Virus record (IMG/VR): IMGVR_UViG_3300006224_000015
Span: 1-46,675 of that record
DNA: 46,675 nt
Origin: a virus
Direction: 5' to 3' (one strand)
Shown: piece after piece, positions 1 to 46,675 of the stretch
Position numbering within the stretch: the stretch's first letter is position 1
Layout of the letters: each line of letters begins with the position of its first letter
Program-made: the position numbers and the translations under genes
The notes under the pieces: model-generated
Seen by the model: only the letters and a program-made list of their open reading frames with translations
Database searches by the model: none
Told to the model about the DNA's origin: nothing

Positions 1-495
1 GAGCGACAACGGCTGGACAGGCATCGCCAGCCGCCGGCGGGACGCGCGAGCGTCGTCGCTCCGTCGCGGGGACGCTTCCGGGTCCTTGCGCTGGCACTCC
101 TCGCACTTGGCGCAGGCGCGGTCGTTGCACCTGATCCTCTGCCGTGGTGGGGCGACGCACTTGCCGTCACCGGAGCCGCCGTCGGCGGCTACCTTCTCGG
201 CGCTCCTGCTGCCGATGGCGCCGTTGACCAGCGCCTCCTGGCGGCGAAGGACGCTCGGCTGACCGATCTCCTTGTCCAGCTTGCCTCCGTCACCGTCGCA
301 GACGCTCGAGCGACTGGTCGCGTCGCTCGAGCACCAGCGCCTGACGCGGGAGGAGGGGCGCCAGAAGCTCCTCGAGATCCGGCGCGCGTTGGACGAACCG
401 ATGGAGCTCCCGCCCTCCGAGCCATCGCCGGCGGCGGAGACGGCGAGAGCCTCCGACCAGACAGCGACGGCGCCGGCGCAGGAGGTCCCCCGTGA
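1..495 (+). CDS. Membrane protein, 5' partial, 3' part doubtful
   Basis: The frame is open from the window edge to a TGA at 493-495, so the N-terminus lies outside. Two hydrophobic stretches around residues 27-42 and 50-66, separated by a short PDPLPWW segment, suggest a two-helix membrane protein. A helical segment rich in Leu and Ala follows (KDARLTDLLVQLASVT). Third-position G+C is high up to about base 300 and then drops, while the +2 frame becomes codon-like, so the true product may end near there or continue in the next frame. It could be a holin-like or phage membrane protein. No family is recognised. Confidence 0.5.
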   Translation, partial: ERQRLDRHRQPPAGRASVVAPSRGRFRVLALALLALGAGAVVAPDPLPWWGDALAVTGAAVGGYLLGAPAADGAVDQRLLAAKDARLTDLLVQLASVTVADARATGRVARAPAPDAGGGAPEAPRDPARVGRTDGAPALRAIAGGGDGESLRPDSDGAGAGGPP

Positions 496-592
496 TGTTG
501 CCAGCCTCCTCCCGGCCCGAACCACCCACGGAGGGTTCTACGGAGCCTCCGTACTTGCGCGGGTCATCGCCAACTACAACGGAGGCGAGTGA
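272..592 (+). CDS. Hypothetical helical protein, possible frameshift continuation of the upstream ORF
   Basis: This frame has good codon use from about base 300 to its stop. It starts with a charged helix (ERLVASLEHQRLTREEGRQK), then a Pro/Ala/Glu linker, and ends in THGGFYGASVLARVIANYNGGE. The only available starts are TTG at 272 or 281, with no ribosome site. Protein-like sequence passes smoothly from the upstream frame (LLVQLASVT) into this one (QTLERLVASLEHQ). That suggests either a +1 frameshift or an indel near 285-305. The stop overlaps the next ATG (TGATG at 590-594), as do most junctions here. Function unknown. Confidence 0.5.
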   Translation: MSSLPPSPSQTLERLVASLEHQRLTREEGRQKLLEIRRALDEPMELPPSEPSPAAETARASDQTATAPAQEVPRDVASLLPARTTHGGFYGASVLARVIANYNGGE

Positions 593-870
593 TGCCCTTC
601 CGATCGAAGGCGCAGATGCGGCTGTTCGCGGCGAAGCACAAGGACCTGTTCCCTTCATGGCTGGCCGAGACGCCGAAGCCTGGGTCCCTGCCGGAGAAGG
701 CGAAGCCCAAGAAACGATCGGCGAGATCGAGCGGTACTGCCGGGTCTACTGCCCCGCGTTCCAAGCCTGCCGCGAAGAAGCGTGCCGCCTCTACCGCATC
801 GAAACGACCGCAGCGGAGTTCCTCGCCCAAGCGGAAGCCGACGCCGCAGGGCGGACGGCGGAGGAGCTGA
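592..870 (+). CDS. Small basic phage protein of the MPF-SKAQ type
   Basis: The N-terminus MPFRSKAQMRLFAAKHKDLF followed by a TPK...LPEK motif is a pattern I recognise from small phage proteins starting MPFKSKAQ-RRLF, often near packaging or structural genes; their role is unknown. Here a Lys/Arg/Ser/Pro-rich tail is added (residues ~38-92). The tail overlaps the next gene in another frame and has lower third-position G+C than that frame, so the functional part may be only the first ~40 residues. The start overlaps the preceding stop (TGATG). It may be a nucleic-acid-binding protein, judging only by charge. Confidence 0.65.
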   Translation: MPFRSKAQMRLFAAKHKDLFPSWLAETPKPGSLPEKAKPKKRSARSSGTAGSTAPRSKPAAKKRAASTASKRPQRSSSPKRKPTPQGGRRRS

Positions 871-881
871 TCGCGCTGTGA
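657..881 (+). CDS. Cys-rich small protein overlapping the MPF-SKAQ gene
   Basis: The frame stays open back to GTG 492/ATG 495, but codon use becomes typical only from about 657, so ATG 657 is chosen (74 aa). The core RYCRVYCPAFQACREEACRL has four cysteines. It resembles the small phage family with an IR-YC--C...C...C-L-P-R pattern, probably a zinc-binding knuckle. An acidic helix AEFLAQAEADAAGRTAEELI follows. The stop overlaps the GTG of the terminase small subunit candidate (GTGA at 878-881), suggesting translational coupling. About 210 bases are shared with the preceding gene in a different frame. Confidence 0.55.
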   Translation: MAGRDAEAWVPAGEGEAQETIGEIERYCRVYCPAFQACREEACRLYRIETTAAEFLAQAEADAAGRTAEELIAL

Positions 882-1465
882 GAACCGCGCCGCTCAAGGG
901 CGACTGCAAGGTCTGTCAGTACCCCGAGGCCCTGCGCCTCGCGGTCAACGGCGCGATCTGGACCGAGGAAGGCCAGCGCTACGCGACGTACCTGGCCCGC
1001 GCCGCCGCCGTGATCGAGGGGTTCCCGCAGTACAAGATCGACCGCAAGACGATCCGCCGCCACACCGAGCACGTCGAGGCCACGATGCGCGAGGCGCACA
1101 GCGGAGAGGTCATCGCGCCCGACCAGGTTCCGCTGATGTCCTACAACGAGCTCGCCGGCAAGGCCCGGTTCCTTGGCTCCCGCGTCATGGACCGCGCGGC
1201 GGAGCTCGTCAACCACCCGTCCGCCCACGTCCTGCTGACGCCCAAGGATCTCGTGTCGGTCGGCAACCTCGCCCACCGCTTCGCCGCCACGGAGGAGCAG
1301 CTCCGGGTCAAGGCCCGCGGTCAGGACGCCGAGGTCATCAAGGCCGTGTTCATGGCGAGCGCCGGGCACATCCCGACCGGGCGCGACGAGACGGAGGACG
1401 TGGCCGACATGCGGGCCGAGGTCGCCGAGGAGCGCCGGCTCCTCACGGAGCGCGCGCAGGCGTGA
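878..1465 (+). CDS. Putative terminase small subunit
   Basis: The 195-aa product starts at GTG 878, inside a GTGA overlap. A CKVCQYPE knuckle near the N-terminus precedes a segment that reads as a helix-turn-helix DNA-binding region (QYKIDRKTIRRHTEHVEA). A central helical part and an acidic C-terminal helix (DMRAEVAEERRLLTERAQ) follow. The stop overlaps the GTG of the large terminase gene. Position immediately before terL, size, HTH-like start and helical C-terminus fit a small terminase subunit, which recognises phage DNA and loads the motor. The identification rests on context more than on a diagnostic motif. Confidence 0.65.
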   Translation: MRTAPLKGDCKVCQYPEALRLAVNGAIWTEEGQRYATYLARAAAVIEGFPQYKIDRKTIRRHTEHVEATMREAHSGEVIAPDQVPLMSYNELAGKARFLGSRVMDRAAELVNHPSAHVLLTPKDLVSVGNLAHRFAATEEQLRVKARGQDAEVIKAVFMASAGHIPTGRDETEDVADMRAEVAEERRLLTERAQA

Positions 1466-3144
1466 CGCCAGCACAGCTGCGCGCCTATCAGGAGGCGCTG
1501 CGGGACATCCCCGCCCGCCATCAGGCGTGGCTGCGCTCGGGCGACATCGAGCTGTGGGCGTACTACGGCCTGGGGATCGTGCTCAACGACGCGCAGCTCG
1601 AGAAGCTCCGCGAAGTGCTCGAGTGGCCGCCCGGGTCCGTCCACGTCTGGCGCTGGGCGAACCGCACCGGCAAGACGACCGGGCTCGACATCCTCCACGG
1701 CTTCGCCACCTGGTACAAGTGGCGCTACGAGAACGACGACGAGGAGGCGTGGTATCGCTACCCGTACAAGACCCTCCACGCCGCCCCGCTCAACGAGCTC
1801 GCCGGCAAGGCGTGGGAGCTCTGGTCAAACATCATCGCGCTGTCGGCTGACCAGCAGCGCAACCCGCTGACGAACCGGATGCGGGAGGCCGTCCTGCTGC
1901 CGTTCTTCGAGACGGCGATCATGCGCGACGCGACCGGCGTTGACCGCCCCGTGCTGGCCGTCGCCAACAACGCCCGGGTGGACTTCCGCAGCACGCAGGG
2001 CGGCGCCAGCCGGCTCGAGTCCGACGCCTGGTGGCTGATCGATTGGGACGAGTTCCCCCGCCAGCAGCCGTCGGAGGACATCCCGATCCTGTTCGACCAG
2101 ACGCTCCTGCCGCGCTCGTCGGACTTCATGGCGCCGATCATCCTGTCGGGCACCGCGACGATCGACAGCGAGCACGTCTACGTCGAGCTCGAGGAGCTGG
2201 CCGCGAAGAACCCGACGGACTGGAACTTCACGACCGCGGCGCGCTCGGCCAACTTCGCCATGAGCCGCGCCTCGACCGCCCGCCAGCAGCGCCTCTCGAT
2301 CGACAAGGACGTGGCGGACCGCTCGGTCGGCGGCGGCTTCGGCGGCGGGTCGGGCTCGATGTTCCCGCACTTCGCGTTGAGCAACGCCTTCCGCGGCGAC
2401 CTGCTGGTGCGCTCCGACCACCCGGGCTCCGCGGCGATCCCGCCGGTCAAGGACGACAAGGACTTCCTCAACCGGCAGCGCGCCGGCGTGGAGTACATCA
2501 CCCTGTTCGACCACGCGCTCGGGCACGACGACAACGTGCTGATGACGCTCGAGGTCCCCTGGCCGCCGCACCGCGCGTCGCCCGACCTGCCGATCCGTGG
2601 CGCCAACATGTACCTGCTTCGGTCGTCGCGCACCTTGACCCCTGACGAGCAGCACGCCTATCTTGTCGGCGAGCACGAGGCGTACCGGAGCAGGATCGTG
2701 ATCGTGGACTCCACCGGCCCCGGAGGGCTGTCGGTCTACCGCAAGGCAAGGGCCGATGGCCTGCCGGTCGTAGACTGCAACCTGCAAGGACGCGCCGCGA
2801 AGTGGGTCACGAACAAGGAGTTCGCCCTCCAAGCCATGCAACGCATGTTCGCTTTCGGGCTCCCGGTCAGCGCCGACGGGTTCATCGAGGACTGGCCCGA
2901 GCCGTCCGACGCCTTCGGCCTGTTCCTGTTCCCGGGCATCGGTGATTGGGTGAAGCTGCGACGGCAGCTCGCCGTGTACCGACGGATGGACGAGAAGCTC
3001 CGACAGGACGCCGCGATGACGCTGGCGATGGGCGCCTGGTATCTCTGGCGGTTCATCGGCGCGGCGCAGGCGCCCACCAAGCAGCGGTTCAACATCATTG
3101 GCCGGCGGCGCTACGGCAAGCCGACCGTTCCGTCTCGGAGGTAG
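1462..3144 (+). CDS. terL: Terminase large subunit
   Basis: This 560-aa protein is the packaging motor. The ATPase P-loop is ANRTGKTT (residues 66-73), a deviant Walker A with the Arg typical of TerL. Walker B is WLIDWDE (191-197), with catalytic Glu197. The C-terminal RNase-H-like nuclease shows the expected acidic positions: D350 in YITLFDHALGHDD, D416 in RIVIVDST and D516 in RQDAAMTLAMGAWYL. Length is normal for the family. The GTG start overlaps the small-subunit stop by 4 bases. It cuts concatemers and pumps DNA through the portal encoded at 9001. That gene lies 5.8 kb away rather than next door. Confidence 0.95.
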   Translation: MTPAQLRAYQEALRDIPARHQAWLRSGDIELWAYYGLGIVLNDAQLEKLREVLEWPPGSVHVWRWANRTGKTTGLDILHGFATWYKWRYENDDEEAWYRYPYKTLHAAPLNELAGKAWELWSNIIALSADQQRNPLTNRMREAVLLPFFETAIMRDATGVDRPVLAVANNARVDFRSTQGGASRLESDAWWLIDWDEFPRQQPSEDIPILFDQTLLPRSSDFMAPIILSGTATIDSEHVYVELEELAAKNPTDWNFTTAARSANFAMSRASTARQQRLSIDKDVADRSVGGGFGGGSGSMFPHFALSNAFRGDLLVRSDHPGSAAIPPVKDDKDFLNRQRAGVEYITLFDHALGHDDNVLMTLEVPWPPHRASPDLPIRGANMYLLRSSRTLTPDEQHAYLVGEHEAYRSRIVIVDSTGPGGLSVYRKARADGLPVVDCNLQGRAAKWVTNKEFALQAMQRMFAFGLPVSADGFIEDWPEPSDAFGLFLFPGIGDWVKLRRQLAVYRRMDEKLRQDAAMTLAMGAWYLWRFIGAAQAPTKQRFNIIGRRRYGKPTVPSRR

Positions 3145-3147
3145 GTC

Positions 3148-3519
3148 ATGGGCTTGCAGCGGACATCCCGACATCGCACGGCGGTCACGGCGGTCATCGC
3201 CAACGGCACTAGCGACACGGGCACGATCGATCTCGAGGGCTACGTCCTGGCGGCGATCATCCTGCCGGCGGCGTGGACGACGGCGGCGCTGACGTTCCGG
3301 GCCGTGGACGAGCTCAACGTCGAGCACCCGGTCTACGACGACGCCGGCACGGAGGTCACGGTCGCCTCCACGAACGTCGTCGCCAACCGGGCGGTCGTCA
3401 ACAAGACGATCCTCGAGCAGCTCGCCGCGCTGGGGCGCATCCAGATCCGTTCGGGCACCGACGCCACCCCGGTCAACCAGGGCGCCGAGCGGATCCTCAC
3501 GCTCCTCCTCAAGTCGTGA
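3148..3519 (+). CDS. Hypothetical virion protein, beta-rich
   Basis: The 123-aa product starts three bases after the terL stop. It is rich in Thr, Val and Ala with alternating hydrophobic strands (TIDLEGYVLAAIILPAAWTT) and no signal peptide or cysteines. The GYVLAAIILPAAWTTAALTF segment resembles small phage structural proteins of the IDLEGY--AAI-MPAAWT type, whose role is unsettled. The stop overlaps the next GTG. Position after terL and the beta-rich make-up suggest a capsid decoration or minor structural protein. This is inference. Confidence 0.6.
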   Translation: MGLQRTSRHRTAVTAVIANGTSDTGTIDLEGYVLAAIILPAAWTTAALTFRAVDELNVEHPVYDDAGTEVTVASTNVVANRAVVNKTILEQLAALGRIQIRSGTDATPVNQGAERILTLLLKS

Positions 3520-3770
3520 ACATCGTCGCGCGCTACCGCAGCTGGCAGCTCGGTCGGGCGATGCGCTCGGGCAAGGCGCCCCACGGGCGGGTCGATCCGG
3601 TCGGCGACTCCACCATCCTCGCGGTGACGATGCCCTCGGACGTGACGATGCGGATGCGCGTGATCCGCTCTGACGGCTCGGTCGAGGACATGGGCGTCGT
3701 CTCCACAGGGTCGGTCAACATCCCGGTCGAGACGCTCGACGGACTCCGCCGGGCCGCGGAGGAGGGCTGA
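3516..3770 (+). CDS. Hypothetical small structural protein
   Basis: The 84-aa product starts at GTG 3516, overlapping the previous stop as GTGA. A basic N-terminus (NIVARYRSWQLGRAMRSGK) precedes a beta-rich part, TILAVTMPSDVTMRMRVIRS, and a helix at the end. No family is recognised. It is embedded between two other putative structural genes and has matching codon use, so it is probably expressed with them. Confidence 0.55.
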   Translation: MNIVARYRSWQLGRAMRSGKAPHGRVDPVGDSTILAVTMPSDVTMRMRVIRSDGSVEDMGVVSTGSVNIPVETLDGLRRAAEEG

Positions 3771-3771
3771 C

Positions 3772-4137
3772 GTGGCTGTCGTCCTGACCAACGGAGGCGA
3801 GGCGTGGGCGTCCGGTCGGATGGCCGGCACCGAAAGCGACGACGGGCGGTACGTCGGCTGGGGCACCGCCGCCGGCACGGCGGCGAAGGGTGACACGACC
3901 CTGTTCACCGAGACGGGCAGCCGCGTCGCCGGCACCGTGACCGTGACCGGCACCGGCGCCACCGCGAAGTACCAGATCGTCGCCACCCTCACCGCTGGCG
4001 GCGCGCTGGCGATCACCAACGCCGGCAACTTCACGCTCTCGAGCGGCGGAACCCTGATCATCCACGGAGATCACGGGACCGTAAACCTCGGGAACGGCGA
4101 CAAGATCGAGTACACGATCCAGCTGGACCCCGCGTGA
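3772..4137 (+). CDS. Beta-rich structural protein with GNGD-IEYT C-terminus
   Basis: The 121-aa product starts at GTG 3772, two bases after the previous stop. It is composed of Gly/Thr/Ala-rich beta strands. The C-terminus NLGNGDKIEYTIQLDPA resembles the C-terminus NVGNGDSIEFTYTLTINSGG of the gene at 4268, suggesting a shared domain. That motif (N-GD-I-FTYT-) is common in small phage appendage proteins. It is likely a virion surface or fibre-associated protein. Confidence 0.6.
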   Translation: MAVVLTNGGEAWASGRMAGTESDDGRYVGWGTAAGTAAKGDTTLFTETGSRVAGTVTVTGTGATAKYQIVATLTAGGALAITNAGNFTLSSGGTLIIHGDHGTVNLGNGDKIEYTIQLDPA

Positions 4138-4271
4138 TGGACAACGAAGGCAAGCTCTCCGTCAAGGGTGAGCTCGGGATCAGGGTGATACGCGCACGGC
4201 CTACGCTCCGGTCGAGGATCGCTGATGCGCTGTGGTCAATCCGGTACAGGCTGTGGGAGAGACGACGATGA
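4137..4271 (+). CDS. 44-residue basic mini-protein
   Basis: A small frame begins in a TGATG overlap with the preceding stop and ends in an ATGA overlap with the next start. This is the same coupling used by its neighbours and argues that it is translated. The product MDNEGKLSVKGELGIRVIRA... is strongly basic toward the C-terminus (YRLWERRR). Its function is unknown. It may serve mainly to couple translation of the 4268 gene. Confidence 0.45.
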   Translation: MDNEGKLSVKGELGIRVIRARPTLRSRIADALWSIRYRLWERRR

Positions 4272-4828
4272 CGCGAGCGATCCGGGTCCCCATTCCGTTC
4301 GTGAAGGGCCGGCTGCTGTGGCTGCCCGGGGATGTCTCCGAAGCGATCCGCCCGGACGGGCTGATGCGCGGGCACCTGATGTTCAACGGGCACCTGTCGG
4401 CCCGCCACCTGGCGCCCAACGGCTACGTCCGCGAGGAGCGCGATCTCGGCTACGGCGTCGTGACCGACGCCGGCGTGGCCTCGCTGGTGGACTACCTCCA
4501 GGCCGGCACCCCGGCGCAGACGCCGAACTACCACGACAGCGGCACCGGCACGAACGCCGCGGTCGTCGGGGACGTGGACTTGCAGATCCCCGCCGGTCCG
4601 ACGACCCGCGACACGGGTGACATGTCCCAGCCGGCGGCGAACCAGTACCGGACCATCGGCCTGATCGCCTACACCGGCACGCTGGCGATCACCGAATGGG
4701 GCCTGTTCTACGACGCCACCCGCGGCTCCGATACGCTGTGGGACCGCCGCGTGTTCGCCGCGATCAACGTCGGCAACGGCGACAGCATCGAGTTCACCTA
4801 CACGCTGACCATCAACTCGGGCGGCTGA
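4268..4828 (+). CDS. Phage appendage-type structural protein
   Basis: ATG 4268 is preceded by GGAGAG and overlaps the mini-protein stop; the frame stays open further upstream, but this start has the ribosome site. The 186-aa product has an N-terminal part with RVPIPFVKGRLLWLPGDV. The C-terminal beta domain (IGLIAYTGTLAITEWGLFYD ... NVGNGDSIEFTYTLTINSGG) follows a pattern seen in phage tail-tip and fibre-associated proteins (ITE-GLF...GD-I-FTYTL). It is related in that domain to the 3772 product. Likely located on the virion surface. Confidence 0.65.
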   Translation: MTRAIRVPIPFVKGRLLWLPGDVSEAIRPDGLMRGHLMFNGHLSARHLAPNGYVREERDLGYGVVTDAGVASLVDYLQAGTPAQTPNYHDSGTGTNAAVVGDVDLQIPAGPTTRDTGDMSQPAANQYRTIGLIAYTGTLAITEWGLFYDATRGSDTLWDRRVFAAINVGNGDSIEFTYTLTINSGG

Positions 4829-4833
4829 TCCCC

Positions 4834-5895
4834 GTGGCGCGCCTGCGACCCGCCGAGCGCTCCGGCAGCTGGGATGCTCGGCCACGCCGTCGCCCGGGTC
4901 CGGCGCCGACCCGGGCGGTGCCGTCCGGGTTCTGGATCACGCCCACGGAGCTCGCCGCCCTGCCGATGTCCGGCTCGCCGTGGTCGCTCGTCGCGGCGCA
5001 GTCCAACCCCGGCGTCCTCGCCGACGTGTCGGACCAGAACAGCACGCACGACACGAAAACGATGGGCTGCGCGCTCTACGCGGCGCGCAGCGGCAACGCC
5101 ACCGCGCGGACGAACGCCCTCGCCGCCCTGACGGCGGCGATCGGGACCGAAACCGGGACCCGGTGGCTATCGGTCGGGCGGAACATGACCGCCTACATCA
5201 TCGCCGCGGACGTGCTGGGCATCCGCTCCGGTCCGATCTACGACTGGATCGCCTCCTTCAAGACGAAGCTCCTCATGCACGACAACACGAGCGACATGAT
5301 CCCGCTGCGCTCGGCGGCGTGGTCGGCCGGCTCGAACGCCAACGCGCAGGAGGGCGCTGTCCACGCGGCGATGGCCTGCTACACCGGCGATCGCGCCGAG
5401 CTCGATTGGGGCTGGGTGGCCTTCCGCCGCTACCTCGGCGACCGGACCAGCACGCACGCCCCGTTCACATCGAACGACGACACCTGGCAGGAGGTCCCAG
5501 CGTACCCCGTCGGGATCCAGAACCAAGGCGCCACCGCGAGCGGCATCCTGATCGACGGGGCGATCAGCAACGACGTGAGCCGCGGCGGCACCCTCGCCTG
5601 GCCGCCGGTCTGGTCGCAGTACCCGTGGGTCGGCCTCGAGGGAGCGGTGCCCGCCGCGCACATCTACGCCCGGGCCGGCTACCCGGCGTGGACGATGATG
5701 AACAGCGCGCTGCGGCGGGCGGCGGACTTCCTGATCCGGGCCAAGGACGACTCCGGTGACGACGCCTGGTACGACACGACCCGGGCGCCCGAGATCAAGC
5801 ACATGCTCAACAAGGTCTACGGCCTCGGCTACCCGGAGGGTCCCTGCATCGCCACGTCGCGGACCGTCTCGTACACCGACTGGACGATGCCCTGA
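4834..5895 (+). CDS. Polysaccharide-lyase-like protein (alginate lyase-type helical fold)
   Basis: GTG 4834 starts a 353-aa protein. The segment WITPTELAALPMSGSPWSLV, then SDQNSTHDTKTMGCALYAARSGN, IGTETGTRWLSVGRNMTAYI and the final TDWTMP follow the layout of bacterial alginate-lyase-family proteins, which fold as a helical toroid and cleave acidic polysaccharide by beta-elimination. The SNANAQEGAVHAAMACY segment (167-183) sits where the family has its conserved Asn/His region (often NNWGTHAGAS), but the residues are only partly kept. It may be a depolymerase or a binding-only derivative. No signal peptide is seen. Placement among virion genes suggests a particle-borne role. Identification is from pattern memory. 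Confidence 0.6.
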   Translation: MARLRPAERSGSWDARPRRRPGPAPTRAVPSGFWITPTELAALPMSGSPWSLVAAQSNPGVLADVSDQNSTHDTKTMGCALYAARSGNATARTNALAALTAAIGTETGTRWLSVGRNMTAYIIAADVLGIRSGPIYDWIASFKTKLLMHDNTSDMIPLRSAAWSAGSNANAQEGAVHAAMACYTGDRAELDWGWVAFRRYLGDRTSTHAPFTSNDDTWQEVPAYPVGIQNQGATASGILIDGAISNDVSRGGTLAWPPVWSQYPWVGLEGAVPAAHIYARAGYPAWTMMNSALRRAADFLIRAKDDSGDDAWYDTTRAPEIKHMLNKVYGLGYPEGPCIATSRTVSYTDWTMP

Positions 5896-6179
5896 TGCCT
5901 CCCCAGCCCGGAGTGACGTTCCCCGAGCGCCGCTTCATCGCCACCCGCACCGACGGCGGGGTCGAGACGAACATCATCAGCTCGACCCCGCTCAACCCCA
6001 ACTACACGACCGATCAGGTCGTGCGCCGGGGGGTGCTCCAGAACGCGCTCGACTACATCGCCGCCAACCCCGGCGTGCTCCTGAAGGTCTACGGCCCGAC
6101 CAACGGCGGATACTGGACCGACGGTGACGTGGTGTGGCGGTCTGACATCGACTACGGGCCGGGCGGGGGTCTCGGCTGA
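5895..6179 (+). CDS. Hypothetical 94-aa virion-module protein
   Basis: It starts in a TGATG overlap with the lyase-like gene and ends in a TGATG overlap with the next. The sequence has PERRFIATRTDGGVETNIIS, then an amphipathic helix VLQNALDYIAANPG and a C-terminal aromatic/Gly part (GGYWTDGDVVWRSD...GPGGGLG). No family is recognised. Tight coupling on both sides suggests it is made in step with the 4834 and 6179 proteins. Confidence 0.55.
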   Translation: MPPQPGVTFPERRFIATRTDGGVETNIISSTPLNPNYTTDQVVRRGVLQNALDYIAANPGVLLKVYGPTNGGYWTDGDVVWRSDIDYGPGGGLG

Positions 6180-6931
6180 TGGCTGCCCCGGCTGCCAACT
6201 CCTACCCTGCTGGCGCGACCGACGCCACCGGCGACTGGTCGTTCAGCTTCCCGTCGTCGGCCTCGTACTCGTTCATCCTGTTCTTCGTGTTCCAAGACGG
6301 GGCCACGGGTGGCGCCGTCACCCAGACCGGCAGCAGCAACGTCAACACCTTGGCCGGGTCTGCCGGCCTCACCTACGTTGGTACGCGGGTCGTCGGTTCA
6401 CCGACCAACGGCTACCTCCACCTCTACTGCGGCCGGAAGATCACCCCTGCTGTCAACGTCGGTATCTCCGGCACCAACTCCACGTCGGAGGACATCTACT
6501 GCTGCATCATCGAGTTCGGCAACGTCAACACCGGGACGACGCTCGCAGCCGTCATGGAGAACGGGACTGCCGGGAGCTGGGCTAACATCGTCGGCCTGTC
6601 CGCGACGGCCGAGGCGCCGGACATCACGACCCTCGGGCCGGACCGGCTGGGTATCCTCATCACGTCGGTCAACGATGACAATGCCGTCGCTGCCTATACC
6701 AGCCCCGGCACTTGGACCGTCATCCAGCACTACGCCGAGTCGTCGGGTACGGACGGATGCATCGACGTTCAGGTCCTGACCATCTCGTCCGCCACCACCG
6801 TCTCGCCCGGCACGTCGTCGATCACGGACTCCGACTCCTGGGGCGTCATCAGCTTCGCGCTGATCGGCACCACCGTTGCCGACCAGCGCGTCCCGCGCTC
6901 CACGCCCTACCCGCAGCTGCTGGCCCACTAG
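6179..6931 (+). CDS. Beta-sandwich-like virion surface protein
   Basis: The 250-aa product is dominated by alternating hydrophobic and Thr/Ser/Gly strands with few charged residues (FILFFVFQDGATGGAV, LGILITSVNDDNAVAAY, WGVISFALIGTTVADQ). It resembles phage or environmental jelly-roll surface proteins that start AATGSYPAGT...DW-F. Such proteins are candidates for receptor binding or particle decoration. It contains a CC pair in DIYCCIIEF. The start is coupled to the previous gene. Function is inferred from composition and location only. Confidence 0.55.
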   Translation: MAAPAANSYPAGATDATGDWSFSFPSSASYSFILFFVFQDGATGGAVTQTGSSNVNTLAGSAGLTYVGTRVVGSPTNGYLHLYCGRKITPAVNVGISGTNSTSEDIYCCIIEFGNVNTGTTLAAVMENGTAGSWANIVGLSATAEAPDITTLGPDRLGILITSVNDDNAVAAYTSPGTWTVIQHYAESSGTDGCIDVQVLTISSATTVSPGTSSITDSDSWGVISFALIGTTVADQRVPRSTPYPQLLAH

Positions 6932-6944
6932 CAAGGAGGCTCCG

Positions 6945-7439
6945 ATGGGCGCCATCTACTCGGTCACGATGAAGGACCAGACGATCATCGCCTCGGCTGA
7001 TCTCGTCATCATCCGCACCGCCGCGGCGATCGGGACCCGCGCCTCCAACATCCGCCTGCTGCGGGCGTGGTGCAGCCAGGGCGCGACCGAGACGAGCGAG
7101 CAGCTCGGCATCCAGCTCTGCTTGCAGGCCAGCGCCTTCGGGACGTACACGTCCGCGACGCCGTCGCCCCACGTCCTCGGCGGCGCGGCGTCGGGGATCT
7201 CGGGCGGGACAGCTGGCGCCGCAGCGACGGCGGGCGTCGATGCCAGCGCCAACGCCGCGGGGACCAAGACCACCATCGTCGCCGACGGGTTCAATAACCT
7301 CAACGGCTGGCTGTGGGTGCCGACCCCGGAGGAGCGGATCGTCCTCCCGGTCGATACGGCGGTCGTCCTGGCGATGATCGGGACGGCCACGACGCTCACC
7401 AACTGGTACGCGGGCATCACGTTCGAGGAGCTCAACTAA
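6945..7439 (+). CDS. Hypothetical structural protein
   Basis: AAGGAGG at 6933-6939 sets ATG 6945 as the start; the frame continues upstream without a better start. The 164-aa product has an N-terminal strand-rich half (IYSVTMKDQTIIASADLVII), a Gly/Ala/Ser-rich middle (GGAASGISGGTAGAAATAGV), and a C-terminal part WLWVPTPEERIVLPVDTAVV ending FEELN. Phage proteins of this make-up are often decoration or fibre-tip proteins. No family is recognised. Confidence 0.6.
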   Translation: MGAIYSVTMKDQTIIASADLVIIRTAAAIGTRASNIRLLRAWCSQGATETSEQLGIQLCLQASAFGTYTSATPSPHVLGGAASGISGGTAGAAATAGVDASANAAGTKTTIVADGFNNLNGWLWVPTPEERIVLPVDTAVVLAMIGTATTLTNWYAGITFEELN

Positions 7440-7459
7440 CCCCCGGCTAGGATGCGTCC

Positions 7460-8995
7460 ATGCCTGGCCTGTATCGACGGCCCCCGCAGCCGCAGCGGCT
7501 CCTTCCGCGCGCTCGTCCGAAGGGTCCGAACACCCAATCGTTCACCGCGACCCTCTCGTTCTCGGGCTCGCTCTCCCGCAAGGGGCGCAAGACACTCGCC
7601 GGCTCGCTGACGCCATCGGGCGCCCTGACGAAGCGCACGAAGCGCGCCCTCGCCGGCGTCCTCTCGTTCAGCGGCGCCCTGACGGCGACCAAGAAGTTCA
7701 CCAAGGCGCTGACCGCCACGCTGACGTTCAGCACGACGTTCCGCGCCAAGGCCCGCAAGAGCCTCGCCGGCTCGATCACACCAGCCGGTGCGCTCACCAA
7801 GCGGACGAAGCGGTCGCTGGCTGGCTCGATCTCCCCAGCCGGCGCGCTCACCCGCAAGCCGCGCAAGCCGCTTGCCGGCAGCATCAGTCCCGCCGGCTCC
7901 TTCGCCCGGAAGCCGCGCAAGAACCTGACCGCCTCGATCTCCCCCGCCGGCGCCCTGACCAAGCGGACGAAGCGGTCGCTCGCGGGCGTCCTCTCGTTCA
8001 GCGCCGCGCTCACCAAGCGGACGAAGCGGTCGCTCACGGCCACCCTCTCGTTCGCCGGCGCCCTGACCGCCGATGCGGTCAAGCGGTACTACGAGAGCTT
8101 CACCGCGACCCTCTCGTTCTCGGCTGCCCTGACGAAGCGAACCAGCCGGTCGCTCGCCGGCAGCATCAGCCCAGCCGGTGCGCTCACCAAGCGCCCCAAG
8201 CGCGCGTTCGCCGGCAGCATCAGTCCAACCGGCGCCCTGACGAAGCGCACGAAACGCCCGCTGGCCGGGACCCTGACGTTCTCGGGCGCGCTCACGAAGC
8301 GGACCAAGCGCGCGTTCAGCGCGACGCTCTCGTTCAGCGCCGCGCTCACGAAGCGCACGAAGCGCGCCCTGGCTGCCACGCTGTCGTTCGCCGGCGCGCT
8401 CACGAAGAAGGCGGGCAAGACGCTGACCGGCGCGCTGTCATTCAGCGGCGCGTTCAACGCCGCCAAGCAGGCGCCCGGCCAGTTCTACAAGAGCTTCACC
8501 GCCGACCTGACGTTCGCCGGCGCGCTGACGCGCCGGACCAAGCGATCGTTCTCCGCCAACCTCAACCCCGCCGGCGCCCTGACGAAGCGAACCAAGCGGG
8601 CGCTCGCCGGCACGCTCTCGTTCTCGGGCACGATCACCCGCATCTTCACGGCTCGCCTGACGCTCGCCACGAGCAGCACGATGACGGCCACGATGGCGCG
8701 CACCGTGCGCCTGACGCTGCTGACGAGCTCGCCTTGGACGGTCACGATGAGCCGCAAGGTGTCGATGACGCTGGCGACGACGAGTACGATGGCGGCGACC
8801 ATCGGGCGCACGGTCGGCATGACGATTGCAACGACGAGTACGATGACGGCGACCATGCAGGAGGCCGCGATCTTCCCGATCTTGCTGGCGGCGGCGGGCA
8901 CGTTCGCTGCTAGCATGGTGGACACGTTCATCCCGGCGGGTCCGGCACCGCCCGACAGCGACCAGTACGAAGCCCTCATGTTGCGACGGCGGTAG
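7460..8995 (+). CDS. 511-aa protein of tandem 18-residue repeats
   Basis: After a 27-residue basic N-terminus the protein consists of about 20 copies of an 18-residue unit, such as LAGSISPAGALTKRTKRS or LAGTLSFSGALTKRTKRA, from residue 28 to 399. Four copies of a different 18-residue unit, such as LTLATSSTMTATMARTVR, follow (400-471). Three units carry 2-6 extra residues. The strand-like pattern ends in a basic TKRTKR turn, suggesting a beta-solenoid or fibre with a strongly positive edge. The C-terminus has a hydrophobic segment and an acidic-Pro tail. A TAGGAT box 6 bases before the ATG could be a -10 element or a weak ribosome site. Function unknown; position suggests a virion protein. Confidence 0.75.
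   Translation: MPGLYRRPPQPQRLLPRARPKGPNTQSFTATLSFSGSLSRKGRKTLAGSLTPSGALTKRTKRALAGVLSFSGALTATKKFTKALTATLTFSTTFRAKARKSLAGSITPAGALTKRTKRSLAGSISPAGALTRKPRKPLAGSISPAGSFARKPRKNLTASISPAGALTKRTKRSLAGVLSFSAALTKRTKRSLTATLSFAGALTADAVKRYYESFTATLSFSAALTKRTSRSLAGSISPAGALTKRPKRAFAGSISPTGALTKRTKRPLAGTLTFSGALTKRTKRAFSATLSFSAALTKRTKRALAATLSFAGALTKKAGKTLTGALSFSGAFNAAKQAPGQFYKSFTADLTFAGALTRRTKRSFSANLNPAGALTKRTKRALAGTLSFSGTITRIFTARLTLATSSTMTATMARTVRLTLLTSSPWTVTMSRKVSMTLATTSTMAATIGRTVGMTIATTSTMTATMQEAAIFPILLAAAGTFAASMVDTFIPAGPAPPDSDQYEALMLRRR
7541..8872 (+). repeat. Tandem ~54-bp coding repeats
   Basis: About 24 consecutive units of 54 bases (three are 60, 66 and 72) encode the 18-residue repeats of the 7460 gene. 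Copies differ mostly at synonymous positions (for example the aag-cgc and aag-cgg forms of the KR codons), so the array is old or kept divergent rather than freshly expanded. The first ~20 units and the last four differ in sequence but share the same period. Confidence 0.85.
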
Positions 8996-9000
8996 ACACC

Positions 9001-10953
9001 ATGACCCTCGCCTACGGGCAGCCCGATCTCAACCTGGCACTCCCCAAGGACGCAGAGACTTCATCGCGCATGGACGCCGCCCGCGGCGCGATGGAGGCGG
9101 AGCTGTCGTCGGTGCGGGATCGCTGCCAGACCTACCTCAACTGGTACAGCCCGCCCTACGAGTCGCGCCTCGGCACGCACGACGCATGGACGGAAGGGTT
9201 CTACGCGGAGAGCTACGACCTGACGCGGGCGAACTTCCCGATCTGCCGTCCGGTCGTGGACATCTGGACGGCGCTCGAGTCGGCCAAGCCGCCGGCGCTG
9301 CGCGCGGAGCCCGAGCGGATCACGCCACCCCCGCCGTCGTTCGACCAGGCGGAGGCGATGCGGAACCGCACCGTCTACGACGCCTTCCGGCAGCTCGCCG
9401 CGTACAAGAGCAACCGCCGGGCGGCGGTGCCGCGCGACTGGATGCGCCGAGACGGCTACGCCTTCAAGGCGTTCCAAGCGACCCGCCGCAAGAATCTCTA
9501 CGGATTCTCATGGCAGAAGGTCTGGCCGAACCTCGATGAACGGCGCCCGGTCAGCTACACGCTCCGCAACCCGACGACCGTGTACCCGATCTGGTCGAGC
9601 CGCGAGCCGGGCGAGACGGAGGCCGTGCTCGTCGCCTACCAGGTCAGCGCCACCAAGGCCGCGATGCAGTACCCGGAGCTCGGGCTGGACGTGAGCGGCG
9701 GGCGGCTCGCCGCCGGCGCCGACAGCGGCTACCACCAAGACCTCAACGACCGCTGGGTCAACGAAGCCCGGACGATGCTGTGGGTCGAGGAATACTGGTG
9801 GCGCGAGGTCAAGTACGACCGCGAGGGGCTGCGCTCCGAGTCGATGGTCAGCTGCGCGGTGCGGGTCCTGAACCAGATCGTCAAGCGCCGGGAGTACAAG
9901 GGCTGGCACCGGCTCCCGTGGGTCTATTGGGAGAACACGGACGAGCGCGACGCCTACGGCTGGTCGGACATCGCCGGCGTCATCGACATCAACGACGAGC
10001 TCAACCGCCGGCTCTCCCAGCAGGGCGACATCATCGGCCTGTACTCCGCCCCGCGCTTCCAGCTCCTCAACGCCTTCACCGGGCGCGATCTCGAAATGCC
10101 GGGCCCGTTCGAGCTGATCAGCCTCAACGACCAGGAGCGGATCGAGCAGATCATCACCCGGATCGATACCTTCCCCGCCCAGCAGCACGTCCAGGCGCTG
10201 ATCGACCTGCTGCATCGCGTGTCGGGCCTGCCGCCGATCGTGTGGGGTCTGATCCAGAACGCGCAGACATCGGGCCGGGCGCTCTCGAGCTCGTGGAAGG
10301 CGACGGAGACGCGGCTGGCGCCCAAGGTGCTCCGCAACGAGCAGTCCTTCAACGACTACCTCGAGCTCGTCCTGATGTATGCCGAACGGTACAACTGGGG
10401 CAACGCCAAGGAGCTGTTCCGGTCCAACGACGGGGAGCGGTACAGGGACTTCCGGTGGGACTTCCCGCCGATGGAGCCGCGCGACTTCCTCGAGGTCACG
10501 CAGAACGAGATCACCAAGCGCGACGCCGGCATGACCACGACCGTCAAGGCGATGCGGGCGATGGGCGACGAGGATGCCGAGCGGACGGACGAGGAAGTCC
10601 AGGCGGAGCTCCTCAACATCTTCCGGCACCCGGAGAAGGTGCAGGCGTTCCTCCTCGCCCAGCAGGCGGAGATGCAGAACATCCAGCTGGCCCAGCAGCT
10701 CGGCGTCGAGACGCCACAGGTCGTCAACACGGCGTCCGTGGCACAGCTCGCCGGCCAGTCCAACAAGGCGCGCCAGCAGGCCGCCACACCGATCCCGGCT
10801 GCGACACCCGGCACGCAGCCTCCCACCAACGTCGAGTCGCCGACGGCCCCCGGCGGGCAGCCTCCGCCGAACGCCGAGACGACGACGAGTGGCACGCTGT
10901 TCCGCGGTGGCGAAGTGAGCAACCAGCTCTTGCAGACACGGAGGTTGAGCTGA
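9001..10953 (+). CDS. Portal protein
   Basis: The 650-aa product has the length and layout of a portal. An acidic helical N-terminus leads to NFPICRPVVDIWTALESAKP. A wing/stem region follows with WENTDERDAYGWSDIAGVID and NDELNRRLSQQGDIIGLYSA. Then SGLPPIVWGLIQNAQTSGRA (residues ~408-428), the stem-proximal motif of many portals, and an EQSFNDYLELVLMYAERYNW helix. The C-terminus is Gln/Pro/Thr-rich and probably disordered. It forms the ring at the capsid vertex through which TerL pumps DNA. It starts ATG 9001, five bases after the repeat gene, and is followed by internal virion proteins. Confidence 0.85.
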   Translation: MTLAYGQPDLNLALPKDAETSSRMDAARGAMEAELSSVRDRCQTYLNWYSPPYESRLGTHDAWTEGFYAESYDLTRANFPICRPVVDIWTALESAKPPALRAEPERITPPPPSFDQAEAMRNRTVYDAFRQLAAYKSNRRAAVPRDWMRRDGYAFKAFQATRRKNLYGFSWQKVWPNLDERRPVSYTLRNPTTVYPIWSSREPGETEAVLVAYQVSATKAAMQYPELGLDVSGGRLAAGADSGYHQDLNDRWVNEARTMLWVEEYWWREVKYDREGLRSESMVSCAVRVLNQIVKRREYKGWHRLPWVYWENTDERDAYGWSDIAGVIDINDELNRRLSQQGDIIGLYSAPRFQLLNAFTGRDLEMPGPFELISLNDQERIEQIITRIDTFPAQQHVQALIDLLHRVSGLPPIVWGLIQNAQTSGRALSSSWKATETRLAPKVLRNEQSFNDYLELVLMYAERYNWGNAKELFRSNDGERYRDFRWDFPPMEPRDFLEVTQNEITKRDAGMTTTVKAMRAMGDEDAERTDEEVQAELLNIFRHPEKVQAFLLAQQAEMQNIQLAQQLGVETPQVVNTASVAQLAGQSNKARQQAATPIPAATPGTQPPTNVESPTAPGGQPPPNAETTTSGTLFRGGEVSNQLLQTRRLS

Positions 10954-10954
10954 C

Positions 10955-11659
10955 ATGGCGACAGGCGCAGAGAAGGAAGCGAAGGCCGCTGCGGCGGAGG
11001 CCGCGAAACAGGCCGTCGTCCAGGGGCGCCAGCGCCTCGCCGGGCTCGGCGAGTCCGCGACTGCGTTCCCCCAGCGCCGGCTGCGCTCCGCCGGCGACAT
11101 GGCCCGCTACGCGATCGGCGGTTTCATGGACGATCCGACGAAGCCACGCCCGGGCGGCGGAGGCAGCGGCACCCCCGCTCCGCGGCCCGGCCCGGTCGGC
11201 ACCGGCGGCGGCGGCGGCGTGACGCGCCCGGCCCCCGCCCTCCAAGTCCCCCGCCCGATCATGGCCGGTGGCAAGAAGGCGATGCCGGGCGGTCGCGGCG
11301 CCCCCGGCGGTTCCCGCCCTCGCCCGCGCGTCCCGCAGGTGGGCGGCAAGAAGATCGCGCCCGGTGCCCGTCCGATGGGCGGCACCACTCGCCCCAACCA
11401 GCCCCGACCCCGCAGCGGCGCCCTCACCACCCCATCCGGCAACTCCGTCCGCCTCATCGGCGGGAAGAAGGCCGCCGGGACGTTCAAGAAGGGCAAGGTG
11501 ACGGGCATCGTCTCCACCAAGCTCCCGGTCGTCCGGGGCGGCAAGAAGGTTGCCGGGCGAAGCAAGACGATCACCGGCCGCGTGACGAAGCCGACGCCGA
11601 TGGTGAAGAAGCCCACAGCGAAGGCAGGCGGCAGCAGCCAGAAGAAGCGCGCGGAGTAG
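10955..11659 (+). CDS. Basic, disordered Gly/Pro/Lys-rich protein with GGKK motifs
   Basis: The 234-aa product starts with an Ala/Glu/Lys helix, then turns into a low-complexity Gly/Pro/Arg/Lys chain. A motif recurs four times: AGGKKAMPG, VGGKKIAPG, IGGKKAAGT and RGGKKVAGR. The C-terminal third is very basic. No fold is recognised. Placement between portal and the large internal-protein genes suggests a virion-internal DNA-binding or linker protein. The composition recalls histone-tail-like or packaging proteins only in a general way. Confidence 0.65.
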   Translation: MATGAEKEAKAAAAEAAKQAVVQGRQRLAGLGESATAFPQRRLRSAGDMARYAIGGFMDDPTKPRPGGGGSGTPAPRPGPVGTGGGGGVTRPAPALQVPRPIMAGGKKAMPGGRGAPGGSRPRPRVPQVGGKKIAPGARPMGGTTRPNQPRPRSGALTTPSGNSVRLIGGKKAAGTFKKGKVTGIVSTKLPVVRGGKKVAGRSKTITGRVTKPTPMVKKPTAKAGGSSQKKRAE

Positions 11660-11662
11660 GCC

Positions 11663-14600
11663 ATGCCGCGCAGCGGTTCGTTCTCACCCTCGCTCGATCC
11701 GTTCGGGTCAGGATCAGGAGGGCTCGGCCGCTACGACCTGGGCGGCGGGGATGTCATGTCCCTTGCCGCCCAGGAGCTCTATGCCGTGGGCGTCGCGTGG
11801 GCGAACGGCACGGCGAGCGACGACGAGTACCTCGCAGCGATCCAGAAGGTGCTCGACATGACCACGCCCGGCACCGCCGAGCGGACCCGCTATGAGAACC
11901 AGCTCCGCGACACGAAGTACAGCATCGATCGCAACAAGCTCGTCCGCGTCGTCAACAACGCCGTGACCGCGACCGCGCGGGTGCGCGGGATGGAGCAGCT
12001 CCTCGCGTTCGAGCAGGCGCACTTGGGCACGATGACCGAGACGGACAGCGAGGCATACCGCGAGCAGCAGGACCGCATCGCCGGCGTGCGCGGCGACATC
12101 CGCAAGGAGCACTACGCCGAGGCGGTCCGCAAGTACAACGCCGGCAAGCTCTCCACGTCCGCGCTCGTGGCGCTCGTCCAGTCCTACATCAAGGCCAGCG
12201 CCGGCGACCCCGACCTCGATGAGTGGCGGGATGCCCTGACCGACCTGCGCCAGCGCCAGAAGGACGAGTCGATCACCACCGCCTATCAGGACTACCAGCA
12301 CAACCGCCTGGCGGGGGCGGACCTCATCGCGGAGCTCGACCGCCAGATGGCCGGGCTCGACCCGGGCAGCGCCAAGTACAAGGAGCTCGCCCGCCAGCGC
12401 GAGGATCTCGCCGAGCAGGTGCGCCGGGACGAGCAGACCAAGGCCGATGCCGTCATGTACGGCAAGTACCAGCAGGGCAAGATCAAGGACGAGGAATGGG
12501 TCGCCTACCTGACGAAGCGATACGAGTCCGCCCCGGCCGGGTCGAGCGAGCGCGTGGAGGCGGGCAACCGGCTCAAGGAGTACATCTTCTCGCTCTCGGA
12601 GGACAAGCTCCGCTACGACTTGCAGACCGGCCAGCCGGGCGCCCGCGAGAAGCTGGTGGCCCTGTATCGCGCCTACCAGGCCGACACGGTGCGCGGCTCG
12701 GAGCGATGGCGCGGCCTCGATCTCGCCATCCGCAGCCTGCGCGCCGGCGGCGGGGCGGGCGGCGGCGGCGGCGGGGGCGGTGGCGGCGGCGGCGGGAGCA
12801 GCACGGGCACCTTGGGCGGCGGCAAGCTGATCGTTCCGCTGGCGGATCTCGAGGACGTGCTCGTGGCGATCAAGGAGGAGGGCGGCGAGGTCCCGCCGGG
12901 CTTCGAGGGCCTGTTCCGCATCGACCCGCGCGACAGCACGGATGCGAAGTGGTGGGACAACAACTACCGCTCGATGCGCGAGGCGCTCCAAGACGGCTCC
13001 TCGACGTGGTTCTACTACGCCCCCAACGGGACGGCGTATCAGGTGCCGTTCACGCCAGCCACGATGAGCCAGTTCGGGCAGGCGAACCTCGCCTACATGC
13101 AGTACGGGGCAGCGCAGGCCGACAGCCCGAAGGACATGCAGAAGTGGATCGGCAAGATCATCACGGCCGCCGACCAGTTGCAGACCCTCGAGGGCTCGAT
13201 GTACATGGACATCGTGGACGCCGTGTGGGACGACTTGACGAAGGCGAAGCAGGTCGCGCTCGCCTCGGGTCAGTACGGCGACTACCTGCGGACGGTGGCC
13301 CAGCAGGAGGCGTTCCTGCGCGACGTGCTCCAAGTTCCCGATGGCGCCCCGCTCGACACCGCCCTGGCCGGCAACCCGTTCCTCACCGCCTCCCAGCTCA
13401 CGTCGCTGGCCGAGAAGATCAACGGCCTCGCGCCCTACGACCCTGACCCGCGCGACGGCAACGCCACGGGGGACCGCTTCCTGGCGCTCGTCGGGACGCC
13501 GGCCCTTGTCGAGCGCGACGCCGACGGCGACGGGATCGTGGAGGACATCAGGCTCAACCCGCTCTACGCCTACGAGACGCAGGACAGCAACGGCTTCATC
13601 GGCATCCAGCCCGTCGATCCCGCCGAGGTCACGGAGGACCCCACGACGGGGACGCTGGTGCCGAGCTACATGACGAGTCATGTGCAGGCCGTGGTCAGCG
13701 TCTACGGCATCGCCAAGACCGTCTGGCAGCCGACGACGGACACGCTCGAGCTCGCGGTATACGCGGACACCGGCCCCCGTCCGCCAGCGGCATCAACCTC
13801 CGGTCCGGCGGGCCACCGCTTCACGGGCGCCGCACCCTCCACCCCGCAGGGCTGGGAGCCTTCCGTCGGGGCGCTCAAGGACGCCACGACCGGCCAGGCA
13901 GCCTCGTTGCCGGTCAAGTCGTTCGTCACCGTGGAGCGCAGCATCACGGGACCGACGAGCGTGGTGTGGGTCAGCTTCGACGGCGCGACGTGGATGCGGA
14001 TGCCGACCGCCGGCGCCCTCGCACCCCGGCTGGTGGTGCCGTCGGGCGTGACCATGAGCGAAGGGAAGTGGCAGCACGACGGCGCGGATGTCACACCCGA
14101 GGAGCTGCTGCGCTTGGTGCATTGGTGGGGCGAGGGACGTGGCGAGGTCGGCCACGGGACCTACGGCCTCAACCTCACTTGGCGCAGCGGTGCGATCCGC
14201 AACGCGGCGGGCGAGATCACGGGCTACCACCCGATCGACGCCCGCCCCGACTACATGATCGACGCCGACGAGATCGAACGGATGCGCCCCGAGAACAGGC
14301 GCACCGCACCCCCGACCGACGCCCAGCTCGCCGCCCGCGACCTGGCAGCTCCCTCCGCCCGACAGGCCGCGGCCACGAGGGAGGAGCTCGACCCGACGAT
14401 CGCCCGCATGGAGGCTGACCTGCGCCGCCGCCTTCTCGACGGCGACCTGATGCCCGTCGCGCTGCGCGCGTTCCGGGCAGAGGTTCCGCCCGAGTACGTT
14501 GACGCACCCGAGCGGACGCTCCGGGCGGACATCCGCTACCGGGCGAAGCCCCGCGCGACGTTCGATATGCCGCGCAAGACGCTCCGCGACATCCTCAATC

Positions 14601-14872
14601 GTCCGCGCACGACGCTGACGCCGATGCTGCAACCGACGCTGGTGGACACGCTGCCGGCGATCAAGGCGGGCACCGCGTCGTCGCGGCTGCCGGCCCCCAC
14701 GCCTCGCAAGCCCGATGCCCAGGTGCGGCCGGCGACGCCACCCCCGACCCTGCGCCCGGTCGTGCAGGTCGGTCAGGGGAGCGGCGACATCGAGTACCGT
14801 CCGGCGCCGACGCCCAAGCCCAAGCCCAAGCCTGACGAGCGGCTCATCCGCGGGCCGGTGACGGTCGAGTGA
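11663..14872 (+). CDS. Large helical-repeat virion protein (1069 aa)
   Basis: Residues ~35-355 contain about five tandem helical units of 55-60 residues. Each has a Y--G-l---E-l--l pattern followed by a PGS--Y-E-like turn, for example KYQQGKIKDEEWVAYLTKRY then APAGSSERVEAGNRLKEYIF. A poly-Gly run follows (~363-377). The second half mixes helices with a DADGDGIVED loop (from ~residue 619) that resembles a calcium-binding loop, then beta-rich and Pro-rich parts. It ends in a PKPKPKPD tail. No enzyme motif is seen. Its stop overlaps the GTG of the giant gene. Candidate internal or ejected virion protein. Confidence 0.7.
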   Translation: MPRSGSFSPSLDPFGSGSGGLGRYDLGGGDVMSLAAQELYAVGVAWANGTASDDEYLAAIQKVLDMTTPGTAERTRYENQLRDTKYSIDRNKLVRVVNNAVTATARVRGMEQLLAFEQAHLGTMTETDSEAYREQQDRIAGVRGDIRKEHYAEAVRKYNAGKLSTSALVALVQSYIKASAGDPDLDEWRDALTDLRQRQKDESITTAYQDYQHNRLAGADLIAELDRQMAGLDPGSAKYKELARQREDLAEQVRRDEQTKADAVMYGKYQQGKIKDEEWVAYLTKRYESAPAGSSERVEAGNRLKEYIFSLSEDKLRYDLQTGQPGAREKLVALYRAYQADTVRGSERWRGLDLAIRSLRAGGGAGGGGGGGGGGGGGSSTGTLGGGKLIVPLADLEDVLVAIKEEGGEVPPGFEGLFRIDPRDSTDAKWWDNNYRSMREALQDGSSTWFYYAPNGTAYQVPFTPATMSQFGQANLAYMQYGAAQADSPKDMQKWIGKIITAADQLQTLEGSMYMDIVDAVWDDLTKAKQVALASGQYGDYLRTVAQQEAFLRDVLQVPDGAPLDTALAGNPFLTASQLTSLAEKINGLAPYDPDPRDGNATGDRFLALVGTPALVERDADGDGIVEDIRLNPLYAYETQDSNGFIGIQPVDPAEVTEDPTTGTLVPSYMTSHVQAVVSVYGIAKTVWQPTTDTLELAVYADTGPRPPAASTSGPAGHRFTGAAPSTPQGWEPSVGALKDATTGQAASLPVKSFVTVERSITGPTSVVWVSFDGATWMRMPTAGALAPRLVVPSGVTMSEGKWQHDGADVTPEELLRLVHWWGEGRGEVGHGTYGLNLTWRSGAIRNAAGEITGYHPIDARPDYMIDADEIERMRPENRRTAPPTDAQLAARDLAAPSARQAAATREELDPTIARMEADLRRRLLDGDLMPVALRAFRAEVPPEYVDAPERTLRADIRYRAKPRATFDMPRKTLRDILNRPRTTLTPMLQPTLVDTLPAIKAGTASSRLPAPTPRKPDAQVRPATPPPTLRPVVQVGQGSGDIEYRPAPTPKPKPKPDERLIRGPVTVE
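12748..12797 (+). repeat. Poly-Gly coding tract
   Basis: A GGC/GGG-rich run encodes about 15 consecutive or near-consecutive glycines separating the helical repeats from the rest of the 1069-aa protein. Such runs are slippage-prone and serve as flexible linkers. The frame is intact here. Confidence 0.8.
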
Positions 14873-17800
14873 CAGACGACTTCTTCGAGCAGTACCGCGG
14901 CGCCTGGCAGCCGCGTCCGTCCACGGCGCGGGCGGCGTCGTTGCTCGATGGCATGTGGGCACGGCGCTACGCCCCCTACACCCCGCCCTCGAGCGTCACG
15001 CCGGCCCGCCAGCAGCAGGCGCTGGGGATCGGGACCGCGCTCGGCCGGCGCCCGCCCCTGTCGAGCCGGGACACCGCCGCGAGCGGACCGCAGGATGTCG
15101 GGCGCGCTGACCCGCCGTACCGTTTCAGCGTCAACCTCCTCGGCGGCGTCATGGAGAGTGCGCCCGGCCAGGCGTTCCTCGGCACGCCCGGCGCCCAGCG
15201 CGGCGGCTCGGTGCAGCTCGGCCATCTTCTCGGCGGGTCCGGCGAGCAGTCGGGACCGTGGACGACGCCGGTGGCGACCGCGCCGGTCAACTTCCAGAAC
15301 TTCATCACCTACGCCCGCGAGGCCCAGCTGTCGCTGATCACGTCGGCGCTCGGCCACAACTACCAGCAGCCCACCGACCCCTACGGGCGCCCCGCCGGGC
15401 CGACCAACGAGGACTGGATCGGGCAGAACGTCGTGCAGGGCGACTTCGCCGGCGTGCTGGACAACATCATCGACGGCATCGCTACCGCCGGCGATGCCAT
15501 CAACGCCCCGTTCGTGGCCTTGCAGGACGGCATCCGGTCGTGGGACTCGTGGAACCGCGGCCAGGCGGTGCGCGATCTCGTTGCGGAGGGCAGCACGCCG
15601 GGCACGATCATCGCCCGCGTCTCCTCGCTCCTCGACCAGCGCCGGTTCAGCATGGCCGGGATCATCGAGAAGGCGGAGCTCGAGGGCCGCGACACCCTCT
15701 CGATGATGGCGGAGCTGTGGGACATGCCCCGCGATGTCGTGGAGCAGATCGCCGCCAACCCGAACATGAGCGACGAGCAGCTCGGCGCGCTCGTCCACAA
15801 CCTGCCGTTCAGCACCGATCCGGTCGTGAGCACCCTGACGGAGCTGACCTATACGCTGGCGCCGATGCTCCTCGGCGCCGCGGAGCTGCGCGCGGCCAGC
15901 CTGGCGGCCCGGGGGCTGGGCGGTGGTCGTGGCGCGATCGTGTCCGGCGCCCTCGGCCCGCGTGGCGCCATCGGGTCGAACGTGGCTGGCTTCGCACGCG
16001 CGTCGGGCCTGACGGGCACCGGGCTCGGGCGGGCGACGACGCGGGTGACGAGCGCCGTGCAGTCCACGGGCTCGTGGTCGATGCAGAAGGCGTGGCGGTT
16101 CTACTCGGGCAAGCCGTTCCAAGCGTTCGGGCTGGCGACCGGCGTGACCCCCCGGGGCGTGGCGCTGGGCGGCGCCATCCGGGCCGGCGAGTGGATGCTC
16201 AAGCAGACCGCGGAGCTGACCGGCAACGACGAGGCGGTGCGGATGCTCGATGAGTGGCTGTGGGAGACGCCGCTCTCGACCAACCCCGGCCTGATGCTCG
16301 TGGACGGGTTCTCCATCGCGGCGACCCGGCTGACCCGGCAGAGTCTCGCCGAAGCGCGGGGCGCCATCGGGGGCGCCGCCGGGCGCGTGCGCCGGACCCC
16401 GCCGCCCATCGAGATCCCCATCGAGGTCAAGGTCGCCGGCCTGCCCGACGGCACGATCACGGTCGGGCGCGACACCGCCGCCCGCCTGGCTGCCATCGAT
16501 GAGCTCGACATGGCGCCGTTCTTCCGGGTCACGGACGAGCTCGGCTGGGAGCGCGGCTGGGTGGAGGCGTCCTACGGACCCGACGCTCCGAACCTCGCCC
16601 AACGCGACCTGGCGAACGGGCTCCTGCACGTCGCCGCGGAGGTCGTGCGCGACGCCCACGAGGCCGTCGCCGCCCGGATCGCGGGCGCGACGATGGTGGA
16701 GCGCGCCGAGGCGTTCTGGACCCGCTACGGCGACGAGGCCACGAAGCTCCTCACCGATGCGCTGGGGGGCTCCACGGAGGCGATCGCCACGCTGCGGAAG
16801 GCGATCGTGTCGGAGTTCCACACCCGGGCGCGCTCGATCGACGCCTCCGATCTCGGCGCCGAGGTCGCCGGGTTCGTCGGTCCCTACCAGCCGGCCAGCT
16901 CGTTCCGCAACTTCGGCATGTGGATCAGGATGAGCAAGCTGGCCCAGGAGCTCCACAGCGACGCCTCGCTCGTCGTGCCGGCCCTGCGCGAAGATGTCAA
17001 CGCATCGTTCGTGACGGCGTTCATCAAGCGCCTCGAAACCGCCTACACCGACCCGAAGGCGCTCGTGGATGCCGCGGACTTGCAGATGCTGGTGGACTAC
17101 TTCCCCGGCGTGGTCCGCCTCGAGCGGCGCCTGCGCCCCAACAGCCGCACCGTGCCGCGGATCACGCAGAAGTCGCTGGTCAGGACCCTCAACGCCGCGC
17201 TCGAGCATCAGGAGGCGCAGGCGTTCCGCGACGCGGAGCCGCGCACGTTCGCGGCGCCCATCGCGCCCGAGAAGGTCGGCGATCTCAACGCCATCAGCAA
17301 GGCGCTCAACATCCCGGTCGCGGTCGTCAAGCGGCTCGCCCGGGTCATGGAGGAGGGACCGCCCGAGACGCCGCTGCCCGACGGGCTGGCGCAGCTGGCC
17401 CATCGCCTGTTCGGCAACCAGCTCGAGGAGATCCGCCGGTCCCCGCAGATGTTCTGGCAGAAGCTCGCCGAGTGGGCGGAGACGCAGACGGCGGGCGCGG
17501 TGGAGCGCGGGGCGGCGATCGCCCAGCTCGACCGGCTCGACCGTGTGCTCAAGCGCCGGTTCACGGACGCCGACGCCGGGCGCGACCGGGTGGCGATCGA
17601 GCAGGTCAAGCAGAACATCACCGAGGTCCCCAGCCGTGACGCGCTCGGCGCGAACGTGCGGATGCAGGACTTCGCCGACCAGTCGCGCGCGGCGATCGTG
17701 GAGTTCATCGACCAGGTGGAGCTGTGGGAGCAGGACGCGATCACCCCCGCCGTGTCCCGGCTCGCAGAGCGCGGCGGACGGCTGGTGCTCGAGGCGGACG

Positions 17801-20800
17801 GCCTGCCGGCCACCGACATCGCCACGTTGCAGGTGATCGCCCGCCGGCTGTCGCTGGCCGAGGGCCTCACCGCGGAGCAGGTCGCCATGCTGGCGGACGC
17901 CGACATGCACCCGCTCCTCAAGGTCGAAGCGATGCGCGAGGCGACCGCCGGCGGCGGGATCACGCTGTCGAACCGGGAGCGCATGGTGCTCGACCGGGCG
18001 CCCACCCTCGAGGGCGCCTACCGCAGCCTGGTCGATCAGGCCCGCGGCGAGGACGTGCCGGTCACGCAGGAGGTCATCGCCGAGATCACGCAGCAGGCCG
18101 CGGACCACGCCGACGCCCTGACCAGCCTGCGCCAGCAGCTCCACGGACTCGCCGACGTGGTGGCCCGCGATCCGCGCCAGCCCGTCACGCCCGAGGTCCA
18201 CGGGTTCTTCGAGCGCGCCAGGCGGCTCGGCCAGCGCACGGCCGCGCGGGGCGCCATCGTCGTCCCCAACTGGCGCTCCGTCGGCCTGACGCGCACCGGG
18301 GTCCACCGCGCGCTGGTGGCGTCCGACGTGCAGACGCAGCGCGTCGGCCTGACCCGCACGGCGCAGGAGACGGCGCGGGTCGCCGAGGAGGCCGAGCGCC
18401 GGCTGCGCGACTTCACGGAGCGCCAGAAGCCGAAGTACGACTACGAGGACTTCGATTGGGCGCCTGTCGATGAGCGGCGCTACACCCTCAAGGGGCAGGC
18501 GCAGTCCGTGTCACGGATGCTCAACGAGCAGACCGGCGAGGCGCACAGCTTCCGCAAGCTGATGCCCGGCACCGACGAGAACCCCGCCACGACCCCCCGC
18601 TGGGTGGTCGAGCGCGGTACGCTGCGCGAGCGCCCGGCGGAGGCCGCGCCCGCCGCGGCGCCTGAACCTGAACCAGCCCGAGCTGTGAGCGGAGAGGTCA
18701 TCGAGCCCCCGCGTGATGCGCTGGGGCCCGAGGCCGAAGCCGCCCTGCGGGCCTCCGAAGCCACGCAACAGGCCGAGCGCGACCGGGTGTTCCTCGAGGA
18801 GGTCGCTGACCCGCGCGGCCAGCTGTCCGAGGAAGCGCGCTTGCTCCTCGACATCGAGTGGCATCAGGACGGCGGTGCGGTCGCCGACGCCGACCGCCTG
18901 TACGACGAGGGGCACCAGCGGTACGGGCTCGAGGCCCTCGAGGCAGCCGAGAAGGAGCTCGCCGCGTGGCACGAAGCGCACCCAGGCTGGACCGCGGAGG
19001 GCGGACCCACGCCCGCCGAGCCGCCCGCGCCGCCGGCGCCGCGCCTCGATCCCGCCGAGCAGGCCCGCCGCGCCCGTGACGAGGCTGCCGCCGCTGCCGA
19101 GCGCGAGCGCACGCTGGCGGCGGACGCGGCCCGGACGATGTACCAGTCGCAGGCGCTGGCGCTCCCCGGCGCCTACCTGCGGCTCCCCTCCGACGAGGGC
19201 GTCCGCATCCGCTGGACAGCGCCCGACGGCTCGCTGCACGTCGGCGACGGAGCCGACCTGCCGGCGGCGCTCGAGAGCGCCCAGCAGAAGTGGCGCGAGT
19301 GGGTCGGGGCGGGGCGGCTCGCCAACGACGCCTCGCTGCGCCAGCCCCAGCAGCCGGGCGACCGCTCCGCCGAGGCCAAGGCCGCGCGTCGTGGCGAGGT
19401 CCCGCCCGAGCCCGAGCCCGGCCTGTTCGATGAGGACCCGCAGGCGATCCAGAACGACCTGATCGACGCGGCGCCGTCCAAGACCGAGATCGACGCCTTC
19501 CTCGAGACGCTGGACAAGAACCAGAAGGGCGCCCAGGAGTACGCCAACAGGCCGCGCGAGCTCGACAAGCTGGTCAACAACGCGCAGCGCGAGCTCGACA
19601 CCAAGACCGGCGCCAACGAGACGACGCGGCGCCGGATGAAGCGCGAGCTCGATGCGGCCCTTGCCCGCCGCCGACAGGTGGACATGGCCCAGGTCGAGAA
19701 GATGGGCAAGGCCGCCCGGGTCATCGAGGCGATGCGCTGGGCGATCGGGTCGGGACGCTGGGAGTCGGGCCTAATCGCGGCGCTCTCGCGGATGGACAAC
19801 GAGCGGACGATCGGCTGGATCTACAAGGCGATCGAGGACACCAAGGGCACGTCCGACATGGGCGTCATCAGCCGCTGGTTCCTCGAGCAGCGTGACGCCA
19901 TCATCGCCGACGCGAAGCGGCTGCCCGACGCGGAGCCCGCGCCGGAAGCGGCGCGCCCGGCCCGCGCCGAGGGCAGGCCGACCTATCTCGGCGAGAAGGC
20001 GGAGCTCGAGGTAGGGGATGCGGTCGTCATCGAGGGGACGAAGCACCGGGTCCAGCGGATCGATGACGACGGCACGATCCACGTCGCGCTCGCCGGCAGC
20101 AACTGGAAGCAGCGCACCATCGCCACCAGCTTCGGTGCCGAGACGACCCTGACGTGGGACTCCACCGCCGCCGTCTGGCGCCCGACGACGGTGGCGGCGG
20201 TCACGGAGGCCGCGGCGCTCGAGGCACTCCCGCCGCAGACGCTCGACGTGCTCGACCCGCAGACCGGCGCCCGGATCCCGGCGCAGGTCCGGCTGGTCGA
20301 TGCCGATGGCCGGCTCGTCGCCAGCGGCGACACGGCCTACCCGCCGAACCTCCAACCGCGCTCGCGCGACGCCCGCGGCGCGTCGGAGGAGCAGATCCTT
20401 CGGATCGCCCAGGCGCCCGACCCGAAGCGGCTGCTGGGCACCGCGGAGACGCGCGACGGGATGCCGATCGTGACCACCGACGGCGCCGTGTTGAGCGGCA
20501 ACGGTCGGGTCCACGGCGTCCGGCAGGCCACGGACGAGGCGTTCGCCGAGGCACGGGCGGCGACGATCGAGGAGGCCCGTCGGCTGGGCTTCGATGAGAA
20601 CGCGCTGGACGCGGCGGAGCGCATGAAGCGCCCGATGCTCGTCCGCGAGGTCGATCTGCCGTACACGGATCAGGTGCGCTGGGCGTGGCAGCTCAACGAC
20701 CTGCCGGTCGGGGACCTGGCGATCGCGCTTGCCGGGGCCGTGGAGCCAGCCGAGCTCGCCCGGCTCCGCATCGTCAGCGGCGAGGCGCTGGACGACGCGC

Positions 20801-23800
20801 TGCGGGCCGACAAGAACGCCGAGGCGGTGACGCGCATCCTCGCCGACCATCTGCCGCCGGACACCGTGGGCAAGTACACCGACAGCAAGGTCGGCCTGTC
20901 GGACAGCGGCCTCGCGCTCGTCAAGGGCGCCCTGCTGGCGCGCGTGCTGGGCGCCCACGACCGGGCCCGCCCCACCTACGAGTCCGCCCGCGCGGTCGTG
21001 CTCGCCATCATCGAGTCGGCGGACGACGACATCAAGCGGATCGAGAACGGGCTGGGCGCCTCGCTGCCCGAGCTGTTCCGCATCACGAAGCTGGCCGAGG
21101 AGGGCTACGCCACCGCGCAGAACGTCGCGCCGCTGGGTGAGGACATCGCCAAGGCGGTCTGGTACATCTTGCAGAAGCGCCGGGCCGACGCGACGTTCGC
21201 CGACATCAAGGCCGACCTGACGGCGGTGGGCGGCCTGTTCGATGACCAGGCGGTCGAGCAGGTCGAGCTCCAACCGCTGACCGCGATCCAGAACCACCTT
21301 GCGCTGGTGCTCGCCAGCGCGGACTCGGTTGGCGAGGTCCGCGCCTTCCTCGCCGGCGTGGCCGACGCGCTCGATCCCGTCGGCGCCGCCGCCGAGGGCT
21401 TCGGGCTGGTCGAGGTCACGTCGATCGGCGAGGGCTATCTCGGAGCGCTCAACGAGGGCGTGCGGCGGTACAACGAGGTCCGGTCCGCCAAGATCGAGCG
21501 CCGTGGCGTCGGTGCCATCGACCCCTTCCCCTCGCCCGAGGCGCCGTTCGACACGCCGATCAGCCCGCCGCGCGTCACGGCGGACGGCATCGACGCGCCG
21601 CCGGTGCTCAAGAGCCGGCCCGTTGCGCCCGAGGACGTGGCCGGGGAGATCGAGGCGCGCATGGGCCCGGAGGGCGTGGCGACCGTGGAGTCGCTCGCCG
21701 ATCTGGACAACCTGCCGCCCGGGTACGAGCCGCGGTTCACCGACCCGCACGATCAGGCGGTCTACGACTTCCTGGCGACCGGGGCGGCGAACGTGGCGCT
21801 CGAGCTCAAGTCGGCGATGGACGCCTTCTGGCCGGTCGGGTTGAGCGGTCGGTCCTCCGCGACGACCCGGAAGGGCGCCACCACCCGCGCCCAGCGCGCA
21901 GGCTTCGACAGCGTGGTGGAGCGTCTCAACCGGGGCGAGGAGGTCCCGCCGGCGGAGCTGTTCATCGCGCGGTACTTCGCGGGCGACGCCTTCGCGCCGT
22001 TCCGCAAGACCCCCGACGGGCGCTACAACCCGCGGTTCGTGGAGACGGGCAACGCCGCCGCCGGCGATCTCAACATGATCATCCAGCTCGGCGTCGAGGG
22101 CAGGGGCCGGACCCGTCCGCCGCTGGTCGAGGGGACGCCCGTGGCGCGGCAGCCTGCCGAGACGCCCGAGGAGTGGGTGGCGTTCAACGAGCAGTTCGGA
22201 CGCCGGGTGCTCACGCCCGACGAGGCCAACGCCTTCGAGTCCGACCGGGACATCCCCACGATGAAGCTCATCACCAAGGACGGCACCCTGATCATGGTCG
22301 ATCCGGCGGCCTTCGAGCAGGTTCATGGACGCCCGCCGTCGGTCATGCCGAAGGGCACGGCTCGTCCCGTGGTGCGCGTTCCGCGCGAGCAGCGCCCGAT
22401 CGACGCCGACCAGCTCGAGGCCGACACCGGCATCCCCGAGGCGGAGCTCGACGCCGCCCGGGCGACGGAGGCCGCCGCGATCGCACAGTCCAGCGCGCAC
22501 CAGACGGTCGTGAGCCAGAACCCGTCGCTCGATCGGCAGGTCCGGCGCGCCACCGGAGCGCCGCCCGTGGCGCAGACTGTCCGCACCGTGCTCGAGTTCA
22601 ACAAGCCCGACGACGCCAAGCTCGCCGAGCGCCTGCGCGACGAGGCGAACGCCGCCCGCGCCCGCGCCGACGCCGCGCAGAAGTCACTCGACACCTTCGA
22701 GGCCAACCCGCCCGAGCCGTCCTACGTCGATCGCCCGTCCGCCTTCCCCGACCCCGAGCTGCGCGACATGTGGTATCGCCTGATGCGGTCGTGGGACTCG
22801 CTCGAGCAGGTCATGGCCGAGCGCGGCATCGCCGGCGCCGGCGAGATCGAGCCGAAGTCGCTGGGCGAAGTGCTCGACGCGGTGGAGTCGATCGACCGCG
22901 GCCACTTCGAGCCGCTCACGCGCGACGAGGCCCTGCGCCTGCGGACCTACCTGATGACGCTCGCCAACGCCGAGCTCGAGGGCGCGCTCAAGCAGGCCGA
23001 CCTGGCTGGCGCGCAGCGCCGCCTCGCGGGGCCGGTCGCGTCGGAGGCGGACCTGCCCGAGATCAACGAGCGGGCGGTCGAGATCCTCCAAGCCGTCGAG
23101 TCTGCTGTCGTGGACGACCCGACCCTGCCGCCCATGCCCGAGTTCACCGGCACCCGCTACCGCCTGACGACACCGCGCACGCGGTCCCGCGGCGTGGGTG
23201 CCGAGCGGCTGTCGCCGCGCCTGGTGCTGACCGACCGCATGGCCTCCGCCCGGCGGATGGTGGGGCCGGACGGCGACCGCGTGGTGCCGCAGCTGGCGGA
23301 GGAGCTGGCGTCGGGGCGGATGCTCACGGCGGAGGCGCGCATCGCCCGGGGCCGGGTGGTCAACCTGCTGGACCGGGTGTTCGGGCCGCGCGAGGAGCGC
23401 GAACTCCGCCAGCAGGCGCGCCAGCACTTCGAGGACGGCTTGCTCGAGTGGGTCGATCCCGACGTGGACGACGCCAAGCTGGTGCAGAAGGTGGCGGTGC
23501 TCGCCTACCGCTACTGGATCGATGACATGGCGACGAAGAAGGTGTGGGGCAACTTCAACGTCTACCGGCGCATCGACCTGATGGGGCCCGAGACGCTCAA
23601 CATGCACTTCGAGCGGGCGGTGCGCGACATCTACAAGCTGGGCCACGAGTCCGAGGTCACGTTCCCCGGCTGGTATGGCCGGATGACCGAGGCCGGGGCG
23701 ACGCCGTTCGAGCTGTGGCGCAAGGCCGACAACCGGATCCGCAACTGGGCACGCGACAACCACCCGACGCTCTCGCAGTCGGTCGAGGCGCTCTACGGCG

Positions 23801-25143
23801 GGCCGATCGGGCGCCGGGCGGCGACCGCCGGCCACAACGCCCTGATCTACACCATCGTCCGGTTCTTCGCCGACTTCCGCTGGCTGGGCCTCGAGTACAT
23901 CGAGCCGATGATGCTCGCCACCGGGCGCTCCGGGCCGGTCGTGACCGCCTCCGCGGTCCGTGGGCCCTTCGGCGTGGGTCGGGCGCTCACGGCGCCGATC
24001 CGGGCGGCTGGTGGGGTCAAGGGCGCCGAGCCGGCGCCGGCGGCGTTCGGGCGCCAGCAGATGCGGGAGCAGATCCGCCACTTCGCCTGGTGGTCGGCGC
24101 AGTTCAACGACTTCGAGCAGGCCACCGCCGGGCGCTGGCGCTACCTCCTCTACTCGTTGCAGAACGAGCAGCGGCGTCCGTTCGCCGAGGCCGTCCACTC
24201 GATGCTCGACACCGACCCGCAGGTGAAGCGGCTGATGGACGACCTGGGCGTCCGCAACGTGGACGAGTTCATCGAGACGCTCGAGCGCGATTGGAACACG
24301 CTCGAGGCGTCCGAGGTCAAGCTGACCGGCGACGAGGCGGCTCGGGTGTTCTCGCCGTGGCTCCGCAAGGGGATCATCAGCGAGGCCGAGTACAAGGCGA
24401 TGGTCGGCTCGGGGAGCTACATCACCCACCCGGCCATCGAGGCGGAGCTCGCCCGGGTGGCCGGCGACCCGGTGGCCGAGGCGCTCGTCGGGCGCTTGCA
24501 GGCCATCAACCAAGGGCTGTGGTCCGATCTCGTGCAGGTCTACTTCGGCCAGACGAACCGGAGCAACCTCCAACGGGTGCTCAACAACCCGTTCCTGTAC
24601 TGGCCGATCAGCTACCAGCTCAAGGCGACCCGCTGGATGCTGCGGATCATGACCGACCAGGCGTTCGGGATCGACAGCCGGGCGCTCCCCGGCCAGGCGT
24701 TGCAGAAGGTGTGGGACGAGCACAAGCGCCGGCTCCTCGAGGACCCGGAGTACCGCGCCAAGCTGGGCCAGCACGCCACCCTGATCTTCATCGCCGGGAT
24801 GCTCATGCCGATCCTGCCGACCGACATCGGCGTCTCGATGTCGCCGTGGACCCGGATGCGGGTGGACGAGAACTACACCCGCCCGTTCGGCATCTTCGGG
24901 GTCGGTCCGTGGTACACCATCCCGCTCGTCCAGCGCTTCCTGACCGAAGAAGGGAAGCCCGGCGGGGTGTTCGCGCCAGGCGAGGCGCTGGCGCCGATCG
25001 GCATCGAGGCGAAGCGGCTGCTGGGCGTCCAGAGCTTCCAGAGGGACCGCGAGGCGCAGTCGGAGATCGAGGCCGAGCGCCGGCGGATCGGCGTCGAGGA
25101 GGCGCAGCTGTCGCTCGAGGATATTGACGAGCGGCTCCCGTAG
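14869..25143 (+). CDS. Giant multidomain virion/polyvalent protein with DdrB/ParB-like domain (3424 aa)
   Basis: GTG 14869 overlaps the previous stop (GTGA). The N-terminal ~1100 residues are helical with Gly/Ala-rich hydrophobic stretches (around 320-350). An SH3-like segment starts at ~1705 (GDAVVIEGTKHRVQRIDDDG). Residues ~1785-2175 match the DdrB-like ParB-superfamily domain of phage polyvalent proteins: NLQPRSRDARGASEEQI (from 1827), LSGNGRVHGVRQA (1875-1887) and a later LVREVDLPYTDQ. A Pro/Ala/Glu-rich segment (~1265-1410) separates it from the N-terminal part. The C-terminal ~700 residues are helical with a hydrophobic segment at ~3304-3324. Placement between portal and scaffold suggests an ejected protein. 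I see no RNA-polymerase or peptidase motifs, so the enzymatic role is unknown. Confidence 0.8.
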   Translation: MTDDFFEQYRGAWQPRPSTARAASLLDGMWARRYAPYTPPSSVTPARQQQALGIGTALGRRPPLSSRDTAASGPQDVGRADPPYRFSVNLLGGVMESAPGQAFLGTPGAQRGGSVQLGHLLGGSGEQSGPWTTPVATAPVNFQNFITYAREAQLSLITSALGHNYQQPTDPYGRPAGPTNEDWIGQNVVQGDFAGVLDNIIDGIATAGDAINAPFVALQDGIRSWDSWNRGQAVRDLVAEGSTPGTIIARVSSLLDQRRFSMAGIIEKAELEGRDTLSMMAELWDMPRDVVEQIAANPNMSDEQLGALVHNLPFSTDPVVSTLTELTYTLAPMLLGAAELRAASLAARGLGGGRGAIVSGALGPRGAIGSNVAGFARASGLTGTGLGRATTRVTSAVQSTGSWSMQKAWRFYSGKPFQAFGLATGVTPRGVALGGAIRAGEWMLKQTAELTGNDEAVRMLDEWLWETPLSTNPGLMLVDGFSIAATRLTRQSLAEARGAIGGAAGRVRRTPPPIEIPIEVKVAGLPDGTITVGRDTAARLAAIDELDMAPFFRVTDELGWERGWVEASYGPDAPNLAQRDLANGLLHVAAEVVRDAHEAVAARIAGATMVERAEAFWTRYGDEATKLLTDALGGSTEAIATLRKAIVSEFHTRARSIDASDLGAEVAGFVGPYQPASSFRNFGMWIRMSKLAQELHSDASLVVPALREDVNASFVTAFIKRLETAYTDPKALVDAADLQMLVDYFPGVVRLERRLRPNSRTVPRITQKSLVRTLNAALEHQEAQAFRDAEPRTFAAPIAPEKVGDLNAISKALNIPVAVVKRLARVMEEGPPETPLPDGLAQLAHRLFGNQLEEIRRSPQMFWQKLAEWAETQTAGAVERGAAIAQLDRLDRVLKRRFTDADAGRDRVAIEQVKQNITEVPSRDALGANVRMQDFADQSRAAIVEFIDQVELWEQDAITPAVSRLAERGGRLVLEADGLPATDIATLQVIARRLSLAEGLTAEQVAMLADADMHPLLKVEAMREATAGGGITLSNRERMVLDRAPTLEGAYRSLVDQARGEDVPVTQEVIAEITQQAADHADALTSLRQQLHGLADVVARDPRQPVTPEVHGFFERARRLGQRTAARGAIVVPNWRSVGLTRTGVHRALVASDVQTQRVGLTRTAQETARVAEEAERRLRDFTERQKPKYDYEDFDWAPVDERRYTLKGQAQSVSRMLNEQTGEAHSFRKLMPGTDENPATTPRWVVERGTLRERPAEAAPAAAPEPEPARAVSGEVIEPPRDALGPEAEAALRASEATQQAERDRVFLEEVADPRGQLSEEARLLLDIEWHQDGGAVADADRLYDEGHQRYGLEALEAAEKELAAWHEAHPGWTAEGGPTPAEPPAPPAPRLDPAEQARRARDEAAAAAERERTLAADAARTMYQSQALALPGAYLRLPSDEGVRIRWTAPDGSLHVGDGADLPAALESAQQKWREWVGAGRLANDASLRQPQQPGDRSAEAKAARRGEVPPEPEPGLFDEDPQAIQNDLIDAAPSKTEIDAFLETLDKNQKGAQEYANRPRELDKLVNNAQRELDTKTGANETTRRRMKRELDAALARRRQVDMAQVEKMGKAARVIEAMRWAIGSGRWESGLIAALSRMDNERTIGWIYKAIEDTKGTSDMGVISRWFLEQRDAIIADAKRLPDAEPAPEAARPARAEGRPTYLGEKAELEVGDAVVIEGTKHRVQRIDDDGTIHVALAGSNWKQRTIATSFGAETTLTWDSTAAVWRPTTVAAVTEAAALEALPPQTLDVLDPQTGARIPAQVRLVDADGRLVASGDTAYPPNLQPRSRDARGASEEQILRIAQAPDPKRLLGTAETRDGMPIVTTDGAVLSGNGRVHGVRQATDEAFAEARAATIEEARRLGFDENALDAAERMKRPMLVREVDLPYTDQVRWAWQLNDLPVGDLAIALAGAVEPAELARLRIVSGEALDDALRADKNAEAVTRILADHLPPDTVGKYTDSKVGLSDSGLALVKGALLARVLGAHDRARPTYESARAVVLAIIESADDDIKRIENGLGASLPELFRITKLAEEGYATAQNVAPLGEDIAKAVWYILQKRRADATFADIKADLTAVGGLFDDQAVEQVELQPLTAIQNHLALVLASADSVGEVRAFLAGVADALDPVGAAAEGFGLVEVTSIGEGYLGALNEGVRRYNEVRSAKIERRGVGAIDPFPSPEAPFDTPISPPRVTADGIDAPPVLKSRPVAPEDVAGEIEARMGPEGVATVESLADLDNLPPGYEPRFTDPHDQAVYDFLATGAANVALELKSAMDAFWPVGLSGRSSATTRKGATTRAQRAGFDSVVERLNRGEEVPPAELFIARYFAGDAFAPFRKTPDGRYNPRFVETGNAAAGDLNMIIQLGVEGRGRTRPPLVEGTPVARQPAETPEEWVAFNEQFGRRVLTPDEANAFESDRDIPTMKLITKDGTLIMVDPAAFEQVHGRPPSVMPKGTARPVVRVPREQRPIDADQLEADTGIPEAELDAARATEAAAIAQSSAHQTVVSQNPSLDRQVRRATGAPPVAQTVRTVLEFNKPDDAKLAERLRDEANAARARADAAQKSLDTFEANPPEPSYVDRPSAFPDPELRDMWYRLMRSWDSLEQVMAERGIAGAGEIEPKSLGEVLDAVESIDRGHFEPLTRDEALRLRTYLMTLANAELEGALKQADLAGAQRRLAGPVASEADLPEINERAVEILQAVESAVVDDPTLPPMPEFTGTRYRLTTPRTRSRGVGAERLSPRLVLTDRMASARRMVGPDGDRVVPQLAEELASGRMLTAEARIARGRVVNLLDRVFGPREERELRQQARQHFEDGLLEWVDPDVDDAKLVQKVAVLAYRYWIDDMATKKVWGNFNVYRRIDLMGPETLNMHFERAVRDIYKLGHESEVTFPGWYGRMTEAGATPFELWRKADNRIRNWARDNHPTLSQSVEALYGGPIGRRAATAGHNALIYTIVRFFADFRWLGLEYIEPMMLATGRSGPVVTASAVRGPFGVGRALTAPIRAAGGVKGAEPAPAAFGRQQMREQIRHFAWWSAQFNDFEQATAGRWRYLLYSLQNEQRRPFAEAVHSMLDTDPQVKRLMDDLGVRNVDEFIETLERDWNTLEASEVKLTGDEAARVFSPWLRKGIISEAEYKAMVGSGSYITHPAIEAELARVAGDPVAEALVGRLQAINQGLWSDLVQVYFGQTNRSNLQRVLNNPFLYWPISYQLKATRWMLRIMTDQAFGIDSRALPGQALQKVWDEHKRRLLEDPEYRAKLGQHATLIFIAGMLMPILPTDIGVSMSPWTRMRVDENYTRPFGIFGVGPWYTIPLVQRFLTEEGKPGGVFAPGEALAPIGIEAKRLLGVQSFQRDREAQSEIEAERRRIGVEEAQLSLEDIDERLP

Positions 25144-25153
25144 GCCCTACGAT
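25124..25153 (+). promoter_or_regulatory. Candidate sigma70-type promoter for scaffold/capsid genes
   Basis: TTGACG (25124-25129) and TACGAT (25148-25153) are 18 bases apart, inside and just after the end of the giant gene. The ATG of the scaffold gene lies 7 bases after the -10 box and lacks a clear ribosome site. That suggests a leaderless or near-leaderless transcript giving extra expression of scaffold and capsid genes. Confidence 0.5.
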
Positions 25154-25160
25154 CGCCGGG

Positions 25161-25838
25161 ATGGCAACGGAAGTCGCTACGCCGACACCCGCACCGGCAC
25201 TCGAGCCGGCGGCTGACGCCCCTCCTGCGGAACAGGGCGAGGCCGTCGCGCAGAACCAGCCTGCGGACACCGACGCGCAAGCGGAGCCCGATCGCCGACT
25301 GGCACAGGCCGAGTACACCAGAGCCCAGCAGGCGTTCGCGCTTGCCAAGGCGGAGCTCGGACTGGACCCCAAAGCCACCCGAGAGGAGTTCCTCGAGGCC
25401 GTTCGCGCGCTCAAGTTGGCGCCGAAGCCGGCTTCCGAAGATGACTCCCCCGACGAGGACCCCCGAGTCGCCGAGTACCGACAGCGGGCGTGGGACGCGC
25501 AGTTCAAGATGCTGGCAGCGGTCTACCCCGACTACGCCGGACCCGCGATCGAGTACGTCAACCTCGCGCGCACGTCGGACGATCCCGAGGAGCTCGTCAG
25601 CGCCTTCGCGGCGCTGGTCGAGGAGCTCCGCGGCGAACGCCCGGCTGCGCCCGCCCCCGTGGCGGAGGAGGAGGGCGAGGAACCCGTCGATGTCGGGCTG
25701 CCAGGCGACGACTTGGCACCTTCCGGTAGCTCTCGGACTTCCTCAACGGAGTCCGCGCCCTACCGGCGTCGTGAGTCTGCGGTCGTGGGTGCCGTCCGCG
25801 GCATCTTCGCAAGCGCGGGACTGCCTCCCCGTCAGTAG
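25161..25838 (+). CDS. Putative scaffolding protein
   Basis: The 225-aa product precedes the capsid gene. It has an Ala/Pro/Glu-rich disordered N-terminus, a helical middle (LAQAEYTRAQQAFALAKAEL; REEFLEAVRALKLAPK; a YPDYAGPAIEYVNLAR segment), an acidic stretch and a basic C-terminal end (YRRRESAVVGAVRG). Acidic, helical, low-complexity proteins directly upstream of the major capsid gene are typically scaffolds, which guide capsid assembly through a basic C-terminal contact and then leave. No protease domain is seen. A candidate promoter lies just upstream. Confidence 0.65.
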   Translation: MATEVATPTPAPALEPAADAPPAEQGEAVAQNQPADTDAQAEPDRRLAQAEYTRAQQAFALAKAELGLDPKATREEFLEAVRALKLAPKPASEDDSPDEDPRVAEYRQRAWDAQFKMLAAVYPDYAGPAIEYVNLARTSDDPEELVSAFAALVEELRGERPAAPAPVAEEEGEEPVDVGLPGDDLAPSGSSRTSSTESAPYRRRESAVVGAVRGIFASAGLPPRQ

Positions 25839-25878
25839 GTAGCGCGGCCTCCTCCACGATCTCGGAGGGACCGCACCA

Positions 25879-27009
25879 ATGGCTGTCATCACCGGACAGC
25901 GTTTCACCTACTCGGATTCCGTCAACGAAGCGATCGACATCAGCTCGGCGCTCGACAAGCTCAACCCTGTCGATACGCCGCTGCTGTTGCGGATCGGCAA
26001 GGACTCGCTGCGCGACGCCTGCACGAGCGTCAAGCACGAGTGGCTCGAGGACGACGTGCGCGGCACGACCTCGCTCGTCACCAACAACCCGCTCGCCTCG
26101 GATGGCGTCACGCTCAACGTCACGACCGGCGACGGCGTGAAGTTCCGCAAGTGGGACATCCTGCTTCTCGAGGACGAGCTCGTCCGCGTCACGGCTGTCT
26201 CCACCGACGCGCTCACGATCGTCCGCGCCATCGGCGGCTCCACCGCCGCTTCCCACGCGCAGAACGTCGTCGTGACCCTCATCGCACCGGCTCTCCCCCA
26301 GGGCGAGGATCTGCTGGGCGCACGGACGACCACCAAGTCGGGCCTGTTCAACAACACGCAGATCTTCGAGGAAGAAGTCCGCGTCTCCAAGACGATGCAG
26401 GCCACCAAGAAGTACACCCAGCAGAACGATCCCGAGTACCACATCGGCAACCAGCTCGAGATCATCGGGATCAACATGGAGCGCGCCCTCCTGTTCGGGC
26501 GCAAGGTCACGGCTGCCGCCAGCATCGGCGGCCAGATGGACGGCATCCGCGTCCGCCTCTCCACGAACGTCTACAACAAGAGCTCGGCTGCGCTCACCCA
26601 GGCGCATCTCGAGGACGCGATGCAGGACATCTGGAACGCCGGCGCGCGCCCCAGCCTGATCGTCAGCAACGCCACGCAGGTCCGCCGCATCGACACCTTC
26701 CTCGACGGCTACCGCGAGACGGACTACAACGACGAGGTGCTCGGCGCGATGGTCCGGCGCTACCGGACGCACTTCGGTACGGTGGACATCCTCCTCGACC
26801 GGCACATGCCGACCAGCGAGCTCCTGATCCTTGACGAGAACAAGATCGGGTTCGGTCCGTTGCAGGGCCGGGCGCTCTCCACGACCAAGCTCCCGCCCGT
26901 CAGCAAGGAGTACGACACCTGGCAGATCTCGGGTGAGTACACCAGCGAGACTCGCCTCGAGAAGTCGCACGCCCGCATCTACGGGCTCGCCACGACCGGC
27001 CTGTTCTAG
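25879..27009 (+). CDS. Major capsid protein, SU10/DUF5309-like
   Basis: The 376-aa product begins VITGQRFTYSDSVNEAIDIS and continues LDKLNPVDTPLLLRIGKDSL with KHEWLEDDVRG. This is the N-terminal pattern of the SU10-type major capsid family (HK97 fold): D-S-aL--LNP-dTPLl, then HEW--D-L. The rest has the expected mixed helix/strand build, with QATKKYTQQNDPEYHIGNQL and a C-terminal WQISGEYTSETRLEKSHARI. It forms the capsid shell; related phages with this family are often short-tailed. GGAGGG at 25864-25869 is the ribosome site. This fixes the window as a virion module. Confidence 0.88.
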   Translation: MAVITGQRFTYSDSVNEAIDISSALDKLNPVDTPLLLRIGKDSLRDACTSVKHEWLEDDVRGTTSLVTNNPLASDGVTLNVTTGDGVKFRKWDILLLEDELVRVTAVSTDALTIVRAIGGSTAASHAQNVVVTLIAPALPQGEDLLGARTTTKSGLFNNTQIFEEEVRVSKTMQATKKYTQQNDPEYHIGNQLEIIGINMERALLFGRKVTAAASIGGQMDGIRVRLSTNVYNKSSAALTQAHLEDAMQDIWNAGARPSLIVSNATQVRRIDTFLDGYRETDYNDEVLGAMVRRYRTHFGTVDILLDRHMPTSELLILDENKIGFGPLQGRALSTTKLPPVSKEYDTWQISGEYTSETRLEKSHARIYGLATTGLF

Positions 27010-27023
27010 CAGGCAGACCCCGC

Positions 27024-27051
27024 TCCGGGGGGGCCGCAAGGCTCCCCCGGA
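27024..27051 (+). terminator. Strong GC hairpin with GCAA tetraloop after the capsid gene
   Basis: A 12-bp stem (27024-27035 with 27040-27051, one G-U pair) closes on the GNRA-type loop GCAA at 27036-27039. It lies 15 bases after the capsid stop. There is no T-run after it, so it may slow polymerase, cap the capsid mRNA 3' end against decay, or act as an attenuator setting capsid-to-tail protein ratios, rather than terminate fully. Confidence 0.55.
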
Positions 27052-27077
27052 CCTCGCTCCTGAAAGGGACCTCGCTC

Positions 27078-27485
27078 ATGCCTCGAGAGACTTCCGGCGC
27101 CGGCTGGGTGCGCGGCTGGCTCAACGTCTACATCCCACTCCCCGCCGGCACCGGCGCGGCGGAGATCGCCACCGACATCATCGTCGGCCACAAGGTCACG
27201 ATCGAAGCCGTCGATGTGCGGGTCGCCGTCGCGGGCACCGGCGCCGGTGCGTCGCGGACCCTGCGGGTGCTCAAGGGCGCCAGCACGGTCGTCGCCACCG
27301 GGACCGTCACCCTGGCGGGCACCGACACCCTCGGCGAGCCGGTCACGATGACCGTCACCCCTGCCGATGCCACGTTCCTCGACGGCGACGTGCTGACGGT
27401 GGACTTCGCCTCGGGCGGGACGGCGTTCACCGCCGGCGCGCTCAACATGGCGATCCGCTACCGGACGCGGATGCAGCAGCTCTAG
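27078..27485 (+). CDS. Head decoration-type protein
   Basis: The 135-aa product is almost wholly beta-strand in pattern (WVRGWLNVYIPLPAGTG; VTIEAVDVRVAVAGTGAGAS; LRVLKGASTVVATGTVTLAG). It ends in a conserved-looking ALNMAIRYRTR. Small beta-rich proteins right after the major capsid gene are often head decoration proteins that sit at capsid three-fold sites. A GAAAGGG site precedes the ATG. It lies downstream of the 27024 hairpin. Function inferred from position and composition. Confidence 0.55.
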   Translation: MPRETSGAGWVRGWLNVYIPLPAGTGAAEIATDIIVGHKVTIEAVDVRVAVAGTGAGASRTLRVLKGASTVVATGTVTLAGTDTLGEPVTMTVTPADATFLDGDVLTVDFASGGTAFTAGALNMAIRYRTRMQQL

Positions 27486-27566
27486 CGTTCCGCCCCTGTC
27501 CCGGTCATCATGGGGGTCGCCGGCAACGACCGGGAGCCGGCGCCCCCCACCACAGGAGGAACGACG

Positions 27567-27887
27567 ATGGCGATGCTCCGGTTGCGTCACCGCGAGATCG
27601 GTGGCCTGATCTATGGGCCCGAGTTCGACAGCGCGATCAAGTTCGGCGTCCGTGGCGGGATGCCCGAGTTCGAGGCCCTGGTGGACGAGGACGACCCCCT
27701 CCTCCCGGGGCTGCTCAACAGCGAGCCGGTCGAAGTCATCAACGAGGAAGCGCTCGCGCGCATCTACGTCTGCCCCGACTGCGAGGCGGAGCTCAAGAGC
27801 CGCGCCGGCCTCAAGGCGCACATGGGCGCCAAGCATGACTCTCACGTCGCCTCCCTCGAGGAAGCGGAGCCAGCTGCGGAGGAGTAA
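27567..27887 (+). CDS. C2H2 zinc-finger-like protein in head operon
   Basis: AGGAGGA precedes ATG 27567. The 106-aa product has an acidic/hydrophobic N-terminal half and one zinc finger, YVCPDCEAELKSRAGLKAHM with C69, C72, H85 and H90 (C-X2-C-X12-H-X4-H). A Glu/Ala tail follows. Short proteins with a single C2H2-like finger occur near capsid genes of several phages. They could bind DNA or hold a head-completion fold by zinc. No diagnostic head-tail motif is seen. An ~80-base gap with no gene lies upstream. Confidence 0.7.
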   Translation: MAMLRLRHREIGGLIYGPEFDSAIKFGVRGGMPEFEALVDEDDPLLPGLLNSEPVEVINEEALARIYVCPDCEAELKSRAGLKAHMGAKHDSHVASLEEAEPAAEE

Positions 27888-27890
27888 GGC

Positions 27891-28553
27891 ATGGCCTTCT
27901 CGACGCTCGACGCGCTGCGGACCAAGGCCGGTGGCCTCAACGACGAGCTCGGCCTGACCAGCGACTCCGACAACAGCTTCGGGACCACGGCGCAGCGCAA
28001 CGGCTTCACCAGCAAGGCGATCGCCGGCCTGTGGCCGGACATGGGGCGGCTCCTGCGGGAGACGCTCGTGACCGTGCAGGACCAGGTGGACTACACCCTC
28101 ACCAGCCTGTACGACGTGGAGCGTATTCACGTCATCGACCCGGACACCGGAACGCTGATCAGCGATCGGGTCAAGTCGTGGGAGCTGATGGTGGACGAGG
28201 CCGCCGACCCAGCGGTCTACCGCCTCCGCCTCCCGCCCATGACGGCGGGCCTCACGCTCCGCTGCATCGGCTACGCGCCGTACATCGTCCCCTCCTCGGG
28301 AGGCGCGTCGTGCGACCTGCCGCCGCGGCTCGAGTGGATCGTGTTCGCCGGCGCGCGCTACTTCGCCTACCGCTTCATGGCGAGCCGGTTCGTCAACTTC
28401 GAGCGCTTCCAGAACGAGAACCGCAGCAACGCCGTGACCGCCGCGGACCTCATCGAGTTCATGCGTGACGCCAAGCGGGAGTACGACCGCGGGCGCAGCG
28501 AGAACCGGCGGTCCCTGACCGGCGCGACACGGGCGATCATGGCGGCCAAGTGA
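27891..28553 (+). CDS. Head-tail connector/adaptor-like protein
   Basis: The 220-aa product has an N-terminal helical part (LDALRTKAGGLNDELGLTSD), a beta part (YTLTSLYDVERIHVIDPDTG), and a C-terminal helix-rich part (LEWIVFAGARYFAYRFMASR). The helix-strand-helix order, size and location right after the head genes resemble head-to-tail adaptor proteins that bind under the portal. There is no specific motif to confirm it. Confidence 0.55.
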   Translation: MAFSTLDALRTKAGGLNDELGLTSDSDNSFGTTAQRNGFTSKAIAGLWPDMGRLLRETLVTVQDQVDYTLTSLYDVERIHVIDPDTGTLISDRVKSWELMVDEAADPAVYRLRLPPMTAGLTLRCIGYAPYIVPSSGGASCDLPPRLEWIVFAGARYFAYRFMASRFVNFERFQNENRSNAVTAADLIEFMRDAKREYDRGRSENRRSLTGATRAIMAAK

Positions 28554-28554
28554 C

Positions 28555-29475
28555 ATGGCGGACCGCTACGACTTCCCGATGGCCTACCGGGGGGTCACGT
28601 TCAACGAGCACCGCACGACCGCCGGCGCGCTCGACATCACCAAGGAGTCCGACACCATCCGGGTCAACCTGCTCGACTTCGGGCGGATGCAGCAGCGCGA
28701 CCAGCGCGAGCCGCTCCACGTCCTGCCGGGCGGCGACTTGGGCGATGCGACGTTCGCCTTCCGCTACGTCAGCATCGCCGGCATGGTCAAGGGCTCCACG
28801 GGCGCCAAGCTCTCGGACCGCGAGGGCGCCGTCCTGACGGCGTTCCACGTCGAGGAGGCCCAGCGCGACTCGCCGAGCACCGAGGGCGTGACGGCCTTCA
28901 CCTACTACGACGTGACGGAAGTGACTGGCCTACCTGGCGCGCAGGATCTCGGCGGCGGCATCTACGCGGTCAAGGAACAGCTCCTTGGGCGGCCGGCGGG
29001 ATACCCGGTGATCACGGGCCGGCGGTCGGGCGGCGACTCCGCCCCCTTCGCGGCCGAGCTCGTCTGCCCGGACACCCGCCGCTACATCGACACGCAGAGC
29101 ACCGTGACGCTCAACAGCGGCAACGGGTTCAGCGCGGCGTGCCCCAACTGGAACAGCTCCCTCGGCGTCGCCACGTCCCCGCTCGTGACGATCAACATGA
29201 CCGGCGCCGGCGCCAGCAACTTCACCTTCGACATCACCAACGACTCGGCCTCGGCGCTCGTGCTCTCGCTGACCGGCACCGTCAACACCGATGCCATCAC
29301 GATCGACACGGCGACCGGGATCATCCGCAAGAACGGCGTCCTGGCTGCCTCGCTGCGGACCTCGGCGTTGCTCTCCCTGTATGCCTACATCGCCGGCGGC
29401 GGAGGCACGGCCAGCGCGACCAACACGACGAACGTGGGCTCCGTCGTGCTGACCTACCGCCAGGCTCGAGCGTGA
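28555..29475 (+). CDS. Tail protein with Dit-like layout
   Basis: The 306-aa product starts one base after the upstream stop. The N-terminal half (YDFPMAYRGVTFNEHRTTAG, then VNLLDFGRMQQRDQREPLHV) has strand-rich order typical of distal-tail/baseplate proteins. The C-terminal part is Thr/Asn/Ser-rich and beta-like (SNFTFDITNDSASALVLSLT). In siphophages, Dit-type proteins follow the tape-measure gene, which is not seen before this gene. It could instead be a short-tail ring protein. Call is tentative. Confidence 0.45.
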   Translation: MADRYDFPMAYRGVTFNEHRTTAGALDITKESDTIRVNLLDFGRMQQRDQREPLHVLPGGDLGDATFAFRYVSIAGMVKGSTGAKLSDREGAVLTAFHVEEAQRDSPSTEGVTAFTYYDVTEVTGLPGAQDLGGGIYAVKEQLLGRPAGYPVITGRRSGGDSAPFAAELVCPDTRRYIDTQSTVTLNSGNGFSAACPNWNSSLGVATSPLVTINMTGAGASNFTFDITNDSASALVLSLTGTVNTDAITIDTATGIIRKNGVLAASLRTSALLSLYAYIAGGGGTASATNTTNVGSVVLTYRQARA

Positions 29476-29476
29476 C

Positions 29477-30607
29477 GTGGCGGGCATCCTCCCAAGCCCG
29501 TCGCTGCTGATCGAATACTGGTCGAACGACGGCTCGACCTTCGGGCCGCTCGCCCGCAAGGGCGTGATCCACGACGCGCTCAACGTCGGGTGGAGCTGGT
29601 ACTCCCGCTTCCCGGCGGCGGCGTTCTTCACGCTCCGCCAGAACAGCGTCCACAACAGCCAGATCTCGCCGGCGCTCGACCACATCCGCATCTACTACGT
29701 CAACCTCGCGCTCGGGCTCGAGAAGCTCGTGTTCAGCGGGCGGGTGAGCGACCCCGACAGCTCGGGCGAGGACGTGGTGTGGACCGCGTGGAGCTACCTG
29801 GCCGAGCTCTCCCTCTCGCGCAGCGGCTACCGCACCCTCTACCCGCAGAAGCCGCTCGATGAGATCGCGCTCGCCGAGTGGACCGCGGCCAAGACCGTCC
29901 AGTACAGCCTGCTCAACCACATCGTCACCGGCACCTTCGAGCGCCCGCTCGGGAGCGACGGCACGACGACGATCCTGACCGACAACCGCTTCGGCGTGAT
30001 CGACGTGCCGCGCCTCCTCCTCATGTTCGACCTCTCGGAGATCGGCCGGGCGAACACCGTCAACAACGTCACCTACGAGATCAGCCGCAACCCGCCCCAC
30101 ACCTTCAACTTCTGGAAGAACCGGGGCACCCACTATGCCGATCGACAGCTCGCCTTCCCGGGCGGCACCCGTGACTACCGCTTCGTCCCAGGCTACGCTC
30201 GCCTGCGGAACGACCTGGCGACCATCGGCACGACCGCTGGCGGCGGCGCCGTGGAGATCATCAAGACCAACACGTCATCGATGACCACCTACGGGCGCCG
30301 GCAGGACGTGTTCACGATCAAGACCCTCTCGGGGCAGGTCGGCGGCACCACGGAGCTCGACGCACAGAACGCGATCACGGCCCGCGCCGTGGCCGAAGCC
30401 AGCCAGCTCGAGCGCATGATCCAGCTCGACGTGCGCGACGCGGAGTGGCCGCCGTTCGACGGCTGGGAGATCGAGGACACCGTGCCCGTCGCGGTCCGCC
30501 GTGGCCGGGATACGATCAACGCGACCTACCGCATCGTGGGCGCCCGCGGCGTGCTCGACGGCGGTGGCTACCACCCAGCCCTCATCTTGCAGAAGCCGAC
30601 AGCATGA
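29477..30607 (+). CDS. Tail hub/baseplate-like protein
   Basis: GTG 29477 starts a 376-aa protein. The pattern SHVFRGRV-like (LEKLVFSGRVSDPDSSGEDV), then WSYLAELSLSRSGYRTLYPQ and a C-terminal WPPFDGWEIEDTVPVAVRRG...YRIVGARGVLDGGGYHPA, recalls hub/minor tail proteins of the gp27/Tal kind. These bridge the tail end and the fibre. It directly precedes, and overlaps by 4 bases, the fibre gene. Alternative: fibre adaptor of a short tail. Confidence 0.5.
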   Translation: MAGILPSPSLLIEYWSNDGSTFGPLARKGVIHDALNVGWSWYSRFPAAAFFTLRQNSVHNSQISPALDHIRIYYVNLALGLEKLVFSGRVSDPDSSGEDVVWTAWSYLAELSLSRSGYRTLYPQKPLDEIALAEWTAAKTVQYSLLNHIVTGTFERPLGSDGTTTILTDNRFGVIDVPRLLLMFDLSEIGRANTVNNVTYEISRNPPHTFNFWKNRGTHYADRQLAFPGGTRDYRFVPGYARLRNDLATIGTTAGGGAVEIIKTNTSSMTTYGRRQDVFTIKTLSGQVGGTTELDAQNAITARAVAEASQLERMIQLDVRDAEWPPFDGWEIEDTVPVAVRRGRDTINATYRIVGARGVLDGGGYHPALILQKPTA

Positions 30608-33600
30608 CGACGCTCTCCGAACTCCAACGGGAACTCCAAGCCCTGCGCGCCGACCTCGGGCGGCTCCGCGACGACACCGACCGCGACGTGGTGGCGCTGG
30701 GGGCAGCCGTGCGCCGCCACTCCGTCACGCTGGCGCACGAGGAAGTCGCCCGGTCGATCAAGCGCCTGGCGCCGCCCGTGGAGCTCGTGCGCTGGACGCC
30801 CCGGGTGGGTCAGGACTTCGATCCCGATCTCAACCAATCGCTGATCGAGCGCCTCAAGCGCGGTGACCCGGTGGCGGACACCGTGGGCAACACCGAGCCG
30901 CTGCCGGGGCAGACCAACATCCTCGATGAACAGGCGTTCGACAACTACGCCCCGGCCGCCGTGAGTCTCGGCACCACCTACACGACGGTCGGCCACGGCA
31001 ACATCCCGACCTTGGGGACACCCGGCTACACCTGGCAGGCGCTCCGCTCGAACACAAGCTGTACGGCGACCACGAACCAGTACAAGGAGCGCGACAAGCA
31101 GGCGACCAACCCATTCAACTCCGCGGCGGTGGCGATCGCCATCACCGCCTCGGGAGCCGGTACGCACGCCGTCACGCTCGACAGCTCGCCCATCGACATC
31201 ACCGCCCTCCCGCAGCGGTCGTTCCTCGTCGCGGCCATCCGGTGCGCCAGGCTGTCAGCGAACACCTACACCAACGTCACCAGCCGCAAGCTCTACCTCG
31301 ACGTGTGGGACAACACATCGAGCATCGCACGCGCCTCGACCACGCTCGACCTGACGGGCCTCTCGGACGTGGACTTCGACATCCAGGGGATCGACGCGGC
31401 AGTCAACTTCGTCGCCGAGGGCGCCGACTCCCGCACCCACTCCTACGTCCTGCGCCTCCGCCTCGAGATCGAGACGACCGGCCCGACGACGGGCGCGATC
31501 ACCTACTACGTCGGCGAGCCGCTCCTCCACTTCGCCTTCAACCCGACGCCGGTGTCCTTCACGCCGGCCGTCGCCGGCTGGCTCCCCAACCGCTTCGCGC
31601 ACCACGCCGCCTCCGCCACGTCAACCGGGATCGGCTCGACCAAGCTGTTCTCCGACTCGTACACCCGCTGGTTCCTCCGGGCGGATGGGACCCAGCGGTA
31701 CGGCGGCGGAGCTGCCGCCCAAGACCTTCGGACGATGCGCGGCGCGGCGAAGCGGTTTGACATCGACGACACCGCCGGCGGGGCAGCCACGCTGCGGGTC
31801 GCCAACGCCGAGTTCGCCGGCCGCCCCTGGCACGACGTCCGCGCCTACGGGGCGACCGGCGACGGGGTGACGAACGATGCGGCCGAGATCCAAGCCGCCG
31901 TCGATGCTGCGATCGCCGAGGGCGGCGGCACCGTGTTCCTCCCGCCCGGGACGTACAAGCTGGGCACGACGACCATCTGGCTGACGAGCGACGGGACGAG
32001 CGCCGGCAATCCGGTCCCGGTCAACATCGTCGGCGCCGGGGCCGAGGCGTCCATCGTCACCTACACGGGCAGCGGCGTCGCGCTCCACGGCGGCACGAGC
32101 GGGGCCGGGTACTCCGGTGGCGTCGCGCTGCGGGACTTCCAGCTGGACGGGACGAGCTCGACCGGGAACGCTCGCGGCGTCTACCTGAAACGCATCTACC
32201 GGCCCGTCACGATTACCCGGATGCAGATCAGCGACTTCGCGTTCGCTGGCGTCCACCTGTATCGCTGCTACGGGGCGGTCATCAGGGACAGCCGCATCGG
32301 GTCGTGCGGGTGGGGCGTCATGCTGGACAACGCCAACGGGGCGTCGATGTTCGGCAACCGCATCGTGACCGGGGTGAACGGCGGCATCCGCCTGTTCAAG
32401 AACGGGACCCCCCGCGGCACGCTCGCTGCGGACGCCTCGGCGGGGGCGACGAATATCAAGGTGAGCACCGTATCGGGCTGGTCGATCGGAGACGACATCC
32501 AGATCGGAACGGCCGGCACCCGGGACGTGCGGGAGATCACCAACGTCGGCACGGCGGGCGCCGGCGGGACGGGGCTGACCATCACGCCCGCCACCACCTA
32601 CGCGCACACCACGGGCGATGACCTGTCCGAGATCATCGCGCCCTACGACGAGACGGGCACGGCGAGCGCGAACTACGCCATCGTGGGCGGGACCGTCGAG
32701 GACTGCACCGGGCCGGGGATCAGCGTCGAGCAAGTGAGCCAGGCGTACATCGCTGGCGTCTACATCGAGGGGAACGGGAACGGCACCGCCGGCCAGGTCG
32801 TGATCGGCGGGGCGGATGGCGGGTCCGGCGGGACCGCCAGCAAGGGGATCTCTCTGGTCGGCAACCGCTTCCAGGCGTCGGGCGGCGGGACCCTCTCGAA
32901 CTGGGCCGTCCAGGTCGTGTTCGCCGTGGACACGAGCTACCTGTCGAACTGGTCCGACACCCACTCGAGCGCCTGTATGCGGCTCGACTCCACCGCCGGC
33001 GGCAACGTGCTGATGATGGGCAACAACATCAACGACACGACCGCGCTGTCCGATGCGACCACCGCGAACTACGGGCTGCTCGTCACCCAGGAAGCCGGCC
33101 CGCACCTTGCCTTCTCGGAGTCCGGTTCGGGCATCAACTTCGCCGGCGGGGGCGTCCTCCGCCACCTCGCCCCGGGGGTCGTGCGCCTAGACAACGGGGC
33201 CGCGGTCGGTACGACGCTCGAGATGATCGAGCGCGGGGTGCCGAGCACGCCGGGGACGGCTGGCGCCCTCCGCATCTACGCCTCCTCCGCCACCAAGACG
33301 CTCCACCATGTTGACGACGCCGGGGTGGACACCGACCTCGGAGCGGCGGGGACCGGAGCGGCGACCCAGGCCAGCCGTGACGCAGCCACCGGGTCGGGCG
33401 ACTATGTGGCGCGCATCCGGGTAGGCACCGAGTCCAACTTCCGGGCCTACCTGCGGCTCGACACGTCGAACCAGCCCGAGCTGACGCTGGGGCCCGGGAC
33501 CTCCGCGACGGACCTACGGCTCGCCCGCACGGGGACGCGCGAACTCACGATCGATGACGACGCCGCGCACGCCAACCCGGTCGAGCTGTTCCTCCACGGC

Positions 33601-35331
33601 GTCCTCAATGCCCTGCGCGCCAGCACGGGGAGCGGCATCCTCGCCGGCAGCCTCGCCTCCGACTCCGCGCCCTACCGCTTCGTCCTCGACGCCGGCGGCG
33701 GTTCACACTACGGGCCTGGCGGATCAGCCCGGGACCTCGCCGTCAAGCGGGGAGCCGCCAGTCGGCTCGACATCGATGACGACAGCGCCGGCCCGGCGAC
33801 GCTTCGGGTCGCCAACGTGCAGACGAAAGGCCGGCCGTGGTTCGATGTGCGGGCCTACGGCGCTGTGGGGGACGGGACGACCGATGACACGACCGCGATC
33901 CAGAGCGCGATCGACGCCGCGGAGGCCGAAGCGCGCAGCCCGGGGTTCGGCGCAGTCGTCTACTTCCCGATCGGCGACTACAAGATCACGGACTCGCTGA
34001 CGGTCGAGGCGCAGGGCGTCATCCTCAAGGGCGCCGGGCGCGAGAACACGATCATCCGGGCCAGCTTCAGCACCGCCAAGACGATGCTCTACCTCGGCGA
34101 TGGCGGCACGTCGCAGATGTGGGGCATCCAGGTCCAAGACCTGTTCTTCGTCGGGTCTGCCAACGTCAACCATGCCATCTACCTCAAGCACTACGCCGTC
34201 GAGGGCATCCTCGCGCGCTTGCGGATCGAGGACTGCACGGGCTCGCCGGGGACCGCCATCTACTGCTCCGACACCACCGACGACCAGCATTGGACGTGGC
34301 TCGCCCGGGACCTGATCCTGCGGAACAACGACACCGGGATCGCCCTGCGGCAGCGCGCGCAGTTTTGGGTCATCGATGGCTGCACGATCTCGGTCAACAA
34401 CTCCTACGGCGTGGACGCGCTGGGGCAGGGCGGCAATACGCTCGGCGGGCGCCTATTCATCCAGAACAGCAACATCGAGCGCAACGGCTCGTCCGCGACG
34501 GACGGCAACATCTACCTCCGCGACATCCAACTCGCCACGATCCGCAACGTCTACTCCGAGAACAACGTCGATCACCCGGGGTTCTTCGTGCGCCTCGGCA
34601 AGCACCCGACCGCCAGCCCGGACGAGGGCTGCGAGGACATCCTGATCGAAGGGTGCTACTCGACCGGCAGCTCCTCCGCCACCAAGGGGATCATCCTCGA
34701 GTACGCATCGAACGTCACGATCCGCAACAACCGCCTGCGAGCTCACACGACCGCCGACATCAGCTACGAGCCGGGCACCCTGACCGACATCAAGGTCTAC
34801 GACAACACCTATGACGGCGCGGCCGATCACTCGGCCATGCAGCGGGTCATCCCGGTCCCGGTCGGCGGGTGGGTCGCCGAGACGGGTAGCCCGGCATCCG
34901 TGCTGTGGCCTGGGACGGGCAACACCTACGATCGCCTCACGGCGGTCGCCTTCGACGACACGACGACGGAGGGGATCGCCTTCCCGCCGGTCATCGTGCC
35001 CTCGAGCTTCAAGTCGTCGTCTCCGCTTCGCATCTACATCAAGTTCGGCGGCGACGCCACGACAGGCAACGTGTTCTGGCAGGCGTTCCTCAAGGTCGTC
35101 TCGAATGGCGAGGCGGCGACCGGCGCATCGGACCTGGCCGTGTCGCGCACGCTGGCGGTATCGGGGACCGCCTACGCCCCGCTCGAGACGTACATCGGCG
35201 CTTCGACCATCGCTGCCTCGCCGGGGGACATCATCCGACTCGTGATCCGTCGCAAGGCCGCCGATGCCGGCGACACGCTGGTCGGCGACGCATACCTGCT
35301 CGGCGTGGAGCTACGCCGAGAGGACTGGTAA
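30604..35331 (+). CDS. Tail fibre/spike with two pectate-lyase-type beta-helix modules (1575 aa)
   Basis: ATG 30604 overlaps the previous stop. A coiled-coil N-terminus (LSELQRELQALRADLGRLRD) is the likely trimerisation or attachment end. Two copies of a block follow, offset by exactly 670 residues. Each has a DLR/DLA--RGAAKR-DIDD linker (from ~373 and ~1043), then GRPW-DVRAYGA-GDGTTDD entry motifs (409 and 1079) of the Pectate_lyase_3 family, opening a right-handed beta-helix. These are typical phage depolymerase/receptor domains. The C-terminal part (~1420-1575) is beta-rich. Catalytic residues cannot be assigned from sequence alone. It sits at the end of the tail module. Confidence 0.85.
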   Translation: MTTLSELQRELQALRADLGRLRDDTDRDVVALGAAVRRHSVTLAHEEVARSIKRLAPPVELVRWTPRVGQDFDPDLNQSLIERLKRGDPVADTVGNTEPLPGQTNILDEQAFDNYAPAAVSLGTTYTTVGHGNIPTLGTPGYTWQALRSNTSCTATTNQYKERDKQATNPFNSAAVAIAITASGAGTHAVTLDSSPIDITALPQRSFLVAAIRCARLSANTYTNVTSRKLYLDVWDNTSSIARASTTLDLTGLSDVDFDIQGIDAAVNFVAEGADSRTHSYVLRLRLEIETTGPTTGAITYYVGEPLLHFAFNPTPVSFTPAVAGWLPNRFAHHAASATSTGIGSTKLFSDSYTRWFLRADGTQRYGGGAAAQDLRTMRGAAKRFDIDDTAGGAATLRVANAEFAGRPWHDVRAYGATGDGVTNDAAEIQAAVDAAIAEGGGTVFLPPGTYKLGTTTIWLTSDGTSAGNPVPVNIVGAGAEASIVTYTGSGVALHGGTSGAGYSGGVALRDFQLDGTSSTGNARGVYLKRIYRPVTITRMQISDFAFAGVHLYRCYGAVIRDSRIGSCGWGVMLDNANGASMFGNRIVTGVNGGIRLFKNGTPRGTLAADASAGATNIKVSTVSGWSIGDDIQIGTAGTRDVREITNVGTAGAGGTGLTITPATTYAHTTGDDLSEIIAPYDETGTASANYAIVGGTVEDCTGPGISVEQVSQAYIAGVYIEGNGNGTAGQVVIGGADGGSGGTASKGISLVGNRFQASGGGTLSNWAVQVVFAVDTSYLSNWSDTHSSACMRLDSTAGGNVLMMGNNINDTTALSDATTANYGLLVTQEAGPHLAFSESGSGINFAGGGVLRHLAPGVVRLDNGAAVGTTLEMIERGVPSTPGTAGALRIYASSATKTLHHVDDAGVDTDLGAAGTGAATQASRDAATGSGDYVARIRVGTESNFRAYLRLDTSNQPELTLGPGTSATDLRLARTGTRELTIDDDAAHANPVELFLHGVLNALRASTGSGILAGSLASDSAPYRFVLDAGGGSHYGPGGSARDLAVKRGAASRLDIDDDSAGPATLRVANVQTKGRPWFDVRAYGAVGDGTTDDTTAIQSAIDAAEAEARSPGFGAVVYFPIGDYKITDSLTVEAQGVILKGAGRENTIIRASFSTAKTMLYLGDGGTSQMWGIQVQDLFFVGSANVNHAIYLKHYAVEGILARLRIEDCTGSPGTAIYCSDTTDDQHWTWLARDLILRNNDTGIALRQRAQFWVIDGCTISVNNSYGVDALGQGGNTLGGRLFIQNSNIERNGSSATDGNIYLRDIQLATIRNVYSENNVDHPGFFVRLGKHPTASPDEGCEDILIEGCYSTGSSSATKGIILEYASNVTIRNNRLRAHTTADISYEPGTLTDIKVYDNTYDGAADHSAMQRVIPVPVGGWVAETGSPASVLWPGTGNTYDRLTAVAFDDTTTEGIAFPPVIVPSSFKSSSPLRIYIKFGGDATTGNVFWQAFLKVVSNGEAATGASDLAVSRTLAVSGTAYAPLETYIGASTIAASPGDIIRLVIRRKAADAGDTLVGDAYLLGVELRREDW

Positions 35332-35346
35332 GGAGGCCCGCCCCGC

Positions 35347-35529
35347 ATGATGACCCTCGACACGAACGAGCTGGTCCTGACCATCGTTGACCAGGCGCAC
35401 ACGATCCGGCGGCAGGCCGAGGAGATCGAGCGCCTGACCCAAGAGCGCAACGCCGCGGCGGCGTGGCAGCGACGGGGTGCAGAACAGGCCGACGAGGGTG
35501 CGACGCCGACGGACCAGACCAACACCTGA
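35347..35529 (+). CDS. Small coiled-coil protein
   Basis: TAAGGAGG lies upstream of ATG 35347 (ATG 35350 is an alternative). The 60-aa product is a single predicted coiled coil (IVDQAHTIRRQAEEIERLTQ) with an Ala/Asp/Glu tail. It is soluble-looking, with no signal peptide. It is the first gene of the lysis region. It could be a spanin-like or accessory lysis protein, but it has no membrane segment or lipobox. Confidence 0.5.
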   Translation: MMTLDTNELVLTIVDQAHTIRRQAEEIERLTQERNAAAAWQRRGAEQADEGATPTDQTNT

Positions 35530-35543
35530 AAGGGAGGCGCAGC

Positions 35544-35666
35544 TTGCAGGCCCACGACTTCGCGTTCGTCATCCTGGGGATGCTGACCGGCTCTGCTGTG
35601 ACCGTGGTGCTCGAGTGGGTCGTGTTTCCGCTCGTCCTGCCGCTGACACACCGACGCCGCCACTAG
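35544..35666 (+). CDS. 40-aa single-span membrane protein
   Basis: TTG 35544 follows an AAAGGGAGG ribosome site at 35529-35537. The product MQAHDFAFVILGMLTGSAVT... is one hydrophobic segment followed by a basic end, LPLTHRRRH. Such proteins in lysis cassettes may be antiholins or holin partners. Role inferred from position and topology. Confidence 0.5.
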   Translation: MQAHDFAFVILGMLTGSAVTVVLEWVVFPLVLPLTHRRRH

Positions 35667-35882
35667 ATGTCCCGCCGCGTACGGCAGGACGACTTCCGCG
35701 CCGCCCGGACAGGGGCCGCGGCGGCGCTGGTCGCGGTACTCATCGTCCTGCTCCTGATGGACGCGCTCTCGTCCGAGTACCAGGTCGAGCCATACGCGCT
35801 CGTGTCGCTCTTGACGACCATCGCCTCGCTGCTAGGCTTGGCCGTGCGCGACTACCGCCAGCGCGACGACGAGGACGCCTGA
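35667..35882 (+). CDS. Two-span small membrane protein, holin-like
   Basis: The 71-aa product has a basic N-terminus (SRRVRQDDFRAAR), TM1 at ~17-33, TM2 at ~44-60, then a charged tail RDYRQRDDEDA. It starts directly after the preceding stop and ends in a TGATG overlap with the amidase gene. Two short helices with charged ends, next to an endolysin, is the usual holin arrangement. A second holin-like gene follows the amidase. Confidence 0.6.
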   Translation: MSRRVRQDDFRAARTGAAAALVAVLIVLLLMDALSSEYQVEPYALVSLLTTIASLLGLAVRDYRQRDDEDA

Positions 35883-36799
35883 TGGCCTACGCATACACCC
35901 GCAGCTATGTGGACGGCGGGCTCGCTCGAGGCCCGCGCCTCGCGTTCGTCGTTCACATGGCCGAGGGCGGCGGCACCGTCGCCTATCTCGCCAAGGCAAA
36001 CCCCCGCGGCGTCTCGGTCCACTACGTCATCGAGCGGTCGGGGAGGATCGTTCGGATGCTGGCCGAGAGCCACATGCACACGTCGATCCGGTCCAGCGAC
36101 ATCCGCACCACGGACGACGCGGACGGGTTCTACGGCGCCACCGCCCGGCAGGCCGTGATGGGCGCCTGGGGCACCATCGCCCACACCCTCGGCCCGAACC
36201 ACGCCAGCATCGCCGTCGAGTGCGAGGGGTACGCCCTGACCGGCCCGAACGCCGACCAGGCCGCGTCCCTGCAACGCCTCTACGCCGACCTGCGGACCCG
36301 CTACCCGGGGATCCGCTCGCTCGGGCACCGCGACTTCGCGGACTACAAGGCGTGCCCGGGCAAGAAGCTGGATTGGACTCGCATCGGCGGCCACGGAGCT
36401 GCGACAGAGGTGGACATGATCGGAACCGTCACCCGGACTCCCTACGCCGGCGGCCTGGCATCATGGCGCGTCGCTGCCGGCGTCACGATCAACGGCTACG
36501 ACCCCAAGCAGCCGGGCAAGGTCGTCCGCTCCATCACGTTCGACTCCGCTTCGGGCGCTCATGCCCGAGCCGAGGTCATCGTCACTTGGGACCCGGCGCC
36601 CGGTCCGGTCCCCCGCGGCGGTCCGTTCCTCGAGGTCGCCGACGGCGCGTTCGAGAACCTCCTGATCGTGAAGGCTCTCGTCACCGTCACGCCCCCGCCG
36701 GCGCCCGCCGACACGACGCCGTTCGACCAGGCCGACATCGACAAGGCGACAGCCGAGCTCGACAAGGCGTGGGAGGACTGGCTGACCACCCACCCGTAG
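35882..36799 (+). CDS. N-acetylmuramoyl-L-alanine amidase-like endolysin
   Basis: The 305-aa product has an Amidase_2-type domain in the first ~165 residues. AFVVHMAEGGG contains the first zinc ligand (H25). SLGHRDFADYKACPGKKLDW contains H149 and C158. These are the His-His-Cys set of T7-lysozyme-type amidases, which cut the peptide from the glycan strand of peptidoglycan. A C-terminal ~130-residue beta-rich part could bind the wall. There is no signal peptide, so release would need the neighbouring holin. The start overlaps the upstream stop (TGATG). Confidence 0.88.
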   Translation: MAYAYTRSYVDGGLARGPRLAFVVHMAEGGGTVAYLAKANPRGVSVHYVIERSGRIVRMLAESHMHTSIRSSDIRTTDDADGFYGATARQAVMGAWGTIAHTLGPNHASIAVECEGYALTGPNADQAASLQRLYADLRTRYPGIRSLGHRDFADYKACPGKKLDWTRIGGHGAATEVDMIGTVTRTPYAGGLASWRVAAGVTINGYDPKQPGKVVRSITFDSASGAHARAEVIVTWDPAPGPVPRGGPFLEVADGAFENLLIVKALVTVTPPPAPADTTPFDQADIDKATAELDKAWEDWLTTHP

Positions 36800-36815
36800 C
36801 AGGAGGAGCTGGAAC

Positions 36816-37007
36816 GTGCAGAAGGAACCGGCGGTCATCATCGCCACCCTGACGGCAGCGATCATCGCCGTCGTCAGGCTGTTCATCGATGTCCCGCCTG
36901 ATGTCGAGAGCGCGATCATCGTCGTCCTGGTGTTCGTCGCCGGCCTGATCACCCGGGCCGCGGTCTACGCCCCGGCGACCGTCGCCAAGCTGACCGGGAA
37001 AACCTAG
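36816..37007 (+). CDS. Holin-like two-span membrane protein
   Basis: GTG 36816 has AGGAGGAG upstream. The 63-aa product has TM1 at ~6-24 (PAVIIATLTAAIIAVVRLF) and TM2 at ~31-52 (ESAIIVVLVFVAGLITRAAV), then a basic tail. Short proteins of this pattern (KEPA-...PP-...TR--V) directly after endolysins are annotated as holins in many phages. It ends the rightward virion/lysis unit before the terminator. Confidence 0.6.
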   Translation: MQKEPAVIIATLTAAIIAVVRLFIDVPPDVESAIIVVLVFVAGLITRAAVYAPATVAKLTGKT

Positions 37008-37024
37008 CCTCCTCCTCCCCTCGG

Positions 37025-37064
37025 CCCGAAGCCGCCCGGTTTCCCCCCACCGGGCGGTTTCGGG
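37025..37064 (+). terminator. Strong rho-independent-type terminator
   Basis: A 16-bp stem (37025-37040 with 37049-37064, one G-U) encloses the loop TTCCCCCC. A short TTGT follows. It separates the virion/lysis unit from the early genes and is symmetric enough to work in both directions. Confidence 0.75.
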
Positions 37065-37075
37065 TTGTATCGGAG

Positions 37076-37084
37076 TGGTAAACT
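37076..37084 (+). promoter_or_regulatory. Candidate extended -10 promoter
   Basis: TGGTAAACT matches the extended -10 form TGnTAnnnT, 30 bases before ATG 37115 and directly after the terminator. No good -35 box lies at normal spacing. It would drive the 37115-41227 unit. Confidence 0.35.
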
Positions 37085-37114
37085 GGTCGAAACCCGTCAC
37101 AAAGGAGGCAGCGC

Positions 37115-37306
37115 ATGGCGCACAACCCGCTGGACACACGCCCGCCCTATACGCTCGACGACGCAGCGCGGGTGCTGCATATCTCCCGCGGCACGCTCGA
37201 CCGCCTGATCAAGAACGGCGCCATCGCCACCGTGCCGCTCGGCAAGCGCCGGCGGGTCACCGCCGAGGAGCTCGAGCGGGTGGCACGGGAGGGGGCCGGG
37301 GGGTGA
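37115..37306 (+). CDS. Excisionase-type helix-turn-helix protein
   Basis: AAAGGAGG precedes ATG 37115. The 63-aa product is a single winged-helix/HTH domain of the HTH_17/excisionase kind: YTLDDAARVLHISRGTLDRL, then a wing GAIATVPLGKRRRVTAEELE. These bind DNA as phage excisionases or small regulators. No integrase is in the window. First gene of the rightward early unit, so it could regulate it. A second protein of the same type is encoded leftward at 41151. Confidence 0.8.
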   Translation: MAHNPLDTRPPYTLDDAARVLHISRGTLDRLIKNGAIATVPLGKRRRVTAEELERVAREGAGG

Positions 37307-37875
37307 CGACCAAGGAGCTGCCGCCGCTCGACGGCGACGAGGAGGAGCCCGGGCGCCCGACGCAGCAGGCGGTCGTGCTGCTCGACCGGCTGTTCTGGTC
37401 GATCACCGAGTCGGTCCACGACGAGGCGCTGTCGCCGGTGGCGTCGATGTCACCGGAGGAGCGCAGCGAGATCCTCGACCTGGCGAACGATCTCCGCCGC
37501 CTCGAGGACGTGTGCCACGTCAAGCGGACGAAGATCGAGAACCTGTTTCGCTCCTACGCCAGCGACAACGGGGCCCGCCAGATCCCCCTCGAGGATGGAT
37601 GGCTGGCCGTGGAGCCGGCCAAGGGTGAGTACAAGGTGGACGTGCCGGCGCTGCTGGACGAGCTCAAGGAGCTCAAGGCGCACGGCCTGATCACCGGCGA
37701 GGAGATCGAGCGATGCGTGCGGACGGTCGTGGAGACACGGCCCGACAACAGCGTGCTCAACTTCCTCGCCCGCAACCGTGGCGATGAAGTCCGAGAGGCG
37801 ATCGAGCGGCACCGGAAGTTCGTGCCCGGCGATCCCTTCCGGGCCAAGCTGACCGTCAGGAGGAGGAGCAAGTGA
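37303..37875 (+). CDS. Hypothetical 190-aa early protein
   Basis: GTG 37303 overlaps the previous stop. The product is acidic at the start, then helical (LDRLFWSITESVHDEALSPV; EEILDLAN-type helix; LEDVCHVKRTKIENLFRSYA). It ends in a mixed part with a basic tail. No family is recognised. A coupled position behind the HTH gene suggests an early role in DNA metabolism or host takeover. Confidence 0.5.
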   Translation: MTTKELPPLDGDEEEPGRPTQQAVVLLDRLFWSITESVHDEALSPVASMSPEERSEILDLANDLRRLEDVCHVKRTKIENLFRSYASDNGARQIPLEDGWLAVEPAKGEYKVDVPALLDELKELKAHGLITGEEIERCVRTVVETRPDNSVLNFLARNRGDEVREAIERHRKFVPGDPFRAKLTVRRRSK

Positions 37876-38081
37876 CGACAGGAGGGGAGACGGCGCCGCG
37901 CTACCTGCGGGTGGTGCTGGACATCACAGTCACGAAGCCGAAGCTGGCCCACCGCCTGCTCGAGCTGGCGTCGGAGTTCACCGGCACCGACGAGCTCGGC
38001 GAGGATCTTGCCGAGGGCATCCGCGACGGCGACGTGTGGGTGGACGCCGTGCGGCAGGCCGCCCAGGCGGAGGCGACATGA
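37872..38081 (+). CDS. Hypothetical 69-aa early protein
   Basis: GTG 37872 overlaps the preceding stop as GTGA. The product has a beta strand (YLRVVLDITVT), then a helix (KLAHRLLELASEFTG), acidic segments and DVWVDAVRQAAQ. It is small, acidic and soluble. The stop overlaps the next ATG. Function unknown. Confidence 0.5.
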   Translation: MTTGGETAPRYLRVVLDITVTKPKLAHRLLELASEFTGTDELGEDLAEGIRDGDVWVDAVRQAAQAEAT

Positions 38082-38398
38082 GCAAGGAGTTCGAGCGGGG
38101 CATGGAAGCCTCGCAGCTCGCCGCCGACTACCGCTGGACGATGCTCGAGCAATACGAGGTCGATCTCGCCATCCGCTCCGTCGCACGGCGGGCGTCGATG
38201 TTCACGACCGACGCCGTGTGGACGGCGCTGGGGCCCGAGTTCCCCGTCACCAAGGGCATCGGCTCACGGATGCGGAAGGCGCAGCGTGACGGGCTGCTCG
38301 AGAACACGGGGGAGACGATGACATCGCGGCGCAGGGGGGAGCACGGCCACGCGCAGCGGCTCGTGATCTGGCGCTCGCTGATCTGGACCGGGGAGTGA
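38078..38398 (+). CDS. Winged-helix-like 106-aa protein
   Basis: ATG 38078 lies in an ATGA overlap. The product is basic. VDLAIRSVARRASMFTTDAV followed by FPVTKGIGSRMRKAQRDGLL and an RRRGEHGHAQRLVIWRSL wing resembles a winged helix-turn-helix DNA-binding domain. A regulator role in early gene control is likely. It is not matched to a named family. Confidence 0.5.
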   Translation: MSKEFERGMEASQLAADYRWTMLEQYEVDLAIRSVARRASMFTTDAVWTALGPEFPVTKGIGSRMRKAQRDGLLENTGETMTSRRRGEHGHAQRLVIWRSLIWTGE

Positions 38399-38409
38399 AA
38401 GGAGACAGC

Positions 38410-38673
38410 ATGGGACCTACACCGCGCATGATCCTCGCCATCGTGATCGGGTTCGCCGCCGCCACGGCGGTCGGCCTAGTCGGGGTGGTGATCGACCCCT
38501 ACGGGGAGCACGGGCTGGTGGTGCTCGCCGGCTTCACGATGATCGTCGTCGCCGCCGGCACCGCCGCCCTGACGGAGCGCAAGCTCGCCGCGCGTGACGC
38601 CGCCGCCAAGATCACCCAGCAGCGGGCCGTCGAGGCTGCCGTCGCCGCCGAGCTCGAGCGGAGGGGCGCATGA
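38410..38673 (+). CDS. Small membrane protein with charged tail
   Basis: GAAAGGAGA precedes ATG 38410. The 87-aa product has two hydrophobic segments (~7-28, MILAIVIGFAAATAVGLVGV; ~35-52, GLVVLAGFTMIVVAAGTAAL), then a charged helix with Ala/Arg/Glu. It is an early membrane protein of unknown function. A role in superinfection exclusion or membrane association is possible but not shown. Confidence 0.5.
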   Translation: MGPTPRMILAIVIGFAAATAVGLVGVVIDPYGEHGLVVLAGFTMIVVAAGTAALTERKLAARDAAAKITQQRAVEAAVAAELERRGA

Positions 38674-39155
38674 CCAACCGACCCGTCCGGGTCGTCATGC
38701 CGCAGGCCGAGCTCTACCGGGAGGCGGAAACGGCGTTCGTCACGGCGACGACGTACTGGCCCTTCCTCGAGCCGATGATGGTGTGGCTTCCCGATCCGCA
38801 GGGCTACGCACGGCTCATGGCGGAGCTGTGGCGGGGCGGCAGGGCGTTCGTCATCGTGGAGCATGACGTGGTGATCGACGCCGCGAAGCTCCACGAGCTC
38901 CTGTCGTGCCCGGAGCCGTGGTGCGGCTTCCCGTACCTCCAAGTGCCCGACCCCAACAGCGAGCCGGTGCTGGGCTTGGGCTTCACGAAGTTCGAGCGCA
39001 AGGCGCTCGAAGTCCTGCCGGACATGCCGGAACGGCTCGACGGCGCGCCGTGGCAGAACGTCCACTACATCACGTCCGCCCTGCACTACGAGGCAGGGCT
39101 GACCCAGCATCGGCACGAGCCGCCGGTACGGAACCTGAAAGCGGAGGAGGGCTGA
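38670..39155 (+). CDS. Glycosyltransferase-fold-like protein
   Basis: The 161-aa product contains RAFVIVEHDVVIDAAKLHEL, then CPEPWCGFPYLQVP, and later LGLGFTKFERKALEVLPDMP. The E-H-D motif after a hydrophobic strand, followed by P-WC-FPY and LG-TKF, resembles small GT-A-type or galactosyltransferase-like proteins found in phages and bacteria, where the acidic pair binds a metal-nucleotide sugar. Length is short for a full enzyme. It is located just before the RecT gene. Function uncertain. Confidence 0.4.
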   Translation: MTNRPVRVVMPQAELYREAETAFVTATTYWPFLEPMMVWLPDPQGYARLMAELWRGGRAFVIVEHDVVIDAAKLHELLSCPEPWCGFPYLQVPDPNSEPVLGLGFTKFERKALEVLPDMPERLDGAPWQNVHYITSALHYEAGLTQHRHEPPVRNLKAEEG

Positions 39156-40651
39156 TGACCGACGAGACACGGGCGCTGGTGCTGTCGAACGAGGACCGCC
39201 AGACCGTCCACGCGCTGATCACGGCGCAGCTGGGCGAGCAAGGGCTCCGGGTGACGCCCGACGAGTTCACCTTCTTCATCCGGGTCGCCGAGCTCCGGGG
39301 GCTCAACCCGCTGTTCCGCGAAGTCCACCTGATCAAAGACAAGAGCGGGCGCATCAACGTCCAGGTCGGCATCGATGGCTTCCGCAAGCTGGCCGAGGCG
39401 AGCGGCGACTACGCCGGCCAGACCGAGCCGGTGTGGGGCGAGCCATACACGGGCCCGATCGTGGAGTGGCAGGGCAAGCCCGCCTACTGCAAGGTCGGCG
39501 TCCTGCGGCACTCGTGGTCCCAGCCGGTCTACGGCGAGGCATGGCTGGACGAGGACGGCCAGGTCAAAGCCGAGTGGATCGACGGACCGGGCGGCAAGCG
39601 CACGCAGGGGCCGGCGACCCACGCCGCTGCCCAATGGGCGCAGCGCCCCCGCACCATGCTCAAGAAGGTCGCCGAGGCCCGGGCCATCCGGGCAGCGTTC
39701 CCTCGATCTGTCGCTGGCCTGTACACCGACGACGAGCTCCACGCCGCACCGCAGCTCGAGGCGGGGCCCACCCCGACGGCATCGCTCGGGGACGGCGGCC
39801 AGCACGTCACGATCACGGCCACCGAGTCCGCCACCGTCGTCGGCCCGGCGGAGATCATCACGGGCGAGGAGGCACCATCGGGGGCAGCCTGGACGCCGGC
39901 GCCCGACCCGGAGGGCGTGTCGGCCACCGTCCGCGAGGCGCCCGACGGGATCCGCATCGTCAAGAGCTCGGCGCACCCGCCCCGCTGGGAGGGCACGAAG
40001 CCGAAGCTCGAGGTCAAGGTCAAGGTCAAGGGCCGCAATCACACCATCGTCCTGCTCGATGATCTGGCCTACGCCGCCGACGCTGCCGGGCTGCTCGAGG
40101 GTGAGAGCCTGGTGGTGCAGGGCGCATCCGTCGAGGAGCGCATCTGGCAGGAGGGCAAGCCGCCGATCCGCGAGCTGTGGGGTGCGACGGAGCTGCTCGT
40201 CTCCCGCCCCGACGGCTGGCTGCCGGTGTCCACATCACCAAGGGCCCAGCCGATCGGGGAGTTGCCGCTGGTGGACTCGACCGCCCCGATGGCGGAGCCG
40301 ATGGATCAGCTCGAGCGGTACGACGGACCGCCCGAGATCACGACCCACCCGCCGGCGCCGGCACGGCTCGAGGAGGGCTGGGCCGGGGCCCTGCGGGTCA
40401 AGCTGGTCGGCGAGATCACGACCGGCACGACGCCGCGCGGCAAGGCGTACGCGGAGCTCCCGCTGGCGCTGCTCGACACCGGCGAGCTGGTGCGGGCGGT
40501 GCTCGGCGACGACCCGCCTGGCGAGATCGGAGCGCAGCTGCTCGGCGACGACGGCAAGAGCTGGGCGTTCACGACCGGCGACGTGCTGACCGCCTACGGC
40601 ACGGCGAGCAAAGGCTGGTTCATCCTGACGGCCATCGGGAAGGGAGGCTGA
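39155..40651 (+). CDS. recT: RecT/Bet-family single-strand annealing protein with OB-like extensions
   Basis: ATG 39155 follows GGAGGAGGGC in a TGATG overlap. Residues ~1-205 show a RecT/Bet pattern: EFTFFIRVAELRGLNPLFRE, HLIKDKSGRINVQVGIDGFR, then WAQRPRTMLKKVAEARAIRA. These proteins anneal single strands during phage recombination. The family usually ends by ~350 residues. Here a linker leads to two beta-rich, OB-fold-like segments, ~267-354 (LEVKVKVKGRNHTIVLLDDL ... GESLVVQGASV) and ~412-498 (ALRVKLVGEITTG ... GDVLTAYGTASKGWFILTAI). The extension may bind single strands. Confidence 0.75.
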   Translation: MTDETRALVLSNEDRQTVHALITAQLGEQGLRVTPDEFTFFIRVAELRGLNPLFREVHLIKDKSGRINVQVGIDGFRKLAEASGDYAGQTEPVWGEPYTGPIVEWQGKPAYCKVGVLRHSWSQPVYGEAWLDEDGQVKAEWIDGPGGKRTQGPATHAAAQWAQRPRTMLKKVAEARAIRAAFPRSVAGLYTDDELHAAPQLEAGPTPTASLGDGGQHVTITATESATVVGPAEIITGEEAPSGAAWTPAPDPEGVSATVREAPDGIRIVKSSAHPPRWEGTKPKLEVKVKVKGRNHTIVLLDDLAYAADAAGLLEGESLVVQGASVEERIWQEGKPPIRELWGATELLVSRPDGWLPVSTSPRAQPIGELPLVDSTAPMAEPMDQLERYDGPPEITTHPPAPARLEEGWAGALRVKLVGEITTGTTPRGKAYAELPLALLDTGELVRAVLGDDPPGEIGAQLLGDDGKSWAFTTGDVLTAYGTASKGWFILTAIGKGG

Positions 40652-40652
40652 C

Positions 40653-40766
40653 GTGGACGAGGAGCTCGGCAGGCCGGATGCGTTCGGCTGCCTGCTGATC
40701 GTGACGCTGGTGCTCATCGGGTTCATCGGCGGCTACGCCGTCTGCGCCTGGGGGTGGTGGTGGTGA
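40653..40766 (+). CDS. 37-aa single-span membrane mini-protein
   Basis: GTG 40653 starts a small frame with ribosome site GGGAGG upstream. The product is VDEELGRPDAFGCLLIVTLV, continuing to LIGFIGGYAVCAWGWWW. It is one hydrophobic helix with three terminal Trp. It ends in an overlap with the GTG of the nuclease gene (GTGA at 40763-40766), consistent with coupled translation. Function unknown. Confidence 0.45.
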   Translation: MDEELGRPDAFGCLLIVTLVLIGFIGGYAVCAWGWWW

Positions 40767-41227
40767 GGCCGAAGGCGAAGGCGAAACCGGAATCGGAATC
40801 GCTGCCCGCCGTCCCCGAGCGCGAGCTGGCCGATGCGTTCGAGTTCGCCTTGCGCCTGATGGGGCCCGGCGTCGTCTGGTACCACACCCACGACAGCCGG
40901 CGATCGCAGCCCGGCTTCCCCGACTACATCGTGCTCGCCGGCGGTACTGCCTATGCGTTCGAGATCAAACGGGACGGGGGCGAGCTGACGGCTGCACAGG
41001 AGAGCTGGCTCCGGGCGCTGGCCGGCGCCGGCCTGGTGGCGGCGGTGCTCGTCGGGCCGGACGGCGTGGCCTGGGCGGTGCGCTGGCTCGAATCAGGACG
41101 CCGGACCGGAATCATCCGGCCCGGCGTCGTGCTGCTAGCAGCGGGTGGGGCTAGATCGGAGGTGCTCCCGCCCGGGACGCGGCGAGTCGTCGCCGGTACT
41201 CCGGGGCGTTCGACCAACCGCGGCTAG
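40763..41227 (+). CDS. VRR-NUC-type nuclease
   Basis: The start is chosen as GTG 40763, in an overlap with the mini-protein; three GTG codons precede it in frame. The 154-aa product has QPGFPDYIVLAGGTAYAFEI followed by KRDGGELTAAQ. Residues D54, E67, K69 and Q79 form the PD-(D/E)xK core of VRR-NUC domains, with an upstream H-T-H segment. Such phage proteins are structure-specific or Holliday-junction nucleases. Together with RecT and SSB it suggests a recombination module. Its last 77 bases overlap the convergent gene at 41151. Confidence 0.82.
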   Translation: MRPKAKAKPESESLPAVPERELADAFEFALRLMGPGVVWYHTHDSRRSQPGFPDYIVLAGGTAYAFEIKRDGGELTAAQESWLRALAGAGLVAAVLVGPDGVAWAVRWLESGRRTGIIRPGVVLLAAGGARSEVLPPGTRRVVAGTPGRSTNRG

Positions 41228-41399
41228 CTGCGATCCGGCTCGACCAGTCCGTCACGGCGGCGCGGGTCGTGAGCCAGCGACCGCCGACCTTGGTTGCCTC
41301 GAGGCGCCCGGTGATCGCCGCTTGCCGCAGGGTCACGGGTGCCCGACCGACGAGCTCGGCGGCGTCGGCCAGCGACAGGAGCTGCTCGGGGTCGATCAT
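41151..41399 (-). CDS. HTH excisionase/MerR-like small protein
   Basis: The 82-aa product starts at ATG 41399 in an ATGA overlap with the upstream gene. LLSLADAAELVGRAPVTLRQ then GRLEATKVGGRWLTTRAAVT is an HTH_17-type helix-turn-helix with a wing. The C-terminus is basic. It is the last gene of the leftward operon and overlaps the 3' end of the rightward nuclease gene by 77 bases. It is probably a DNA-binding regulator or excisionase. Confidence 0.7.
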   Translation of the reverse strand: MIDPEQLLSLADAAELVGRAPVTLRQAAITGRLEATKVGGRWLTTRAAVTDWSSRIAASRGWSNAPEYRRRLAASRAGAPPI

Positions 41400-41638
41400 C
41401 GCGCGGCGTGGTACGTCACGACGCCCACAACGAGGGCCAGGCCGCCGAACGCGACGATGCCCACGAGGAAGCCGCGCGCGAAGTCCGACAGCTCCCGCCG
41501 CGGGTCGGGCTCGGGCTGGTAGACGATGGGGCGGGCCATCGGCTGACGGGTGCCGTAGTGCCCGGCGCAGAGGCGCGAGTCGGGGCGGGCCATGCGGTCG
41601 CAGCCGACGACGATGCAAGGCGGGTACGGGTAGGTCAT
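41396..41638 (-). CDS. Zinc-knuckle and membrane mini-protein
   Basis: ATG 41638 is preceded by GGAGGAGAAC. The 80-aa product starts MTYPYPPCIVVGCDRMARPD. Cys8, Cys13 and the following CAGHY form a likely zinc knuckle. A hydrophobic segment sits near the C-terminus (ARGFLVGIVAFGGLALVVGV). The pairing of zinc site and membrane helix is odd. Function unknown. Confidence 0.6.
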   Translation of the reverse strand: MTYPYPPCIVVGCDRMARPDSRLCAGHYGTRQPMARPIVYQPEPDPRRELSDFARGFLVGIVAFGGLALVVGVVTYHAAR

Positions 41639-42006
41639 GCGTTCTCCTCCGTTTCTGCGGTGGTGAACCAGCGGCGGGACGGCGGGAGCTCGCCGCCGGT
41701 GGCGGTGGCCGGGCGCCCGTCGTGGTCGTCGTGCGGGCAGTACCACCCGGCGCTGTAGCCAATCAGGGGCCCGTGGTCAGCGTTTGCGGGGCACCTTGGT
41801 CCGGCGTAGCGCTCGGGTGAGTAGGTCCGCCGGCGTCGGGCAGTCGTGCCATTCGTCGGCTGGCTCGTCGCGGTGTCGGGGGCAGGGTCCGAAGTGGGCG
41901 AGGTCCGGCGACGGCTCGCCGCGTTCGCGCCGGACCGACTGCGCGAGCCGGGCGGCGCGCTCCGTGGCGAACGTCTCGAGGCCGAGCCGGTACGGTCGTC
42001 GCTCAT
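41635..42006 (-). CDS. Hypothetical zinc-site protein, start uncertain
   Basis: The only standard start is ATG 42006 (123 aa). From there to 41777 the frame shares the DNA with the 41777-42013 gene, whose codon use is better. The last ~60 residues (YAGPRCPANADHGPLIGYSA, WYCPHDDHDG) look like real protein, with a Cys/His zinc-type pattern, and have no other coding frame over them. A non-standard start or a frameshift from the upstream gene are alternatives. Function unknown. Confidence 0.45.
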   Translation of the reverse strand: MSDDRTGSASRRSPRSAPPGSRSRSGANAASRRRTSPTSDPAPDTATSQPTNGTTARRRRTYSPERYAGPRCPANADHGPLIGYSAGWYCPHDDHDGRPATATGGELPPSRRWFTTAETEENA

Positions 42007-42013
42007 GCGTCAC
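41777..42013 (-). CDS. Hypothetical 78-aa protein
   Basis: GTG 42013 overlaps the SSB stop (GTGA). The product is basic and helical (GLETFATERAARLAQSVRRE), with an FGPCPRHRDEPADEWHDCPT segment that may bind metal, then a basic tail. Codon use is strongly G/C at third positions, supporting this frame. It lies directly after SSB in the leftward operon. Confidence 0.6.
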   Translation of the reverse strand: MTHERRPYRLGLETFATERAARLAQSVRRERGEPSPDLAHFGPCPRHRDEPADEWHDCPTPADLLTRALRRTKVPRKR

Positions 42014-42378
42014 GCCCCGATCACGCGGCGCTGACGGGTCGGCGTGATGATCTCGAGCCGGTCGGCGACAACCTCCGTGCGCCAGAAGCGGCGCCCGGCG
42101 GCGTCGTCCCATGCGCGGGTGATGAGCCGGCCAGTCACGGCGACGAGCTGGCGCCGGCCCAGCCAGCGCCCGCCTTCGACGGCGAGCTCGCCGGTGGCGA
42201 CGACCGCGTGATACTGCCGGGCCTCGGGGCCCGGGACCGGGCCCGGCGCGGGAAAGGCGAACACGCTCTCGCCGCCGGTGCCGGTGACGAGGTTGAGCGT
42301 TAGGTGCGTGGCACCCGACGACAGGACCCGCAGCTCGGGGTCGCGGGTCAGGGTGCCGACGAGGGCAACGTGATTCAT
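42010..42378 (-). CDS. ssb: Single-stranded DNA-binding protein
   Basis: ATG 42378 lies in an ATGA overlap with the upstream gene's stop. The 122-aa product begins MNHVALVGTLTRDPELRVLS, the first strand and loop of SSB OB folds (N-V-L-G-LT-DPELR). It continues with ARQYHAVVATGELAVEGGRW (the SSB Y-----FG position is YHAVVATGELA) and LVAVTGRLITRAW, then a TEVVADRLE strand. It lacks the usual long acidic C-terminal tip and ends in a basic stretch. It protects single-stranded DNA during phage replication or recombination. Confidence 0.9.
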   Translation of the reverse strand: MNHVALVGTLTRDPELRVLSSGATHLTLNLVTGTGGESVFAFPAPGPVPGPEARQYHAVVATGELAVEGGRWLGRRQLVAVTGRLITRAWDDAAGRRFWRTEVVADRLEIITPTRQRRVIGA

Positions 42379-42578
42379 GGGGCCTCCTTCGGGTCGGTGC
42401 GGCGCACGATGCGGAATCCGTCACAGGGGCACGGGCCGACGGGCCCTAGCTCCCGATCGCCGAACGGGTGGGCGGGTCCGGGGTTGCTGCCGCAGTAGTC
42501 GCGGGCGGGTCCGGCGGGCTGGTGGCGTTCGATGCCGTGATGGCACCGCGCGCAAACGTCGCTGATGACATAGACCAT
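42375..42578 (-). CDS. Cys-rich zinc-binding mini-protein
   Basis: ATG 42578 is chosen because AAAGGAGG lies upstream. The 67-aa product has CARCHHGIERHQPAG, then DYCG and CPCDGF, a possible treble-clef-like zinc site of the phage C--CH-----H type. It lies upstream of SSB with a 4-base overlap. Function unknown. Confidence 0.6.
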   Translation of the reverse strand: MVYVISDVCARCHHGIERHQPAGPARDYCGSNPGPAHPFGDRELGPVGPCPCDGFRIVRRTDPKEAP

Positions 42579-42594
42579 TCGGGGCGGCCTCCTT

Positions 42595-42909
42595 TCAGGT
42601 ACTGCGCTCGTAGCACCGCTCGCACACGTCATAGACGCGCCCGTCGGCGCCCCATACCCGGATCGAACCGGGCTCGGGCACCATGCGGCGGCAGACGAGG
42701 CAGCGGACGAGGGTGGGGGCCGGCGGCATCTGCACCGCCAGCGACAGCGCGAGCCGGTCGGCCTGGCGCACGAGCTCGTGCGCTCGGATGACCGCCGGCG
42801 ACGGGCCGGCGGGATCGGTCGGCAGACGCAGCAGCGCCACCGCCCGCCGATGTCGGCGAGCGGCGGCGCGCTGGGCGAGCCGTGCGAGGCGGTCGCCGCG
42901 GTCCGTCAT
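42595..42909 (-). CDS. Zinc-ribbon small protein
   Basis: The 104-aa product has a basic helical N-terminus (LARLAQRAAARRHRRAVALL), then RCLVCRRMV and VCERCYERST, a four-cysteine zinc ribbon. It probably binds nucleic acid. The start overlaps the upstream gene's stop (ATGA at 42906-42909). Confidence 0.65.
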   Translation of the reverse strand: MTDRGDRLARLAQRAAARRHRRAVALLRLPTDPAGPSPAVIRAHELVRQADRLALSLAVQMPPAPTLVRCLVCRRMVPEPGSIRVWGADGRVYDVCERCYERST

Positions 42910-43133
42910 AGGCCGAAGCTCCCGTCAGGGGCGGCGGCATGGTCGGCGAGCCGGGTGCGGAAGCCGCGCGCGAGGAAGTGACACCGGGGCGCCTCGCCCG
43001 GCTCGGCATCGTTGGCGAGGCAGCGGAAACACGGTTTACCGCGCTCCTGCACGAGCTCGAGGAACGCGCGGGCGCCGGTGGGCCCGGTCCCCTCGGGCGG
43101 GTTGCACTCGGCGATGATGCTCGGGAGGGTCAT
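42906..43133 (-). CDS. Hypothetical 75-aa Cys-containing protein
   Basis: ATG 43133 was chosen for the ATGA overlap with the upstream gene. The product contains CFRCLANDAEPGEAPRCHFL, again a CxxC pattern with a later CH, followed by a basic segment RGFRTRLADHAA. It is probably zinc-binding. Function unknown. Confidence 0.55.
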   Translation of the reverse strand: MTLPSIIAECNPPEGTGPTGARAFLELVQERGKPCFRCLANDAEPGEAPRCHFLARGFRTRLADHAAAPDGSFGL

Positions 43134-43618
43134 GGTCGGACGGCTCGAGCGACGCGGCGGAGCTGGGCATCGGTCGGGCCGCGGCGCGGCAGCACGTCGG
43201 GCGCGTAGCGCTCGAGGCACCACCGGCACCAGCGACCGTCGATGGTGGGCGGGTCGTCATGCACCGGGCACGGCAGGGACGCCGGCGGGCTGTCGTCGGC
43301 GGCGGCCAGGCGCGCGGCGATGCGGTCGGCCTTCGATCGGTAGTCGTGGGCGAGGAAGCCACCGCCGGCGGTCGGCTCGTCCACGTCGCCGGTACGCCAG
43401 TCGATCGCGCGCACCGTGAAGCGACGCGGCGAGCGATGATCGAACCCCGACAGCTCGGAGGTCGTGAAGTAGGAGCGGACTCGCCCGGCGGACGGGTAGA
43501 AGCTCGAGCCGATGCGCGACCCGAAGAAGCGCACGGAGTCGGCATCGAAGAAGTGCCCGCGGTGCGCGCGGGTGGCGTCGTTGTAGTCGTGGATGGGGGC
43601 CGGCTCGCGCGTCATCAT
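43130..43618 (-). CDS. Hypothetical phage protein, RFF-SR/YFTTSE type
   Basis: The 162-aa product starts ATG 43618 (43615 is a second Met). It shows HFFDADSVRFFGSRIGSSFY, VRSYFTTSELSGFDHRSPRR and FTVRAIDWRTGDVDEP, a pattern I recognise from small phage proteins of unknown function (H-FF---RFF-SR...YF-TSE...R-TVR). The C-terminal part contains CPVHDDPPTIDGRWCRWCLE, a likely zinc site. It is coupled at both ends. Confidence 0.6.
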   Translation of the reverse strand: MMTREPAPIHDYNDATRAHRGHFFDADSVRFFGSRIGSSFYPSAGRVRSYFTTSELSGFDHRSPRRFTVRAIDWRTGDVDEPTAGGGFLAHDYRSKADRIAARLAAADDSPPASLPCPVHDDPPTIDGRWCRWCLERYAPDVLPRRGPTDAQLRRVARAVRP

Positions 43619-43848
43619 CGGTCGGACGCCAGCCGGAACGGCTCGGGCGCTCCCTCGGCGGGCCACGAGTAGGCGGCGATGAGCCGGCCATCCTGCCGGA
43701 TCTCGAGGACGCCATGACCGTCGGCCCACAGGTCTACGGCCACGGTCCGGCTCGAGGTTGTGACCTGGGCGCTCGCGTAGCGGGTGCCGGTGCGGTGCAC
43801 GGCGAGGGCGGCGCCGTCGCCTCGAGCGTAGGCGATCACCCGTGCCAC
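43615..43848 (-). CDS. Hypothetical 77-aa beta-rich protein
   Basis: GTG 43848 starts a beta-pattern product (VARVIAYARGDGAALAVHRT; AVDLWADGHGVLEIRQDGRL), ending FRLASDR. The frame continues far upstream but as low-quality Arg/Pro sequence, so the GTG near the previous gene's end is chosen. It overlaps the downstream ATG by 4 bases. Function unknown. Confidence 0.5.
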   Translation of the reverse strand: MARVIAYARGDGAALAVHRTGTRYASAQVTTSSRTVAVDLWADGHGVLEIRQDGRLIAAYSWPAEGAPEPFRLASDR

Positions 43849-44033
43849 GTCGTCGCCTCCTCGTGGTCGGCGTACGCATGGGCGCCATGCGCGGAGGGCG
43901 CGAGCTGGTGCCGGCGGGCGCGCTCGTGCCACGGCAGGGCAGGCTCGCCGGGGTCGGGGGCCGGGCGCCAGAGCTTGACGCGCCGGGCGGCGTCGCGTTC
44001 GGCGCGACGGTCTAGGGTGCGGGTCCGGGTCAT
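43836..44033 (-). CDS. Hypothetical 65-aa basic protein
   Basis: ATG 44033 is preceded by AGGAGGC. The product is helical and basic (TRTRTLDRRAERDAARRVKL), then WRPAPDPGEPALPWHERARR and a His-rich end. Function unknown. It overlaps the next gene by 13 bases. Confidence 0.5.
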   Translation of the reverse strand: MTRTRTLDRRAERDAARRVKLWRPAPDPGEPALPWHERARRHQLAPSAHGAHAYADHEEATTWHG

Positions 44034-44114
44034 GGCCGGATGCCTCCTGTCTACTGGTGCCGGTGGTGACGGTCCCCGGCACTCTCCACGGGGCCGGGGT
44101 CGCCGGCGCCGTGG

Positions 44115-44134
44115 GCAGGGCCGGGGGGCCCTGC
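44115..44134 (-). terminator. Perfect intercistronic hairpin
   Basis: GCAGGGCC and GGCCCTGC (8 bp) enclose a GGGG loop. It lies just after the stop of the 44145 gene on the leftward strand, in a 111-base gap that also holds a 7-bp stem (44074-44080 with 44093-44099). No T-run; it may separate expression of the first leftward gene from the rest. Confidence 0.5.
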
Positions 44135-44144
44135 GGTGGTGGTG

Positions 44145-44954
44145 CTAGCCGGCGGCGAGCTCGATCGGCCAGAGGGCGCCGGACCATTCGTGCTGGCGGT
44201 CTAGGTGGCGCTGGTGGGCGTCGGGGTCGGGGTCGTCCCGCCCGGCGGCGGCGGCGGCGAAGAATGACCCGACGGCGACGAGCTCCCGCACCCGGGCCCG
44301 GGCATCGGGGTCGCCGACCCTCGGCACGATGCCGGATAGGGCCGCGGCGCTCCGCAGGTCGGCGCCGGTCAGGAGCCGACCGGGCCCGCCCGGGCAGACC
44401 GGGCACCGCCCGGCCAGCCGGTCGCGCTCGTGCCGGGCGCCCCGCCGGGCATCGGCCCAGCGGTCCGCCTCGAGCTGCCGGCGGCGCTCGAGGGCGGCGG
44501 TGTACTCCGCTTCGAGCTCGACGGCGAGCCCTTCGAGGTCGGGGTCAGGGTCGGTCACCCGGAAGGGTGCCCACGAGGCGACGACCGCGGGCGAGTCCAG
44601 CCACGCCCACAGGTCGCCGGTGTCGATGGTGGTGAAGTTGTCCGGGTCGTCGTCGTCATAGCCGAATGACCAGACGACCCGCCCGGCGCGCACGGCGTCG
44701 GGCACGTCGGCGGAGTCGATCGGCTCGCCGAGCGCGACGAACGCCGGGGGCACGGGGCAGCCGGACTCCGCGCGCCGGTCGTGCGCGTCGGCGTCGAGGC
44801 CGCAGTCGCCGCAGAGGTCGCGCGGCTCGACCCGCCGGCCCGTGAGCCGGAAGGCTGCGCAACACGTCGGGCCCATGCTGGCCGGGTGAGCGCACGGCAT
44901 CGGCTGGTCGGCGTCGTCGCGCCAGACCTGCGCCGCGTAGTCGTAGGACGGCAT
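44145..44954 (-). CDS. 269-aa protein with Cys clusters and coiled coil
   Basis: AGGAGGAAC precedes ATG 44954. Cysteines at ~21, 31-32, 48, 51 and 66 form a probable zinc module (CGDCGLDADAHDRRAESGC). An acidic middle (FGYDDDDPDNFTTIDTGDLW) follows, then a coiled coil at ~138-180 (LEGLAVELEAEYTAALERRR) and a second CPVCPGG knuckle at 184-187. The C-terminus is Asp/His-rich. It is the first gene of the leftward unit and lies under the 45009-45037 promoter. It may be a DNA-binding or replication-associated protein. No family is recognised. Confidence 0.6.
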   Translation of the reverse strand: MPSYDYAAQVWRDDADQPMPCAHPASMGPTCCAAFRLTGRRVEPRDLCGDCGLDADAHDRRAESGCPVPPAFVALGEPIDSADVPDAVRAGRVVWSFGYDDDDPDNFTTIDTGDLWAWLDSPAVVASWAPFRVTDPDPDLEGLAVELEAEYTAALERRRQLEADRWADARRGARHERDRLAGRCPVCPGGPGRLLTGADLRSAAALSGIVPRVGDPDARARVRELVAVGSFFAAAAAGRDDPDPDAHQRHLDRQHEWSGALWPIELAAG

Positions 44955-45008
44955 CGCCGTTCCTCCTGATGGGCCGGCACGCATGACGGGCGCGCCGGGT
45001 ACACGACA

Positions 45009-45037
45009 AGGGTACTCCGATGCCGGCGGAATGGCAA
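45009..45037 (-). promoter_or_regulatory. Leftward sigma70-type promoter
   Basis: On the minus strand TTGCCA (45037-45032) and TACCCT (45014-45009) are 17 bases apart, with the expected start near 45002 and the first leftward gene at 44954. A 19-bp motif copy (45037-45055) abuts the -35 box, as an operator would. Confidence 0.55.
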
Positions 45038-45111
45038 GCGGTATCGATGGCCGATCGAGCTGGTACGAACGGCGGAGGAGCTCGCATCGGCGAGCGGTAG
45101 CGTTGGCCGTG
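45037..45111 (+). repeat. 19-bp motif copies A and B
   Basis: Copy A AGCGGTATCGATGGCCGAT is at 45037-45055. Copy B AGCGGTAGCGTTGGCCGTG is at 45093-45111 (15 of 19 identical). Copy A contains a short dyad TCGAT-GGCCG-ATCGA extending to 45058. They are candidate operator or initiator sites. Confidence 0.55.
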
Positions 45112-45257
45112 GCGCCTGGGCGCCGAGGAGCTCGTGCCGGAGCGGGGAGGGGGGCTATAGGGGGAGGGGTGGATCGGGTCAGGGTCGGACCGGATGGGCC
45201 GAGGATGGGCGAGGGGCCGAGCCTCCCGGCAGAGCCGTCCCGTGGAGCTCGTGACGG

Positions 45258-45324
45258 ACAGCGCTACCGCTGTCGATCGGCGACAGCTGATACAGCGCTA
45301 CCGATGGCCGATAACAGGGGTTAT
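45258..45324 (+). repeat. Motif copy C and overlapping dyads
   Basis: Copy C AGCGCTACCGATGGCCGAT lies at 45294-45312 (17 of 19 identical to A). ACAGCGCTACCG occurs at 45258-45269 and again at 45292-45303 (34-bp spacing). Dyads: ACAGCG-CTAC-CGCTGT (45258-45273), CTGTCG-ATCGG-CGACAG (45270-45286), and ATAAC-AGGG-GTTAT (45311-45324). The density is unlike coding or plain intergenic DNA in this window. Confidence 0.6.
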
Positions 45325-45574
45325 GTCCACAGCTCGAGGGTCCGGCGCCTGGCCGCCTGTATCGATCGGGGTCGGGCCCGGGCCGGGGGCCGGCCGGGGG
45401 CCGGGGGCGTCCGTACACACTCGAGCCGCCGGCGCCGGGTCCTCGAGGGGTCCCGGGGGGTGGCGCCCTGCCAGACGGCCGGGCCGCCGGGGGGGGCGGG
45501 TCGCCCATTCCCCACATGGACCCCCCACTTCCAGATCGCCCCCGGAGTCCCGTTCCTCCCCGCAGCCCCCCGTG

Positions 45575-45580
45575 TACCCT
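45575..45580 (+). promoter_or_regulatory. Candidate -10 element (TACCCT) for the 45587 gene
   Basis: TACCCT lies 6 bases before ATG 45587, with no ribosome site between. This is the spacing seen before 25161 and suggests a leaderless transcript. No clear -35 box was found. Confidence 0.35.
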
Positions 45581-45586
45581 GCGCCA

Positions 45587-45715
45587 ATGGATACCCCGAT
45601 CGTCCCGGTCGAGCTCATCCAGGCCATCCTCGCCCTGATCTTCATCCTGATCTTCATCCTGACCGCCATCTACTACGGCTCCGACGACCGGCGCTGGCCG
45701 CCAGGAGGCCCGTAG
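45587..45715 (+). CDS. 42-aa single-span membrane protein
   Basis: The product MDTPIVPVELIQAILALIFI is almost one hydrophobic helix, with a charged end (YYGSDDRRWPPGGP). The frame is open far upstream, but only this ATG has a sensible protein. It lies alone between two control regions. It could be a small regulatory or exclusion membrane protein. Confidence 0.5.
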   Translation: MDTPIVPVELIQAILALIFILIFILTAIYYGSDDRRWPPGGP

Positions 45716-46014
45716 ACGGCCCAGGAGCCCTCGCACGCGGAAGTATCAGGGTCCACTCCGACCCCGAACGCCCCTCTCCGGGGCTGCTGGGGCCCTCACA
45801 GGCCGAATCTGCACATGGTCGGAGGGTCCGTCGGGGCGTGCTTGCCGCCGACCTGCCCGGCGCGGTAGTCTGGCGCTGCCACCGCGGCCATCCGACGGCT
45901 CGGATCGCGGCGGATCGGATGGTCGGACCTCCTCCGCACCCCCGATCCGGTGAATGACGGCGCTGGTGCCGGCACGGCGGCTCGAGCGGGCGTCACGGCC
46001 CTCACTCGAGCCGC
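45716..46014. other. Intergenic region with inverted repeat
   Basis: About 300 bases without a convincing gene. CCATCCGA (45888-45895) and TCGGATGG (45915-45922) form a perfect 8-bp inverted repeat around a GC-rich 19-base spacer. No tRNA-like structure was found. It probably belongs to the regulatory region of the 46079 gene. Confidence 0.45.
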
Positions 46015-46043
46015 TTGACTTCCCCCGGGGGCGTGCCTAGCAT
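46015..46043 (+). promoter_or_regulatory. Rightward sigma70-type promoter
   Basis: TTGACT (46015-46020) and TAGCAT (46038-46043) are exactly 17 bases apart, 36 bases before ATG 46079. This is the best-formed promoter seen in the window. Confidence 0.6.
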
Positions 46044-46058
46044 GACGTTGACCGTCAT
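46042..46058 (+). promoter_or_regulatory. Operator-like dyad overlapping the -10 box and start site
   Basis: ATGACG-TTGAC-CGTCAT is a perfect 6-bp dyad with a 5-base spacer. It overlaps the end of the -10 box and the expected transcript start, so a bound repressor would block the promoter. Confidence 0.55.
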
Positions 46059-46078
46059 ATCCACCCGAGGAGGACCCG

Positions 46079-46273
46079 ATGCCCGACCTGCCAGACCCCC
46101 CGCGCCTCGACATCGCCGCCGAGGCCGGCTTCATCCGCGTCAGCCGGCGCCATTGTCCGGCCTGCCGACGGGTCCGCGTCGTCTACGACCTGTTCATCAC
46201 GGTCGCGGTCGCCGGCGGCTTCGCGTCGGTCCGGCGCGATCGACGCTGCGCCCCCTGCTTCGGCATCCGATGA
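46079..46273 (+). CDS. Zinc-ribbon small protein
   Basis: GAGGAGG precedes ATG 46079. The 64-aa product has RRHCPACRRVRVVYDLFITV, then RRDRRCAPCFGIR, a CxxC...CxxC zinc ribbon in a basic context. It overlaps the replication-protein start (ATGA at 46270-46273), suggesting coupled expression. Probably nucleic-acid binding. Confidence 0.65.
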   Translation: MPDLPDPPRLDIAAEAGFIRVSRRHCPACRRVRVVYDLFITVAVAGGFASVRRDRRCAPCFGIR

Positions 46274-46675
46274 CCGCCCGGGGCGGGTTCGACCTCGCCC
46301 AGCTCGACACCGGCTTCCTCGCCGACCCCAAGTTCGTGCGGCTGGCCCGGATGGTGCCCGACGACGAGACGTTCCTGGCCTGCGTGGGCCTCTGGACGAT
46401 GTGCATCGCCCATGCGTGGTCCCGCGACGACGCCGACGTGAGCGAGATCACCGCGTCGTACCCGGCGCTGGGCGCCTGGCTGGCCGAGGCGCACCTGATC
46501 CACGGGGTCGATCTCGTGGGCTTCGAGCGCAAGGTCGCCAAGATGCGCCAGCGCCGCCTCGCCGACGCCGAGCGCAAGCGTGCCGGGCGTCCGACATCCT
46601 CCGATGGAGTCCAGCGGAGTCCGCAGGAGTCCGGGGGAGTCCTGCGTGAGGTAGAGGTAGAGGTAGAGGTAGAGG
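46270..46675 (+). CDS. Replication-initiator-like protein, 3' partial
   Basis: The frame runs off the window. The N-terminal part (ARGGFDLAQLDTGFLADPKF; LWTMCIAHAWSRDDADVSEI; LAEAHLIHGVDLVGFERKVA) resembles the N-terminal winged-helix part of phage DnaD/DnaT-like replication proteins. A basic helix (KMRQRRLADAERKRAGRPTS) follows, then a repetitive EVEVEVE stretch, also common in such proteins. Four GGAGTCC repeats lie inside the coding sequence. The C-terminal part, which would settle function, is missing. Confidence 0.55.
   Translation, partial: MTARGGFDLAQLDTGFLADPKFVRLARMVPDDETFLACVGLWTMCIAHAWSRDDADVSEITASYPALGAWLAEAHLIHGVDLVGFERKVAKMRQRRLADAERKRAGRPTSSDGVQRSPQESGGVLREVEVEVEVE
46606..46642 (+). 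repeat. Four GGAGTCC iterons, 10-bp period
   Basis: GGAGTCC occurs at 46606-46612, 46616-46622, 46626-46632 and 46636-46642, exactly 10 bases apart with variable 3-base spacers. Because 10 is not a multiple of 3 the encoded peptide is not repetitive, so the pattern exists at DNA level. Candidate initiator-binding sites. Confidence 0.7.
46648..46675 (+). repeat. GAGGTA hexanucleotide repeat
   Basis: At least four full GAGGTA units run to the window end, encoding alternating Glu-Val in the replication-protein frame. It may continue beyond the window. Confidence 0.8.

Follow-up and report, generated by a model that had tools for sequence, protein, structure and literature searches.

The window, by which we mean the whole stretch of DNA analysed, is an IMG/VR record of an uncultured phage, classed as linear, with 46,675 bases and a GC content of about 70%. 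A single plus-strand gene at 14869-25143 encodes a protein of 3424 residues (the giant) and takes up 22% of the window, as the original prediction stated. We regard this open reading frame as real. It starts with GTG, is open across 3424 codons without an internal stop and has a GC content by codon position of 0.73/0.50/0.95, as expected of a GC-rich coding frame. The start shares four bases (GTGA) with the stop of the preceding gene, and homologues of 3169 and 3367 residues are encoded on two related IMG/VR contigs, G002 and G004. Both strings that had been quoted from the protein, NLQPRSRDARG and LSGNGRVHGVRQA, are present in its translation.

The giant gene is surrounded by genes for virion morphogenesis. 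A probable large terminase subunit is encoded at 1462-3144; it shows a Walker-type motif by eye and no family match, and its relatives precede portal genes. The portal protein (9001-10953, plus strand) matches SPP1_portal with an E value of 4.8e-10. Directly 3' of the portal gene follows a gene for a very basic Gly/Pro/Lys/Arg protein of 234 residues with GGKKA-type repeats (10955-11659, plus strand), which has relatives after the portal in contigs L007-L010 and might bind packaged DNA. The next gene (11663-14872, plus strand) encodes a 1069-residue protein with a poly-Gly linker. Relatives of it lie 5' of the giant in L007-L010, L027 and L075, and L026 and L028 carry a gene of similar size; it is probably a conserved partner of the giant and a second internal protein. 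Downstream of the giant we found a scaffold-like acidic protein of 225 residues (25161-25838, plus strand), assigned by its position and with relatives in G002 and G004, and the major capsid protein (25879-27009, plus strand; SU10_MCP, E 5.4e-61). The giant had been described as encoded between portal and scaffold. This position is right, but the 234- and 1069-residue genes intervene after the portal. The order portal, gene of 760-1165 residues, giant, gene of about 185-225 residues, capsid is found in several contigs; the close relatives keep the virion-morphogenesis context, and four more distant relatives keep it in part.

On the 3' side of the capsid gene the order is 135-residue protein, 125-residue protein, 220-residue adaptor-like protein, 306-residue protein, 376-residue protein, 1628-residue tailspike and amidase. 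The 220-residue protein (27891-28553, plus strand) is a probable head-tail adaptor with a weak SU10_adaptor match (E 0.009, below the cut-off). No tail-tube gene or separate tape-measure gene was seen in the window, so that a short tail is likely, and the phage is probably short-tailed with an SU10-type capsid. A weak Dit-type match of the 306-residue protein (28555-29475) makes a longer tail possible.

The ddrB-ParB domain was the sole domain found in a Pfam search of the giant. A search of NCBIfam gave no match, and in PHROGs four unnamed families matched, all of them inside the ParB-homology region (phrog_5143 with E 3e-16). The core of the domain, PF18763, spans residues 1800-1928 (20266-20652, plus strand) with an E value of 3.1e-21 and a score of 76.2 bits, well above the curated cut-off of 27.6, which bears out the proposed DdrB-like ParB-superfamily pattern. 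The domain is also kept in the G002 and G004 giants. Combining a 29-sequence alignment, an HMM, AlphaFold and Foldseek, we delimited a larger module of a ParB domain and an all-helical tail at residues 1789-2250 (20233-21618, plus strand). A domain-region profile hit an open reading frame in 44/44 loci, mostly across its full length of about 360 positions; as these loci had been fetched with the same region, the matches tell how far the module extends and not how common it is.

The 29-sequence alignment has nine invariant columns, and the window giant keeps all nine (S1819, R1831, G1864, V1874, G1877, N1878, R1880, P1922 and L1924). Three of these, G1877, N1878 and R1880, invariant in 29/29 sequences, belong to an SGNGR motif at residues 1876-1880 (20494-20508, plus strand). 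A further column holds tyrosine in 27 of the 29 sequences; here the window giant has Ala1895 and G004 has methionine, while G002 has tyrosine. In the published description of the DdrB-like family, an extra helix holds a conserved tyrosine that is perhaps important for activity (PMC5512222). The column of Ala1895 presumably corresponds to this tyrosine, and R1880 of the GNGR stretch to the active-site-type arginine of the superfamily described in the same study.

AlphaFold modelled residues 1784-2252 with a pLDDT of 83.8 and a pTM of 0.80. When this model was compared with solved structures using Foldseek, ranks 1-6 were all ParB/Noc proteins, with E values of 0.02-0.5 and none below 0.001. The best solved fold was ParB-N 5k5d (E 0.022, probability 0.96), and one of the nearest ParB/Noc structures is CTP/CDP-bound. 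ParB proteins ordinarily have a relation to CTP. Among viral models, the best matches were DdrB-like and polyvalent proteins with E values of about 4e-13; named DdrB-like phage proteins reached E values down to 5e-13. The confident model and its nearest folds thus indicate that the module, as predicted, consists of a ParB domain and a long tail of helices. Sequence matches of the 29-sequence module alignment to the PDB were weak and chance-like.

We wondered what the remaining part of the giant might represent. When viral contigs were scanned, neither the whole giant nor the capsid protein gave a match; the close relatives G002 (50.5 kb) and G004 (25.4 kb) were reached via the portal protein. 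Their giants of 3169 and 3367 residues, the former read across the contig ends by a 7-base overlap (an assumed joint that the open frame supports), keep the whole architecture. Identity to the window giant is about 33-51% for G002 and 24-31% for G004 in three conserved blocks at roughly residues 80-1250, 1790-2390 and 2516-3420, which are separated by linkers of poor conservation. Accordingly delimited, the N-terminal backbone comprises residues 1-1180 (14869-18408; identity to G002 37%, to G004 24-30%) and the C-terminal backbone residues 2541-3424 (22489-25140; 39% and 31%). A variable linker of low conservation precedes the module (residues 1181-1788, 18409-20232; three-way identity 6-15%, most of it without a BLAST match), and a second one follows it (residues 2251-2540, 21619-22488; three-way identity 3-14%); all four segments lie on the plus strand.

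The original prediction that the other ~3000 residues match nothing recognisable holds for Pfam, NCBIfam and PHROGs, but relatives exist in uncultured phages. The backbone gave no match in any profile searched, and a limited literature search turned up no account of a backbone of this kind. AlphaFold modelled the C-terminal 888 residues as largely alpha-helical at low confidence (pLDDT 37.4), so that any role of the backbone is guesswork. Sequence matches of an eight-sequence C-terminal alignment to the PDB were weak and chance-like. The C-terminal region showed no homology to LPD38: hhalign gave a probability of 0.1% (against an alignment of two LPD38 proteins only), and a family search was negative too. 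A hydrophobicity scan found one or two hydrophobic stretches per giant, and one in the window giant; with so few, we do not argue for membrane insertion.

Starting from C-terminal alignments, we reached five viral contigs, of which L026, L027 and L028 lie beyond the close relatives, and two metagenome-bin contigs, L075 named Vicinamibacterales and L076 named Chloroflexi, bin names that may not be the phage hosts. The last ~230 residues of the giant are recognisable in L026, L027, L028, L075 and L076. The C-terminal region common to the eight sequences has 26 invariant columns, including WPISYQ and the K, A and W of a near-invariant L[YF]WPISYQ[IL]KA.KW. The WPISYQ signature (residues 3245-3250, 24601-24618, plus strand) is invariant in 8/8 aligned sequences, which partly reflects the search because some loci were found by pattern scans from the motif stretch ([YF]WPISYQ). 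The tblastn and HMM matches extend 130-450 residues around the motif, well beyond the pattern.

Four of these giants are without a ddrB match (L026, 1891 residues; L027, 2310; L028, 2768; L075, 1856). L075, the clearest of these, shows the gene order of the window, with terminase, portal, 1069-like protein, giant, capsid, 135-residue protein, adaptor-like protein, Dit-like protein and 376-residue protein, and with identities of 37% for the portal, 41% for the capsid, 61% for the 135-residue protein and 45% for the 376-residue protein. The C-terminal part of its giant matches with E values of 3e-56 and 7e-19, and the N-terminal part gives weak collinear HMM matches with a summed E value of 2.6e-7. 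Between these ends L075 has about 575 residues versus about 1900 in the window giant, so that about 1300 residues of the middle are missing. Homology to the N-terminal backbone was not significant in L026-L028; beyond the close relatives it was seen, weakly, only in L075. As related giants share the backbone without DdrB, the DdrB module is, judged from these comparisons, probably an exchangeable cargo on a conserved backbone.

Other giants carry other middles. L027 and L028 contain HEWTH and HEFAH, respectively, and match the unnamed family phrog_9880 with E values of 8e-18 and 5e-13; the HExxH stretch of L027 gave tblastn matches to proteins of 40 phage records. We read this block, from its sequence, as a putative zincin-type peptidase. 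MPTase-PolyVal matched neither in the window nor in the relatives, so that this assignment draws on the motif and phrog_9880, and for L027 also on tblastn. In L028 (2279-10582), a stretch near GGCLIFSVALQKKYGG...DHVAVQLEDGTIIDSRG additionally looks papain-type peptidase-like by eye. In L026 (5117-10789), the C-terminal backbone is interrupted by about 500 residues. A block of L026 that resembled an ADP-ribosyltransferase by eye was unmatched in Pfam and in solved structures and is not claimed. Two further loci, L064 and L006, encode DdrB giants (open frames of 3694 and 3855 residues) with the known LPD38 domain and not with this backbone. A DdrB giant is also encoded by a cultivable laboratory phage, Pseudoalteromonas phage vB_Pun_Y3.

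Several known systems resemble the giant in part. P1 DdrB and the DdrB-like polyvalent proteins (PMC5512222) share with it the PF18763 domain family and the late or virion gene context, and mass spectrometry placed P1 DdrB in the head (PMC9024508). However, P1 DdrB has about 109 kDa and reportedly terminates in a peptidase domain, whereas the window giant is three times longer, lacks an HExxH motif and has a backbone unmatched by the profiles searched. N4 gp50, the virion RNA polymerase, is an ejected beads-on-a-string protein of about 3500 residues in which long N- and C-terminal regions flank an enzyme-type domain (PMC12633501). Its cargo is an RNA polymerase, unlike that of the giant, in which no N4-type RNA polymerase domain was matched in Pfam, NCBIfam or PHROGs, and the comparison concerns the way of working and not the backbone sequence. 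The podovirus JC1 likewise has one huge virion protein, gp69 of the Bcep22-like DarB type, confirmed by proteomics, with 4515 residues and 22% of the genome; it is a DarB-like antirestriction protein, and a DdrB homologue was not reported there (PMC9144972). Phage SU10, whose capsid type the window phage shares, ejects gp20-24, internal proteins lost at genome release (PMC9509320). These are five separate proteins versus one giant here, likened by function and not by sequence. Most of the ParB-homology region recurs in smaller proteins: epsilon15 gp16-like proteins of Alcaligenes phage Piluca (L005) and Acinetobacter phage TPWB-05 (L004) share homology with the giant across residues 1801-2200 (E 3e-35 and 7e-35). 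They have 949-956 residues, lack the giant backbone and are encoded after the capsid gene. The L005 protein is annotated as epsilon15 gp16-like and adjoins other epsilon15-like internal proteins; L004 has the same gene order, and its protein gave a lytic transglycosylase match.

An ejected internal protein is indicated by the order of the genes, by the DdrB family and by the size of the giant. We consider it likely that the giant is an internal protein of the polyvalent type, ejected like N4 vRNAP or the P1 Dar proteins, that its phage is probably short-tailed with a capsid of SU10 type, and that it carries a probably exchangeable ParB cargo. The polyvalent, ejected-protein reading proposed originally is the best fit. 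Like polyvalent proteins, the giant is encoded beside virion genes. Such proteins also carry two or more effector domains; the window giant has one profile match, LPD38 and polyvalent peptidase domains were not found in it, and other cargo occurs in the relatives, on which the term "polyvalent" therefore rests. Virion location, ejection and all biochemical activity of the giant are what we infer. The conserved ends, the N-terminal ~1200 and the C-terminal ~880 residues, would serve packaging in the procapsid near the portal and then passage into the cell, and the middle, joined through the variable linkers, would carry the DdrB-type ParB module as cargo. At infection the giant would exit the head together with the DNA or ahead of it. 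In the cytoplasm the ParB-like module might then act on the incoming genome by binding nucleotides and DNA, serving as a regulator of early infection or, as in phage P1, as part of anti-restriction. The cargo might work through nucleotide-dependent DNA binding on the entering genome, through a part in anti-restriction or through DNA cleavage.

Might the giant instead serve morphogenesis? A packaged giant could shape or stabilise the head or load internal proteins, with the ParB module acting in assembly, for example by binding DNA or the portal, and not necessarily in the host. The location of the gene between portal and scaffold-like genes is in line with this, and so are reports that P1 DdrB helps the addition of DarB to the capsid (PMC9024508), that it is non-essential, being dispensable in the laboratory (PMC10695390), and that P1 DarA/Hdf function in head assembly (PMC12810830). 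Yet L075 has no DdrB module although its capsid type and gene order are the same, which suits a cargo better, and we think a morphogenesis factor unlikely. A nuclease effector that cuts the DNA of the host, a role suggested for DdrB-like domains, is quite improbable. An NTP-regulated DNase activity was proposed for the family (PMC5512222) and R1880, the superfamily-type arginine, is kept in 29/29 sequences. However, the nearest solved folds are ParB/Noc proteins, one of them CTP/CDP-bound, and not nucleases, and the giant presumably lacks the tyrosine with a suggested role in activity. The nuclease or host-protection function originally considered is not directly supported here; the near-universal family tyrosine is alanine, though the superfamily arginine is kept.

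The great length of the giant, its largely alpha-helical prediction (at low confidence), the weak Dit-type match at 28555-29475 and the lack of another tape-measure candidate in the window would also suit a tape-measure protein, from a phage with a long tail, in which a ParB-like domain is present by chance. A tape-measure gene would be expected among the tail genes, after the tail tube and before Dit. Instead, every relative with both flanks seen has its giant gene in the interval from portal to capsid, few genes separate capsid from tailspike, and Pfam, NCBIfam and PHROGs gave no tape-measure family match. As the capsid is of SU10 type, the adaptor weakly so, and SU10 is short-tailed, we hold this explanation to be very improbable.

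Returning to the internal ejection protein, a bolder version of it seems improbable as a whole, namely that these giants are modular delivery chassis in which the middle is swapped (ParB-like, zincin-type and others) and that in this phage the cargo is a nucleotide-gated DNA clamp of ParB type, loading onto the genome as it enters. If true, the ends of the chassis would route the giant through the portal while the cargo varies within the lineage. Giant ejected proteins are hard to explain because thousands of residues pass a narrow channel and then refold. The separation, by sequence, of conserved ends from an exchangeable middle offers candidate packaging or export regions and a short signature. 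The finding also places a DdrB module on a backbone unmatched by the profiles searched.

Further genes of the window showed minor features. The 125-residue protein (27510-27887, plus strand), which has a relative in G002, contains a C2H2-like finger, CPDCEAELKSRAGLKAHMGAKH, with weak Pfam zf-C2H2 matches below the cut-off, and the 1628-residue tailspike (30445-35331, plus strand) has two separate pectate-lyase-type stretches. A 399-residue protein (4696-5895, plus strand) gave a weak alginate-lyase match (E 4e-4, below the cut-off). Just 5' of the portal gene, a 511-residue protein (7460-8995, plus strand) consists of repeats of about 22 residues (LAGSISPAGALTKRTKRS and similar).

Follow-up and report, generated by a model that had tools for sequence, protein, structure and literature searches.

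A candidate operator array in a probable control region of an unclassified GC-rich phage

Introduction

What is the role of a motif that recurs within one non-coding gap of a phage sequence, beside a promoter-like element? The DNA we analyzed is a stretch of 46,675 nt (hereafter the window), one strand of the IMG/VR virus record IMGVR_UViG_3300006224_000015 from positions 1 to 46,675, with a GC content of ~70% and protein matches that include a portal, a capsid, an annealing protein, an endolysin, and an SSB. Multipartite operators bound by a dimeric repressor are familiar from the lambda-type OL/OR system, and repeated initiator-binding sites from replication origins. A first-pass annotation of the sequence had offered both readings, a set of repressor operators or an iteron origin, as equals. 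Here we weigh these readings, together with chance, a folded RNA, and an attachment site.

Results

The gap at 44985-45586 lies between leftward and rightward genes. The first leftward gene (44145-44954, minus strand) encodes a protein of 269 aa, with AGGAGG 7 nt before its ATG; scans using 44145-44984 or 44145-44951 yielded no family match. The leftward genes, among them the SSB gene, extend from 44954 to 41151. On the rightward side, ORFs of 42 aa (45587) and 64 aa (46079) precede an initiator-like gene (46273) that is cut by the contig end. The 42-aa ORF has a positive codon score and is preceded by TACCCT at leaderless-type spacing (45575-45715, plus strand). Within the gap itself, the codon score is positive in no frame in sampled windows covering 44901-45600, indicating that it is non-coding; with this signal absent, we dropped the idea that the motif copies are coding repeats. 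Of the 15 G-quadruplex-type motifs in the window, 4 fall in the 440 bp at 45144-45579. At the contig end, the initiator-like gene breaks off within a gaggta repeat (46640-46675), and a similar repeat is found in a related gene on another contig, L002.

A leftward promoter had been proposed at the edge of this gap, and we find it at 45009-45037 on the minus strand: TTGCCA (45037-45032) and TACCCT (45014-45009) are separated by a 17-bp spacer. When we required a -35 element matching at 5/6 positions, a spacer of 16-18 bp, and a TANNNT element, this promoter was one of five matches in the whole window. Another of the five is TTGACT-17-TAGCAT (46015-46043, rightward), and these two are the only ones with a 17-bp spacer. 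With stricter consensus requirements, the scan recovers only the rightward promoter; it omits TTGCCA-17-TACCCT, whose -10 element agrees with TATAAT at only 3/6 positions. Divergent transcription units flank 44985-45586, and in this unclassified GC-rich phage the gap probably serves as a control region. A separate dyad, ATGACGTTGACCGTCAT (46042-46058), sits on the expected start of TTGACT-17-TAGCAT and is not closely matched elsewhere in the window; it is likely an operator for a different regulator.

The three 19-bp copies described previously are located at 45037-45055 (A), 45093-45111 (B), and 45294-45312 (C). Their identity had been given as 15-17 of 19, and this is correct for the comparisons with A (A-B 15/19, A-C 17/19) but not for B-C, which is 14/19. 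Three perfect dyads are likewise present, at 45257-45274, 45269-45287, and 45311-45324 (the last being the short dyad ATAACAGGGGTTAT), as is a 12-bp direct repeat, ACAGCGCTACCG, at 45258 and 45292, 34 bp apart. The count of three copies is incomplete, however: because the perfect dyad at 45257-45274 itself copies the motif, there are four dyad sites, and we call the additional one D.

Each site is an 18-bp imperfect palindrome without assigned strand, built from the half-site GnCAnCGnT, with all eight half-sites read inward. Site A (GCAAGCGGTATCGATGGC, 45034-45051) pairs at 6/9 dyad positions and shares 4 bp with the predicted -35 box at 45032-45037. Site B (GCGAGCGGTAGCGTTGGC, 45090-45107) also pairs at 6/9 positions, site D (GACAGCGCTACCGCTGTC, 45257-45274) at 8/9 with perfect 7-bp arms, and site C (TACAGCGCTACCGATGGC, 45291-45308) at 5/9. 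In all eight half-sites, positions 4, 6, 7, and 9 are A, C, G, and T, respectively. Site B overlaps a single TANNNT element, whose -35 matches at 2/6 positions, and sites D and C overlap none. Three GGAGCTCGYRNCGG elements on the plus strand, starting at 45077, 45127, and 45244 (span 45077-45257), are the only ones in the window; the first touches site B and the third touches site D.

The sites are irregularly spaced along the array A-B-D-C, with distances of 56, 167, and 34 bp. At 10.5 bp per turn, B-D (167 bp) corresponds to 15.9 turns, B-C (201 bp) to 19.1, and A-D to 21.2, while the pairs A-B (5.33), D-C (3.24), and A-C (24.48) are not in phase on the helix.

Could chance, or neutral resemblance within non-coding DNA of high GC content, account for four such sites? 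Dyads as such are not in excess: strong 18-bp dyads number 3 in the gap, and dinucleotide shuffling of 44985-45586 (500 replicates) yields a mean of 2.96. A loose statistic for dyad clusters (observed value 6) is attained in 37/500 shuffles. Single perfect dyads also occur in unrelated contigs, and among the relatives found none shows conservation of the motif. The similarity between the sites tells otherwise. A triple of equally similar 19-mers appears in just 3/500 shuffles, and a 17/19 pair in 10/500. We also built a symmetric weight matrix from three sites at a time and ranked the fourth against every other position in the window; the held-out site came first in four of four cases. When the whole window was dinucleotide-shuffled 200 times, the score of held-out D was never reached at any position, that of C was reached in 3, that of A in 21, and that of B in 19. 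The pattern AGCGNTANCGNTG, picked after the sites had been seen, has 5 strand-matches in the window against 0.04 expected. This motif is confined to the one gap: all matches lie within 45037-45306, and only at the four sites. With the dyad count at the shuffle mean and the triple rare in shuffles, the signal is the mutual likeness of the sites and not an abundance of dyads, and we regard chance as quite unlikely to explain the array.

The same region had been called the most ordered non-coding part of the window. As judged from close direct pairs at 17/19 identity, those elsewhere lie mostly in a repeat-bearing stretch at 7.5-8.8 kb. Most close direct repeats of the window come from this stretch (7500-8860), whose internal repeats are often separated by 54 bp.

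We next consider an RNA structure, in which the inverted copies D and C would pair in a transcript as a fold or attenuator. The D-C segment does fold better than expected, with z ~ -2.9 on both strands, but near-equal values on the two strands are what dyadic protein sites would produce. Moreover, no Rfam match was obtained up to E 1, sites A and B lie far away, and no promoter leads into the D-C segment. This explanation is very improbable.

A stronger case can be made for a replication origin, in which the dyads would be binding sites for an initiator such as the protein encoded from 46273, with strand opening around site C. When the gap was sampled in 40-bp segments, AT content was highest in the segment holding site C; the segment at 45285 has a GC content of 0.525, placing it in the lowest 0.4% of the record. 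The actinobacterial DnaA box has the consensus TTGTCCACA, and ATGTCCACA at 45323 differs from it by one letter, but five such words with at most one mismatch occur in the window. The 46273 protein has an initiator match (phrog_2447, E 0.0046), as does its relative in L002, 43% identical to it (phrog_9474, E 0.0053), though both matches are weak. Against this reading, iterons are regular repeats and the spacing here is irregular, and site A lies on the predicted promoter. The origin is still the main rival because D and C stand off recognizable promoters and C is in an AT-rich stretch, yet we consider it unlikely. The control region seen in the first-pass annotation fits these results, but its two readings do not have equal standing: the irregular spacing, the dyadic form, and the promoter overlap favor operators over an iteron origin.

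If the sites are operators, which protein binds them? Helix-turn-helix proteins at 37115, 38078, and 41151 had been nominated. Two of these are indeed HTH_17 proteins, but as binders all three are weak candidates. The 37115 protein is excisionase-like (HTH_17, E 5.6e-11; excise, E 6.1e-9), and so is the 41151 protein (HTH_17, E 3e-5, below its cut-off). The 38078 (38081) protein has no Pfam match and a weak match of unknown function to phrog_27658 (E 2.9e-6). In phage records, neither the 37115 nor the 38081 protein has a match, and the 41151 protein has only weak ones, in 19 Mycobacterium phage records; sequence searches against solved structures gave nothing useful. HTH_3 (Xre) and TetR_N domains have no match in the six frames of the record, which is possibly a fragment. 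Because the record may be a fragment, the regulator may be encoded outside it or by the host.

Excisionase-like proteins elsewhere in the record, and irregularly spaced repeats in a non-coding gap, would also suit a phage attachment site with arm-type and core sites. However, neither a tyrosine integrase (PF00589) nor a serine recombinase (PF00239) is found in six frames of the possibly incomplete record; as positive controls, the same searches found PF00589 in 14/14 genomes and PF00239 in 10/14. We view an attachment site as extremely unlikely.

Searches of IMG/VR, GTDB genomes, phages, and plasmids recovered no relative spanning the region and no similar array. The first leftward protein has no usable relative in the collections searched. 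The same holds for the portal protein when searched in genomes, for the 901-bp region when searched in phages, and for the 602-bp gap in plasmids. For the DUF7447 protein, one search gave no usable relative and another gave weak partial matches in 11 Streptomyces phage records; for the capsid protein, one was empty and another gave 14 phage records, all below 60% identity. The initiator-like protein led to three loci. Relatives of the annealing protein were found at 22 loci, of which 21 are at 24-33% identity. The remaining one, L005, is 99.99% identical over 34721-41698; it is the same virus from another sample, judging by sequence, and ends short of the array region. The core CGGTAGCGCTG is absent from all of L002-L026.

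Pattern searches of IMG/VR were equally sparse. The D-C direct repeat occurs in four stretches (L027-L030). In L027 and L030, which overlap each other, and in L028, it lies within coding repeats, and we set these aside; in L029 (GC 0.69), the repeat pair is in seemingly non-coding DNA, but we saw nothing else that convincingly ties this stretch to the window. A two-site pattern retrieved 21 stretches, none of them a convincing array; the best match (L047, 19.7 and 14.9 bits) is inside a 334-codon open frame in DNA of 42% GC. The dyad pattern retrieved 10 stretches, and none has a second site above 11 bits within up to 600 bp on each side, where the sequence reaches that far. One stretch, L052, carries an exact copy of site D just before a Shine-Dalgarno sequence; its proteins read as those of a microvirus, so we take this copy as chance.

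Discussion

We propose that the four dyads are operators through which one dimeric protein would repress the leftward, presumably early, promoter; these are predicted sites, and this is the reading that we think probable. The array combines several mutually similar dyads with at least one site overlapping predicted promoter elements, as an operator array would. A single dimeric DNA-binding protein would occupy the four 18-bp sites. Bound at site A, it would cover part of the -35 box and block polymerase at the leftward promoter, and this occlusion would shut off the leftward operon, including the gene for the single-strand DNA-binding protein. Sites B, D, and C may raise local occupancy or cooperativity, or may serve as auxiliary operators. 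Looping would be permitted between B and D and between B and C, since these pairs are near whole helical turns; it is a suggestion only, because A-B, D-C, and A-C are out of phase.

A version that combines a switch with an origin is improbable in our estimation. One protein would tie replication initiation to the shut-off of early genes: binding at A and B would silence the leftward operon, and binding at D and C would open the AT-rich stretch for replication. The protein would perhaps be the initiator-like product (46273) or a regulator encoded beyond the contig end.

Returning to the operator reading, the array appears to resemble a multipartite repressor operator in its working, with a binding protein that is putative. 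As in the lambda OL/OR regions, the control gap is divergent and contains several similar dyads of ~17-18 bp, with one placed on a promoter -35. In contrast to lambda, where the sites are packed, those here are 34-167 bp apart, no repressor gene of that family was found, and the two best promoters are ~1 kb apart. A lambda-type iteron origin offers a parallel in that four imperfect dyads of 18 bp lie in the vicinity of an initiator-like gene, but the dyads here are neither closely spaced nor within the initiator gene.

Two mycobacteriophage systems provide further comparisons. The repressor of phage BPs recognizes a 12-bp palindrome, CGACATATGTCG, and binds five loci across the genome (PMC4557955). 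Both systems have palindromic sites and an intergenic region with divergent promoters, but here there is one locus, with another sequence and layout (PMC4557955). Cluster A phages carry stoperators, asymmetric sites of 13 bp to which a monomer binds and which number more than 20 over the genome (PMC9283540). They too are repressor-type repeats for which a single orientation can be chosen, but the sites here are dyads in one gap only, outside the definition of a stoperator (PMC9283540). With all AGCGNTANCGNTG matches within 45037-45306 and not genome-wide, we rejected this class for the array.

The type of control region is ordinary. The operator sequence is lineage-specific, given that no close phage relative was found in the collections searched. 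The operator word formed by the GnCAnCGnT half-sites thus provides a lineage-specific entry point for studying regulation among GC-rich phages of a little-known group, and the dyads can be used as concrete DNA baits toward the regulator.

Elsewhere in the window, just before the capsid gene (25148-25161), a TACGAT element with a TTGACG -35 at 18 bp ends 7 nt before an ORF start at 25161; it is a possible leaderless promoter.
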